NCBI RefSeq assembly: GCF_949628265.1
Contig: NC_088789.1
Span: 29,443,883 to 29,507,882, forward strand
Origin: Cloeon dipterum
Lineage: Eukaryota > Arthropoda > Insecta > Ephemeroptera > Baetidae
DNA length: 64,000 bases
Reading direction: 5' to 3'
The position numbers and the translations under genes were made by a program. The notes under the pieces are model-generated. The model saw only the letters and a program-made list of their open reading frames with translations, was not told the DNA's origin and ran no database searches. Numbering within the stretch: position 1 is the stretch's first letter; each line of letters opens with the position of its first letter. Shown in pieces: positions 1-64,000 of this stretch.

Positions 1-423
1 TTGCTCCGATCACACCTGAAAAAATGCAAAGAAACTTTGTTCAAATGTGCCAAGTGTCCAAAGAGCTTCACACACCATTGTTTGCTTGTTTACCACATGA
101 AAAGAAAACACGGAAATCGCGAATGGCGTGGTTTGGAGCACAAAGCTCTCGGATTCAAGTGTGGACCCTGCAAAAGGTACTACAAAAGTGCAAATCAATT
201 GAAACTGCATTCTAACAGGATGCACAACCCAGCCAAATTGAAACACTGTGCCCACTGTCCAAAGAGTTTTTTCTACACTGATTATTTGAAAATCCATCTT
301 GCGGAGAAACACAATTTGTTAGAATTGAAAGTGGAATGTGATGCATGCAAAAAACGTTATTTCTCAAAATGCTCCCTTAGCCGTCATCTCAGGTCATCAC
401 ATTTAAGACATAAAAAATTGTAA
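1..423 (+). CDS. C2H2 zinc-finger protein, 3' end of last exon (partial)
   Basis: The window opens inside the last coding exon of a C2H2 zinc-finger gene, so the true start lies outside. Seen: the tail of one finger (LRSHLKKC) followed by four fingers beginning FKCAKC, FKCGPC, KHCAHC and VECDAC, each with the Cys2 pair, hydrophobic core and His2 spacing of DNA-binding fingers, then a stop. The order matches, finger for finger, the C-terminal third of the complete paralogues at 3132-4796, 12580-14134 and 61363-62921, so this is a fourth family member. The first base triplet (ttg) is not a start codon. Role inferred from the family: sequence-specific nuclear DNA binding, target unknown. Confidence 0.9.
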   Translation: MLRSHLKKCKETLFKCAKCPKSFTHHCLLVYHMKRKHGNREWRGLEHKALGFKCGPCKRYYKSANQLKLHSNRMHNPAKLKHCAHCPKSFFYTDYLKIHLAEKHNLLELKVECDACKKRYFSKCSLSRHLRSSHLRHKKL

Positions 424-1214
424 GGTTTGCAGTGCATACGGAATCAAAAAATGTCAAAAATTTGTGGAATCATCAACAATTAATCCAAGGAATTGAGTAA
501 CATTTCTAATTATTTTAATCGTTTTTATATAACAACGCGTTCCCTCATATTTGTTACAGAAATGTTTTTCGATGGTAATTAAAAAATTTTTAAACGAGAA
601 ACCACTCTTTCATTTAATTACCTTCCTTTGAAAGATTATATTAATCACGTCTGGGTGTAGGAATGGAAGAGTGATTATGCACAATACTGGATGCCTTGAG
701 AAATTGCTTTCACGAATAAATTATCTCGACCAATTTGGTTTTCAATTTCCTTGCACTTGCTTATTTCGTAAAACTCTAAATCTGAAAATAATTCAAATTT
801 CATTTTTGAACTTTCAGAGGAGTAATTCTTTTTGTGTTTCTCACCTTTTTTTGCAATTAATGAATTGTATAATTATATTGAACTTCCACAAAAATGTGTT
901 TTTCCATCCATAAACTTGCTAGGATGATTGAAATGCTTAAAATCCGTTCTAATTTAAATTCGTGATATGATCACAGCAGAAATATTTAAATTTTCGTTGC
1001 TCCCAATACACAATATTCCGTGAGGAGAACTCAAGACACTGCATATTGAATTTCTTATTCATTTTTTTTTTTAAACATGTGCAGTTCAATTTTTAAAATT
1101 CCGGATTTTTACAGCAAATAACAAGCTCATGTTGAGAAATTCGGCATTCCTTGTGAGTCGCAGCTGTGTGAGATATGCGAGGGTTTAGATAATCGGTTCC
1201 TGTTAACTGCCAAT

Positions 1215-1550
1215 CGTCAGAGATGGAAAAAATGGTATAGTTAGTGGCTATTTGACTCAAAATATCTCAAATATTTATCACTGTATCAGCGAGACTGGGA
1301 GGCGCACCGGCGCCGACTCGCAAATTAATTGCTGGTTATTGCCTTTTTTCCAGCAAACTTTCAGGACAAATAAATGACTGGTGGTTTAATTGGTGGAACA
1401 ATAAAAAGGGCCTTAAAACGGGCCCAAGCTCCTCTGCGACCACTTTGGGCCCCATGTTATTATCTTGGCGATGTGTTTGGGACCCTACAGCCTACAATAA
1501 GTGCTGAGAAGAGGTTCTAAAATATTCGGTTGGTTTTATTGTTCAATATT
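1215..1550 (+). repeat. Dispersed repeat, diverged copy 1
   Basis: This stretch aligns with 1835-2138: both carry CAGA(G/T)ATGGAAAA at the left, a GAGCTGGGAGGCGC-like core, CAAGCTCCTCTG, GGGCCCATGTTAT-like and a right end reading TCGGTTGGTTTTATTGTTCAAT or close to it. Part of the core (AAGATGGCCAC, CAAGCTCC) recurs in inverse orientation near 36395-36515, so it looks like a dispersed non-coding repeat rather than a local tandem duplication. No terminal inverted repeat or poly-A tail was found, so the class is unknown. Confidence 0.6.
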
Positions 1551-1834
1551 TAATGCTGCCGTTTTATTTTACTGAATTTTTTTAAACTTTTATTTAATCT
1601 TATTACTTCAAGCAGAAGAGTAATAAAACATAAATGTTTTAACTTTGCATCCGGTGACCAATCTCATCCACCTTTTGTTAGTTTTAATGCGGATCAAAAA
1701 TATATACGCGCTAGACTGAAAAATATAAAAAATAAACCAGCCAATTGGCTCCCATTGTTTGTTAATAAGTTCTCAGAAGTGTCCAAGCATTGGAAGATAT
1801 TTGAGCAATTCAAAGATGTAATACTAGCTGCTGT

Positions 1835-2138
1835 ATGTCAGATATGGAAAAGGGTGGTTGGTTAAGTGACTCGAATTGATCAAATTGCTCAACGAGCTGG
1901 GAGGCGCATCGGCGCCGTCTCGCCACTCGCTGCTTTTCACGCCTTTCCGGTGGCTTTAGGGATAAAATGCGGGGAGGCGAAAAGATGGCCACATTTGGCG
2001 CAAGCTCCTCTGAGGCCACTCGGGCCCATGTTATCCACTCGGCGGTGTTATTGGGACGGGTGGGCTAATAGTCCACGGGATGTGCCGAGCAGAGGATTTA
2101 GAATAAAATGCGGTTGGTTTTATTGTTCAATTGTTTGA
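1835..2138 (+). repeat. Dispersed repeat, diverged copy 2
   Basis: Partner of 1215-1550, less AT-rich and apparently closer to the ancestral form. The right end (GGTTGGTTTTATTGTTCAAT) is shared. A 90-residue open frame crosses it, but the other copies do not keep that frame open, so I do not treat it as coding. Confidence 0.6.
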
Positions 2139-2989
2139 TATTTTTTCTTAATGCTCGAATGCCCGTTGGCGCACGCGTAGCGCGAATCGCGACAAATATT
2201 TGTTATTTTCCAATAATTACTTTCCATTCACATCATTTGATTCCCGCATGGCAACCCTGTGTCGCAGGCACAAGCGGAAGACACTTTATTGGGCCCGTTC
2301 GTCTGCTTTAATTAGCACGGAACGATGAAAACTCGGCGTTTTATGATGTTTAATGCTGCAGTAAGCAGTCAGGGTTCGCAAAATCCCACAATTTTTCAGA
2401 AAGACTTATTTTATTGCTAAACTCTTTTTGCGGGATTTGTGCAATTTTTTAATTGTTCCGAAACACACGCTTTTTTATTTTATATCAAAATTGGATGACC
2501 AAAATTAGAGATTTTTACCAAGTCAGCACAAAAGCTACTAGTTTCACACAAAGAAAAAATTTAATCACTTTTTGTAAATATCCCACATGCAAAATTTTAC
2601 CATTTTCGGGGTTAAATTAGGAAAACTAATTAAAAAAAATCCAAAACATTTTTCCAGCTGGTTTATTTTTGCGCAAAATTCAAGAACAATATCTAGATTT
2701 TGTTCTTGCGCTTATATGTCGGCGAATATTGCGCGAGAGTTTTTGCTCAGGCCTCTCCCGGCGCCGCTTTGCGTGCCAATTCCCTCTTTTGAACGCACTC
2801 TGCCAGACCAGCTAATATCGTTTCTAGCATTGCGCGTGCAGCTCTAATCCACTTCTTATTCGCAAAAGAGCCACTTGTGTAACAAAACGCTACTTTGCCA
2901 AAGGCACGAACTACAATTAATACACAAATTAAAGTGCTCTGTTTAATTTCCATTGAGAAGACGACAAATTTTAGTGTATCTCACAAAAA

Positions 2990-3131
2990 GACTTTTTAAG
3001 CCCGTTATAAATTTAAAACTTTCCCACCAAGTAGTTTTAAGGGACTGTTGAGTCACCGGAGAGTAGCGCTGCTGTCGCTAAGTCACCTGGAACCTTCTAT
3101 CTTTCATTTAAGTTCAGGTGGTTTGACTGAC
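2990..3131 (+). promoter_or_regulatory. Conserved promoter/leader of the ZAD-type zinc-finger genes
   Basis: A block beginning with a TATA-like CCCGTTATAAATTTAAA (near 3001) and running through GTCACCTGGAACCTTC, TCTTTCATT and TTCAGGTGGT to the start codon. The same block lies upstream of the relic first exon (5385-5548). Its downstream half also precedes the paralogues at 12580 (about 12495-12579) and 62921 (minus strand, about 62922-62990). Conservation in non-coding sequence between otherwise diverged copies suggests a core promoter plus 5' UTR. TCATTCAG is a plausible initiator. The exact transcription start is not determinable here. Confidence 0.55.
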
Positions 3132-4796
3132 ATGTCGTCTCAAAAGGCGCTGTGTTTGATTTGCGAGCTTCCGACGGCGGACGGTGCTGTCCTCGCTGTC
3201 CACGTGGACAAGGAGAAACTGCAGACTTGGTTTCTTAACGTCTGCGGACACGAGTTGGCAGAGGAAATCGAGGACGATGACCTGATTTGCTACTTTTGTC
3301 TCTGGCACGCCAAGTGAGTTCTTAAAAGGAATTCAAGGAATATACTTTTTAAATGAGAAATTTTATCTAAGGTTTCAATGGAAATTCGACGAAATGGCGG
3401 ACGAGAATTTGGTTTGGTGGAATTTGGATTTGGACGATGCAGCAAAAGAGCTGCGGAAACATTACTTCGGTAAGAGTGATACTTTTTATTTTTATTTTTT
3501 TTTAGTTTTTGTCTAATAATTGTGTTTTCAGAGGGAAATATAGAACAATGTTGGGTGCCATTGGAGGAGATCGATCTGCCCGAAAGTGAAGAAGAAGAAA
3601 TCGAAGATGATGAGGTGGATTCGGAATCTGAGAAACAGTCCAATATTTGTCCAGAAAAGAAAAAATGTCTCTACTGTGGTAAACGATTTACGCTATTGCG
3701 GAATTTGTCACATCATGTAAAGAAATCACACAAAAATGCCATTAGATGTGAAAACCATCAATGTGCCACATATTTTCACACAATCGAAGAAAGGGAACAA
3801 CACAATGAGGAAGTGCATGAAAAACCGAAAGAAAAGAAAACCTTCAAATGTGATTTTTGTTGCAAGGAATTCATTGGAAATAATCATATCAACATTCATG
3901 TTCGTCGTGTCCATGGTGAATATCCAGTCAAGTGCGCGTTTCATGGCTGCGTCTCGTTTTTCAAAACTGAAATTGAAATGAGGGCTCACTTTGACTCTGT
4001 TCACAAAACCAATGATTCAAAAATGATTGATTGTGAATATTGTGAATACAAAACAAGTATTAGACCTAATTTACAAAGGCATGTTTCCAGAAAACACAGA
4101 ACAGAAAAGCCATTCAAGTGTGACGAATGCGGTGCAATGTTCTCAACAAAAGATACTTTGGCAAGTCATTGTAGTTCAAAGCATAAATTCAAAAGCTGCA
4201 AATATTGTACATTAGATGTTTCTGTCGGTATTTATTTTAGGCATGTGAGAAAGCTGACTTGTGTTCGCTGTAAAAACGAATTCCATTGTTCAGGTTTGTA
4301 CCAATCTCACCTGAAAAAGTGCAGGAAAACTTTGTTCAAATGTTCCAAGTGCCCAAAGAGCTTTCAAATGCCTTCTTTGCTTGTGTACCACATGAAAAGG
4401 AAACATGGAAATCGCGAATGGCGTGGTTTGGAGCAAAAAGCTCTCGGATTCAAATGTGAACTCTGCAAAATGTACTACAAAAGTGCGAAACTCTTGAAAC
4501 AGCATTTAAACAGGACACACAACCAGTCCAAATTGAAGCATTGTGCCCATTGCCCTCAGAGTTTCTTTTCCATTTCTCATTTGATTAACCATCTTGCTCA
4601 GAAACATAATTTATTGGAGCTTGAATTTGAATGTGACGAATGCAAAAAACAGTTCATTTCCAAATGGTTTCTTTGCTCACATTTGAAATCAACCCATTTC
4701 AAAGACAAGATAAAAGAAAGTTGTAGAATATGTAGAAAATTAATGTTCAACTATAACATGAGAGCACACATGCTACTAATTCACGGTGTTCAGTAA
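3132..4796 (+). CDS. ZAD-like C2H2 multi-zinc-finger protein, complete, 3 exons
   Basis: Exons 3132-3313, 3372-3469 and 3532-4796 join in frame to about 514 residues. Residues 1-93 form a ZAD-like dimerisation module: CLIC near residue 8, then LICYFC near residue 51, the paired Cys2 arrangement of insect zinc-finger-associated domains, and a conserved LVWWNLDLDDAAKEL. An acidic linker (LPESEEEEIEDDE) leads to about 12-13 C2H2 fingers, two with a four-residue Cys spacing (IRCENHQC, VKCAFHGC) and one degenerate (KSCKYC, no second His). No signal peptide; basic and nuclear-type. Both splice phases are conserved in the paralogues at 12580 and 62921. Family knowledge: ZAD-C2H2 proteins are arthropod-specific transcription or chromatin factors that expand by tandem duplication. 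The target is unknown. Confidence 0.9.
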
Positions 4797-5384
4797 TGGT
4801 ATTCTTTTTCTTCGTTATATCAACTGTAATTAAGATGTTTTATTGTACTATATGATTAAAGCCTAAAATTTATGAAAATAAAGATATTTCCTTTAGAATA
4901 TATTTTGTTATATTTTTGCCATCTATAGCTCTAACTTCTGGCTTAAAATGTCAAATTCATTAATTATATTACAGGTTGATTGAAATCATAAGCCAGCTAA
5001 TAAATCTTTTGTAAAATTTTCACGCTCTCTATACCTTTGCTTTCTTTAATCTGGCCACAATTCTCGGTGTGTAAAAAACTGTCATCGTTTTTTTCAGCCT
5101 AAAAATAGAAGCCTCTAAAAAGAACGTTTCCACTCATTTTTATATGTCACTATACAAGTTTCTATAAACATTTCACTTTTTTTAAATAAAATGAGAAAAA
5201 ATTGAGGCAGTTTAGGAAAGCACACATGCTGCGAAGTTTTCCGTGCGGATACGCAAAAGCGTTTGAATCACACCAGAGAAGTAGAGACAGAATTCACAGA
5301 ACGGTGACGAAACGGCGTTTATGATGTTTGCTGCTGCAGCAGCCAGGGTTCACAAAAAACCTGCGGCTATTCTGCAATTTTTCG

Positions 5385-5645
5385 AATTTTAGTGCATCTC
5401 AGAAAAAGGCTTTATTAGCCCGTTATAAATTTAAAGCTTTCCCACCAAGCTAATTCCAGGGACTGCGAGTCTCCTGAGAGTGGCGCTGCAGTCGCTAAGC
5501 CACCTGGAACCTTCTATCTTTCATTCAGGTTCAGGTGGTCTTTCTGACATGTCGTTTGAAAAGACGCTTTGCTTGATTGCGAGAGTCCGACGGCGGACGG
5601 CGCTGTCCTCACTGTCCACGTGGACAAGGACAAACTATGCAAGCG
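5385..5645 (+). pseudogene. Relic promoter and first exon of a ZAD-type zinc-finger gene
   Basis: The segment repeats the promoter/leader of the 3132 gene (TATA-like block near 5418, GGAACCTTCTATCTTTCATT, GGTTCAGGTGG) and continues into a copy of exon 1 with ATG at 5549. After the first codons the copy has lost a base relative to CTGTGTTTGATTTGCGAG, so the ZAD frame breaks before the first Cys pair is complete. Similarity ends near 5640, and no finger exon follows. It is a truncated, non-functional duplicate of a host gene. Its promoter is better preserved than its coding part, so it could still start a transcript. Confidence 0.75.
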
Positions 5646-8003
5646 TTTCATTCAATTGTCACTTAGCAATAATTGTACATTTGGATATCAACAAAAGCAG
5701 CCTAGATTTTATTACGAGTTGGGCAGACGAGCCAAGCTGTGATTAAAGAAAAGGACTCGCCAATTAAACGGCACAGTGTTCTTTTCCTTCCGGCTGTGTT
5801 CGCTCTGGGTTGTCGGGGGGAAATGGCGCAATATTTGCCAATTTAAATTCAAAACAGCAACAGCAACAGGACGCGGATAATAATTTAGGGCTGGCGTCGT
5901 AACAGCCCTTTGTATAATTCTTGCCAACAATGAATTCGAAAGCAGCAAAAAGCAATTAGGCCTGCGTAGACTGACAAGCCGGTTTTGATGCTTCTTCGCA
6001 GCAATTTCGACGTCTCACATTATGATGCTCGGCCAAAATTTATGGATCTCGCCCTTCTCCGACCTGCGCCAGGTCGCGCGACCTGACCTCGAGGGCCAAC
6101 GGCATAAGGACAATAGATCCTGTCTTGGGCGCGGCAAACCGGAGGGCCAATAAAAGGTGCTAATGCAAATTGTAATTTATGACATCGCTGGGACGGCTGT
6201 TCTTCGGAGGCCAAAAAGTTTGATTACAATTTAAAAAAATGGAACACTTAAATAAATACAACAACGACGCCCCACTCATGACTTTTTGACTTTGTATTCA
6301 CTCTCGGCGCAAAAGCTCTTTTGGTGCTCGAGTCGCTGATCGCGGCCCTCATCGCTCCGTTTGCCGCCGCGTAATTTTAAAGCTGGCGGATGACAAAAGG
6401 CTGCTCTGCTCTTTTTCGCTTTCCTCTGAGCGCCGATTCCAAACGATACACTAGATGCCATAGATAACCCAAGTGACAAGAGGCACTCTTTCGAATAAAA
6501 ATTATGCCACCGTGACGCTGGACTAGAGTGCGGCTTAATATTAATTAATTAAGAATAAACTCAGTATTATCAGTAAAAAGTGCGGTAAAACAATATTAAA
6601 AACTATAAATCTTGATTTTTTACTATTTAGGAAAAAGATGCTAATTTTTTAAATCCCATGTTCAAATTAAAACAATAATGTAAAGAAACAGTCACAATTT
6701 CGGACTGGAAAAAGATGTTTAATTTTAATAAATAAAAAACCCCGGCGAATGTTTTAAAATGCTCTATTTCTAAATATCAGTATTCAAGCGCCAAACAATC
6801 GTGAGTTATTCTTTTGTTTCAAAGAAACGCCGACTCGGGTTGCACGCAGGGATGTGAATTTCAGAGAGTTATTTTTAAGATAAAATATTTCAGCAAATAA
6901 ATATTTATAATCAAATTTAAATATAATAATAACATTATTTTATTAAAAAGCATAGTGGGAATTACGTATATCGACACTGAAGAGCCACCGTTGAGGATTC
7001 GCGTCGGCAAAAATTGATATTTAAATTGACAAGTTAACGCGATGCTGGTTGCACTTTGGCCGTCAGTCTCGGCGTGAAGAAGAAGAAGAGACCGAGATTC
7101 GAGCCACAGTCCGCCACGGCGCCCCACTGATGACTTTTTGACCTTGTTTTCACTCTCGGCGCAAAATCTCTTTTGCTGCTCGTGTCGCTGATCACGCACT
7201 CCTTCAACTTAATTTGTTTCTCTTCTTATTTGCTACATAATGACAGCGTAATACACCCACCAATTTGACGAAAGAGAGAGAAAACTGCGTTGATCCCAGG
7301 AACTGCAAGAGCTGGTGTTCTTTCGTTATTTGAAATTAATAAAAAAACTTCAGGTATTTAAGCAAAAATGTATGAAACAAAAACGGAATCAGTGAGGCAG
7401 CAGCAGATTAATTAAATTCAACCTAATTGAAATAAATAACAAAAATATGGATAGTTTTATGGGGGTCTAAATGAGAGAATGACCTTCCGTATAAAAAGGA
7501 AGTTTATTGGCGGAGTTGGATGGCTGCGTGTCGCTGACTCGGGGCTTCTTCAGGTCTTGTTAGCCTCCGGTTGGTGAATGACTGTCGCCGAATCTTCTCT
7601 CGCCTTTTATTTAAAATCTAACAATGTGTTGATTGTTGAAAATTAATGTTGAGCGCCGAGCCAATCACGGTGCCCGTACAGTTTAAATAGCTAGAGGCAA
7701 TATATATAATCAATTCTCATAAGACGATAAAGACAAGAGACCAGGCCGCAGACGAAAGGTCACGGATTTGACCTCTTATTTCTCTTCTCCCAAATGTGTG
7801 ATAAGCACCAAGCAGAGATGGCGAAAATAATTTCGTGTTTGTGGGTTTAATATTAAAAGCCGAGCAATTAAAATTTTTACAACCATTTATTATATAAAAA
7901 CCCCATTACAGAAATATTTTGATAAAAGATTATGCTGTCCATCTACATTTTTCTACTGAATTACTACTGTCCTTTTGCTAAACCTTTTTTTCAAAACCCA
8001 AAT
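5646..8003. other. Intergenic with a short direct duplication
   Basis: No supportable gene. A segment of about 78 bp at 6267-6344 (GCCCCACTCATGACTTTTTG ... GAGTCGCTGATC) recurs at 7119-7196 in the same orientation with about ten differences. Reading frames across it (for example the minus frame 6276-6479) are not kept open outside the shared piece. The remainder is AT-rich and featureless to me. Confidence 0.55.
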
Positions 8004-11000
8004 TTAATTCCGGAATGAAAGGTCCGGCGTGTTTCCCACGATCCAGTCCATGTAACTTGCGACGTCGGCGAGTAGGGAGTATTGATTTGGGTGACACAAC
8101 GATGTCTCATTTCCCTCAAACATCACTTTTTTCGACATTCCAAAGCTGACGATGCCCCTGATAAACCAGCGGTCGTTTTTTTCCACGGAAAGGCTTCCTC
8201 CGCTGTATCCGTTGCAGATGGTCGTTCCTGAATTAATGATTGAAATTTAAATATCAAGTATTTACTAAATCAGGAGGTTCTAACCATTAGTGTAGCCGGC
8301 GCAAAAGTTGTCTCCTGGCCTCAAGTATTTCCCGAAAAACCTCCTTTTCGACAAGTAGCACTCTTTGTGAGCTCTAATCGGCAGTCGAACCTCTTGCAGT
8401 TCATCTCTGCGTGTGTGGTTGTCGACAAGCCCGAACCCAACCGCCTTCAGGAGAAAGAAAAACAAAATATTTTTCGAATTCACGCATATCCGATATTACC
8501 ATAGCTTTGGTTCCAGCCACGCGATTCAAGTTAGAGTCAGTATCGTCGTTCCACAAGCAAATCGGTCGGATGTTATCGGATATCTTGACTTTTTTGCTCA
8601 AAATCATGAGTCCGATATCACTAATGAATTGCGCAGAGTCATATTTCGGGTGCGTGATCAGACTGCTAACCTAAAATAGTTTCAAGACATATTTTGGATG
8701 AAAATAATTTACATATGGAAGGTATGAAACCTTTCTTCTCTGAACACCAGGAGCTCTTCTTTGTCTTTTATCATACACCCCAAGAGAAACTATGAAGTCC
8801 TCTGCTTTTGTGCCATAAATACAATGAGCAGCTAAAAAGAATTTTTGAAATTGAGGTCATGCAAATTATCATTTCTTTTGCCTCCCTATACCTGTCAAAA
8901 TTACTGTCGGCGAAATCAATGTCCCACCTAAGGCTTCTCCAGTCACCTTATTCTCAATGTAAACATGCCATGGGTGGTCACCTGTCTGAGCTATGTTTTC
9001 GCCGAAAATACGACTATTCGAATGTAATTCTGAGGAAGAATCACCATTTCCTCTTTTCCTCCTTCTTGACGTCGGTTTCCTTCCGCAGTTTTGGAAACTG
9101 AGGTTCTCTGGCACGGAGAATCCTTTTTTTAAAGATAAATTCAATCGCTGTGAGCTTAATTTTTGTGTTAAATTACCTCTCTGTTGTTTTGTTTCCGGGA
9201 TTGGGCGTAGAGCAAAAATGTCTTTTGCGTGCATTGCGATCTCGTCAATGTATGGCAATATATCAAAGTAAAAACGGTTAAGCGTTTCTTCTTTTAGACC
9301 TCTCAAGAAAAACCGGCCTTTGTAGAAATTGATCAGATAAAAATAGTCTGTGTGGCATTAAATGACAACCATTTAAATGGATTGAGATACGTTTTTCTAT
9401 AAACCTTACCATCTCTGTTTTCCTCGACACACAGGATATTCTGGATGGGAATTCTAAATATTCTCAATGAACTCAAATCAAATCTGTTTAGGGCCGTGCT
9501 ACACTTGTTTTGGCTCGTCACATTTGCTGTAAAAATTGGCAAAAAGGAAGTAAATTCATGTCAACGTGGCATTAACAAATACATTTGGATGCGACTAAAA
9601 TTTCTCACATATGAAATAGTTTCAAACTGACTGAAATCGAAAAAAAACTATTGCCCTGACAGTCTATAATCGTTCACACTTTAAAATTGATTTAAATTAA
9701 TATAATTTGTCCAACATTCAAATAGATTTCGTTACCTTTCCACGATCGCTGGAAATTTTCTTATGTTTCTGACAAAATCTCTGATTGTTTTGCATTTATT
9801 TTTTATTACAATTCTTCAGAGTAACACAATATTGAATTTTAAATAGAAAACAAAGGAGACAACATAAATAAATTTACGTAAATTGACCAGTTGAATAAAC
9901 CCTTAGCGTTCGATGCCGCCAACAAGATGGCGCAGCCATAACCTTTCTAAAAATTGATTTTAATTCACTTCCGCTTCGATTTCAGACTCATTCTAGCTAC
10001 CGTGCATTCTTCATTAATTATGCCCTATTCTGACTTTCTGAAAACCAAATTCGGTTCAGCCAATCGCCATATTATAGAATCATGAGAAATAAAAAATCTT
10101 TACCAACGTTTCTACGGCGAATGGCTGGACTGATTTTGGTTTTTAGAACTTCAAAAGAGAGTATAATTAATGAAGAATGCACGGTAGCTAGATTGAGTCT
10201 GAAATAGAATCGGAAAGTGCATTAAAACTAAATTTTTAGGAAAGTCTGTGGTTGCCCCATCTGTTAGCGGCTTCGAACACTAAGGTTTTATGCAACTGGT
10301 CAATTTCAATGATCACAAAGGAAACAATATTTTGAAAGTGCAGCAATTTATGAAAATAAAAATGCCGCACTCTTTCATATAAATACGCAATAAATATTTG
10401 TGGCAAAAAGATTAACACCAGTATCTTTTCCGACTTTAGCAAAATTTATATAATTTAATATTTAAATATTATTAAATCTTTGTTCTTAGTGGATTTCAAT
10501 TATTATGGGAATTTGAAACTGTCAAAATATATTTGAATCAGTTCAGAAAAGGAGAAAAATTTGTAAAATAAGATTCAAGTTAATTTTTTAACTTTTTCAA
10601 GCTATAATGTGCGTGAATATCTGTTTAATTCTAGCTCCGATAGTTATAGATTAAATTACTGTCACAAAATAAGTTTCTAATAGTAAAATTAACTTACTTG
10701 GGACAGGTGGATTCAGCGTCTATAAAAATAGATTCAAAATAAGTAACTGCATGCAGAAATTAGTTTGAAAATACGAACTTCCCATGGTGACCATTCAAAG
10801 TAGGGTGATTCACTTTGAAGTTGCGAGTCCATTGCGTTGTCACGGTTAAACAAACAAATGGGAGTTACCTCACTCGGCATTTTCTCAGTAATCATAATCT
10901 TTATGGCCCATTTATAACCAGCATCCGGATTTCTGGCAATTTCAATTACATCCAGTACCTTAAATAATTGAAAAAGTCAATGTTCAAGTAAACAAAAGGT

Positions 11001-11701
11001 GAATTGTGCGGTTTTGCTGAAAATGGTAAAATAATTACTTTGACGGACAATCTGCGGCATTCCTCTTCTGTCTCGGGACTCTCGGGAGTAGAACAATTAT
11101 TCGGAAAGACCCGTAGATCAGTTGAATCCCTTTTATTGAAATTGCAATAACCTAGAGAAAATAGAGAATATCTGATTTTGATATTCTTAAGCGAGATATT
11201 ATTCATGTTACCTAGTTCAAGAATAGTCTGTTGAGAAATGGCTATAAAGTTATCGCACCAATCATCTTTATTACGAATGTTTTTAACATCAACGATCCAT
11301 TGGTTCTGATATAGAGCTGTTTCGTTATTTCCACAGTTCTGAATGCTCAAATTTTCTCCTTCGTCAAAATCTGTGAAGCGAAAATAGAACTTCGTGATAG
11401 AAAAATACTACGTTTAGGTCTATTTAAATCGAGTGGCTGCTTATTTTAATTGATTGGTTTCTTTTTCCATTTTTTTTTAAATATACACCGTATCGGTTAG
11501 TTTTTTTAAGATCTAATAATTAGACCCACATCAAATTGATTTGGACAAAATTCGTTTGAAAATTTCCAACTAAACAACTTTTAAAGATTGCAAAATAATA
11601 ATTGAGAAATGCTTACACGGAGCTGGATAGTAGACGTCACTCCGAGACTTTCTTGCGGTGCAAACCGCGAGGCAGAGGAGGACGAAAAGTCCGAGCCTCA
11701 T
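8004..11701 (-). CDS. Secreted two-domain serine-protease homologue (pseudo-trypsin plus trypsin-like domain)
   Basis: Eleven exons, from 11701-11617 down to 8227-8004, join in frame to about 601 residues. Residues 1-17 are a signal peptide (MRLGLFVLLCLAVCTA). Residues about 35-250 read as a decayed S1 domain: NQWIVDV, EVTPICLF and a C-terminal YFDILPYIDEI like the closing helix, but ELGYC stands where AAHC is expected and no GDSGG remains. Residues about 330-601 are a second S1 domain with AAHC (His380), SDIGLM (Asp435), RPICLW and NGYSGGS (Ser536). Here chymotrypsin Asp194 is Tyr535 and the pocket position 189 is Thr530. The putative cleavage site reads R-IFGE rather than R-IVGG. It is therefore probably a non-catalytic or unusually controlled homologue, as in insect immune cascades (family knowledge). 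A foldback element lies in intron 5. Confidence 0.85.
9880..10307. mobile_element. Foldback/MITE-like element with arms of about 200 bp
   Basis: The left arm (9880-10080) and right arm (about 10105-10307) are imperfect inverted copies over roughly 200 bp: AAATTGACCAGTTG, GCCGC(C/T)AAC, GATTTCAGACTCA, AGCTACCGTGCATTCTTCAT and AAAACCAAA all appear inverted in the other arm, with a short central loop. It carries no open frame, so it is a non-autonomous foldback or MITE-like DNA element inside an intron of the serine-protease homologue gene. A related copy lies at 50902-51305. I could not identify a clear target-site duplication. Confidence 0.85.
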
Positions 11702-12494
11702 CGTGATTTCTTCTCCGCACGCGATGGACCAGGGGGCTGCTGCTCCGACCGTCACGCACAGCACATCGAGTCTGATTAAATTATCGAGTGTTGGCATCAC
11801 TAAGAACGATACTTTCGGCCTTTTGCCCCCAGTTGGCGACTGACCTCTACATTAATTGCGTCATTCCGTTATCGCCACATGTTGCGAAACAATCTCGCTA
11901 ATATTTTTGAATAAATTATTTTTCTTTTTTGCTCACTTAATTAATATTTTGATCAAAAATAAAAAAAATTGAACATAATTGAATCGCTCTAGCAGACCAC
12001 ACACACCTCGAGAAATATCCGCCATTTTTCAAATAAAATTTTTCACTTTTTTTCGCTGCGATCTTTGATATTTTGTGGTTATTTAGGCTCGGTTTCGATT
12101 ATCTGTCGCTGTGCAGTGAGACGTGCGTGTCGGAATACATTTTCGCACGAAAACTCACGCTGCAACCAACTAAGGGCCGATTTGCGCTTAAGCGTCTTTT
12201 CAGTCCTTTGGGCTTTCCTTTTCGCCATTGAAAAGCACCAATGATGCAGCTGATCTCCGCAGACTCTCACCCGGAAATAAATCAATCGCTTCGAAAGATT
12301 AAAGCAAATATTTAGTTCTAACAGGATTTGAACTTAAAAACAATTAAATTGATTAAGCTATGCAAATTTGGTGTAAATTATGTGTTAAACAAGACATACG
12401 CAACATAAAAGCATTGAAATTTGCTTATAAAAGTTTATTTTTTTGTAGCCGCGTGTTATATTTAAAAGCAATGACGTCATTTTTATGATTTCAT
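11702..12494. other. Intergenic between divergent genes
   Basis: This is the shared upstream region of the minus-strand protease homologue and the plus-strand zinc-finger gene. I see no TATA-like element I would commit to for the protease. The short minus frame 12079-12285 is not supported by anything else. Confidence 0.5.
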
Positions 12495-12579
12495 CCATAC
12501 CCTGAGACTGGCGCTGCAATCGCTACTAAGCCACCTGGAACCTTCCATCTTTCATTCAGGTTCAGGTAGTCTGCCCGAA
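12495..12579 (+). promoter_or_regulatory. Conserved leader of ZAD-type zinc-finger gene 2
   Basis: Contains CCACCTGGAACCTTC, ATCTTTCATTCAGG and TTCAGGTAGTCTG immediately before the start codon, matching the leaders of the other copies. The TATA-like half of the module seen at 2990 is not recognisable upstream, where the sequence is unrelated. The duplication therefore retained only the part from roughly the transcription start onward. Confidence 0.5.
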
Positions 12580-14134
12580 ATGTCGTATCAAAAGGCATTG
12601 TGCTTGATTTGCGACCTTCCAACGGCGGACGGCGCTGTCCTCGCTGTCCACGTGGACAAGGAAAAATTGGAGACTTGGTTTCTAAACGTCTGCGAGTACG
12701 AGTTGGCCGACGAAATCGAGGATCACGACGTGATTTGTTACTTTTGCGTCTGGCAAGCCGAGTAATTTCTTCAAAGGAATTCAAGAATCTTCTTTTTTAT
12801 ATTTGAGGAATTTTCCCACAGATTTCTTTGGGAATCTAATGGAATGTCAGACGAGTCTTTGATTTGGTGGAATTTGGATTTGGATGATGCGGCAACAGAG
12901 CTGCGGAAGCATTACTTCGGTAAAAGTGATATTTTTATTTTTTTGTTTTTGTCTAATAATTGTGTTTTCAGAGGGAAATATAGAACAATGTTGGGTGCCA
13001 TTGGAGGAGATCGATCTGCCCGAAAGTGAAGAAGAAGAAATCGAAGAGGATGAGGTGGAATTGGAATCTGAGGCACAATCCAATATTTGTTCACAAAAGA
13101 AAAAATGTCTCTACTGTGGTAAACTATATTCATATTCGCGCGATTTGTCAAAGCATGTTAAGAAATCACACAAAAATGCCATTAGATGTGAAAATCATCG
13201 CTGTGCCACATATTTTAACACAATCGAGGAAAGGGAAAATCACAACGAGGAAGTACATGAAAAACCGAAAATATTCAAATGTGATTTTTGTAGCAAGGAA
13301 TTCATTGGAAATGGTCATATCAACAATCATGTTCGTCAGGTCCATCATGAATATCCAGTCAAGTGCGCTTTTCATGGCTGCGTCTCGTTTTTTAAAACTA
13401 AAATTGAAATGAGGGCTCACTTTGACTCTCTTCACGATGATACAAATATGATTGATTGTGAATATTGCGAGTACAAAACAAGTATTAGACCTAATTTACA
13501 AAGGCATGTTTCCAGAAAACACAGAACAGAAAAGCCATTCAAGTGTGACGAATGCGGTGCAATGTTTTCAACAAAGGGGACTTTGGCAAGGCACAGTAGT
13601 TCAAAGCATAAATTCAAACGCTGCAAAATTTGTAAATTAGATGTTTCTGCAGGCCATTATACTATACACATCCGAAAGCTTACATGTTATCGCTGCAAAA
13701 ACAAGTTTCAATGTTCAGGTTTGTACCAGTCACACCTGAAAAAGTGCAGAGAAACTATGGTCAAATGTTCCAAGTGTCCAAAGAGCTTTCAAATTTATTC
13801 TTTGCTTGTTTACCACATGAAAAGGAAACATGGAAATCGCGAATGGCGTGGTTTGGAGCACAAAGCTCTCGGATTCAAGTGTGAACCCTGCAAAAGGTAC
13901 TACAAAGGTGCGAAACTCTTGAAACTACATTCTTACAGGATGCACATTCAAGCCAAATTGAAGTACTGTGCCCATTGTCAAAAGAGTTTCTATTTCACTT
14001 ATCTTTTGAAAACCCATCTCGCCGTAAATCACAATTTGTTGACACTTGAATTTGAATGTGATGAATGCAAGAAACGGTTTATTTCAAAATGTTTTCTCAG
14101 CCGTCATATCATGCTATCACATTTAAGAGATTAA
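12580..14134 (+). CDS. ZAD-like C2H2 multi-zinc-finger protein, complete, 3 exons
   Basis: Exons 12580-12761, 12822-12919 and 12972-14134 join in frame to about 480 residues. The first two exons have exactly the same lengths as in the 3132 paralogue (182 and 98 nt). ZAD-like module: CLIC near residue 8, VICYFC near 51, then LIWWNLDLDDAATEL. An acidic linker and about 11-12 C2H2 fingers follow. The finger beginning KRCKIC lacks a normal second His pair, as in the paralogues. The protein ends at SRHIMLSHLRD, one finger shorter than the 3132 copy. The third exon is strongly similar to the 3132 gene (long identical runs such as the KTSIRPNLQRHVSRKH finger), suggesting recent duplication or conversion. 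Role: nuclear DNA-binding factor of unknown target. Confidence 0.9.
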
Positions 14135-15090
14135 ATTTGTGAGGTTTCGGAAAATGTAGAAAATCTATAAATGTAAAAAATATGACGAAACATCATTTAT
14201 TAATCCATGGAGTAGAGTAATTTACTTGATTATTTCAATCATTTCTCTTTCAGAATTTGTTTCTCCAAATTTGTTTTCAATATGTCTTCGCATTTCCTAT
14301 GGCAATTAAAAAAATTTCAGACTATTATCCGCACTTTTATTTGACGGCCTTCTCTTTATCTTGTCACTAATTGTGACCGTCATCCCTTACTTTGTGTATA
14401 CTATTGTTATATTTTAAATAATAAATTAAGATGAATAGAAGAACGAGGAAAGTCAGTGTGTAACTTATTCCATTCAAAATGAAATGGCCGAGAAATAAAG
14501 CAATTTTGAGCTAGATAGTTTTATTTTTACGTGCTTGCAAACGCAAAATCGCGTCTGCCTCCCAGATTTTCATCCAAGCAGCGAAATCAATATAATGTTT
14601 GCCTCCTGTGTGGAAAACGAGAAGCAAACAAAAACAAGAGCGCTGAATCGTAGAAATTTGTGCACACCCGTGTATTGTGCGTGTTTTCCTTCACATAACA
14701 GCCGTGAATTCAAATCGCTGACCAGAGAGAAGAGTACATGAAAATCTCGTTGGAAAATTATCCTGATCGTAACAGATTTGGTACTAAATTTTAATGCTCA
14801 TTTTGGCTAACGAAAATTATGAATATATTGCACATTTTTATTATTTAAAAAAGCATTCGGTCTGATTTGAAAAGGAAATCTACCAAGTTAAATAAAAATT
14901 CTGCTGAAATTAAATATATTTTACTCTGTGTTAATTTTTGGATTAAAATTGTTATCTAAAATATTAGGAATTTTTCGAGCCCGAAATCAGGGCAGCTCTC
15001 ACACTAACAACCAGCTGCTCTCTTTCGTACCCTGGTGCGGCGTTGCCAAATTTCGCTCAGGGAATCACGCCTTGCATAGCATTAAATTTT
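14135..15090. other. Intergenic, AT-rich
   Basis: 3' flank of the zinc-finger gene. I see no supportable gene. The short frame 14535-14741 has no recognisable motif, and a polyadenylation-type AATAAA (near 14419) is the only signal worth naming. Confidence 0.4.
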
Positions 15091-15235
15091 GTACTTGCGA
15101 CACCCATAGCTGCGTCCTGTCCAAAGTGACGTAAAACACCGCTGTTTGCAACGGTCTGTTTCGAAATGAGCACACAGCACACCTGCCTGGGAGCTTTTGG
15201 CGCCGCAGCCGCAGCAGAAGTGAAAAAAAAACATC
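15091..15235 (+). pseudogene. Relic promoter and signal-peptide exon of the lectin/OBP family (1)
   Basis: A degenerate copy of the first exon of the lectin/OBP genes: a GCAACGGTCTG...GAAATGAGC leader like the functional GCAACAGTCTGG...GAAATGAGC, then CACCTGCCTGGGAGCTTTTGG and GCCGCAGCCGCAGCAG in place of the hydrophobic codons. No downstream exons belong to it; the functional copy A starts only about 300 bp later at 15524. Similar relics precede copies B and C. Confidence 0.55.
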
Positions 15236-15523
15236 CTGGCATTTTATCAACTGATATACAAATTAATTGACTTTTAAATTACCCTTTAAATGAAATAATA
15301 ATTATTATTCTTTCCGTACTTTTAAATGATCATTCCCATTTACCATTTCACAATCAAAATTTTGTGTTGGGCTACACGAGCAGCGCGCGTGAGAAAGGAA
15401 GTGGATAGTCGGTCCCATGTTTTGCAACAAACGTGTGTGACGTTTAACAAACGAAGCAAAGTTGCAACACACTCTGTTCAGTTGATTCAAACCACTGCGC
15501 TGTTGGCAACAGTCTGGTTTGAA

Positions 15524-18500
15524 ATGTGCTGGTTATGGACTGGAAATTTCCGAAATTTCGCCTGCCTTGCATTGGCAGCGTTCGCTTTATGCGCCGCACA
15601 GGTACTGAATCGATCGATGTAATTTTAAAATTAAATCTGATGATTTCGGAAGTTTGGACAGGTTGAGATGTCGAAGTCTAAAGGTATGCGTGGCTTTTTC
15701 ACTATATATACGCTTGGATTTTATTAAATCAAAGGCAACCGAAACTTCATCATAAAATGCTGCGGACGAAATTCCTGCTTAAATGTACCACCGAAACGAG
15801 CGAATCGCACATTGGTTACACGAACTACGCAATCTGCCAAGCCCGTTCTGAGCTTGTCCTCGGTATTTTCCATCAAAAGAACCACCTCAAGCCCAGATGG
15901 AAATATCGTCATGGAGAGCACAGAAGCGCCGACGCTCGAAGACACGGATACGGAGGCCACGATAGAAATAACAGAAAAAGTCAATACAATTATCCAGACT
16001 GAATCCCAGCAATCGCAAACGGTATGAATTCTTGCGTTTCTTCAAATATTAAAATTATTTATTCAATCAATCAGTCGGCGTTCACTGAAATTTTGAGTGG
16101 AAAAATAACCTCAAGCCCCTCTTCATCGGGATCATCTAAAAATTCTGAAAACACAGTAAAGGAGGTGACAAGCACTGTGGTTCAAACCAACTTCATTTCT
16201 ACGGAAAAGATTTTGACAAGCACTGCCTCCTTGGAAACCGTCTCAACAGACTCAACAATCAATGCCCTGCTCTCAACAAGCTCAATCTCAAGCAATACAA
16301 TCTCGACTAAAACAGCATCAGAAAATAACACCACAGGCAGCAACTCAATCAGCACAGCTCGGAGCAACGACGGAACATTGACAACCACAAATCCATCATC
16401 AGTCAGCACGTCAAGCTCCGATTTTCAGGGAACTATCAGTAATAGTGTTGCGCCAGTAACAGATAAACCTGTAAATTTAATGATTTCCGAAAACAGCAGA
16501 AAAAATTAATTTCTTAATTTTCCAATGTCAGATTATCATCTACAGTTGCTCTAGTTTAACTTGCTTGAAAAATAACTCCCTTTTTGACAGGGATGGAGTT
16601 CTAATAGGTAATATTAAAATTTAATTATTAAAATTTTTAATAAAATAATTTCAATATAGACTCTAAAACCTATGGCTCGTGGAGGGAAGTCTGCGGGGAA
16701 CTCTATCTCTTTGGAAAATCGATTGTACGTCATTGGAAATCATCACATTCCGAAATTTTTATTTATATTTAAGGTCACTTGGGAGGAAAACGTGAAGAGG
16801 TGCTGCAGCATTGGAATGAAACCAATAGCGTTCGAAACCTTTGACCAATTTAACTGCCTTAAAAAACTAACCACGCGTACGAGATCTTAAAATTTAATCG
16901 TTTTATTTTTTAACAATTCGTGACGAAACAGAGGAAGTGTGGAAGTACAGCTCCAACTACTGGACAGCCGCACGTCAAGTGTGGTCGAATGATTTGTTTC
17001 AGTGGTGTTCGCACAGCCCACCTGACACCTTCGCCAACCTCACGTCGATGTGGGCCAAAGGGTTTCCAGACAACGCGAATAGCAAGTATTGTGTCCATCT
17101 GTCCGTCCCAAAAACCGAGCTGACAGAAAAGAACTGCTCATTCAAGTTTATTTTTTCGTGCAAAGTAATGCTCAAATATCATATTTTTGCTTTTAATTAT
17201 TAAATTTTGAAAATATGATTAGGGATCCCCCACGCCTGCACCACGTTGCTTCACTCCACTCTGCCCTAAAGATGCTTGCATCAAAAATGTAATTAATTTT
17301 TGAACCGAAGGGAAAAATTTATTTAATTATTTTGTATTAAAGGATGCTTTATATTCGCCTGGACTGGACAATGTGACCAAGTTCCTAACAAGTACGTGAT
17401 TTCACTAGCATGTAGTCTAAAAATATATTTTGCCGGGAAGAAACGAAAAATGGCATGAAAATATGGTGAAGCGCTGTAAATGTTTAAGAATGTTATGGAG
17501 AAAATTTCTTTTGATTGTTATTTTATAGCACAATTAGAGTGATTCTGTTTATAAAACAATGCCCACTCAATCCAAATTGGACACTGCTCATGTAATATAT
17601 GTACATAAAATGAAGCAAAATATTCGAAAAATCCCAAAATCACAGTAAATTATATAGAGAATGTTAACTGGATATTAAATTTTCTTTCCTCCAAATGGAT
17701 GTATTTGAGAATTTATACTGCATTCTTCTCTAATAGGGCCTACGCAGTACGGACTTTGGAAGAGCATGAATTACCGCGTATACATGTTCAGCAAAGATAG
17801 TAAAACGGTAAATTTTTGTGTGACTCAAAATGAAACAATTTATCTAGCCGCAAAATCAAAATTATATTTCAGTGGAATGAAGCGGCAAAGACCTGCTGCT
17901 CAATTGGAATGAAGCTCTTGAGTCTAGACGCAGATTTTAAATACACTGTCCTATCTCAAGTCTTAGGTCCCTTAAATATAAATAATAAATCAGGATTTCT
18001 TTTTAAATTTGTATGTATGTAAATTACAACAGGTGAAGATAGCGCTTCTCTCTCAGCGAAATTTTGGACGTCGGGCACAGACAACGGCTGTCCCGGAGCA
18101 TTTGGGTGGTGCGCCTCCAACAGACTGGTCAGAGCGCCGATTTGGGCTCCAGGAGATCCTCGGATCGGCAATTATTGCGTTATTGCTGACGTCACGAGCT
18201 CCAGCACCTCGCTCATGACATTGGATTGCGGTGCGACTCTGCGATTCATTTGCGAAGTATTTTTCTTTTCTTTATTATGAAAATAGAAACAATTGAATAT
18301 TATTTTAAAGACAAGGGACACGAGCAACTCCACGTCTGGAGGAGATGCAATTAAGGACGAGTGTGCCTCCAATTTTAACATTTCTATCGGTTTGACCTAC
18401 ATTTTGGTTATAAAAAATTGTTTTTATCTTCTATGCAACAGCCGAGCAGGACAAGATATTCAACAGCACTTCCTTCAACGCAAAAATAAAGGTTTTGCCT

Positions 18501-19175
18501 CTATATTAATTGTAGATTATGAATATATTGTATTGTTTAAGTGTTTCTTGAGATGTTTGGGCGAGTTTGGAGGAATGGTAATAAAAACAAATATAAGGGA
18601 ATGATCAAAATAAAATTAAGACATTTCTTAAGGTTGTGAATGGCCGCATCGTGGATGAGCAACTAATTAAAATGGCCGAGGCCTTGTCAAAGAATGATGA
18701 GGCGAAATTAATGAAGAATTTGGAAGCTGTGGACGAGTGCTCCAATTTAAGTGAGCGTGATTTAAAGATTTCTAAATAATTAAAGGGAATGAAATCACAG
18801 AGGGAATGGATGAGTGCGACACGATAGCCAGCGCCTATCAGTGCGGACAGGAAAAAGCACCGGATTTAATTGCGAACGCGATCAAAGCGGTGGAGCTGAA
18901 CAGCACAGGGGTATAGAAAACAAATTAATTGTTTGAGACGGGGATAATAAAATAAATTTTAGGAAAGTTCACCTCTGCAACCAATTTTGGGTCAATGCAT
19001 CACTGATTTCGATTGCACAATAGACGTAATAACCGATATATAATAAAAAATGCAGAAATTTTCTGAACAGTTTTTAATTACTCAGTCGGGCTGGAGCAAG
19101 GCGTTTCTAACAAGAGGCTGGCAAACCGTCTTATCTTTAACTGATATTTGCTTTCTTAAATTAAATTTGAAATGA
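15524..19175 (+). CDS. Mucin-CTLD-CTLD-OBP protein, copy A (CTLD3 lost)
   Basis: Twenty exons join in frame to about 769 residues. Signal peptide (WTGNF, CLALAAFALCAAQ) in exon 15524-15601. Residues 27-261 carry a short Cys-containing segment (IIKCCGRNSC) and a Thr/Ser-rich mucin-like stretch. CTLD1 at about 262-420 (KRCCSIGMKP, NYWTAARQ, KYCVHLSV, FIFSCK). CTLD2 at about 430-588 (KTCCSIGMKLLSL, FWTSGTDNGCPGAFGWC, NYCVIADV, LRFICE). OBP domain in exons 14-18, about 589-719, with C-x25-C-x3-C-x42-C-x8-C-x8-C, the classical insect pattern. After exon 19 (18963-19025) the donor kept in the sisters is altered, and the frame ends at 19175 beyond SGWSKAFLT. CTLD1 and CTLD2 lack EPN/QPD, so calcium-dependent sugar binding is doubtful. 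Likely secreted; ligand unknown. Confidence 0.85.
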
Positions 19176-19179
19176 ACAG

Positions 19180-19392
19180 TTACGTACGGCGTTATTCTGG
19201 ATATTTGCGGCAGGCGCTATCACTTGGGACTTAGTAATGTATAACTATTCTACTCAAATTAAAAGATAAACTTTTAAATCCTGTTTGGTCAATAAAGTCT
19301 ACATTTCGCGATGGTTCAACTTGGTGTTGTACGTACGGATACTTCCTAGAGGAAACGGATAATTACAATTCAGCATTTGGGCTGGGATAAAA
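19180..19392 (+). pseudogene. Residual CTLD3 exons of copy A
   Basis: Sequence matching the exon VILDICGRRY (about 19182-19236) and the start of the next exon (from 19298, TFRDGSTWCC) of the sister genes. At about 19338 it jumps into sequence matching the 3' UTR of copy B near 24777 (GGGCTGG(G/A)ATAAAAATT). The exon coding for the main lectin fold of CTLD3 has been deleted. It could still be spliced as a short altered tail, but no good upstream donor remains. Confidence 0.65.
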
Positions 19393-20279
19393 ATTCGAAT
19401 AAATCGGCCTTCTAGTTTTCACTTTATATACACGCTGATATTTTTTGTAACCTCTACATCCATCCAATTTGAGTTTGATTTGCTAAGTTAGGGAAACACT
19501 TGTGAATGACATTGATTTTGTAATTTAAAAATAGGGGTAAGAAGATTCAGAAATAAAGGCAATCCAAATCAAAAGCAATTGACTTACATCAAAGCAAAAT
19601 CACTTTTAAAGTATTTAGAAAACTGGGCAAGGTAAGCCACAATTTTATAAGTTTTAAAAGGCGCTGTTCCATAGCAGGCGACTGCAAAATTTTAGTTAGG
19701 AATCAGAAAGCGCTCCACTTCGTAGCTGGTAGCTTGTGGCAATCACGCAGCAGCATCCTGTTTTTCCACTGACACAAAACACAGCTGTTTTTGAAAAAGA
19801 GAAATGAGCTAGCCTTCTATATGGACGGGAAATTCGCCTGCCTGGAGTTTTTGGTGTCGCAGAAGTGAAGCAACTAAATATAAATTAACAAGAAAATACT
19901 GATATATATGAAAATTTTCCACCAAAATAAATTACCTCTCGTTCCAGTTCGAGATTTTTATTCATTATCCTTACAATTTTATAGCATATTAAATTTAAAT
20001 TAATCCTTCACTAGAATGACCGATACTTCAACTTAAACTAAATGTCTTCATTAATATATAAACTATGTCATCTATCATTTTCACTTTTGGTTGGCCACAT
20101 TCCCAATTTTCAATGCCAATATTTCTAGTGAAAACTGTGCCATGTGGTGATGAAAAATTCGTGCAGCATGGATGCGACAGGAAGTGAAATGGCCCCCCTT
20201 TCAGTTGTAAAATCGATACGAAGAAACGAAACATGGTGGGCGATCCGAAACACCGTTGTTTGCAACATTCTGGTGTGAA
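19393..20279 (+). other. Upstream region of copy B, including relic first exon (2)
   Basis: At about 19725-19875 lies a relic of the family's leader and signal-peptide exon (AGAAATGAGCTAGCC, GGACGGGAAATTCGCCTGCC, then GGAGTTTTTGGTGTCGCAG). It is nearly identical to the relic at 25010-25155 before copy C. About 400 bp later the functional leader appears, with GTTTGCAAC directly before the start. The pair shows that promoter and exon 1 were duplicated once in the ancestor of B and C and the outer copy then decayed. Confidence 0.6.
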
Positions 20280-23200
20280 ATGAGCTCGCTACGGACGGGA
20301 AATTTCGGCTGGCTCGCGCTGGCAGCTTTCGCTTTGTGCGCCGCACAGGTATGCTGAATATTTTACATGTTCATTATTATTTTGATGAAAAAATGAATAA
20401 TTTTAAGTTTGGACTGGTTGAAATGATTAAATCTAAGAGTATGGGTAGCTATCATTGCGTATTTTTATAATTTAATTTTTATCCAAATAAGGCAACCGAA
20501 ACTTCATCATAAAATGCTGTGGACGAAAATCGTGCATAAATTTACCACCGAAACAGTTAAATCGCACTTTGATTACACGAATTACGCAATCACAACAGCC
20601 GACTTTGAGCTTGTCCTCAACATTTTCCATCAAAAGAACCTCAAATCTGGACAAGGTTAGCACAGAAGCAGCAACAACTGAAGACGCTGCTACCGAGGCT
20701 ATGCTGGAGATAACAAACAAAGGCAATTCAACTTCTCTAGAATCGCAAACAGAGGTATTAATTGTTACGAGGCGTCAAATTATTAAAACTGTTGTGAATT
20801 TTTAGTCCACTTTTAGCAAATCGGATTTATCTAGTGACCAAACGATTACAAATACTGCCGATTCAGCACACCAGAACTCGAAAACGGTGTGCTATTACAT
20901 TATTACGAGGCTTATATTAATAAAAACAATTCAAATTTTTAGTCAGCTATTAGTGGAACCGATTTATCTACTGACAAAATGATAACAAACAACGGCGATT
21001 CGGCAACCCTGAAGCCGCAAACGGTGGCATTTATTGTTTCGAGGCTTGAAATTAAAAATAAAAAATGTACAATTTTTAGTCAACTTTTAGCAGAATAACG
21101 GATTTCTTGAGGGACCAAACGATAACTTCTCCAGTAAATACTGTCACACAGACGACGACAAGCTCGACCGTTCTTCCAACTAACTTCATTTCAACCTCAA
21201 CTAAGAAGATTTTGACAAGCACTGTCCTCATAAAATCCATTCCTACAGCCTCATCAACAGAATTAAAAACAACTAATTCAGGCTCGATTAAATCGACTAC
21301 TTCAGTATCTCAAATTTACACAACACGCACAATTACGAGCACTGGGACAACAACAACAAGTCCATCAACAGTCACATTAACTATTAATTATCAAACAACC
21401 TCGAGAACCACCAGTCTTGCACCAATAACGACGACCAATCCGGTAAATTTATAGAATGTTTTCTTATTTTATTGAAATGTTTCTCAATTCAATGCCAGAA
21501 TACAATCTACAGTTGCTCTAGTTTATCTTGCTTGAAAAATAACTCCCTCTTTGACAGGGATGGAGTTCTAATAGGTAGCATTAAAATTTAATTTTTATTG
21601 ATTAAAATAATATTTTCAATTAAGACGCGAAGACCTATGGTTCGTGGAGGGAAGTCTGCGGGGAACTCTATCTCTTTGGAAAATCGATTGTACATCATTG
21701 GATATCTTCACATTCCAATATTTTCATTTAAATTTTAGGTCACTTGGGAGGAAAACGTGAAAAGGTGCTGCAGCATTGGAATGAAACCAATAGCGTTCGA
21801 AACCGTTGACCAATTTAATTGCCTTAAAAAGCTAACCACGCGTACGAGATCATAAAATTCATCAATAATCGATTTAATTCTTAACAAATTTTTGACGAAA
21901 CAGAGGAAGTGTGGATGTACAGTTCCAACTACTGGACAGCCGCTCGTCAAGTGTGGCTCAATGATTTATTTCAGTGGTGTATGTACAGCCCACCTGACAC
22001 CTTCGCCAACCTCACCTCGATGTGGGCAGAAGGATTTCCAGAAAACTCAGCTGACAAGCTTTGTGTCCACCTGTCTTTCCCGAAAACCGAGCTTACCGAG
22101 AGGAGATGTGACATTAAATTCGTTTTCTCGTGCAAGGTATTTTTTTAGCTAAAGATATTACAAATTTTTTAATTTATTTGCTTTTTTGAAATTTAAGGGT
22201 GTCCCAACCCCTGCTCCGCGATGCTTTACTCCAACCTGCCCAAGAGATGCGTGTATTAAAGATGTATACAGAAACGATTCTTTGCTATTGCGCTAGGAAG
22301 ATTTTAATCAGTTTCCTTTATCTCAAAGGACAATTTATATTCGCCTGGACTGGATAATGTGACCAGATTCCTAACAAGTATGTAAATTAAAGGCCATGAA
22401 TGTAAGCAAAAATTTTAATGCGTATGCTAATGAGATAGGATAATATTAAGGATTAATATAAATAAACTAAAGGAGAATTTGCTAATTACAATAATGACAG
22501 CAAGTTTTTTAATTGCTTGGCAAAATATTCCAATACATAATTCCAAAGCCTACAAGCAAAAGAGAATTTTGAAAGGAAACTCAAAATATTTTTTAGAAGT
22601 ATTTCATCACGGTGTTTTTATATTTTTCCAATAGGGCCTAATCAGTACGGACTTTGGAAGAGCATGAATTACCGCATGTACATGTTCAGCAAAGAAAGTA
22701 AAACGGTTGAATTTTTGTGTGACGCAAATTGAAACATTTGATCTAATGGCAAAACTAAAAATGTTTCAGTGGAATGAAGCGGGAAAGACTTGTTGCTCAA
22801 TTGGAATGAAGCTCTTGAGTCTGGACGCAGATTATAAATATTCTGTCCTATCTCAAGTGTTAGGTACCTTAAATATAAATAAATGACGCATTTTTTTTTA
22901 AATATTATAACATGTATGAATTATAAAAGGTGGAGATAGCGCTTCTCTCTCCGCGAAATATTGGACGTCTGGCACAGACAACGGCTGTCCCGGAGCATTT
23001 GGCTGGTGCGCCTCCAACAGACTGGTCAGAGCGCCGATTTGGGCTCCAGGCGAGCCTCGGATCGGCAATAATTATTGCGTAATTGCTGACGTCACAAGTT
23101 CAAGGACCTTGCTGATGACATCGGATTGTGGTGCGGCTCTGCGATTCGTTTGCGAAGTATTTTTTTATCTCCTAGTATGAAAATAGAAACAATTGAATAT

Positions 23201-24752
23201 TATTTTAAAGACGAGGGACACGGTTAACTCCACGAATGCTGGAGATGCAATTAAGGACGAGTGTGCCTCCAATTTCAACGTTTCTATCGGTTTGACCTAG
23301 ATTTTGGTTCTGAAATTTTATTATCTATGTTGCAACAGCCGAGCAGGACAACATATTCAATAGCACTTCCTTCGATGCCAGGATAAAGGTATTGATTTCC
23401 TTTTTACTGTTAAGATTGTGCCAGTAAAATTCTAATTCTTTTTAGTGTTTCTTGAGATGCTTGGGAGAAAATGGAGGGATTGTAATATACATTGCTTTTA
23501 TTAGTTATATGGATTTTTTGCTATTCAATGAGAAAGTTGACCTCACTTAAAAAATCTCCAGCAAATAGTCTTAACTTTTAGTGTGTCGATTGAAATATAT
23601 TTCATTTTCTTGAGTTCAAATACTACGTACAGTTACAAACAAAACTATTTAGCTGTAAATTAAAAAATTACGCCTTTTTTGTAAGGTTCTCAATGGCCGC
23701 ATGGTAGATGAGCAACTAATTAAATTGGCTGAACTCTCGTCACAAAATAACGAGTGGAAATTGATTAAGAATTTGGAAACTGTGGACGAATGCTCCAATT
23801 TAAGTGAGCTCGATTTAAAGATTTCTAATTAATTAAAGTGGATGAAATCACAGAGGGAATGGATGAGTGCGACACGATTGCCAGCGTGTTCCAGTGCGGA
23901 CAGGAAAAAGCACCGGATTTAGTTGCGAACGTGATCAAAGCGGTGGAGCTGAACAGCACAGGAGTAAAAAAGAAAATACTGGCGTGAGACGTGGCTGAGA
24001 ATTTGTGATTATTTTAGGAAATGTCACCGCTGCAACCGATTTTGGGTATATGCATTACTGATTTTGAGTGCATTGCAGATGTAAGTGCTTGTAAGAAAAG
24101 GCAATCATTTTATAACCAAAACTTTCTCTCAGCCTGGCTGGAAAAACGCATTTCTGACAAACACCTGTAAAAAGATTTAATTATTTTCCTAGGCAATTTT
24201 TTTAATTTCAATTTTAAAATGAGAAGCTTCTACGGGTGTTATTCTGGACATTTGTGGCAGGCGCTATCAATTGGGATATCAGAAAGTATCACAACTATAC
24301 ACTGACATTAAACAAATATTTATAAAATCTATTTGGTCAATGAAGTCTACATTTCGCGAAGGTTCATCTTGGTGTTGCACATCCGGTCTCTCAATGGCTT
24401 CTATTGAAACGATCGAGGAACTCCAGTGCATAGTGTCAGCCACGTTAGGTATAAATTTTATTATTCTTACACAAAAGGACCATTTGATTCTTTCCTTCAA
24501 GGCGACATCGTAAGGCCGGAGAAAATCTGGACTTCTGCCTCGAGAAAAGGGACAGTTAGCGGCTTCAGGTGGTGCTCGTCCAGAGTCCCTCTGAACTATT
24601 CCACGTGGAATTGGCACCCGGACATTAACAAAAATCCAGCAAACCATATAATGACGATAAATCTTGGGGCCACAATCCAAGATACATATTTTGAAGCTGA
24701 TTCTGCCGAGGCTTCAGTTGCAAGACCGTTTTGCGAACTGCAAACTGTGTAG
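20280..24752 (+). CDS. Mucin-CTLD-CTLD-OBP-CTLD protein, copy B
   Basis: Starts at MSSLRTGNFGWLALAAF (signal peptide, exon 20280-20348) and ends with exon 24502-24752. Same module order as copy A but with three features more: two extra 27-residue exons in the Thr/Ser region (20805-20886 and 20942-21024) repeating the pattern of the start of the main mucin exon (21080-21442), and an intact CTLD3 (VILDICGRRYQLG, WCCTSGLSMASIET, IWTSASRKGTVSGFRWC, WNWHPDINKNPA, PFCEL). OBP cysteines are all kept (DECASNF, CFLRC, DECSN, DECDTIASVFQC). CTLD2 reads GEPRIGNNYC at the position of EPN. Extracellular. The combination suggests a ligand-binding OBP core held in a lectin-like, heavily O-glycosylated scaffold (inference). 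Confidence 0.83.
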
Positions 24753-25557
24753 ATTAAACGCATTTATGTATATGCGGGCTGGAATAAAAATTGGAACAAA
24801 TGGGGATCATAATTTTCATATAAATGTTCTGAGAATAAATTATCTGAGAATATCCATCACAATCCAAAACAAAACCAGTTGACTTACCACAAAAAAAATA
24901 ATTTTTAAAACATTATATTAAAAAATGGTCAGGTAAACCACATAAAAAGGCGCTGTTGCATAGGCGACTGCAAAATTTTAGTTAGGAACCAGAAAGCGCT
25001 CCACTCGTAGCTGGTAGCTTGTGATGCTGACGCAGCTGCATCCTGTTTTTCCAGTGACGCAAATCACTGCGGTTTTTCGGGAAGAGAAATGAACTAGTTT
25101 ATTATGCGGCCGGGAAATTTGCCTGCCTGGAGTTTTTGGTGTCGCAGAAGCGGAGCAACTAAATTTTAAAGTACAAGAAAATGATACATGAAATTTTGAG
25201 CCAAAATAAATTACTTAATTCACGTTTCAGTTAGAGATGTTTATTAATTTTTCTTTAAAATATCAAATTTAAATCATTCCTTCATCAAAAAGACCGCAAT
25301 GCTTAAACTTAAATTTGTTATGTTTTTAAATGAAATATATATTTTAGCAACTGTTATTTTCACTATTCGTTGTCTAATATTCCCAACATTCAAAGCCAAT
25401 GTTTAAAGTAGAAACTATGCCATGGTGTTGAAAAATACGAACAGCGCAGGCGTGACAGGAAGTGAAATGTTCCCCCTTTTTGTTGTAAAATGAATACTAA
25501 GAGACGAAACACGGTAGGCGATTCGAATCCCCGTTGTTTGCAACAGTCTGGTGTGAA
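24753..25557 (+). other. Intergenic B-C, including relic first exon (3)
   Basis: Near copy of 19393-20279. The relic leader plus signal-peptide exon lies at about 25010-25155 (GAGAAATGAACTAG, CCTGCCTGGAGTTTTTGG, GTCGCAGAAG). The functional leader ends at 25557. No other gene seen. Confidence 0.6.
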
Positions 25558-28500
25558 ATGAGCTCGCTACGGACAGGAAATATCGCCTGGCTCGCGCTGG
25601 CAGCTTTCGCTTTGTGCGCCGCACAGGTATACTGAATATTTTACATGTTCATTATTATTTTGATGAAAAAATTAATAATTTTAAGTTTGGACAGGTTGAA
25701 ATGTTTAAATCTAAAGGTATGGGTGGTTATCATTGCGTATTTTTATAATTTAATTTTTATCCAAATAAGGCAACCGAAACTTCATCATAAAATGCTGTGG
25801 ACGAAAATCTTGCATAAATTTACCACCGAAACGGTTAAATCGCACTTTGATTACACGAATTACGCAATCACAACAGCCGACTTTGAGCTTGTCCTCAAGA
25901 TTTTCCGTCAAAAGAACCTCAAGTCAGGACAAGGTTAGCACAGAAGCAGCAACAACTGAAGACGCTGCTACCGAGGCTATGCTAGAGATAACAAACAAAG
26001 GCAATTCAGCTACCCTAGAGTCGCAAACAGAGGTATTAATTGTTACGAGGCATCAAATTATTAAAACTATTGTAAATTTTTAGTCCGCTTTTAGCAAATC
26101 GGATTCATCTAGTGACCAAACGATTACAAATACTGCCGATTCAGCACACCAGAACTCGAAAACGGTGTGCTATTACATTATTACGAGGCTTATATGAATA
26201 AAATCAATTCAAATTTTTAGTCAGCTATTAGTGGAACCGATTTATCTACTGACAAAATGATAACAAACAATGGCAATTCGGCATCCTTGATGCCGCAAAC
26301 GGTGGCATTATTTATTGTTTCGAGGCTTGAAATAAAAAATAAAAAAAATGTACAATTTTTAGTCAACTTTTAGCGGAACGGATTTATTGAGGGACCAAAC
26401 GATAACTTCTACAGTAAATACTATTACACAGACGACGACAAGCTCGACCGTTCTTCCAACCGACTACATCTCAACCTCAACGGAGAAGATTTTGACAAGC
26501 ACTGATATTTCTACAGTCTCATCAACGGAATTACGAACCACTAATTCAGACTCAACTAAATTGACTACTTCAGTATCTGAAATTAACACCACACGCTCAA
26601 TTACGAGCAGTGCGACAACAACAACAACAACAACAACTCCATCAACAGTCACATCCACTATTAATTATCAGACAACCTCGACAACCACCAGTCTTGCACC
26701 AATAACGACGACCAATCCGGTAAATTTATAGAATGTTTTCTTATTTTATTGAAATGTTTCTCAATTCAATGGCAGAATACAATCTACAGTTGCTCTAGTT
26801 TATTTTGCTTGAAAAATAGCTCCCTCTTTGACAGGGATGGAGTTCTAATAAGTAGCATTACAATTTAATTATTGAAATTTTTAATAAAATAATTTCAAAA
26901 AAGACGCAAACACCTATGGTTCGTGGAGGGAAGTCTGCGGGGAACTCTATCTCTTCGGAAAATCGATCGTACATCATTGAATATCGTCACAATCCCAAAA
27001 TCTTATTTGAATTTTAGGTCACTTGGGAGGAAAATGTGAAAAGGTGCTGCAGCATTGGAATGAAACCAATAGCGTTCGAAACCTTTGACCAATTTAATTG
27101 CCTTAAAAATCTATCCATGCGTATGAGATCATATAAATTTGATCGTTTTAATTTTTAATAATCCGTGACGAAGCAGAGGAAGTGTGGAAGTACAGCTCCA
27201 ACTACTGGACAGCCGCACGTCAAGTTTTGCGCAATGATTTATTCCAGTGGTGCTTGTATAGCCAAACTGAGCGGTTAGCCAACCTCACCTCGATGTGGGC
27301 CAAAGGATTTCCAGAAAACGCGACTCGCAATTATTGTGTCCACCTCTCTGTCCCAAAAACCGAGCTGACAGAAAAGAACTGCTCATTCAAGTTCATTTTT
27401 TCGTGCAAAGTAATTCTTTAATTGCATATTTTTGCTTTTAATTATTAAATTTTCAAAATATGAATAGGGATCCCCCACGCCTGCTCCACGTTGCTTCACT
27501 CCAGTCTGTCCTAAAGATGCTTGCAGCAAAGATGTAATTAATTTGTTTCGAGAGGAAAATTTATTTAATAATTTTGTATATATTGAAGGATGCTTTATAT
27601 TCGCCTGGACTGGATAATGTGACCAGGTTCTTAACACGTACGTAAATTAACAGCTATGCATGTAGTAAAAAAAAGTAAATTGTTTTGGTAAGAACAGCGG
27701 TCTCCCAAACTAAATACTAAAAATATTAAATCACTAGTTTGGAAATACCTCGACGAGGAATCGAAAAATTAATATTAAAATGTATAGTCGGTCAATCGCT
27801 TTCAATGTTGGAGAAGTAGATAAAATTGAAAATTTTCTGTTGCAAAAGGTTTTCTTTAGAATTTTATACGTGGCATAAATAGAACTTGTTTGTTAAAATT
27901 AATCAATGCACCCGATCATTCCGATCTATAATACATAAAACGCGTTAAACTATTCCAAAAACGCCATATGACGATTTTTCCTAACAGAGCCTACACAGTA
28001 CGGACATTGGAAAAGCATGAATTACCGCGTTTATATGTTCAGCAAAGGAAATAAAACGGTTTGAGCTTTCTGTACCTTAAAAAATAAAATTTTAGTTAGT
28101 CAAAACCAAAATCTTTTCAGTGGAATGAAGCGGGAAAAACCTGTTGCTCAATCGGAATGAAGCTCTTGAGTCTGGACGCCGATTTTAAATACACTGTCCT
28201 ATCTCAAGTGTTAGGTACCTTAAATATAAATAATAAAGGCATTTTTTAAATTTTATAACATGTGTATGAATTTTAAAAGGTGAAGATAGCGCTTCTCTCT
28301 CCGCGAAATATTGGACGTCGGGCACAGACAACGGTTGTCCCGGAGCATTTGGCTGGTGCGCCTCCAACAGACTGGCCAGAGCGCCGATTTGGGCTCCAGA
28401 GGAGCCTCGGATCGGCAATTATTGCGTAATTGCCGACGTCACGAGCTCCAGCACCTCGCTCTTTACATCAGATTGCGGAGCGACTCTGCGATTCATTTGC

Positions 28501-29935
28501 GAAGTATTTTTCTTTTCTTTATTATCAAAATTGAAACACTTGGATATTATTTTAAAGACTAGGGACACGAGTAACTCCAGGAATGCAGGAGATGCAATAA
28601 AGGACGAGTGTGCCTCCAATTTCAACGTATCTATTGGTTTGACCTAGATTTTGGTTCTGAAATTTTATTATCTTTTGTGCAACAGCCGAGCAGGACAACA
28701 TATTCAACAGCACTTCCTTCAACGCAAGAATAAAGGTTTGTCCTCTATATTAAGACTTTGTAGATTATAAATATATTGTATTGTTTAAGTGTTTCTTGAG
28801 ATGTTTGGGCGAGTTTGGAGGAATGGTAACAAAAACAAATGTAAGGAAATGTTCAAAAATAAATTAAGACATATCTTAAGGTTGTGAATGGCCGCATCGT
28901 GGATGAGCAACTAATAAAAATGGCCGAGGCCTTGTCAAAGAATGATGAGGCGAAATTAATGAAGAATTTGGAAGCTGTGGACGAGTGCTCCAATTTAAGT
29001 GAGCTTGATTTAAAGATTTCTAAATAATTAAAGGGAATGAAATCACAGAGGGAATGGACGAGTGCGACACGATTGCAAGCGCCTATCAGTGTGGACAGGA
29101 AAAAGCACCGGATTTAATTGCGAACGCGATCAAAGCGGTGGAGCTGAACAGCACAGGGGTATAGAAAACAAATTAATCGTGTCAGACAGGGATAATAAAA
29201 TACATTTTAGGAAAGTTCACCTCTGCAACCAATTTTGGGTCAATGCGTCACTGATTTCAATTGCACAATGGACGTAATAATATATTATTAAAAATGCAGA
29301 AATTGTCTGAACAGTTTTTAATTACTCAGCCGGGCTGGAGCAAGGCGTTTCTAACAAGAAACTGTAAAAATTTAATTTTCCTTAACAATTTTTTAAAATT
29401 TAATTTTAAAATGTGAAGTTACTTGGGGTTTTATTCTGGATATTTGTGGCAGGCGCTATCACTTGGGACTTAGTAATGTATAACTCCAATTAAAAGATAA
29501 ACTTTTAAATCCTATTTGGTCAATAAAGTCTACATTTCGCGATGGTTCAACTTGGTGTTGTACGTACGGTCTCTCGATGGCCTCTATTGAAACGATCGAG
29601 GAACTTCAGTGCATAGTGTCAGCCACGTTAGGTAAAAATTTGATTAATCTAACACAATAGGACCATTTCATTCTTTCCTTCAAGGCGACATGGTTAGGCC
29701 GGCGAAAATCTGGACCTCGGCCTCGAGGAAAGGGACGCTGGACGGCTTCAGGTGGTGCTCGTCCAAAGCTCCTTTCAACTATTCCATGTGGAACTGGCAC
29801 CCGGACATTAACAAAAATCCAGCCAACCCCATAATGACGATAAAACTTGGAAACACAATCCAAGATTCGAGTTTTGAAGCTGATTCTGCCGAGGCTTTGG
29901 TTGCAAGACCGCTTTGCGAACTGCAAACTTTGTAG
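25558..29935 (+). CDS. Mucin-CTLD-CTLD-OBP-CTLD protein, copy C
   Basis: Signal peptide exon 25558-25626 (MSSLRTGNIAWLALAAFA), last exon about 29686-29935 ending CELQTL. All modules present: the Thr/Ser region with the same two extra 27-residue exons as copy B and a run of ACA/ACT codons near 26615, CTLD1 (NYWTAARQVLRNDLFQWC), CTLD2 (FWTSGTDNGCPGAFGWC), six-cysteine OBP domain (about 28559-29159) and CTLD3 (WCCTYGLSMASIET, IWTSASRKGTLDGFRWC). The 5' third is almost identical to copy B, whereas from about exon 9 to the OBP exons both exons and introns match copy A, so the gene is a mosaic. Extracellular, function inferred only. Confidence 0.83.
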
Positions 29936-30956
29936 AGGAATCGCATTTATAAGGATTTATGCTAAAATAAAAATTGAAATTATTTAAAAAATACCTTCCA
30001 ATTTCTTAATTCACAAAAAATAGATTTATATGCCTATAAATTTTCTGACATGGCCAAGAGGTGTGTGTGAAATCCTCTGTTTATTTTATTTACTTGTTAA
30101 AGCTTGCAAAATTATAGTCATATACATGTAATCAAAATATTGCAAGAAACGGCGAACAAAGCTAGCAATTACATCGATGAATAATCTCTCGCCGCACTAA
30201 TTGTAGGCCAAAATCACAAACGATTGAGATCCTGTTCGCACTGCAAACTTTATGCACAGGAAGGGGGATTCGGCCACGGAGCAGTTCTTTAGTTCTGGGA
30301 AGCTCGTTGACCAAACACGCTGCGCGCTGGCGGAGTAGGCATCTATATGTGTTTAATTTAAGAGAAACGGATCAATAATAATAAAATCTTGCTGAAGCGA
30401 ATGCCACCGTAACGATTGAATCACACGTATTCAATTCAATCTGTGACAGCTTCATATATATTGCAAACGGAATCGGATTTTGCGGCCGCTCTGTGACAGA
30501 CGGAGCTGCAATTCATTTGATAGATGTGCGTGTGCGTCATTCCATATTCCATTATGCTTTTAGTCACGAGGCTGGACATGAGATTTTTAATGGTCGGGAA
30601 ATTTTGCTTGTATGACGCTGAAAAGGGAAAACCAATTTCCAGCCCCAACACTCGTCGCTTTGAAAATTATTTTAAATGATTTAATTTGTAAGAGAAAAAA
30701 ATCTGACTAATGTCGGTTTGTCCCTAAATTTTAAATCTTATAAAGTAAAATATTCCACTATATTATTTAATTTTTTTACAAATAATTTGCAATCCCTAGC
30801 AAGAGCAGGTAGTTTCATGTGCACGATCGACAGGAAGTCAGAAACACAGTAAATTTCCCCATAGAACTTTAGAGAGGGACGATGAAGCACTTGTGACGCA
30901 CTCGTCTGCATCCTGTTCTGCCGCTCTTTCACTCTGATTGCGACAGTCTAATTGAA
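29936..30956. other. Intergenic C-D with a segment shared with the ankyrin array
   Basis: No gene seen. The stretch 30165-30420 (CTCTCGCCGCACTAA, CCAAAATCACAAACGATTGA, ATTCGGCCACGGAGCAGTT, CTTGCTGAAGCGAATGCCACCG) recurs at about 44845-45110 in the ankyrin array in the same orientation. Copy D's leader (GACAGTCTAATTGAAATG) is recognisable but no relic first exon accompanies it. Confidence 0.6.
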
Positions 30957-33900
30957 ATGAGCTCGCAATGGACACGAAATTATTGGCTCCTAGCGCTTAC
31001 ATTTCTAGCCATCTGCATTGCACAGGTTGGTACTTCATTTTTATATTAAAATAAATTACATTCTTAGCTAATTCCTTACCTTTTAACGCTTGTCAGGTTG
31101 AAATGGTAAAGTATAGAGGTTTGTGCACCCTCAAAAAGCTACTGCTAGATTGATAGTATTAATTTTTAAACTAGGTAATCGGAAGTTCATCATAAAATGC
31201 TGCGGACGAAAGTCGTGTTCGAAACTGCCTCCGAAAAAAGCAAACCGCACAATTATCACGCAATCAACCAAACCGAGTTTGATTTCCACCTCACCATTTT
31301 CGACTGAAAGCTCAGATGAAATTGTGGAAAACAGTTCTGAAGGTCCAAAAACTGTGGAAAGCAAATTGCAGCCGGAAACAGTGATCATTCGTATGTATCG
31401 CCATTTCTTTTTACTTTCCGTTAAGATTTGATAGTGGAAAGTTACAAAGGTAAAAACGCATATTAAGCAATAAAACTTGTGTACTTTTAAGATAATTAAA
31501 TAATGCTGCTTTAAAAGCTTAAAATTAAAAATTAGGTGAGCAGCACAACGAGTCACTTAGTGATTCTTAAAAAAATGAAGTTTATTTATCCAAACACCTC
31601 AAAGATTTATTTTTACTCTCTCTCCTATTTTGAAATTTTTTTAACACACCAAAGGAATTTTAATCAATTAAAAATGCAGTATTAAAGGAAAAGCCTTAAT
31701 GATGAATCTGTCAAAATGTTCCATAACATTTTTAAATTCAAATATTAGAAAGGAAATTTTTGTTTTGATGAAAAAAATTGATCGATGTGTTGTAAAGAAA
31801 CAACCCTGAGTTCTCTTGATATAGTCAGATTTTACTCCTCTGGATTTTTCAAATGACAAGGAAAAACCTAATGATACAGAATCCACGGGAACGACTGGAA
31901 CTACAATGGAGACAACAACTTGGACCAACGTCGTCTCGACAGATATGCTTGTGACGAACCTCGTCACCACTGGTTCAACATTTGCAACCTCATCATTGTC
32001 AGTCTTGGAAACTTGGACTACCGACACAATGACCACAACTCCATCATCTACAACACCTCGTCCTGTATTTTATTTAAACATAATGCAAAACAAATATGAA
32101 TTTTTGTGATAGCCCGGCATGCTCTACAGTTGTTCAGATCTATCTTGCGTGAAAAATATCTCGCTCTTTGACACTTACGGAGTGCTTAAAGGTACTTTTA
32201 AAAATCATGGTATTTATTTTTTAAAAACTAAGCATGGAAAATAAAGATGCGAGAAAATACGGTTCATGGAGGGAAATCTGCGGAGAGCTCTATCTTTTCG
32301 GCAAATCGATAGTACTGTACATTTTGAGAAAATTCCCAGTTATAAAATTTAAACCCTAGGTCACGTGGGAAGAAAACGCAATGAGGTGCTGCGCCATTGG
32401 GATGAAACCGTTAGCGTTCGAAACCAGCGCTAAATTCGACTGTCTGCAAAATTTCATCAAAGGTAAACGATTTTTTAAGTTTTAGTCGCGCTGCATCAAG
32501 CGTTTGACGTCACAGCGGAAGTGTGGCAGTACAACTACAACTACTGGACGGCCGCACGGCAGATTTTCGCCAACAACTCGTTCAACTGGTGTCCCTATGA
32601 GACCGACGGCTCTTTTGCCAATCTCACCTCGATGTGGGCCACCGATTATCCAGGAAAAGAGGGTGGCGATCTTTGCATCCACATGTCTGTTCCGCGAAAT
32701 AAAAACCTGACCGAGATCACCAAGAAAAACTGTTCAAACCTCTACATGTTTTCGTGCAAGGTGAGAATTTTTACTTTTGGACAGACTAAATTGGTAAATT
32801 TAGGGAATGACGACACCGGCTCCACGTTGTTTCGCTCCCGCCTGCCCTCAAGATAAATGCAGCAAAAATGTATTAAATATTTTAACTAAAGAACCTCTTT
32901 TTAATATTTTTTCACAAAAGGATGATTTATTTTCTCCTGGAATAGACAATGTCACCATGTTTCTTACAAGTGCGTGGAGATTTCTTTAAATTATGAAAAT
33001 AAAAACATTTAAATACAGATCCTGCGCAGTATGGGCTTTGGAAAAGCATGAATTTCCGTATTTTCATGTTTAGTCGTGAATTCAAAACAGTAATTTTTTT
33101 AGATAAATAAAGAAGCAATAACATTTTATTCCATTTGTTAGTGGGACGACGCGAGAAGAACCTGTTGCTCCATAGGAATGAAGCTTTTGAGCCTGGATGT
33201 CGCTTACAAATACTCTGTCTTGTCCCAAATTGCAGGTAAATTTCCAATTTTATTAAAATCTACCCTTTTTTAACCAATTCAGCCGTTGTCTCGCATTGTT
33301 GAGCGCATAATATGCTTTGCATGCACCACGTTGCAATGTTTTGGGGCAAGTAGTTTGTTCACCATGTATTTTTACAAAAAAAAAAGACAAAAATTTAAAT
33401 ATTGAACTTTTATCTTGTTGAACACGAAGAGTTTTATCATTTAATTGCTGATTGTAAATATTCTTTTGACGCATCGATCGTAAAAGGGGAAGATAGTGCA
33501 ACCCTCAATGCGAACTTTTGGACGTCGGGCACAGAAAACGGTTGCCCTGGAGCGTTCGGCTGGTGCGCTGAAAACAAACTGGTCAGGAATGCGATGTGGG
33601 CCAGAAACGAGCCTCGCAACGGTAGCCACTGCATCGCAGCGACTGTCAGCAGCACAAACACGACGCTGATGACTGCAGATTGCAGACTAGCTCTGCGGTT
33701 TATTTGTGAAGTATGTGCTTTAGTTTAGAATAATTTTTTTATTTAAATTTCGAGTAGACCAGGGACACGAGTAACTCTACGAGTAAAGGCGAGGCCATGA
33801 AGGACGAGTGTGCAACCAATTTTAACGTTTCAATCGGTTTGAATAAACAAAATTTGGCTTACAGTCAGGAATAAAAATAATTAAAATATATTTAGATGAG

Positions 33901-35295
33901 CAGGACAATATTTTCAACAGCTCATCTTTCAGTGCGAAGATCAAGGTTTGACTCAAATAAAAGTCTTGAATACTCTTGAATAATCTCTTTATTTAATTTT
34001 TTTTGCATGCAGTGTTTCTTGAAATGTTTGGGCGAGACTGGAGGAATTGTAAATATAAACTATACTGTCGTGTTTAATTCTTATGTTAATTGTTGTATGC
34101 AACAAAAAGTTCAATTTATTTTTTAAAAATTTTTGAAACTTGAAAAAAATCCACATTTAAGGTACTTGATGGTCATGTTGTGGATGAGCAACTGATAAAA
34201 CTGGCCGAAACCTTATCACCAAATGACGACGCACAACTGAAGAAAAATTTGGAAGCTGTCGACGAGTGCTCCAACTCCAGCAAGTTTAATCCAAAATGAC
34301 TCAAAAACAAACTTTCAAAATTAAGATATTAACAAATTATTTTCTCACTGCTTGATAGGGCGACGAAATATTATGTTCCAGTATTATGTAAATGATTTTT
34401 CACAGAGGGAATGGATGAGTGTGACACGATAGCCAACGTTTTCCAGTGTGGACAGGAAAAAGCGCCAAACCTTGTGGCGAACGTAATCAACTCGATGGAA
34501 ATGAACAGCACCGGAGTTGTAAAATAAAATTATTTTCTAGATCCACTCATATTACAATTCCATAACTAGGAAAAATCACCTCTGCAACCGGTGCTGGGCG
34601 AATGCATTGATTATGAATGCATCATTGACGTAAGCTGAACTACATCAGTAAAAATTATGAAAATTTACGAATAACTTAAAATTTCACAGCCAGTGTATAG
34701 CGATCTGTATTTGAATGCTAACTGTAAATTTATTGAACATTTTTCTCAAACAAAGTAAAATACATATTTTGCTTTTTGTTTAATAGTTTCGCATGGAACT
34801 GTTCTGACTATTTGTAACAAGCGCTATCTCTTGCGGAATGATTTTGTAACAACTGAAACTAGTTCAAAAACCGAATTTTGACTAATTAAAAGACATAAAC
34901 AGCTCTCATTCGGAGAAGCCGCATCTTGGTGTTGCATGTATGGGGTTCGTATTGTTTCGATCGAAACAGTTGAGGAACTGCAGTGCATTGTGAATTCACC
35001 CCTGGGCAGGTTTAAAATAACTAAACCGATAAACTGTCTAAAATATTTTTTAGGTGGAATAACCCGACCTGAGAAAATATGGACATCAGCATCGAGGAAA
35101 GGAACAATCACCGGCTTCCGATGGTGCACGTCCAGAGTGCCGCTAAATTTTTCAATGTGGAAATGGCAGCCAGACATAGAGAAAAACCCGGAAAAACCAA
35201 TAATGACTCTAAACCTCTCAAACACGTTGGAAGATTCGTATTTTTTTGCAAGCTCTGCTGAGGGTGACGTCGCTTTACTTCTTTGCGAGCTGTAA
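30957..35295 (+). CDS. Mucin-CTLD-CTLD-OBP-CTLD protein, copy D (most diverged)
   Basis: Signal peptide exon 30957-31025 (MSSQWTRNYWLLALTFLAI). Exon 31175-about 31391 keeps IIKCCGRKSC. The Thr/Ser exon (about 31845-32064: TWTNVVSTDM, TTTPSSTTPRP) is shorter and lacks the repeats of B and C. CTLD1: RCCAIGMKPLAFE, NYWTAARQIF, FMFSCK-type end. CTLD2: TCCSIGMKLLSLD, FWTSGTENGCPGAFGWC, NEPRNGSHC. OBP cysteines conserved (DECATNF, CFLKC, DECSN, DECDTIANVFQC). CTLD3 ends GFRWCTSRVPLNF...LLCEL. The intron between the last two exons has no GT donor in the expected phase: either a GC donor (CTGG/GCAGGT, near 35004) or retention, since the intron is open in frame. About 900 bp from the start of the ankyrin array. 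Confidence 0.82.
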
Positions 35296-35529
35296 CTTTT
35301 GGGTGGATTGGAACTCATATACATGGCATTTTGTTTAGTTTAATTTGAAAATAAATTTTTGGTGCTTGTTTCAAACTGTTATTCTTTTTGGTTGTGTTGG
35401 CAAAATAAAATTGGGCAAATAAAAATATTAACTATAGTTTTAGTAGTTCAGCAGTGTAGATATATATTTATTTGCATAAAAGTAACTCAATGACTGATTG
35501 AGATTTTTAAGCTTTTATTTGATTTAAAA

Positions 35530-35940
35530 ACTCGTTATTCAAATTATCCAACATTCAACACCACACTCAGGTCTATACAAATGTCCACTCCAGACTCCAG
35601 ACCTGGCTCAAGCGCAGAGGAAATTTGAAGGGAACACACAGATTTCAAATTTAATAGGATGTTTTGTCAAGTCCAACTGATTTGAAAAATTCAGCGATTC
35701 ATATTTCAGCTATCCGTGTTAAGAGCAAAAAAGTAAACAATTTAAAGTGGTGAAACAAAAGTCTCTTGAATTCATACCTTCTGATTTGACGAAAAGCTCT
35801 TCGGCTGGAATGAATCTGAAATGTGGCCACGAGTGACGCTTTTCTCAGCTCAAATAATAACACAGCTGGCTCAGGGCTCCGGCTCAGGAGAGGAGACTTT
35901 CCACCTGATGCGGCGTTGCCTAGTTTGAAAGGTTTCGTGT
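35530..35940 (-). pseudogene. Ghost ankyrin unit: 3' end fused to leader exon, body deleted
   Basis: On the minus strand a normal leader exon (about 35935-35780, with AGCTGTGTTATTATTTGAGC and GAAGAGCTTTTCGTC, ending in a GTATGA donor) runs straight, after a remnant of the second leader exon, into sequence matching the extreme 3' end and downstream flank of the ankyrin genes (GTTTTGTCAAGTCC, CGCAGAGGAAATTTG). The coding body of about 1.35 kb is missing. It is the outermost unit of the array, next to lectin copy D, and looks like the product of a deletion or unequal exchange. Confidence 0.7.
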
Positions 35941-37467
35941 TACTCTCCCACCTTTTCACTAATTCGTACGAATATCATTTATTAATAAAAGAAATAATTA
36001 TTTGTTTTCAGACGCTACCAATTTATAGCGCAAAAAATAATAAGATTAACCACGAAAATCCGTTTAGGTATTTTTTCTTCAAATTTTTCATTGAAACCCC
36101 TTACTTATAGGGCCTCAACAGTTGCGTGATTTTGAAAAACAGCTGATGGCACTGGTTGGCAGGGTTTGGTGGTATCTATTATGTAAGTTCCGCAAGCCCA
36201 GACAACATTCTTGTTGCGCGCATTGCATACTTGCTATTTCTGCAAGCGAATTAAATTCTAATGCCTGTCTTCAAAAATTATAGTTTAATAAGGACCAATT
36301 TAATTTTAATGAACGGAATAAGCCTGTTCAAAGCCAATGCACATTATGCAAATTAAATATTTATATTTTTGTTTATGTAAATTTGAAAAAATTTTGTTCT
36401 ATATCAACTTGGAGCATTTATTTCGATTCAATAGCGTTCAACTTTCACACTCTAATGTGGCCGCAAAGGAGCTTGGACCCAACGTGGCCATCTTATAGCC
36501 TCCCCGCCCTCAACTCTTTTATTCTAACGCCAAACATTATAAACTAGTGATTGAAATTGAATGACGTACCAATTCACACAATCTGTTTTTTGTTAATGGC
36601 GCGTACACAACACACATCAAACATTTAATGGAAATATCCAATTTAGTTTAATGTTATTTGCAATGAATTATGCACACACATGTAATTTGTGCCGAAACGC
36701 TCTAGATACTTTGTTGATCTAATCTGGAGCAGTGCCATAATTATGTAACACACACATTACTTCATCGAGAAGCCTGGTAGCCAGCTTGTGGGGAGAAGCG
36801 TTTAACCTCTAGGCCTGTCCAACCGGACGCTATACTTTTGTAGTACTTATTTATTTGCCCTCTGCAAACAAGAATTTAATGAGTTTGGTTGGTGGCGCGA
36901 TCGACAGGCCTGAAACAAACGAATTCATCGAACAGATGAGGCTATTAAATACCATTTAAAATTAGCCTAGAGTGCATCGATGCGACCTGCCTTAACCCGT
37001 CTAGAAGCTCTTGCCAATTATCAGTTTTTTTGGGGGGTATTTTTCTGTGTTCTAATTTTTTTCTCCATCACGCGCATACCACAAAGGCAGCTCCAATAAA
37101 CTCTTCATGAAGGCTAAATACAATTCTTCTTGCGCTTTTCCCGTAAATTTTCACAATTTAACGCCGAAAATCGCCTAATGGGCTAGAAATTACAAAAAAG
37201 CATTTTAATGAAAAAGCCTAACTTTTTAGGTTGGGTTAACACAAAAAATTGGGTAAATAAAATATTAACTAGTTTTAGTGTCCCAGTGGTAATTTATTTG
37301 CATAAAATTAACTAACTTCTATATTTGTAAGACTGATGGACATATATATATGTTTTTTGATATGCGTTTTTCTAATACTCCAATTTTCGACCACTCTGGT
37401 CTCTGTACAAATGCCCGCTCCAGTGCTGACTCAGGCGCAAAGGAAATTTGGAGGGAAAACACAGGTT
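35941..37467. other. Segmentally duplicated, partly inverted intergenic block
   Basis: From 35960 to 36290 the sequence matches 43650-44000 and 51960-52300 in the same orientation (GACGCTACCAATTTATAGCG, CAAGCCCAGACAACATTC). From about 36550 to 37200 it matches 44130-44800 and 52430-52960 in inverse orientation (CATCGATGC, GTCTAGAAGCTCTTGCC, GGCCTGTC). 36395-36515 is an inverted copy of the dispersed repeat seen at 1215 and 1835. No gene supported. Confidence 0.65.
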
Positions 37468-38838
37468 TTAATAGGGTTTTCTGTCAAGTCCAAGAGATTT
37501 GAAATATGCAGCAATTTCTGGTCGCCAATTAGAAGCAGCGATTTCCATTAGCGGTTTGCTGGGAAGAAATATTATATTTGTAGATGCAATCGTTGATAAA
37601 GCACCCTGCTCGACGAGCCACATGCAAAAGTCTAAATCTGCTGATTCTGCTGCATGATGAAGCACGTTTAGTTGATTGCGGAATTGCTTGATCAATTCTC
37701 CATCTTTTGCATGTATCAGTTTGGCAACGTGTAAGATGTTGTGTTTGGCGCAGAAGGAAAGGTAATTCATTCCGTCGGTTGTAATTTTTTTTACATCTGC
37801 GCCGAGTCTTAGCAGTTCCTCAGCAGCAGCATTGTATCTAAAACGGATTGCTTCATGCAGCGGGGTGAGCTGCTTATACTGTGTATCGATATTTGCACCA
37901 CTATGAACCAGGAAACGAATGATATCCGATCCGTGATTTTGATTCCTTACTGCACAGTGGATGAGAGGAACCTCATTTTTGAGCAATGTTGCATATGGAC
38001 TGCCACTCTTTATGAGAATTGAATTGAGCCACTTGAATATTTCCAAGTCCGCGAACTGAGCCGCGATTTGAATGGCAACTTTCCCTTCCTGATCTTTCTC
38101 CTTGATTAGCTCGCCATCATGTTCGTGAACGAATTGGACACTCCTCAGTTTATTCTTCTTGATGCAGTAGTGTAGAAGGTTGTCCTCGCCATGCTTCACC
38201 TTTAAATCTGCTCCTTTCAGCACCAAATCTTCAGCAATGTCGGTTTTTTCTGCTATAAGGGCGAAATGTAGAGGACTTTTTCCCGATCCGCTCTTGGCGT
38301 TCACGTCGAAGACATTTTCTTCCATTAGCCATTTGTACATTTCGTTGTCCGCGTACTCTGCCGCTAGATGTAGAGCATTCCTGCCTTCAGGGTCGAGTTC
38401 GTTAATCAGATCCTTGTTGAACTCATGCACTGTTTTCGCAAGCTCCAGTCTATTCTGCTCCACAAGCAAATACATCAAATTCGTCTTGTGACTGTGAAAC
38501 ATCTGTAGCAATAGTTCTGCTGTTTTTAAGTTTTTAGCCATGATTGCATAGTGAATCGCTTCATCTCCATCTAAGTCCCTTTTATCGTCTTCTTTCTCGA
38601 TTGATATAAATTGCTTGATGATATCATATCCATACTTCTCGTTCAAAGCAGCTGCGTGGAGAAACGTGCATCCGAAATATGACGTCTCTTGGAAACTTTT
38701 GAGGTCCTCAAAAATATCGAGGCATTCTTGCCAGTCAGAGTTCAAAGAAGCGAGAATGAACTTTGAGGCTCCCGAAGACACTTTCTCGACCAGTCTTTTT
38801 CTAACGTCCATTTCTTTCCTCTCGGTCTTCAAATTCAT
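37468..38838 (-). CDS. Ankyrin-repeat protein ANK1 (full length)
   Basis: Single coding exon, 456 residues, preceded by a good acceptor (ATTTGCAG at about 38851). Two non-coding leader exons lie upstream (about 39763-39608 and 39508-39416, both with GT donors). An N-terminal conserved region (RLVEKVSSGASKFILASLNSDW) is followed by about ten ankyrin repeats: DGDEAIHYAIM, EGRNALHLAAEYA, GSGKSPLHFALIA, GEDNLLHYCIKK, EVPLIHCAVRN, QLTPLHEAIR, DGMNYLSFCAK, LNVLHHAAES and KPLMEIAASN, each with the helix-turn-helix core. No signal peptide or membrane segment. Ankyrin repeats bind other proteins; the partner is unknown. Intact to the shared C-terminus LGLDRKPY, so probably the reference functional member of the array. 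Confidence 0.88.
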   Translation of the reverse strand: MNLKTERKEMDVRKRLVEKVSSGASKFILASLNSDWQECLDIFEDLKSFQETSYFGCTFLHAAALNEKYGYDIIKQFISIEKEDDKRDLDGDEAIHYAIMAKNLKTAELLLQMFHSHKTNLMYLLVEQNRLELAKTVHEFNKDLINELDPEGRNALHLAAEYADNEMYKWLMEENVFDVNAKSGSGKSPLHFALIAEKTDIAEDLVLKGADLKVKHGEDNLLHYCIKKNKLRSVQFVHEHDGELIKEKDQEGKVAIQIAAQFADLEIFKWLNSILIKSGSPYATLLKNEVPLIHCAVRNQNHGSDIIRFLVHSGANIDTQYKQLTPLHEAIRFRYNAAAEELLRLGADVKKITTDGMNYLSFCAKHNILHVAKLIHAKDGELIKQFRNQLNVLHHAAESADLDFCMWLVEQGALSTIASTNIIFLPSKPLMEIAASNWRPEIAAYFKSLGLDRKPY

Positions 38839-40559
38839 TTACCAACGCTGCAAATATTACGAAATAAACTTCAATAAAATATTTGGTGAAAACTGAAATA
38901 AAATCAGGAAAAAAAGAAAAATACACACGCAGGTAATTTTATGAAATTTAAATTATTGAGAGGCACGAGTCTTGGTTGCACAGAATTCTAACTAGCAGCT
39001 ACTGAAAAAAACCGGAATGAAAAAACGATAAGATTGTCACGTTTTCTGAAATTTGACTTTTTTACAACTATTCACGCTTTATGCAGTCGAGTACATAATA
39101 TTTAATTTTCCTCTTAGAACTCCTCAATCCATTCTACGTGAAGCAACGATGAGATTAAAAAGCCTGTCGACAAATTCAATTTTAAAATGTTCAGGGAGTG
39201 TATTTTTCTTTTTGGTCAAGTCAACTGTTTCAACCATCAGAAAGACGCATTGAATTTATCCTTCTTGATTTTTAATAACAAGTAAAGTGCTATTTATTAA
39301 TTATAGCTTAATTTACAAAAAGGATGGCATTTTGAGCTTGCATGTTTCGCCCCAAAAATACCAAATCGATACAATAGCAAATTTATCTTCATAACAAAAT
39401 TCAAGTATTTACCTGCAGAGAATTCTGGATGACAAACAAAAATGGAATTTCTATTCGTGTCCTTTCAAAATTCAAGTCCTCTGTAAGCTATCCGTGCAAA
39501 GCTAAAAAATCAATAATTAAATGAAAATAGCGTATTATTATTTAAATATTTAAAGCACGAAGGGAAACAATTTTAAAGTGGTTGAATTTATAGCCTTGAA
39601 TTCATACCTTCCGATTTGAGGAAAAGCTTTTGCGTTCGGATGAATCTAAAATGTGACCGCGAGCGATGCACTTTTCAGCTCAAATAACAACACAGCTGGC
39701 TCAGGGCTCAGGAGAGGAGACTTATTTCCACCTGATGCGGCGTTGCCTAGTTTGAAGGGTTTTAAGGTTCGTGCCACTTTCCCACCTTTTCATTAATTCA
39801 TACAGATGTCGTTCTTTAAATTAGGAAAATATCCATGCCGGGACACAATTGCTTTATTGAATCCGGGCCACTGCTGAGGTTGGGATTTGCTAGATGCAGA
39901 TATGGCAAATATAGTGAGAGAATTAGAATAGGCATCACTTCCAAATAGCAGGCAAAGGTGCAGAATCTTGCCCAGTGTAATAGTGTCATTTTAAGAATTT
40001 AATAAAAACGCCTCTATTCAATATTATTGCTTGGTACATTTAAGAAAACTGAAGCTATTCAATTTTCCCAGGACAAAATTAAGAGTTTGAGAGATTACGA
40101 GCATTTTTAAATTCTAAATTTTCGAATTTTTGAAGCATAATTAAAAAATTCTTCTCACCAAGGACGTGCAAAACGACTGCATGTAAAGAATTATTTTCAG
40201 GCAAAGTTAAATTTAAACTTAAAATTAATTTTTGGAAAGTTTTGAACCTTCAAGAGCGCAGAATATGAGGAAAATTGAATCAGGCTTTTTCAAGCTTGTA
40301 AATTATATTAATTTTACTTTCTTAAACAAAATTAATAAACTAGTATTAGAAATTCCTTTACATCAATGTGTAGATTAATTTTAAAAAATAACTTTTTTCC
40401 CTTTCGAACTCTCGGTGACGGGCGGCGATGATTTGTGCCTCAAATTCAATATATTCAATTAACAACTTGAATCCTCGCATTTTGCGGATAAATTTTTACC
40501 AGTATTAATTAGTCTGATCAGGAAGTTTCGCTTAATTCACAGAGAAAAAGTTGCTGAAT
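38839..40559 (-). other. ANK1 5' region with two leader exons, then AT-rich spacer
   Basis: Leader exon 2 (about 39508-39416; ends CTCTGCAG before GTAAAT) and leader exon 1 (about 39763-39608; ends GGAAG before GTATGA) are conserved in every ankyrin unit, which is how I recognise them. The start of exon 1 lies in a CAACGCCGCATCAGGTGG block that is the best candidate for the promoter region. From 39800 to 40559 I see nothing. Confidence 0.6.
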
Positions 40560-40870
40560 TTTGACAGATTTTTAATTGAAATAAAACGAGAAATTTTGCA
40601 AATAATGTTTGTTGCCTGTGATTCTCCACTCACCATCTCGGTGGCAAGGATGTGGTCGCAAACCTGAGCCTGCAGGGTGTTGTTGTCGAAGAGGTGACGG
40701 TGATCTTGCCCTCGAGCGAGCAGGCGCAGCCGTTGGGCGGCGTTTCGTACATTGGGCAACGCAGGATGCACTTTGTTCCCTCCACCCCGGTGACCACGGT
40801 CGTATTCTTTACCAACTCACCCTCTCACTCGGGCGCAGGTGTAGTTGTTAGCGGTACAGGACAAAAAAAC
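40560..40870 (-). pseudogene. Unrecognised GC-rich exon fragment, copy 1
   Basis: A GC-rich island in AT-rich DNA. On the minus strand one frame reads CILRCPMYETPPNGCACSLE and KITVTS with GC-ending codons; the neighbouring frame then continues FDNNTLQAQVCDHILATEM up to a splice-donor-like GTGAGT at 40633-40628. The switch of the best frame around CCTCTTCGACAAC is the same in the copy at 47600, so the break predates the duplication. It resembles an exon of a Cys-containing extracellular protein, but I do not recognise the family. It has travelled with the ankyrin units (also at 45125 and 47600). Confidence 0.5.
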
Positions 40871-41442
40871 AACTCCATTTTAATTTATACCGCATGACTG
40901 ATTTCATTTTACCATTGGTAATTTTAATGAGCATTATTCCACGAATAAGTGGTTTGCACCCATTGACCCCTTCAGTCGGAGGGGCGATCCCAGGTCGCGC
41001 AATCTGAGGAAGGTCAGGAAAAGGTAAAGTTCATAAATCGTCTCAAAGAATCGCCTAATGATCAAATAATTACAAAATAGCATTAAAATGCAGCCTAACT
41101 TGAAACTGTTTTTAGGTTGGGTTCACAAAAAAATTGGGTAAATAAAATATTAACTAGTTTTAGTGGCCCAGCGGTAATTTATTTGATTAAAAGTAACTAA
41201 CTTCTATATTTGTGTGACCGATGGACATTTAAAGAGTTTTTTGATATGCATTTTTCCAATGCTCTGGTCTATATACAAATGCCCGCTCTTTGTGCTGGCT
41301 GAAGCGCAAAGAAAATTTGGAGGGAAATCACTGGTTTTAATAGGGTTTTTTCTCAAGTCCAAGATATCTGAAAGAGTCCTCGATTTCTGGTCTGCCATTA
41401 GAAGCAGCGATTTCCATTAGCGATGAATTGCGTGGAGGTAGT
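40871..41442. other. 3' flank of ANK2
   Basis: Duplicated flank also found at 37200-37467, 45500-45771 and 47940-48412 (TTTTTAGGTTGGGTTCAC, TAAAATATTAACTAGTTTTA, CTTCTATATTTGTG). No coding sequence beyond the out-of-frame C-terminus described for ANK2 (41337-41470). Confidence 0.65.
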
Positions 41443-42807
41443 TCAATAGATGCAATCATTTGATAAAGCACCCTGCTCGACGAGCCAATTGCAAAAGTTC
41501 GAATCAGGTGTTTTTGCTGCATGATGAAGCACGTTTAGCTGATTGCGAAATTGCTTGATCAATTCACCATCTTTTGCATGTATGATTTTGGCAATGTCTA
41601 AGTTGTTGTGTTTGGCGCAGAAGAAAAGGTAGTTCTGTCTATCGCGCGTTGTCTTTTTCAAATTGGCTCCGCGTGTTAGCAGTTCCTTAGCAGCAGCATG
41701 ATTTCCAGATTGGATTGCAAAATGCAGCGGGGTGAGGTTGTTATACTGTCGATCGATTTTTACACCTTTGCTTAACAGGAAACCAATGATATCTGGTCCG
41801 TGATTTTGATTCTCTGCTGCACAGTGGATGAGAGGAATCTCATTTTTGTTCAATGGTGCAAATGGATTGCCCCTCTTTATTAGAATTGAATTGAGCCACT
41901 TGAATATTTCCAAGTCGGCGAATTGAGCCGCGATTTGAATGGCAACTTTCCCTTTCTGACTTTTCTCCTTGATTAGCTGGCCATCATGTTCGTGAACGAA
42001 TTGGACACTCCTCAGTTTATTCTTCTTGATGCAGTAGTGTAGAAAGTTGTCCTCGCCATGCTTCACCTTTAAATCCGCTCCTTTCAGCACCAAATCTTCA
42101 GCAATGTCGGTTTTTTCTGCTCTAAGGGCAAAATGTAGAGGAGTTTCTCCCGATCTACTCTTGGCATTCACGTCGAAGACATTTTCATCCATTAGCCAAC
42201 TGGACATATCCTTGCCTGCGTACTCCGCCGCCAAATGTAGAGCATTCCTGCCTTCAGGGTCGAGTTCGTTATTCAGATCCTTTTTCCACTCATGCACTGT
42301 TTTCGCAAGCTCCAGTCTATTCTGCTCCACAAGCAAATGCATCAAATTCATCAAATTCATCTCGTAACTGCGGAACCAAAGCAATAGTTCCGCTATGTTG
42401 AGGTTTTTCACCATGATTGCATAGTGAATCGCTTCATCTCCGTTCAAGTCTTTATTATCCACGCCTTTCGAGTGTGGTGCCAAATACAAGATTATATAGA
42501 ATCCCTTTTCCTTGTTCAAAGCAGCTGCGTGGAGAAACGTGCATCCGAAAGCAGACGTCTCTATAGTACGAGTATCTTTTTTAATTGAGGTCTCTTGGAC
42601 ACTTGACGTCTCTTCGAAACTTTTGCTGTCCTTCAAAATATCGAAGCATTCTTGCCAGTCAGAGTTCAAAGCCGCGAGAATTAACCTTGAGGCACCGGCA
42701 GAAACGTTTTCGACCAGTTTTTCTCTAACGGCCATTGCTTCCTTGTCTTCCGGTTGATCTTCCATGTCTTCCGGTTGATCTTCCATGTCTTCCGGTTGAT
42801 CTTCCAT
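41443..42807 (-). CDS. Ankyrin-repeat protein ANK2, frameshifted near the C-terminus
   Basis: 454 residues from MEDQPEDMEDQPEDMEDQPE to the premature end SNDCIY. The N-terminus has three copies of a seven-residue EDQPEDM unit, then KLVENVSAGASRLILAALNS and about nine ankyrin repeats. Compared with ANK1, one extra base after GGTGCTTTATCAA shifts the frame; the lost tail (LMEIAASNGRPEIEDSF, LGLEKKPY) is still readable in the next frame at 41470-41337. Acceptor ATTTGCAG about 10 nt before ATG. Leader exons at about 43625-43476 and 43356-43287. From 42400 upward it is almost identical to the ANK4 locus, so the duplication is recent. It may make a slightly shortened, possibly functional protein. 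Confidence 0.82.
   Translation of the reverse strand: MEDQPEDMEDQPEDMEDQPEDKEAMAVREKLVENVSAGASRLILAALNSDWQECFDILKDSKSFEETSSVQETSIKKDTRTIETSAFGCTFLHAAALNKEKGFYIILYLAPHSKGVDNKDLNGDEAIHYAIMVKNLNIAELLLWFRSYEMNLMNLMHLLVEQNRLELAKTVHEWKKDLNNELDPEGRNALHLAAEYAGKDMSSWLMDENVFDVNAKSRSGETPLHFALRAEKTDIAEDLVLKGADLKVKHGEDNFLHYCIKKNKLRSVQFVHEHDGQLIKEKSQKGKVAIQIAAQFADLEIFKWLNSILIKRGNPFAPLNKNEIPLIHCAAENQNHGPDIIGFLLSKGVKIDRQYNNLTPLHFAIQSGNHAAAKELLTRGANLKKTTRDRQNYLFFCAKHNNLDIAKIIHAKDGELIKQFRNQLNVLHHAAKTPDSNFCNWLVEQGALSNDCIY
42739..42807 (-). repeat. Coding 21-bp minisatellite, 3 units
   Basis: Three tandem copies of a 21-bp unit (minus strand GAAGATCAACCGGAAGACATG) encode the EDQPEDM heptapeptide at the start of ANK2. 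The paralogue ANK4 has five units in the same place. Confidence 0.85.
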
Positions 42808-44129
42808 TCTTATAAGATCGCTGCAAATAATATGAAAAAAACTCCAATAAAGAGAAAAGTTCCTTACATTTGGTGAAAATTAAAAGCAGGAAAAGGAGAA
42901 AAATCAGCAGCTTGAGTCTTAGGTGCACAGAATGATAACTAGCTGCTACTGAGCAAAACCACACACTGTATGCAGGCGAGCGAGTACTACTAAAATTTTC
43001 CTTTTGGATTACTCAATAGCTCTTCGTGCTATGCAATTAAGCAATGAGCTTAATAAGCTTATCAACAATTTAAAAATATTGCCAGTGTATTTTCCTTTTT
43101 GGTCGGGTCAACAGTTAAAGAAAGGCGCATGGAGTTCGCCTTTCTGGAATTTTCGTATTTAGAGACAAAAAGTTTAAAATTGCTATCATTATAAAGGATG
43201 GCATTTCGAACTTGCATGTTTCGGCCCCAAATGCCAAATCGAGAAAATAACTCAAATTTATCTTCACAACAAATTTCAAGTATTTACCTGCAGAGAATTC
43301 TGGATGGAATTTCTATTTGTTCCCTCTCAAAATTCCTCTGATAGCTATCCGTGCAGAACTAAAATATTCAAAAATAAAAAAGCCTATAATTATTTAAGTA
43401 TTAAAAGTTCGAAAGTAGATAATACATAAATTACATAATTTAAAGTGGTGAAACACAAGTCTCTAGAATTCATACCTTCTGATTTGACGAAAAGCTCTTC
43501 GGCTGGAATGAATCTGAAATGTGGCCGCGAGTGACGCTTTTCTCAGCTCAAATAACAACACAGCTGGCTCAGGGCTCAGGCTCAGGAGAGGAGACTTTCC
43601 ACCTGATGCAGCGTTGCCTAGTTTGAATAAAGGTTTCGTTTAAGTCTCCCACCTTTACACTAATTCGTACGAACATCATTTATTAAAAAAGAAATAATTA
43701 TTTGTGTTTTCAGACGCTACCAATTTATAGCGCCAAAAATAATAAGATTAACCACGAAAATCCGTTTAGGTATTTTTTCTTTAAATTTTTTATTGAAACC
43801 CCTTACTTATAGGGTCTCAACAGTTGCGTGCTTTTGAAAAACAGCTGATGGCAATGGTTGGCAGGGTGCGTTGTAATTATTATGTAAGTTCCGCAAGCCC
43901 AGACAACATTCTTGTTGCGCGAATTGCATACTTGCCTTTTCTGCAGGCGAATTAAATTCCAATGCCTGTCTTCAAAAGCTTTAGTTTAATATCACTACCA
44001 AATGTTTTGCCAACGGCGTCTAAAAATTGGTGGAAATTTCACGGGAACGGATAACCCATGCAGGCTATTTTAGCAATTAGAATATAGGTACAAGTATATT
44101 TTTGATAATTACTTTTGATTGAAATTGAA
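42808..44129 (-). other. ANK2 leader exons and duplicated flank
   Basis: Leader exon 2 at about 43356-43287 and leader exon 1 at about 43625-43476, then 43650-44000, the direct duplicate of 35960-36290 and 51960-52300. No coding sequence. Confidence 0.6.
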
Positions 44130-45110
44130 TGACATACTAATTCACACAATCTGTTTTTTTATGACTCTGTTCGCCGTTTCTTGCAATACTTTGATTTTAT
44201 GTACCACATCAAATTGAATTGTGATTGGATTGTGAAGTTTAGACGGGTATTTTCTGGAAAATGCGCAAGGAGAATTTCATTTAGCCGTCATGAAGAGTTT
44301 ATTGGAGCCAGGTCGCTGCCTTTGTTGTATGCGCGTGATGGAGAAAATATTAATAACACAGAAAACAGTCCACAAAAACTGATAATTGGCAAGAGCTTCT
44401 AGACGGGTTAAGGCAGGTAGCATCGATGCACTCTAGGCTAATTCGAAATGTTATTTAATAGCCTTATCTGTTCGATGAATTCGTTTGTTTCAGGCCTGTC
44501 GATCGCGCCACCAACCAAACTAATTAAATTCTTGTTTGCAGAGGGCTAATAAATAAGTACTACAAAAGTATAGCGTCCGGTTGGACAGGCCTACAAGTTG
44601 AATGCTTCTCCCCACAAGCTGGTTGGCAGGCTTCTCGATGAAGATGTGTTTTGTGTGTGTTACATATGACACTGCTCCAGATTAGATCTACATTTGTATA
44701 TAGAGCGTTTCTGCACAAATTACATGTGTGCATATTGCATTGTAAATAACATTAAATAAAATTGGATATTTCCATGAAATGTTTGATTTGAGTTGTGTAC
44801 GCGAGCAAGAAAATTTTAAAAAGCGAGATAAAATACATTGAAAATTCTCTCGCCGCACTAAGCCAAAATCACAAACGATTGAAATCACTGTTCATTAACA
44901 CTTTTTGCACAGGAAAGGGAATTCGGCCACGGAGCAGTTATTTAGTTGGGGTGTCAGGTCTCATTCCAAGGGATTGCCACCCTGCAGGAATGAAGCACGT
45001 CGTTGACTAAAATAGCTGGGCGCTGGTGGAGGAGCATCTATATGTTTAATTTAAGGGAAACGGATTAATAAATATTTTGAAATCTTGCTGAAGCGAATGC
45101 CACCGAGAAA
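44130..45110. repeat. Segmental duplicate block (direct at 52430-52960, inverted at 36550-37200)
   Basis: Includes an open frame of 73 residues (44181-44402, ending LLYARDGENINNTENS) that is also open at 52399-52710 but broken in the inverted copy near 37000-37150, so I do not call it a gene. Inside is a 101-bp segment bounded by AGGCCTGTC and GACAGGCCT (44492-44592), a short inverted repeat present in all three copies. The right part (44845-45110) is shared with 30165-30420 in the lectin array. Confidence 0.6.
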
Positions 45111-45124
45111 CTATTGAATCTCAC

Positions 45125-45270
45125 CCTGCCCGAGTTGGAGCGAGCCAGGCGCAGTCGTTGGGCGGCGGCTCGTACATTGGGCAACGCAGGATGCGCTTCG
45201 TTCCCTCCACCCCGGTGACCACGGTCGTAGTCTTTACCAACTCACCCTCTCACTCGGTGCAGGACAAAAA
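45125..45270 (-). pseudogene. Unrecognised GC-rich exon fragment, copy 2 (shortest)
   Basis: Matches the interior of the 40560-40870 fragment (GGGCGGCG, CGTACATTGGGCAACGCAGG, CACCCCGGTGACCACGGTCG) but lacks the donor-proximal third. Clearly truncated. Confidence 0.55.
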
Positions 45271-45771
45271 ATAAACTCCATTTTAATTGATACCATGAGT
45301 GTTTTCAGTTGATAACTTCTTTAATTTTTCATATGCGTAATTTGAAGGAGTTTTATTGTGTAAATGAGTGGCTTGCAGCCATTGACCCCTTCAATCCATG
45401 GCGTGATCTAGGGTCGCGCGACCTGAGGAAGATCAGGAAATTGAAATTATCACAATTTAACGCTGAGAATCACCTTATGGGCAAGAAATTAAAAAAAGCA
45501 TTATAATGAGGCCTAACTTGAAACAATTTTTAGGTTGGTTTCACAAAATAAAATTGGGTAAATAAAATATTAACTAGTTTTAGTGGCCCAGCTGCAATTT
45601 ATTTGCATAAAAGTAACTAACTTCTATATTTGTATGCCTTATGAGAATTTATAAGCTTTTTTGATAAGCGTTTTTCCAATACTCCAATTTTCGACCACTC
45701 TGGTCTCTGAACAAATGCCCGCTCCAGTGCTGACTCAAGCGCAAAGGAAATTTGGAGGGAAATCACAGGAT

Positions 45772-46596
45772 TCAATAGGGTTTTCTGTCAAGTCCAAGAG
45801 ATTTGAAATATTCCGCAATTTCTTTTCTGCCATTATAAGCAGCGATTTCCATTAGCGATAAATTGCTTTTAAGTAGTTTAATAGTTCTAGATTTAATCAT
45901 TGATAAAGCACCCTGCTCGACGAGCCATTTGCAAAAGTTCAAATCAGCTGATTCTGCTGCATACTGAAGCACGTTTTTGTTAATGCGAAATTGCTTGATC
46001 AATTCACCATCTTTTACATGTATCAGTTTGGCAACGTGTAAGTTGTTGTATTTGGCGCAAAAGGAAAGGTAATTCGTTCCGCCGGTTGTAATTTTTTTTA
46101 CATCGGCGCCGAGTCTTAGCAGTTCCTCAGCAGCAGCATTATTTACAGAACGGATGGCTACATGCAGCGGGGTGAGCTGCTTATACTGTGGATCGATATT
46201 TGCACCACGTTGAACCAGGAAACGAATGATATCCGATCCGTGATCTTGATTCTTTACTGCACAGTGGATGAGAGGAGCCTCATATTTTCTCAATATTGCC
46301 AATGATTTGCCACACCTTTTGATAATTGAATTGAGCCACTCGAATATTTCCAAGTCCGCCAACTGAGCCGCGATTTGAATGGCAACTTTCCCATCCTGAC
46401 CTTTCTCTTCGATTTGCTCGCCATCATGTTCGTGAACAAATTGGACACTCCTCAGTTTATTCAACTTGATGCAGTAGTGCAGAAGGTTGTCCTCGCCAAG
46501 CTTCGCCTTTAAATCCGCTCCACTCAGCACCATATCTTCAGCAATGTCGGTTTTCTCTTCTTTAAGGGCGAAATGTAGAGGAGTTTCTCCCTCCAT
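45772..46596 (-). CDS. Short ankyrin protein ANK3 (N-terminal half deleted)
   Basis: 274 residues beginning MEGETPLHFALKEE, which corresponds to the fourth repeat of ANK1. The region for the first roughly 190 residues is missing, and the leader-side sequence (CACAATATGAAATAAACTTC) joins almost directly to it. The rest (GEDNLLHYCIKL, GKVAIQIAAQ, APLIHCAVKN, QLTPLHVAIR, GGTNYLSFCAK, LMEIAAYNGRKE, LGLDRKPY) is intact to the normal C-terminus. The new ATG is created at the junction. ANK5 shares the same junction, so the deletion predates their duplication. Leader exon near 47585-47440. It may be a functional short form; no signal peptide. Confidence 0.75.
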   Translation of the reverse strand: MEGETPLHFALKEEKTDIAEDMVLSGADLKAKLGEDNLLHYCIKLNKLRSVQFVHEHDGEQIEEKGQDGKVAIQIAAQLADLEIFEWLNSIIKRCGKSLAILRKYEAPLIHCAVKNQDHGSDIIRFLVQRGANIDPQYKQLTPLHVAIRSVNNAAAEELLRLGADVKKITTGGTNYLSFCAKYNNLHVAKLIHVKDGELIKQFRINKNVLQYAAESADLNFCKWLVEQGALSMIKSRTIKLLKSNLSLMEIAAYNGRKEIAEYFKSLGLDRKPY

Positions 46597-48412
46597 TGCA
46601 GCTATTCCTGTTGAACTTCACTTAATTTAGTAACGGTGCACACAATATGAAATAAACTTCAATAAAAAGAAAAGTTATTTACATTTGGTGAATAACTAAA
46701 TAAAATCAGGAAAAAGAGAAAAATACACACGCAGTTAATTTTATGAAATTGAAATTATTGAATGTCATATATTCCAGACAGCGGCTGTTTTGGCCCCTCT
46801 GCTGGGCCCGTTAAAAATAATATTCATGCCAGTAGTCTTAGCTGAACAGAATTCTACCTAGCAACTACTGAGCAAAATCGGAAATAAAAAAGTGATAAGA
46901 TTATCACGATTTCCGAAATTTGACTCTTTTTACAAATATTCACACTGTGCAGTCAAGTGCTAAATATTTAATTTTTCTTCTTAGAATTTCTCAAGCTATC
47001 CGTGCTAAGTAAAGCCGCGAGATAAGCTTAAAAGGCTTATCGACAATTTAAAAATATCGCCAGAGATAATTTTCCTTTTGCAGAAAGACGCTCGGAATCA
47101 CCCTTCTTGAATTTACGTATTATAAGATTATAAGAAGAGTGCTTTTAAATAGCTTTCATTATAAGGGATGGCATCTTGAGCTTGCATTTTTACCCCAAAT
47201 GCCGAAGTGGTACAGTAACAAAAGATATGTTTCTTCTAAAGAAAATTCAAGTATTTACCTGATGAGAATTCTGGATTACAAAAGTAAATGGAATTTCTAT
47301 TTGTTCCCTCTCAAAATTCTTCTGTAAGCATTCCGTGCAGAGCTAAAATATTCAAAAATTAAATAAAATAGCGTAATAATATAAATCAAAGATATAAGTA
47401 CGAAAGTGAACCATTTTAAAAAGGTGGAATAAAAGCCCTGAATTCGTACTTTTTGATTTGAGGAAAAGCTTTTGGGTTAGGCTGAATCTGATGACCGCGA
47501 GTGTTGTGTTTCTCAGCTCAAAAAACAGCACAGCTGGCTCAGGGCTCAGGAAACTACCCACCTGATGCGGCGTTGCCTAGTTTGAAAGGTTTTTAGGTTT
47601 CGTGCGACGGCTGAATTTTGACAGATTTTTAATTGAAATAAAACGAGAAATTTTGCAAATAATGTTTGTTGCCTGTGATTCTCCACTCACCATTCTCGGT
47701 GTCAAGGATGTGGTCACAGACCTGAGCCTGCAGGGTGTTGTTGTCGAAGAGGTGACGGTGATCTTGCCCTCGAGCGAGCAGGCGTAGTCGTTTGGCGGCG
47801 GCAGGAAATCGTACACTGGGCAACGCAGGAGATGAGCTTCACCCCGGTGACCTAGGTCTTCTTCATTACCAACTTGCCCTAGAACTCAGGCGCAGGTGTA
47901 TATACTCGTTAGCGCTGCAGGACAAAAAATAACTCATTTTAATTTATGCCATGAGTGTTTTCAATTCATGACTGATTTCATTTTCCCATAGGTAATTTTA
48001 ATGAGCATTATTCCACGAATAAGTGGCTTGCACAAATTGACCCCTTCAGTTGGAGGGGCGATCGCAGGTCGCGCAACCTGAGGAAGGTCAGGAAAAGGCA
48101 AAGTTCATAAATCGTCTCAAAGAATCGCCTAATGGTCTATAAATTACAAAATAGCATTAAAATGCAGCCTAACTTAAAACTGTTTTTAGGTTGGGTTCAC
48201 ACAAAAAATTGGGTAAGTAAAATATTAACTAGTTTTAGATGCCCAGCGGTAATTTATTTGATTAAAAGTAACTAACTTCTATATTTGTGTGACCGATGGA
48301 CAATTATAAGGTTTTTTGATATGCAATTTTCCAATACTCTGGTATCTATACAAATGCCCGCTCTACGTGCTGGCTGAAGCGCAAAGGAAATTTCTGATGG
48401 AAATCACAAGTT
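46597..48412 (-). other. ANK3 leader region, fragment copy 3 and ANK4 3' flank
   Basis: Leader exon 1 at about 47585-47440; the second leader exon remnant near 47337-47255 (GCATTCCGTGCAGAGC). The unrecognised GC-rich fragment lies at 47600-47830. From 47940 to 48412 is the standard duplicated 3' flank of an ankyrin unit. Confidence 0.55.
47600..47830 (-). pseudogene. Unrecognised GC-rich exon fragment, copy 3
   Basis: Carries the same donor-like GTGAGT (near 47689) and the same downstream sequence as copy 1 (AAATTTTGCAAATAATGTTTG inverted neighbourhood, CTGCAGGGTGTTG), with a small rearrangement at GGCGGCGGCAGGAAATCG. The same frame switch is present, supporting a single ancestral pseudo-exon copied along with ankyrin units. 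Confidence 0.5.
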
Positions 48413-49852
48413 TTAATTGGGTTTTTTCTGAAGTCCAAGATAACTGAAAAAGTCCACAATTTCTAAAGCACCCTGGTCAACGAGCCAGTCGCAAAAGTTC
48501 AAATCAGCTGTTTCTGCTGCATAATGAAGCACGTTTAGCTGATTGCGAAATTGCTTGATCAATTCACCATCTTTTGCATGTATGATTTTGGCAATGTCCA
48601 AGTTGTTGTGACTGGCGCAGAAGAAAAGGTAATTCTGTCCATCGCGCGTTGTCTTTTTCAAATTTGCTCCGCGTGTTAGCAGTTCCTTAGCAGCAGCATG
48701 ATTTCCAGATTGGATTGCAAAATGCAGCGGGGTGTTCTGTTGATAATTTCGATCGATATTTGCACCACAGTCAACCAGGAAACGAATGATGTCTGGTCCG
48801 TGATTTTGATTCCTTGCTGCACAGTGGATGAGAGGAACCTCATTTTTGTTCAATGGTGCAAATGGATTGCCACTCTTTATTAGAATTGAATTGAGCCACT
48901 TGAATATTTCCAAGTCGGCGAATTGAGCCGCGATTTGAATGGCAACTTTCCCTTTCTGACTTTTCTCCTTGATTAGCTGGCCATCATGTTCGTGAACGAA
49001 TTGGACACTCCTCAGTTTATTCTTCTTGATGCAGTAGTGCAGAAGGTTGTCCTCGCCATGCTTCACCTTTAAATTCGCTCCACTCCGCACCAAATCTTCA
49101 GCAATGTCGGTTTTCTCTGCTTTAAGGGCGAAATGTAGAGGAGTTTCTCCCGATCTACTCTTGGCATTCACGTCGAAGCGCTCATCTCCTATTAGCCAAG
49201 TGTACATATCCTTGCCTGCGTACTCCACCGCTAGATGTAGAACCGTCCTGCCTTCAGGGTCGAGGTCTTTGATCAGATCCTTTTTCCAGCACTCATGCAA
49301 TTTTTTTGCGAGTTCCAGTCTATTCTGCTCCACAAGCAAATGCATCAAATTCATCAAATTCATCTCGTAACTGCGGAACCAAAGCAATAGTTCCGCTATG
49401 TTGAGGTTTTTCACCATGATTGCATAGTGAATCGCTTCATCTCCGTTCAAGTCTTTATTATCCACGCCTTTCGAGTGTGGTGCCAAATACAAGATTATAT
49501 AGAATCCCTTTTCCTTGTTCAAAGCAGCTGCGTGGAGAAACGTGCATCCGAAAGCAGACGTCTCTATAGTACGAGTATCTTTTTTAATTGAGGTCTCTTG
49601 GACACTTGACGTCTCTTCGAAACTTTTGCTGTCCTTCAAAATATCGAAGCATTCTTGCCAGTCAGAGTTCAAAGCCGCGAGAATTAACCTTGAGGCACCG
49701 GCAGAAACGTTTTCGACCAGTTTTTCTCTAACGGCCATTACTTCCTTGTCTTCCGGTTGATCTTCCTTGTCTTCCGGTTGATCTTCCGTGTCTTCCGGTT
49801 GATCTTCCATGTCTTCCGGTTGATCTTCCATGTCTTCCGGTTGATCTTCCAT
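48413..49852 (-). CDS. Ankyrin-repeat protein ANK4
   Basis: 479 residues. Five EDQPED heptapeptide units (versus three in ANK2), KLVENVSAGASRLILAALNS, then about nine ankyrin repeats (DGDEAIHYAIM-type, EGRTVLHLAVEYA, GETPLHFALKA, GEDNLLHYCIKK, GKVAIQIAAQ, VPLIHCAARN, NTPLHFAIQS, GQNYLFFCAS, LNVLHYAAET). Near the end an in-frame deletion of the last repeat's start leads to LEIVDFFSYLGLQKKPN. The N-terminal half and upstream DNA are nearly identical to ANK2. Its first intron has received a 1.26-kb hAT-like element (50476-51733) absent from ANK2. Leader exon 1 about 51935-51778. Predicted cytosolic protein-binding protein, partner unknown. Confidence 0.86.
   Translation of the reverse strand: MEDQPEDMEDQPEDMEDQPEDTEDQPEDKEDQPEDKEVMAVREKLVENVSAGASRLILAALNSDWQECFDILKDSKSFEETSSVQETSIKKDTRTIETSAFGCTFLHAAALNKEKGFYIILYLAPHSKGVDNKDLNGDEAIHYAIMVKNLNIAELLLWFRSYEMNLMNLMHLLVEQNRLELAKKLHECWKKDLIKDLDPEGRTVLHLAVEYAGKDMYTWLIGDERFDVNAKSRSGETPLHFALKAEKTDIAEDLVRSGANLKVKHGEDNLLHYCIKKNKLRSVQFVHEHDGQLIKEKSQKGKVAIQIAAQFADLEIFKWLNSILIKSGNPFAPLNKNEVPLIHCAARNQNHGPDIIRFLVDCGANIDRNYQQNTPLHFAIQSGNHAAAKELLTRGANLKKTTRDGQNYLFFCASHNNLDIAKIIHAKDGELIKQFRNQLNVLHYAAETADLNFCDWLVDQGALEIVDFFSYLGLQKKPN
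49745..49852 (-). repeat. Coding 21-bp minisatellite, 5 units
   Basis: Five tandem 21-bp units encoding EDQPED(M/T/K) at the ANK4 N-terminus. Copy number differs from the ANK2 locus (three), so the array has expanded or contracted since the duplication without breaking the frame. Confidence 0.85.
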
Positions 49853-50756
49853 TCTTATAAGATCACTGCAAATAATATGAAAAAAACTCCAATAAAGAGA
49901 AAAGTTCCTTACATTTGGTGAAAATTAAAAGCAGGAAAAGGAGAAAAATCAGCAGCTTGAGTCTTAGGTGCACAGAATGATAACTAGCTGATACTGAGCA
50001 AAACCACACACTGTATGCAGGCGAGCGAGTACTACTAAAATTTTCCTTTTGGATTACTCAATAGCTCTTCGTGCTATGTAATTAAGCGATGAGCTTAATA
50101 AGCTTATCAACAATTTAAAAATATTGCCAGTGTATTTTCCTTTTTGGTCGGGTCAACAGTTAAAGAAAGGCGCATGGAGTTCGCCTTTCTGGAATTTTCG
50201 TATTTAGAGACAAAAAGTTTAAAATTGCTATCATTATAAAGGATGGCATTTCGAACTTTCATGTTTCGGCCCCACATGCCAAATCGAGAAAATAACTCAA
50301 ATTTATCTTGATAACAAATTTCAAGTATTTACCTGCAGAGAATTCTGGATGGAATTTCTATCTGTTCCCTCTCAAGATTCCTCTGTAAGCTATCTGTGCA
50401 GAGCTAAAATATTCAAAAACAAAAAAGCCTATAATTATTTAAGTATTAAAAGTTCGAAAGTAGATAATACATAATTAGGGTTGGGAAACTTAGACGATCG
50501 AATATTTTTTACTGTGCTCTATTTCTTTCCAAAAACATGAAATCTTCACGAATCATGAAAAATGATGACGATTGACACCCACTTAAAATCGTCTACAACC
50601 GTCTAAATTGCCAAAAATCGTCTAAACCCGCCTGAAACAGTCTAAAACCGTCTAAAATCCCCCAAAATAGGCCGTTTGCTGGGGGAAATTCTCATTTTAT
50701 ATAATATAACAGAATGCAACGTTGATATGCCGCGATTATCTAGGCTCCCAGAGCCA

Positions 50757-51408
50757 TCTCTGCACGGGTGGAACTTTTTCACCCGCACCCAGCCACGGAA
50801 TTCTAAATTTTAACCCGCACCCGCGGTGACGTGTGTTCCAACAACCCGCAACCGTATTACCGAAACTCCGAATCTTCATATTATAAATTTTGCTATTCAC
50901 CAGTTGCAGTAAGCCCTTAGTGTTGGAAGCCGCCACCAGATGTCGCCACCGTATACTTTCGTAATAAATTTAATTTTAAGAAACTTCCACTGCGATTTCA
51001 GACTCAATCCTGCATTCTTCACTTAATTTTTTTTCTTTTGACGTGCTAAAAACCAAAATTAGTCCAGCTATTCGCCGTAGAAGCGTCGGAAAATATTTTA
51101 AATTTATAAAATAGTTTTTCACGATCCTACACCGATTAGCTTAACCGATATTGGTTTTCAGCACGTTAAAGAAAAAATGTTAAATGAAGAATGCACAGTG
51201 ATAGGATTAAGTCTGCAAGTGCCTTAAAATTGAAAGTATATGGTGCCGCCATCTGTTGGCGGCTTCACAAAATATTTCATGGTTTTTAGTGCATAAACTC
51301 GCAACCGCACCGCACCCACCAGAAACGATAAAAAATGAAACCAACCCGCCACGCGGTGCAATTAACCGCGGGTGTAAACCCGCACTCTTACACCCGTGCA
51401 GTGCTCTA
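50757..51408. mobile_element. Element nested in the hAT-like transposon
   Basis: CTGCACGGGTG (50759-50769) and its inverse CACCCGTGCAG (51391-51401) bound an inner segment rich in CCCGCACCC / GCGGGTG motifs at both ends, clearly inverted with respect to each other over roughly 80-100 bp. This looks like a second non-autonomous DNA element inserted in the first. I could not confirm a target duplication. Confidence 0.6.
50902..51305. mobile_element. Foldback element, second copy, innermost of the nest
   Basis: Arms matching the 9880-10307 element: left AAGCCCTTAGTG, GATTTCAGACTCAATCC, CTAAAAACCAAAATTAGTCC; right arm the inverse, ending GCCGCCATCTGTTGGCGGC. More diverged arms than in the first copy. 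It lies inside the CTGCACGGGTG-bounded element. Confidence 0.75.
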
Positions 51409-51741
51409 TTAGATATGTCGTCGGTGGTGTCATTTGTGTGACAAAAATAGTAAAAATTCATTGATGTATAAGTACATTTTCCTGCTTTTTCCAAGAAACT
51501 TTGGTAATATTTAAGTGAATTATTTGGCCTATAATTTGAATAATAGAAAGAAAAGCTGAAAAAATATTGAAAATGCATGAAATTGGCACCAGAAATTAGA
51601 CTACTCAAAACAGTCTAAAACCGTCTAAATCACCAAAAACCGTCTAAAAAACAGTCTTTTTGAGGGCAAAAAGCGTCTAAAAATAGTCGACTATTTTGTA
51701 CAAAAAAAAAACAGTCTAAGTTTCCCAACCCTATACATAAT

Positions 51742-52969
51742 TTAAAGTGGTGAAACACAAGTCTCTTGAATTCATACCTTCTGATTTGACGAAAAGCTCT
51801 TCGGCTGGAATGAATCTGAAATGTGGCCACGAGTGACGCTTTTCTCAGCTCAAATAACAACACAGCTGGCTCAGGGCTCAGGCTCAGGCTCAGGAGAGGA
51901 GACTTTCCACCTGATGCGGCGTTGCCTAGTTTGAAAGGTTTCGTTTAAGTCTCCCACCTTTACACTAATTCGTACGAATATCATTTATTAAAAAAGAAAT
52001 AATTATTTGTTTTCAGACGCTACCAATTTATAGCGCAAAAAATAATAGGATTAAACACGAAAATCCGGAATGTGTATTTTTATCTTTATTTGTTATTGAA
52101 ACCCCTTACATAGGGTCTCAACAGTTGCGCGCTTTTGAAAAACAGCTGATGGCAATGGTTGGCAGGGTGCGTTGCAATTATTATGTAAGTTCTGCAAGCC
52201 CAGACAACATATTCATGTTGCGCGCATTGCATACTTGTCATTTCTGCAGGCGAATTAAATTCCAATGCCTGTCTTCAAAAGTTTTAGTTTAATATCACTA
52301 CAAAATGTTTTGCCAACGGCGTCTAAAAATTGATGGAAATTTCACGGGAAAGGATAACCTATGCAGGCTATTTTAGCAATTAGAATGAAGGTACAAGTAT
52401 GTTTTTGATAATTACTGAGTGGTTTAAATTGAATGACATACCAATTCACACAATCTATTTTTGTTTTATTTTATTTTTTTTGATGACTCTGTTCGCCGTT
52501 TCTTGCAATACTTTGATTTTATGTACCACATGTATTGCTAGGAAGTTTAGACGGGTATTTTCTGGAAAAAGCGCAAGAAGAATTTCATTTAGCCTTCATG
52601 AAGAGTTTATTGGAGCCAAGTCGCTGCCTTTGTTGTATGCGCGTGATGGAGAAAATATTAATAACACAGAAAACAGTCCACAAAAACTGATAATTGGCAA
52701 GAGCTTCTAGACGGGTTAAGGCAGGTCGCATCGCTGCACTCTAGGCTAATTCGAAATGTTATTTAATAGCCTTATCTGTTCGATGAATTCGTTTGTTTCA
52801 GGCCTGTCGATCGCGCCACCAACCAAACTAATTAAATTCTTGTTTGCAGGGCTAATAAATATATTATTATGACTATTTTGAGTATAGCGTCCGGTTGGAC
52901 AGGCCTAGAGGTTGAATGCTTCTCCCCACAGGATGGCTACCAGGCTTCTCGATGAAGGTGTGTGTGTGT
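51742..52969. other. ANK4 leader exon and duplicated flank
   Basis: Leader exon 1 at about 51935-51778, with an expanded GGCTCA hexamer run (CTCAGGCTCAGGCTCAGG). 51960-52300 duplicates 35960-36290 and 43650-44000. 52430-52960 duplicates 44130-44660. The block ends in a (GT)n run at about 52960-52974 that abuts the truncated ANK5. Confidence 0.6.
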
Positions 52970-53530
52970 GTGTTGTATTTGGCGCAGAAGAAAAGGTAAT
53001 TCTTTCCGCCGAATGTTGTCTTTTTTAAATTGACGCCGAGTCTTTTAGCAGTTCCTCAGCAGCAGTATTATTTCCAGAACGGATGGCTACATGCAGCGGA
53101 GTGAGCTGCTTATACTGTGGATCGATATTTGCACCACGTTGAACCAGGAAACGAATGATATCTGGTCCGAGATCTTGATTCTTTACTGCACAGTGGATGA
53201 GACACAGTGGATGACATATTTTCTCAATATTGCCAATGGTTTGCCACACTTTTTGAGAATTTAATTGAGCCACTCGAATATTTCCAAGTCCGCGAACTGA
53301 GCCGCGATTTGAATGGCAACTTTCCCATCCTGACCTTTCTCCTTGATTAGCTCGCCATCATGTTCGTGAACAAATTGGACACTCCTCAGTTTATTCTTCT
53401 TGATGCAGTAGTGCAGAAGGTTGTCCTCGCCAAGCTTCGCCTTTAAATCCGCTCCACTCCGCACCAAATCTTCAGCAATGTCGGTTTTTTCAGCTTTAAT
53501 GGCAAAATGTAGAGGAGTTTCTCCCTCCAT
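52970..53530 (-). pseudogene. Broken ankyrin copy ANK5
   Basis: Starts like ANK3 (MEGETPLHFAIKAEKTDI, GEDNLLHYCIKK, GKVAIQIAAQ) but a stop follows IFEWLN near 53261. The next part (CLIHCAVKNQDLG, QLTPLHVAIRSGN) is only open in another frame. The gene is cut off at about 52975, within the repeat corresponding to NYLSFCAK, by a (GT)n run and the duplicated flank. The C-terminal three repeats are missing. A host pseudogene sister to ANK3. Its leader exon is at about 54490-54330. Confidence 0.8.
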
Positions 53531-54725
53531 TGCAGCTATTCCTGTTGATCTTTACTTAATTTAGTAACGGTGCACACAATATGAAATAAACTTCAATAAA
53601 AAGAAAAGTTATTTACATTTGGAGAATAACTAAAAAAAACGGGAAAAAGAGAAAAATACACACGCAGTTAATTTTATGAAATTTAAATTATTGAATGACA
53701 TATATATTCCAGACAGCAGCTGTTTTGGCTCCTCTGCTGGGCCCGTCAAAAACAATATTCGTGCCAGTTGTCTTGGCTGATCAGAATTCTACCTAGCAAC
53801 TACTGAGCAAAATCGGAAATAAAAAAGTGATTAGATTAACACGATTTACGAAATTTTGCGCTTGACTGTGCAGTCAAGCGCGTAATATTTAATTTTTCTT
53901 CTGAGAATTTCTCAAGCTATCCGTGCTAAGTAAAGGCTTATCGACAATTTAAAAATATTGCCAGAGATAATTTTTCTTTTGCAGACAGACGCTCGGAATC
54001 ACCCTTCTTGAATTTTCGTATTATAAGAAGAGTGCTTTTAAATAGCTTTCATTATAAGGGATGGCATCTTGAGCTTGCATTTTTCGGCCCCAAATGCCGA
54101 AGTGGTACAGTAACAAAAGATCTGTTTCTTCTAAAGAAAATTCAAGTATTTACCTGATGAGAATTCTGGATGACAAAAGTAAATGGAATTTCTATTTGTT
54201 CCCTCTCAAAATTCCTCTTATAGCTATCCGTGCAAAGCTAAAATATTTAAATATTAAATGAAATAGCGTATTAAGATAATCATAGATATAACTAGAAAAA
54301 TAAACAATTTTAAAGTAGTTGAATTTATAGCCTTGAAATCACACCTTGTGTTTTGAGGAAAAGCTTTTGCGTTCGGATGAATCTAAAATGTGGCCGCGAG
54401 TGTTGCGTTTCTCAGCTCAAATAACAACACAGCTGGCTCAGGCTCAGGAGTGGAGACTTTCCACCTGGTGCGGCGTTGCCTAGTTTGAAAGGTTTTAAGG
54501 TTTCCTCCACCTTTTCACTAATTCGTTCTAATATCGTTCATTCAATAAGGAAAAATTCAAGGCCGTAACACACTTTTTGCTTTTAGACATTACCAAATTA
54601 ATATCTTAAAATAGGTAACCGCCAAAAATCCGGCATGTTGTTTTGCTAATTTTTTATTACATCGCAATAGGACGCGAAATCCAGACTTCGGGTTAAATCA
54701 GCATCCATAGAGAGGAGAGACTGAG
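53531..54725 (-). other. Leader region of ANK5
   Basis: Duplicate of 46600-47585, including second leader exon remnant near 54235-54150 and leader exon 1 near 54490-54330. No other feature. Confidence 0.55.
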
Positions 54726-55010
54726 ATGCTGGTCTTTGGTCACGAGTTACGAGTGGAACAGCAGAAATCGGAGGCTGGGGAGACTCTGCCGAGTTGCTGC
54801 AATTCGTGCGCGTTGAAGCAGAGCGGCTCGTGCACCACCAGTACTCGCAATTGCTTCAACTTTCCGAATTCCTCCCACAGAGCTCTGTCCATGCTGCACT
54901 CGACATCCTTCAATTCCTCCGTGTTGTTCAGCAGCACCAGTTTCTCGATTTTTGGAGCATCTTTGGCAATGTCGATGACCAATTGATATATTTTTTAGAA
55001 TTTCGGTTCA
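54726..55010 (-). pseudogene. Orphan leucine-rich-repeat-like exon fragment
   Basis: The minus strand reads LVIDIAKDAPKIEKLVLLNN, ALWEEFGKLKQLRVLVV and CFNAHELQQLG with GC-ending codons, the look of two degenerate leucine-rich repeats as in F-box/LRR or ribonuclease-inhibitor-like proteins. Upstream the frame meets a stop near 55000; downstream it runs into SPASDFCCSTRNS and stops. No neighbouring exons with matching style are visible, so it is probably a relic or an isolated exon of a gene whose other parts are gone. Confidence 0.5.
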
Positions 55011-55371
55011 CAAAATTGGTAGTGAGGTAATTTTTATATGGTTGAAGCGCTCCATTTTTTAATTAACAACGTTTAAACGTTACTTCTTTCTATACGTATT
55101 TTACGGCTTCGTTCACTGGAATGATATGCGACCCGCACGATCGATCTGATCAGCGGTACAGCGGCTATCGGTCTTATCGTGCATTTTAATTGAGTACATA
55201 AAAACTCATTTAATTGCGTTTGTTTGGAGGCTTTGAAGTTTGAGATAAAAGCTCACGTACACACTAGAACAATTTATTTTAATTAGAAATATTATAAATT
55301 GAATGGGAAAATTAAACAGTGGCTAAACTAAAAGCTTCAAAACTGTTTTCATGCCCTAAATGGTGTTTGTT

Positions 55372-58300
55372 TTACAAGCGCTGGTCGTCGCCATGATTTT
55401 CTTCGTCGAATGGTGCTATTTCAGCGGTGCAAGGTTCAGATGTCGCTTTTGTAAATTTTACTGTGGCTTCGTGAAAGGTTTGTTCGGGTTTTCTGCGATT
55501 GCTGAAACAAATCCAAACCCTGATTAAAGCGAGAAGTGCGAAAATCAGTGGCACGAGAACGAGGGTTGCAATCAGAACTTGGCTCAGTTTGTTTGCATTC
55601 ATGTATGCAAAATAAAAAATTAGCTTATAAAACTATTAAATTCGAAAAAATTATTCTCTCCTGTTTCACATTCGGGGAAAATGTAACCTTCTGCACAGCC
55701 CAACCGACAGCTTCCATTTTGAGGAAAATGTGTGTCGTTCATACAGGTTCGATGAGAAATTTCAGAGCAGTTTGGACCTAATTTCTTTCCAGTGCATTCT
55801 AAAACATTAGCCAATGTTTGAGCCGTTTTTTTGTGTTTATTTTTTACCGCTATTATATTCAAAAGTGGTTTTCAATCCATTTAAAATTTTTTATATAAAA
55901 AGAAAAATGTTTGTTCGTTGACTCTCAAGCGCACTTACCTTCAAGACATTCAGGGTAACGATATCCAGAGACGCAACCCAGTAGACATGTTCCGTCTATG
56001 TTAGAGAATTTTTCATCGAAACAGAATCGGGAAGATGTCTCAGAGCAGTCTTTGCCGAATGTTCTCCCAGGGCAGCCTGATTTTTGAACAGGAAATTATA
56101 GTTAAAAATTGTCCCTTTATTTGACATCTATGGCCATGTATTTTTGTTCAGTTAGCTCAACAATTTCACAAGAAATATATGGCATGCGTCCTTTGTAATT
56201 CTGAAGAAATTGTCCCACATGATTTTATATCTTTTTTGCAGCACTTCTTTTCTAATGCTACTTGAGCAAAAGTTTTAACACGTTAATGTTTTAAATATTT
56301 TGTATTTTTCTCATGAAACAACTCTATTATTATAGGAATGAAATTGCTGCATTTTAAACCTTTCATGACTTACAGGTGCATTGATCTCCTCGATATCCAG
56401 CAAAACATGTACAATTATCTTGACTGTGACACGATTTGTATCCCTCACAATTTCCTCCGAATACCTTGCATTCGCCGAGCTGATACAGAACTGTAAATAA
56501 AAATTATTAAACAAATACAAATTAATAGAAAGTTTGGAATTGTAAATAACATACGTCGATTGTAATCATTTTTGTCTGCAGTCTGGTTTTCCGCTCGTTG
56601 CACTAATGGATAGCAGTCAGTCACGTAGCTCATTTTAGTCTTAGTGACCAAGTCTCCTGTGACGAAATAATGATTACAAATAAACTCATACGCTCTGGAA
56701 ACTCACCTTCTTTGCAGAATTTAACGCCTCCAATGACAAGTGATTTATCATGTGCAGTCAATTTGATTTTCCAACCCTTTTTCGGTGTGATATCTCTTGC
56801 TCCAAATCTCTCCGTGGTCCATTTCAAATAATTGTCCGCTGATTGAACTGTTTTGTCAAATATCTTTGATCCTGTTGCGTCCACGACTTCAACCGAGAAT
56901 ATTTTGTTGCCTGAAGTAATTCTTTCATTTGTTAAAAACACGACGTCTACGCAAAACGAGCTGGTCGAATCTTCCTCCAGTTGCACCTCCATTGAATTTG
57001 ATGCTTCCACAGGTCGAATGATGGAATCTAAAATAAGTTTGTTTGCTTTTAAAATATATTGAGTATTTTTTGCTAAAATTTGGAATCCAGGAATTTTTGA
57101 AAACAAAATCAATGTTGAACAAAGGTGAGATGCTTGTAATGTGTTTCTTTATATTCATTTATCAAACATTGTTTATAATATCAATTTAATCCCGAATCCT
57201 GGTTGAATTCAACTGTGTATTTATGACTTGCAAACAAGCTTCCGAATGGAAACTTTCATGAAGTGAAATATATGACAAAATTTATTAAAATTTAAATAAA
57301 ATATATTACTAATACAATCTAGTTAAAAATTACTTATAATTAAATTCTGAGGGAAATTGCATAGTTTACTTACAATCATGTCTTTTGAATAGGCCTTTTC
57401 TACGTTTTGAACTCCTGAAGGAAACCGAAAAATCGCCGGCTCTGTTTCCTCTGATGCAAGAGCTGCAAATTTGATTAAAAAGCTGAATTTGGAAAATTAT
57501 ATATACCAGAACCAATACACATATATGTGTATTGGTTCTGGTTGCTCAGCAATTTAGAGAAAGTCAATCTCAGTACCAAGAACGAATTATTCATGATTAT
57601 CAGAGAAAAAGTAAATTAATTTATACCTGTGTGCAGAAAACTTGATATAAATGTTTTCTTGTATATTCAGAGAATTGCTTGTATCGTCTTCATCGATTGT
57701 AATTTCCAGTGTGGCATGTGCCCATTTCTTCCCTTCTTTGAGAACAGCACGGCCCTGTGTATTTGCGAATCATCATCAGCTTGTGTATCAATCATAGATA
57801 TTATGAAAATTGTGAAATAACTAACCGCTATACTTTGATACACTTCACCACAACTTGGCCAAACGTTACTAGTTGTAGTATCAAGATAACCACTTATTTT
57901 ATGGCAATCCCTTATGACAGATTTATGCTCTGATTGCCATGCGTCAATAACGGCGTTGCATCCGCTATCTAAAGTTGAATCGCTGGTGAAAAGGAATTGC
58001 GCCGCTTCATGTGCCAAAATCGAAAAATACATCTTGGTATTCTGGTTATTGGTTATTTTGATGGTGTTCTCAGCATATAATTCATTCACAAATATCACCG
58101 GAAAATCTATAAATTAAAAGCTGCAAAACTTAAAATCTTTAAGACGAATAATTGTTTACCATTCCAGCGGTAATCAGTGACCATCGGGAATGAGCCCCGC
58201 GTGTTTCGTTGCTTTTCCCATCCATTGAGATTCCATTTCTCGCAGCCTCCCTCTCGCACCAAGTTGCAATCGTGATCAGCAAGAGGAATTGCATTTCCGT

Positions 58301-59073
58301 TTAAATCCACGACATCAACCGTTGTGTCATCATCTATGTCAGTTTTAAAACATTACTACACCTGCTTCCAATCTTTAGTGAAAATGTATAAATAATTAAA
58401 TTCCAAGTCAGAGTGCTGCGTAAGTATACATTTACTAAGTGAAATTTGCGCATGTAGTTGCAAATGATAAAATTTTGCAAAAAAAAAACGACAAGCTTAA
58501 TGTGGGAAAAGGACTTTGGGACGAATTCAGAATTAGTCAGACGTGGTTTTTATGACTTAGAGAATCCTTATATTTAAAAAATAATTAATATACTGTGTAA
58601 AAAACAAAACAGAAAATAATATAGAGAGTAATCTCTGTGAGTGAAAATGCGATAGGTTTATTTAAAAAAACTTGTTTGTTGAACAAGTATTGAAATAATA
58701 TGTACAATGCAACCGCTTACCTAGAGAATACAATAACAGTACAAGTTATTAGCAGTTTAATTTACTGAGTCCATGTCGGTTTGAGTAATTTCAATTATTG
58801 TTCAAAAAACACTAAATATTTATGATTAATTACACAAAAAATAGCGCTCACCATTTCTACTCTGGTAATTCTTCACGAACGCAACTGGTGTTTCGTCTGA
58901 GACGCAGGCAGTCACAAAACCTTCCTTCGTGATTGGAAACACGTATCCATCCGTACTTTGCAATTCTAGTGTAAATTTGAAAATTATTCAAATCAATTTA
59001 ACTAAATTGTATGTAATGACTCACCTTTTGCTAAAAGCAAAAGAAATAATGGGACGGTGAGCTGCCCAAACAT
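55372..59073 (-). CDS. Type I membrane protein: FAMeT-like domain, second beta-type domain, EGF-like repeats, TM
   Basis: Twelve exons join in frame to about 627 residues. Signal peptide MFGQLTVPLLFLLLA (59073-59025). Residues 17-112: two short conserved exons (GFVTACVSDETPV; CEKWNLNGW). Residues 113-249: a domain with KMYFSILAHEAAQFL and CNAVIDAWQSEHKSVIRDC, matching the F-x-V-x-A, GGW-N-KSVIR core of the farnesoic acid O-methyltransferase-like (FAMeT) domain. Residues 279-386: a probable beta-sandwich (SSFCVDVVFLTNE, WTTERFGARDITP, IGGVKFC). Three Cys6 EGF-like modules (CHSQDNCTCFAGYRGDQC; GTCLLGCVSGYRYPEC; GSCRLGCAEGYIFPEC). TM helix ILIATLVLVPLIFALLALI near 560-580 and a 45-residue tail. 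The last donor (AATA/GTTTTA, 55634) is weak. Function: surface recognition or adhesion receptor (inference); the FAMeT-like fold is not proof of an enzyme. Confidence 0.8.
57505..57542. repeat. Perfect 38-bp palindrome in an intron
   Basis: ACCAGAACCAATACACAT, AT, ATGTGTATTGGTTCTGGT: 18-bp arms with a 2-bp centre and no mismatch, in the intron between exons 5 and 6 of the FAMeT/EGF gene. Perfect symmetry of this length is not expected by chance. It could be a young inverted duplication or a dimeric protein-binding site. Confidence 0.95.
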
Positions 59074-61362
59074 TTCAGATTTCTTTCAGTCGATAGTAAA
59101 ACCTGAAATGCAACAGACCAAAACAAAATGAGTCAATTTTTTTAGTGTGGGTGGATTTTTGGTGGTACAAAGAGAAAGCGCCAATAAAGTGTAAACAAAG
59201 GCTGGATGGCTCTTCTCAAATTTAGAGAAAACGCCCGCCTGGCTTGTGTGCGCTGGAGTAAAAAGAGTCGCTTTTAACACTCCGAAAATTTAAAACAGCA
59301 AACTCAGAAATTTTAATCTCGTTTATTTTAAGAGAAAATAAATATGAAATTACACACAAATTTTTTGTATAGCTCTAATATTTAATATGTGTTTTTTAAC
59401 AATTAATTTGCTCATCAGAACATAGTTGCAAAGTCATGTGTTTGATCTTCCATTTGATTGATATAATTTCGATAAAACTCCCAATGAAAATTCACGACTG
59501 TTGACAAAATTAATTTAAAATTTTCTTGCCAATGCCATTATTTATAATGTAAATTAACATCATTATTGACTGATTAATTTCGTGAGCGCGTGCATTGCTA
59601 AATTAGAAGAATGTTTAGGATAATTATTTCTTCGTATGTAGCGTGCAAAATCAGGAAAGGTCGAAAGAGCTATCAAGCATCAAGCCATCGACTGTTTTTG
59701 TCTCTAAATCCTTTGAAACAGAGACGCTCCACATCGAGTTCACGGCCGTGCTGAAAATAATTATTCAGAGGAGCATGACGCGGAAGCGGCGTTTACAGCG
59801 GCGAGCGTGTCGCCCGCGAGATAAGAAGCAGGCAAAGTCGATCATTGCAGCTCATTGACAGAGCGCGGAGCAAAAACGGGGGGAGAAAAGAGGCTCGACA
59901 GCGGGGAAATTGACGAAAATTTTTTAATAAAATTTAAAAATCGATTTAATCAAGGCAAAAGTTGCATCTTGGCTAATCTTTGATTTATTTTTAGATTGGG
60001 ATTATTAGGAAATAACAGGAAATTAGGGGGAAAGTGTTTTTTTTTTGTAATAAATAATGCAATTTTATTAATACAGTGCTCGGAAAAACTGTGTTTGAAT
60101 GGAAAAATGCCGAATTAAGTAGAACACTGTCACAATTAAAATGTTTGTTATTTGTCCCGGATCAACTTAAAATAAGAGCGCGTTATTACCGTGTTGATTA
60201 ATGCCTGTTGCCGGGCGGAAAGAGAGTTCGTTGTGTTGAGCGTGGCCCAGCGGCAGCGATCGAGCACCGACTGACAGCAAATAGATTCAGTCGCGGCTCC
60301 TCAGCGCCGTTGACCTTGATGGGTTTGCGAATTGTGTCTCCCTCACTCACTTACTGTTTCTGCCGCATGCCAAAAATGAGGCAAAATACAACTTTTCCCC
60401 TTTTAGCGGGATAGCATTGAGAAAACATAATTGTGATATTATGAACGAATCAAAATGTTGTTTAGGAGGAAAATGTTTAGTGTCGTAGTTTCCGGATTTG
60501 TTTTTTAATCATAAAATTTCCTGTTAAAGGCGAAAAGAAATATTTAGAATTGAATAAATTAATGCTTATTAATCCTTATTTTTTGCACCCAATGACACAC
60601 TTCTATGAATTTGAATAGAATCAGATCAAAATTTAATAAATCATTGCTCTAATATTTTAATTCGGCTCTGCAGCAGACCCAACACTGTCTTTTTCTCTCA
60701 TATTTTGGGATGATTTTGCGTTCTGTATATCAATTATTCTCTTCTCTTTTGTTTTCTGGCCAACTAAGAGACGCGCAGGTCAATTCAACGCGTCCATTTA
60801 TATAAAAAGCGCAAATTTTTAAATCAATCATCGATAATCCTTGTTTCACCTTCTTGTGAATTAATTGTTTCATGAAATTATTACCTTTTTTAATTCGTTT
60901 GTGTAATTAATGTTCCACAAAACTGCAGGCGTGTAGCTAAAGTTTATTACAATTAAAAAAGTATCATTTACACTATCATTTTAAATGAATAACTGAGCAG
61001 CTCGCCTATAGTAAAAATTGTTTTATCTCGTTTTTAGAGACAACCATTTTTTGATAAAAAAAAAATGGGAAGTTAGATTTATTAAAAAAGCAGTGATTTG
61101 AGTTTCCATGTGTAGTTGCTTGTGTTGAGGTTGAGACTGTTAAGAAAGTCGAGTAACATCTAAATAAAAATGAGTTAGTTTACGGTTTTGACATTTGTGA
61201 GTTTTATTGGCATCATACTATAAATCAGTAACAACAAGTAATTAATGAGCGTATTGAAATCAAATAAGAGGAATAAGAATGAAAGCACTTATTGAATTAT
61301 TGAACATGAATTTGTAGCAAATGTTTTCTATTTTGAGCGAAAGCGTTGATTTCTCACACATT
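59074..61362. other. Intergenic between two minus-strand genes
   Basis: Contains the promoter of the FAMeT/EGF gene just above 59073 (no clear TATA). GC-richer islands at 59640-59880 and 60190-60330 have short open frames without recognisable motifs. A TATATAAAA-type box lies near 60800 with no supported exon downstream. I see no gene I can defend. Confidence 0.45.
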
Positions 61363-62921
61363 TTAAAATTTGGTTTTTTTCAAATGGATTGACCTGATAT
61401 GCTTGTATAGAAAAAGTTTGGAAATGAACTGTTTTTTGCATGCATCACATTCAAATACAAGCTCCAACAAATTGTGTTTCTTAGCGAGATGGTTAATCAA
61501 ATTAGAAGTGAAAACGAAACTCTGAGGGCAGTGGGCACAGTGCTTCAATTTGTCTTGTTTGTGCATCCTGTTAATATGCAGTTTCAAAAGTTTCGCACTC
61601 TTGAAGCACATTTTGCAGGGCTCACATTTGAATCCGAGAGCTTTGTGCTCCAAACCACCCCATTCGCAATTTCCATGTTTTCTTTTCATGTGGTAAACAA
61701 GCAAAGAAGGCAATTGAAAGCTCTTTGGACACTTGGCACATTTCAACAAAGTTCCCCTGCACTTTTTCAGGTGCGATTGGTACAAACCTGAACATTCAAA
61801 TTTGTTTTTGCAGCGAACACATATCAACTTTCTAACGTGTCGAGCGAAATAACCGACCGACACATCTAATTTACAAAATCGGCAGCGCTTAAATGTGTGC
61901 ACTTTTTTCACGTGGTGGGATAAATCACAATTGGTTGAGAACATTTCACCGCATTTGTCACATTTTAGTGTTTTTTTCGTGTGTTTTCTGGCAATATGTA
62001 TTTGTAAAACGTATTTGTTACAGGTTTTGTACTCGCAATATTCACAATCAACCATTTTTGCACCATCAGTGTCGTGAAGATATTCAAAATGAGCCCTCAT
62101 TTCGATTTTAGTTTTGAAAAACGAAACGCAGCCACGAAAAGTGCACTTGATTGGAAATTCACGATGGACCTGACGAACATGAGTGTTGATATGACTATTT
62201 CCAGTGAATTCCTTGCTACAAAAATCACATTTGAATGTTTTCACTTTTCTCGGTTTTTCATGCACTTCCTCGTTGTGTTTTCCCCTTTCCTCGATTGAGT
62301 GAAAATATGTGGCACAATTATGGTTATCACATCTGATAGCTTCTTTGTGTGTTTTCTTTACATGATGTAACAAATGATGCGAAAATGTATATAGTTTACC
62401 ACAGTAGATGCATTTTTTCATTTGTGAACAAATATTGGTTTGTGACTCAGATTCCGATTCTTCCTCATCCTTTCCATTTTCTTCACTTTCGGGTAGATTG
62501 AGCTCCTCCAATTGCACCCAACATTGCTCAATATTTCTCTCTAAAAACACAAGTTATTAGAAAAAAAATAATGAAAATATAATTTTTACCGAAGTAATGC
62601 TTCCGCAGCTCTTTTGCTGCATCGTCCAAATCCAAATTCCACCAAACCAATGCATCGTTTGACATTCCGTTGAATCTCCAGAGAAACCTTAAAGGGAAAA
62701 TTCCTCAAATAAAAAAATTCTGAATTCCTTAAAACTCACTCGGCGTGCCAAAGGCAAAAGTAGCAAATCAGGTCATCATCCTCGACTTCATCGGCCAACT
62801 CGTGTCCGCAAACGTTGAGGAACCAAGTCTGCAGTTTTTCCTTGTCCACGTGGACAGCGAGAACAGCGCCATCCGCCGTTGGACACTCGCAAATCAAGCA
62901 CAGCGCCTTTTGACACGACAT
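61363..62921 (-). CDS. ZAD-like C2H2 multi-zinc-finger protein, complete, 3 exons
   Basis: Exons 62921-62740, 62687-62590 and 62540-61363 join in frame to about 485 residues, with the same 182- and 98-nt first exons and splice phases as the 3132 and 12580 genes. ZAD-like module (CLIC near 8, LICYFC near 51, LVWWNLDLDDAAKEL), acidic linker (LPESEENGKDEEESESES), then about 12 C2H2 fingers. The finger KRCRFC again lacks a complete His pair and LICVRC/LKKC is a C2HC type. The protein ends YKHIRSIHLKKTKF. It lies in inverse orientation almost 50 kb from the plus-strand copies, so the family spread by inversion or dispersed duplication as well as in tandem. Nuclear DNA-binding factor, target unknown. 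Confidence 0.9.
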
Positions 62922-62990
62922 TTCAGACAGACCACCTGAACCTGAATGGAAGGTTCCAGAAAGGGGGTTAGGTGATCGCAGCGCCGCTCA
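62922..62990 (-). promoter_or_regulatory. Conserved leader of ZAD-type zinc-finger gene 3
   Basis: On the minus strand CTGGAACCTTCCATTCAGG, TTCAGGTGGTCTGTCTG and then the start codon, as in the other copies. The TATA-like half is not obvious upstream. Confidence 0.5.
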
Positions 62991-63685
62991 TCCAAAGGTG
63001 GGTTAGTTTTAAGTTCATTACGCCATCTATGAGAGCGAAAAAGGGCTAAAATTTGATTGATTTGTTATGCCATCGGCGGCATACAAATATATTTTAAACC
63101 AACTAAAGATTAATTGAAGAAAAATTTGTAGTAAAAATCCTCAAATTTTGGTAATTTCACCGATTCTAAGACGAAATTGTGGCTTTTAGGGAGGAATTTA
63201 AGGTAAATGTCCATGTTTGTGTATTTAAACAAAAAGGTGGATTGGTCGGTGGAGAAGGAATAATCCGAGCTCATTAGAGTGGCACGCGCATCGCTTACTG
63301 CTTGAGTTGGATATCTCGCTCGCATAAAATCTCGATTCGTATTCCAGCAAGTGTCGTGCTTCCTGCCAACGTCGAGTGTGCCTCGACTCCAAATTAGCCA
63401 CGTGGTGAATCCGAATTAATTAAAACAGAACAATAAATTATTTCTACTATAGTTTAATCCTGCCTCCGAGTGTTTGTCGTCGCGCGCCGCCCCCCAGAAT
63501 TACACTTCATTTGCTTGTTTGCCCCGTTTATTTGCTTTTTTGAAAACACGGCAAGAGGTGAGCTGTGAGCTTGTTTTGGTCGCAAACCTTTCTCACCAAT
63601 GAATCGCCGCTTGCGGTAATTAACTGCCAATAACTTGAGGAAATGGTAAATTGTAAGAAATAAATTTAAATTCTACGGCTGCTCA
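62991..63685. other. Intergenic
   Basis: No feature found beyond AT-rich spacer; the short minus frame 63110-63325 has no recognisable motif. Confidence 0.45.
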
Positions 63686-64000
63686 TCCCCTAATTAAAGA
63701 AATTGAGACAAAAACAGAACCTATGTGCTTTCCCTGAGGATGTTTTCTCATTAAATTCATTTTAAAAGAGGCAAAATGCCGAATTATTTGCTTTCCGTGC
63801 AGCGTGTTTGTGGCCGCGAGGTGCAGGACGCTCCACCCTCCGCAAGAGGCGCTCACGTCGGCTCCTTTTTTCGTGATCAGCCACTGGCAAACGTCAGGGT
63901 TGGCGAACTGATTGTGAGCGGCGATGTGAAGGGCTGTTTCTCCGTGCGGACCTTTTTTCGTGAAAAAGGGCGCAAAAATGGACCAGGTTTCCCCCCGACT
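63686..64000 (-). CDS. Ankyrin-repeat protein (partial, enters from the right edge)
   Basis: Reading from the edge, the minus strand gives GETALHIAAHNQFANPDVC, QWLITKKGADVSAS and GGWSVLHLAATNTLHGK: two ankyrin repeats with canonical TALHIAA and VLHLAA helices. The codons are GC-rich and the repeats are much closer to consensus than those of the 37-54 kb array, so this is a different ankyrin family. The frame stays open to a stop near 63686, but the exon probably ends earlier at a splice site I cannot fix. The 5' part lies outside the window. Confidence 0.7.

Follow-up and report, generated by a model that had tools for sequence, protein, structure and literature searches.

The gene array

The window, by which we mean the whole stretch of 64,000 nucleotides of Cloeon dipterum DNA that was analysed, contains four tandem plus-strand genes, copies A to D, which together span 15.5-35.3 kb. 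Their exon boundaries, phases, and products come from hand-built models that were then checked. Copies B, C, and D share one domain order, consisting of a signal-peptide-like start, a CCG module (a short IIKCCGxxSC motif after the hydrophobic start), a Ser/Thr-rich stalk, a first C-type lectin-like domain (CTLD1), a Cys/Pro linker, a second such domain (CTLD2), an odorant-binding protein (OBP) domain, and a third lectin-like domain (CTLD3), the whole region of which is present in all three copies. The modelled features are the following:

15524..19390, plus strand: copy A, 22 modelled exons; layout as in copies B-D through the OBP, CTLD3 truncated
16660..17164, plus strand: CTLD1 of copy A, exons 6-8 (gene model; family CTLD1 against CTLD2, profile-profile probability 99.75)
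17737..18256, plus strand: CTLD2 of copy A, exons 11-13 (gene model; PF00059 on the equivalent region of copies B and D)
18311-18389, 18442-18491, 18542-18577, 18633-18750, and 18801-18910, plus strand: OBP exons 14-18 of copy A (gene model; six-cysteine spacing)
20280..24752, plus strand: copy B, 25 exons, 924 aa; OBP exons 23211-23963
24018..24752, plus strand: CTLD3 of copy B plus its lead-in (profile-profile match with CTLD2; CTLD-like strands in the copy D model)
25558..29935, plus strand: copy C, 25 exons, 918 aa; OBP exons 28558-29158
30957..35295, plus strand: copy D, 23 exons, 808 aa; OBP exons 33758-34518; corresponds to LOC135942891

A sequence-only reading of this DNA had proposed the order signal peptide-mucin-CTLD-CTLD-OBP-CTLD, with continuous splice phases through the whole of copy A. 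The order holds in copies B, C, and D, with a start that is best called signal-peptide-like, and does not hold in copy A, where CTLD3 is truncated. The continuity of splice phases breaks down past the OBP, as exon 20 of copy A has lost its GT donor (the model assumes a GC donor instead) and exon 22, the last one, is short and reaches a stop after 30 aa, so that the greater part of CTLD3 is absent. This end of copy A has decayed, and an intact copy A was rejected because of the truncation.

Across the 91 modelled introns, the donor is GT in 88 and GC in three, with an AG acceptor in every case; copy B has lost the usual acceptor of exon 2, and its model uses instead an AG that lies nine bases upstream and keeps the frame. 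Each of copies B, C, and D has 38 cysteines. The Ser+Thr fraction of the stalk is 0.41-0.47 in copies A-D, and the stalk is probably O-glycosylated. No membrane anchor was seen among the hydrophobic windows of copies A-D, given that the strongest of these are N-terminal in all four. Copy D is 100% identical to LOC135942891 of C. dipterum over residues 382-650, the region searched, and its database model (P0001) differs from the hand-built one in part of the stalk and at one CTLD3 splice.

The rest of the window holds other repeated genes. Copies of what look by eye like C2H2 zinc-finger genes flank the array (1-4700, 12550-14130 on the plus strand, and 61380-62950 on the minus strand), and two older database models, P0003 and P0004, apparently fuse an N terminus of this kind to lectin-OBP genes. 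On the minus strand, four to five units are repeated in tandem at 37240-54500 (repeat families D1-D6 and D15-D16), by eye ankyrin-repeat-like genes and apparently in part incomplete, with inverted repeat arms that are 95-96% complementary at 36760-37033, 44370-44643, and 52678-52849. A 1.26-kb element at 50476-51733, bounded by 20-bp terminal inverted repeats and flanked by an 8-bp target duplication (TACATAAT), resembles a non-autonomous hAT transposon, and a paralogous stretch near 43.43 kb appears by eye to be an empty site. An Rfam search gave no matches.

Identity of the domains

The OBP of copy A lies at 18311..18910, in exons 14-18, exactly where the sequence-only reading had placed it, and the spacing C-x25-C-x3-C-x42-C-x8-C-x8-C on which that assignment was built is found in all four copies. 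Its expectation of a match to the PBP_GOBP profile (PF01395, cut-off 22 bits) was also borne out in both proteins scanned, copies B (32.6 bits) and D (41.4 bits), as well as in three of three excised OBP domains (45.8 bits for copy D, 42.7 for P0014, and 42.2 for P0027). In both copies B and D, Pfam called the OBP and CTLD families on the same protein, and Lectin_C and PBP_GOBP were the only families called. Searched against the PDB, the OBP sequence matches 5dic (E 1.8e-8) and ASP1 (E 8.6e-5), and the ten matches with E up to 1 comprise eight named odorant- or pheromone-binding proteins, AGAP010489-PA, which we take to be a mosquito OBP, and one unrelated protein (E 0.57). The six cysteines are invariant across 20 aligned rows from two genera, Cloeon and Neocloeon. 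A chance occurrence of the six-cysteine spacing was rejected on the strength of the Pfam score, the PDB matches, and this conservation. As a control, the family profiles were run on 26 window pieces outside the array, none of which gave a CTLD match of at least 15 bits or an OBP match of at least 8 bits.

An AlphaFold2 model of P0001 built on a 20-row alignment (mean pLDDT 71, pTM 0.59) has seven helices at residues 506-623, with block pLDDT values of 70-84 that drop to 59 at the extreme end; it also contains three CTLD-like regions, with C-type lectin-like strands at CTLD3. The OBP is probably still a six-cysteine helical domain. The first rows of a Foldseek search with the whole model belong to the mannose-receptor family (E from 3.5e-12; TM about 0.14 and rmsd about 20 Å or more). 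No OBP chain is among the matches listed for the whole model, whose rows are filled by CTLDs; therefore, such searches are silent on the OBP fold. A single-sequence model of P0021, made without an alignment, had a pLDDT of 32 and was useless.

CTLD2 is a clear CTLD, both by Pfam, where it exceeds the cut-off for PF00059 (Lectin_C, 22.6 bits), and by fold. The Lectin_C check proposed earlier thus succeeded for this domain and fell short for CTLD1 and CTLD3 of copy D, which score 12.3 and 15.2 bits; CTLD1 of the relative P0014 reaches 26.4 bits, and CTLD3 of the relatives P0012 and P0008 gives no match to PF00059. When family profiles are compared with that of CTLD2, the probability is 99.75 for CTLD1, 98.2 for CTLD3, and 0.19 for the OBP. 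An exact EPN or QPD motif is absent from CTLD1 and CTLD2 of copies A-D (P0001 standing for D), and in the aligned set it occurs in five of 21 CTLD1 and eight of 23 CTLD2 sequences. Because the window copies have no such motif in these two domains, sugar anchoring by them is doubtful, and so, judging from the motifs, is calcium-dependent sugar binding by their CTLD1 and CTLD2.

One gene or two

The sequence-only reading had described a complete OBP embedded in multi-CTLD proteins, and this is supported by the Pfam calls of both domains in copies B and D, by the family-wide pairing described below, and by junctions that lie within one exon. The alternative, in which independent CTLD and OBP genes are adjacent and have been wrongly joined by gene prediction, seems to us highly improbable. 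Mistaken joins do exist in automatic models, since P0003 and P0004 seem to bear the N termini of zinc-finger genes, and in the window copies, CTLD2 and the OBP are separated by an intron. However, this intron is 47-54 nt long in copies A-D, and the OBP has no signal peptide of its own; no separate OBP start was seen in these copies, whose first OBP exon lacks a hydrophobic stretch. Moreover, identical domain order is found in two genera, and there are paralogs in which the end of the CTLD and the start of the OBP share a single exon. Among 16 paralogous CTLD exons examined, five (L065, L066, L067, L069, and L079) form one open exon from the CTLD end to the first OBP cysteine, and in L083 a stretch opens inside the CTLD end and continues without a frame change to the start of the OBP. 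For the window copies and the other 11 paralogous exons, the open frame stops near the CTLD end, which is where an intron is expected. The one-exon junctions are the strongest argument for a true fusion; they already contradict the separate-gene alternative, and the idea of a neighbouring-gene artefact was rejected because of them.

A large family in Cloeon and Neocloeon

The genome (190.1 Mb in 10 contigs) was searched with two queries, the OBP and the segment from CTLD2 to the OBP start. For the first, 129 of the matches listed (176 in all) were used, after rows confined to the first OBP exons and a few others had been set aside; for the second, 141 of the matches listed (186 in all, from 150 scored of 542 candidates) were used, after short partial rows had been set aside. 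The family count is therefore a lower bound. The 129 OBP rows correspond to at least 114 OBP-exon loci, including the four window copies, and among the matches listed, all 114 have same-strand CTLD coding ahead of the OBP. In 81 of the 114 loci, again among the matches listed, this is a scored CTLD exon no more than 2.5 kb upstream, whereas the same 2.5-kb test gives 0 of 114 downstream and 0 of 114 on the opposite strand. For the remaining 33 loci, a profile scan found a CTLD upstream of the OBP in 32 (the weakest at 19.9 bits), and in the last one, L083, a reading of the exon showed that the end of a CTLD shares its frame with the start of the OBP. The second query added at least 32 further loci, scored on the OBP start alone, in which the CTLD runs into the OBP start in one stop-free frame; 91 of the 141 rows used match into the OBP start, 72 of them without a stop. 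The total is at least 146 loci, distributed in 50 groups (neighbours less than 60 kb apart), of which 25 are single.

A CTLD precedes the OBP in 60 of 64 overlapping 3-kb loci, the exceptions being L001, L064, L059, and L006. The last of these has both domains, and its 3-kb cut ends short of the CTLD that the 2.5-kb upstream test paired with it. L001 and L064 have OBP exons with no convincing CTLD nearby and are candidate stand-alone OBPs, while L059 is a multi-CTLD gene in which three CTLDs follow one another and its 3.3 kb contains no OBP match, possibly resembling the partner that preceded the fusion. A fused-type OBP was used as the genome query, which biases the search toward fused genes over stand-alone OBPs. 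Run against the whole genome, PF01395 finds only one place at E 0.001 and four at E 10, since the domain is divided among several exons.

Protein searches, which reached close relatives only, returned 33 relatives, 22 from Cloeon and 11 from Neocloeon triangulifer, several of them partial models. Both Pfam labels (Lectin_C and PBP_GOBP) are present in 22 of 30 relatives and in none of three shorter ones, and the six-cysteine OBP pattern is present in 31 of the 33. The order is thus seen in another insect genome, as the sequence-only reading had suggested looking for, namely in Neocloeon, where models are full length. A Cloeon subgroup (P0025-P0029) seemingly has one more CTLD upstream. A tree of the 31 relatives with the OBP pattern implies five changes between Cloeon and Neocloeon, at least three of them forced by well-supported branches; therefore, several fused paralogs probably predate the split between the two genera.

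Selection and probable exchange between copies

Compared with copy D, the OBP has a dN of 0.135-0.138, the lowest of the compared domains, and a dN/dS of 0.10-0.13, against a dN of 0.23-0.28 and a dN/dS of 0.13-0.25 for CTLD1 and CTLD2. Among copies A, B, and C, the dN/dS of the OBP is 0.15-0.25, and for the A-B pair the OBP has a higher dN (0.094) than either CTLD1 (0.083) or CTLD2 (0.051). CTLD3 is relaxed, with a dN/dS of 0.47-0.63 in comparisons with copy A and 0.43 between copies B and C. By these ratios, the OBP is under purifying selection. Genomic identity is mosaic, with copies B and C 95-96% identical at the 5′ end and copies A and C 95-96% identical across the OBP, a pattern that gene conversion or unequal exchange would be expected to leave.

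Published repertoire and possible function

Copies A-D are members of a large mosaic-protein family of baetid mayflies, and the order of the domains, their fusion, the size of the family across the genome, and the purifying selection on the OBP can all be read from the DNA itself. OBPs have generally been regarded as small carriers that move freely, and arguments about terrestrial and aquatic smell have been built on comparing their numbers between insects. PMC7250882 describes 191 OBP genes in C. dipterum, called the largest repertoire, which are largely nymphal, 82 of 167 being expressed in gills; its main text never uses the word "lectin". Just 10 OBPs of 135-252 aa are reported in the mayfly Parafronurus youi (PMC13205551) and just four in a damselfly, with a warning that OBPs are hard to find (PMC5381652). 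No paper listed in our literature search describes a CTLD-OBP fusion, in line with the remark in the sequence-only reading that no protein with this domain order was known to it. Since the at least 146 fused loci are of the right number, most of the published 191 OBPs are probably lectin-OBP fusions, and the published nymphal and gill-expressed genes would then be the fused ones. We lean slightly toward the fuller proposal that most of the 191 are such fusions and that they are a baetid-mayfly innovation for matrix-held odorant or lipid binding, used to sense or trap waterborne chemicals. If the record mayfly count consists mostly of OBP domains in lectin-like mosaics, cross-insect comparisons need redoing, and the account of sensing by gills acquires a concrete, testable molecule. 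The family also offers a natural experiment on how an OBP domain behaves once it is fixed in a larger protein.

The best explanation as a whole, to which we give about an even chance, is that these proteins are secreted, matrix-held binders of hydrophobic ligands on nymphal surfaces. Their secretion is suggested by the hydrophobic start and the absence of any other strong hydrophobic stretch. The lectin-like domains and the stalk could hold the protein in a matrix of mucus or cuticle on the head and gills of nymphs; at these exposed surfaces the OBP would bind small hydrophobic ligands, and a binder tethered in this way would not be washed away in water. Of the possible uses, we rank external chemical sensing first, with defence close behind. 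The earlier idea of a scaffold-anchored carrier is plausible, while simple sugar anchoring is counted against because the sugar motifs are degenerate in the window copies.

It is also possible, to a clearly smaller degree, that the family serves humoral or mucosal defence, with the CTLDs and OBP recognising microbes or binding microbial lipids and the family diversifying as immune lectins do. The CTLD sequence matches are insect and vertebrate lectins (mosGCTL, CD209, and mannose receptor), the family loci are clustered in tandem, segments of copies A, B, and C form a mosaic such as gene conversion would produce, and the nymphal expression clusters of PMC7250882 are also enriched for defence response. 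Nevertheless, the OBP has the lowest dN against copy D, which is not what a diversifying recognition site would have (the A-B pair excepted), and PMC7250882 describes the OBP-expressing gill cells as HRP-positive, which counts against defence if those genes are the fused ones. An unlikely reading is that of a structural mucin or cuticle protein in which the OBP is a stable helical spacer that binds nothing; the Ser+Thr content of the stalk and the degenerate sugar-binding motifs of the window copies would suit it, but the purifying selection on the OBP and the invariance of its six cysteines in all aligned rows of both genera argue against it.

Comparison with known systems

With classical insect OBPs (PBP/GOBP, PF01395), the mayfly domain shares the six-cysteine spacing, a Pfam score above cut-off, sequence matches to solved OBPs, and an all-helical prediction. 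Classical OBPs are small and stand alone, whereas the mayfly OBP has no start or signal peptide of its own and has CTLDs on either side. Dimer or two-domain OBPs and D7 salivary proteins do place OBP-superfamily domains in longer secreted proteins, in which the OBP is duplicated, but to our knowledge they carry no CTLD. The mannose-receptor family (MRC1, MRC2/Endo180, PLA2R, and DEC205), which supplied the first Foldseek rows, has CTLDs in series as well; in contrast to its members, the mayfly proteins have no membrane anchor that we could see and have an OBP between CTLDs, and Pfam called no CysR or FN2 domain of that family on copies B and D. Among insect C-type lectins, immulectins have multiple CTLDs, and the mosquito mosGCTLs, also CTLD proteins, provide the best PDB sequence matches; to the plan of these lectins, the mayfly proteins add an OBP, a Ser/Thr-rich stalk, and the CCG module.
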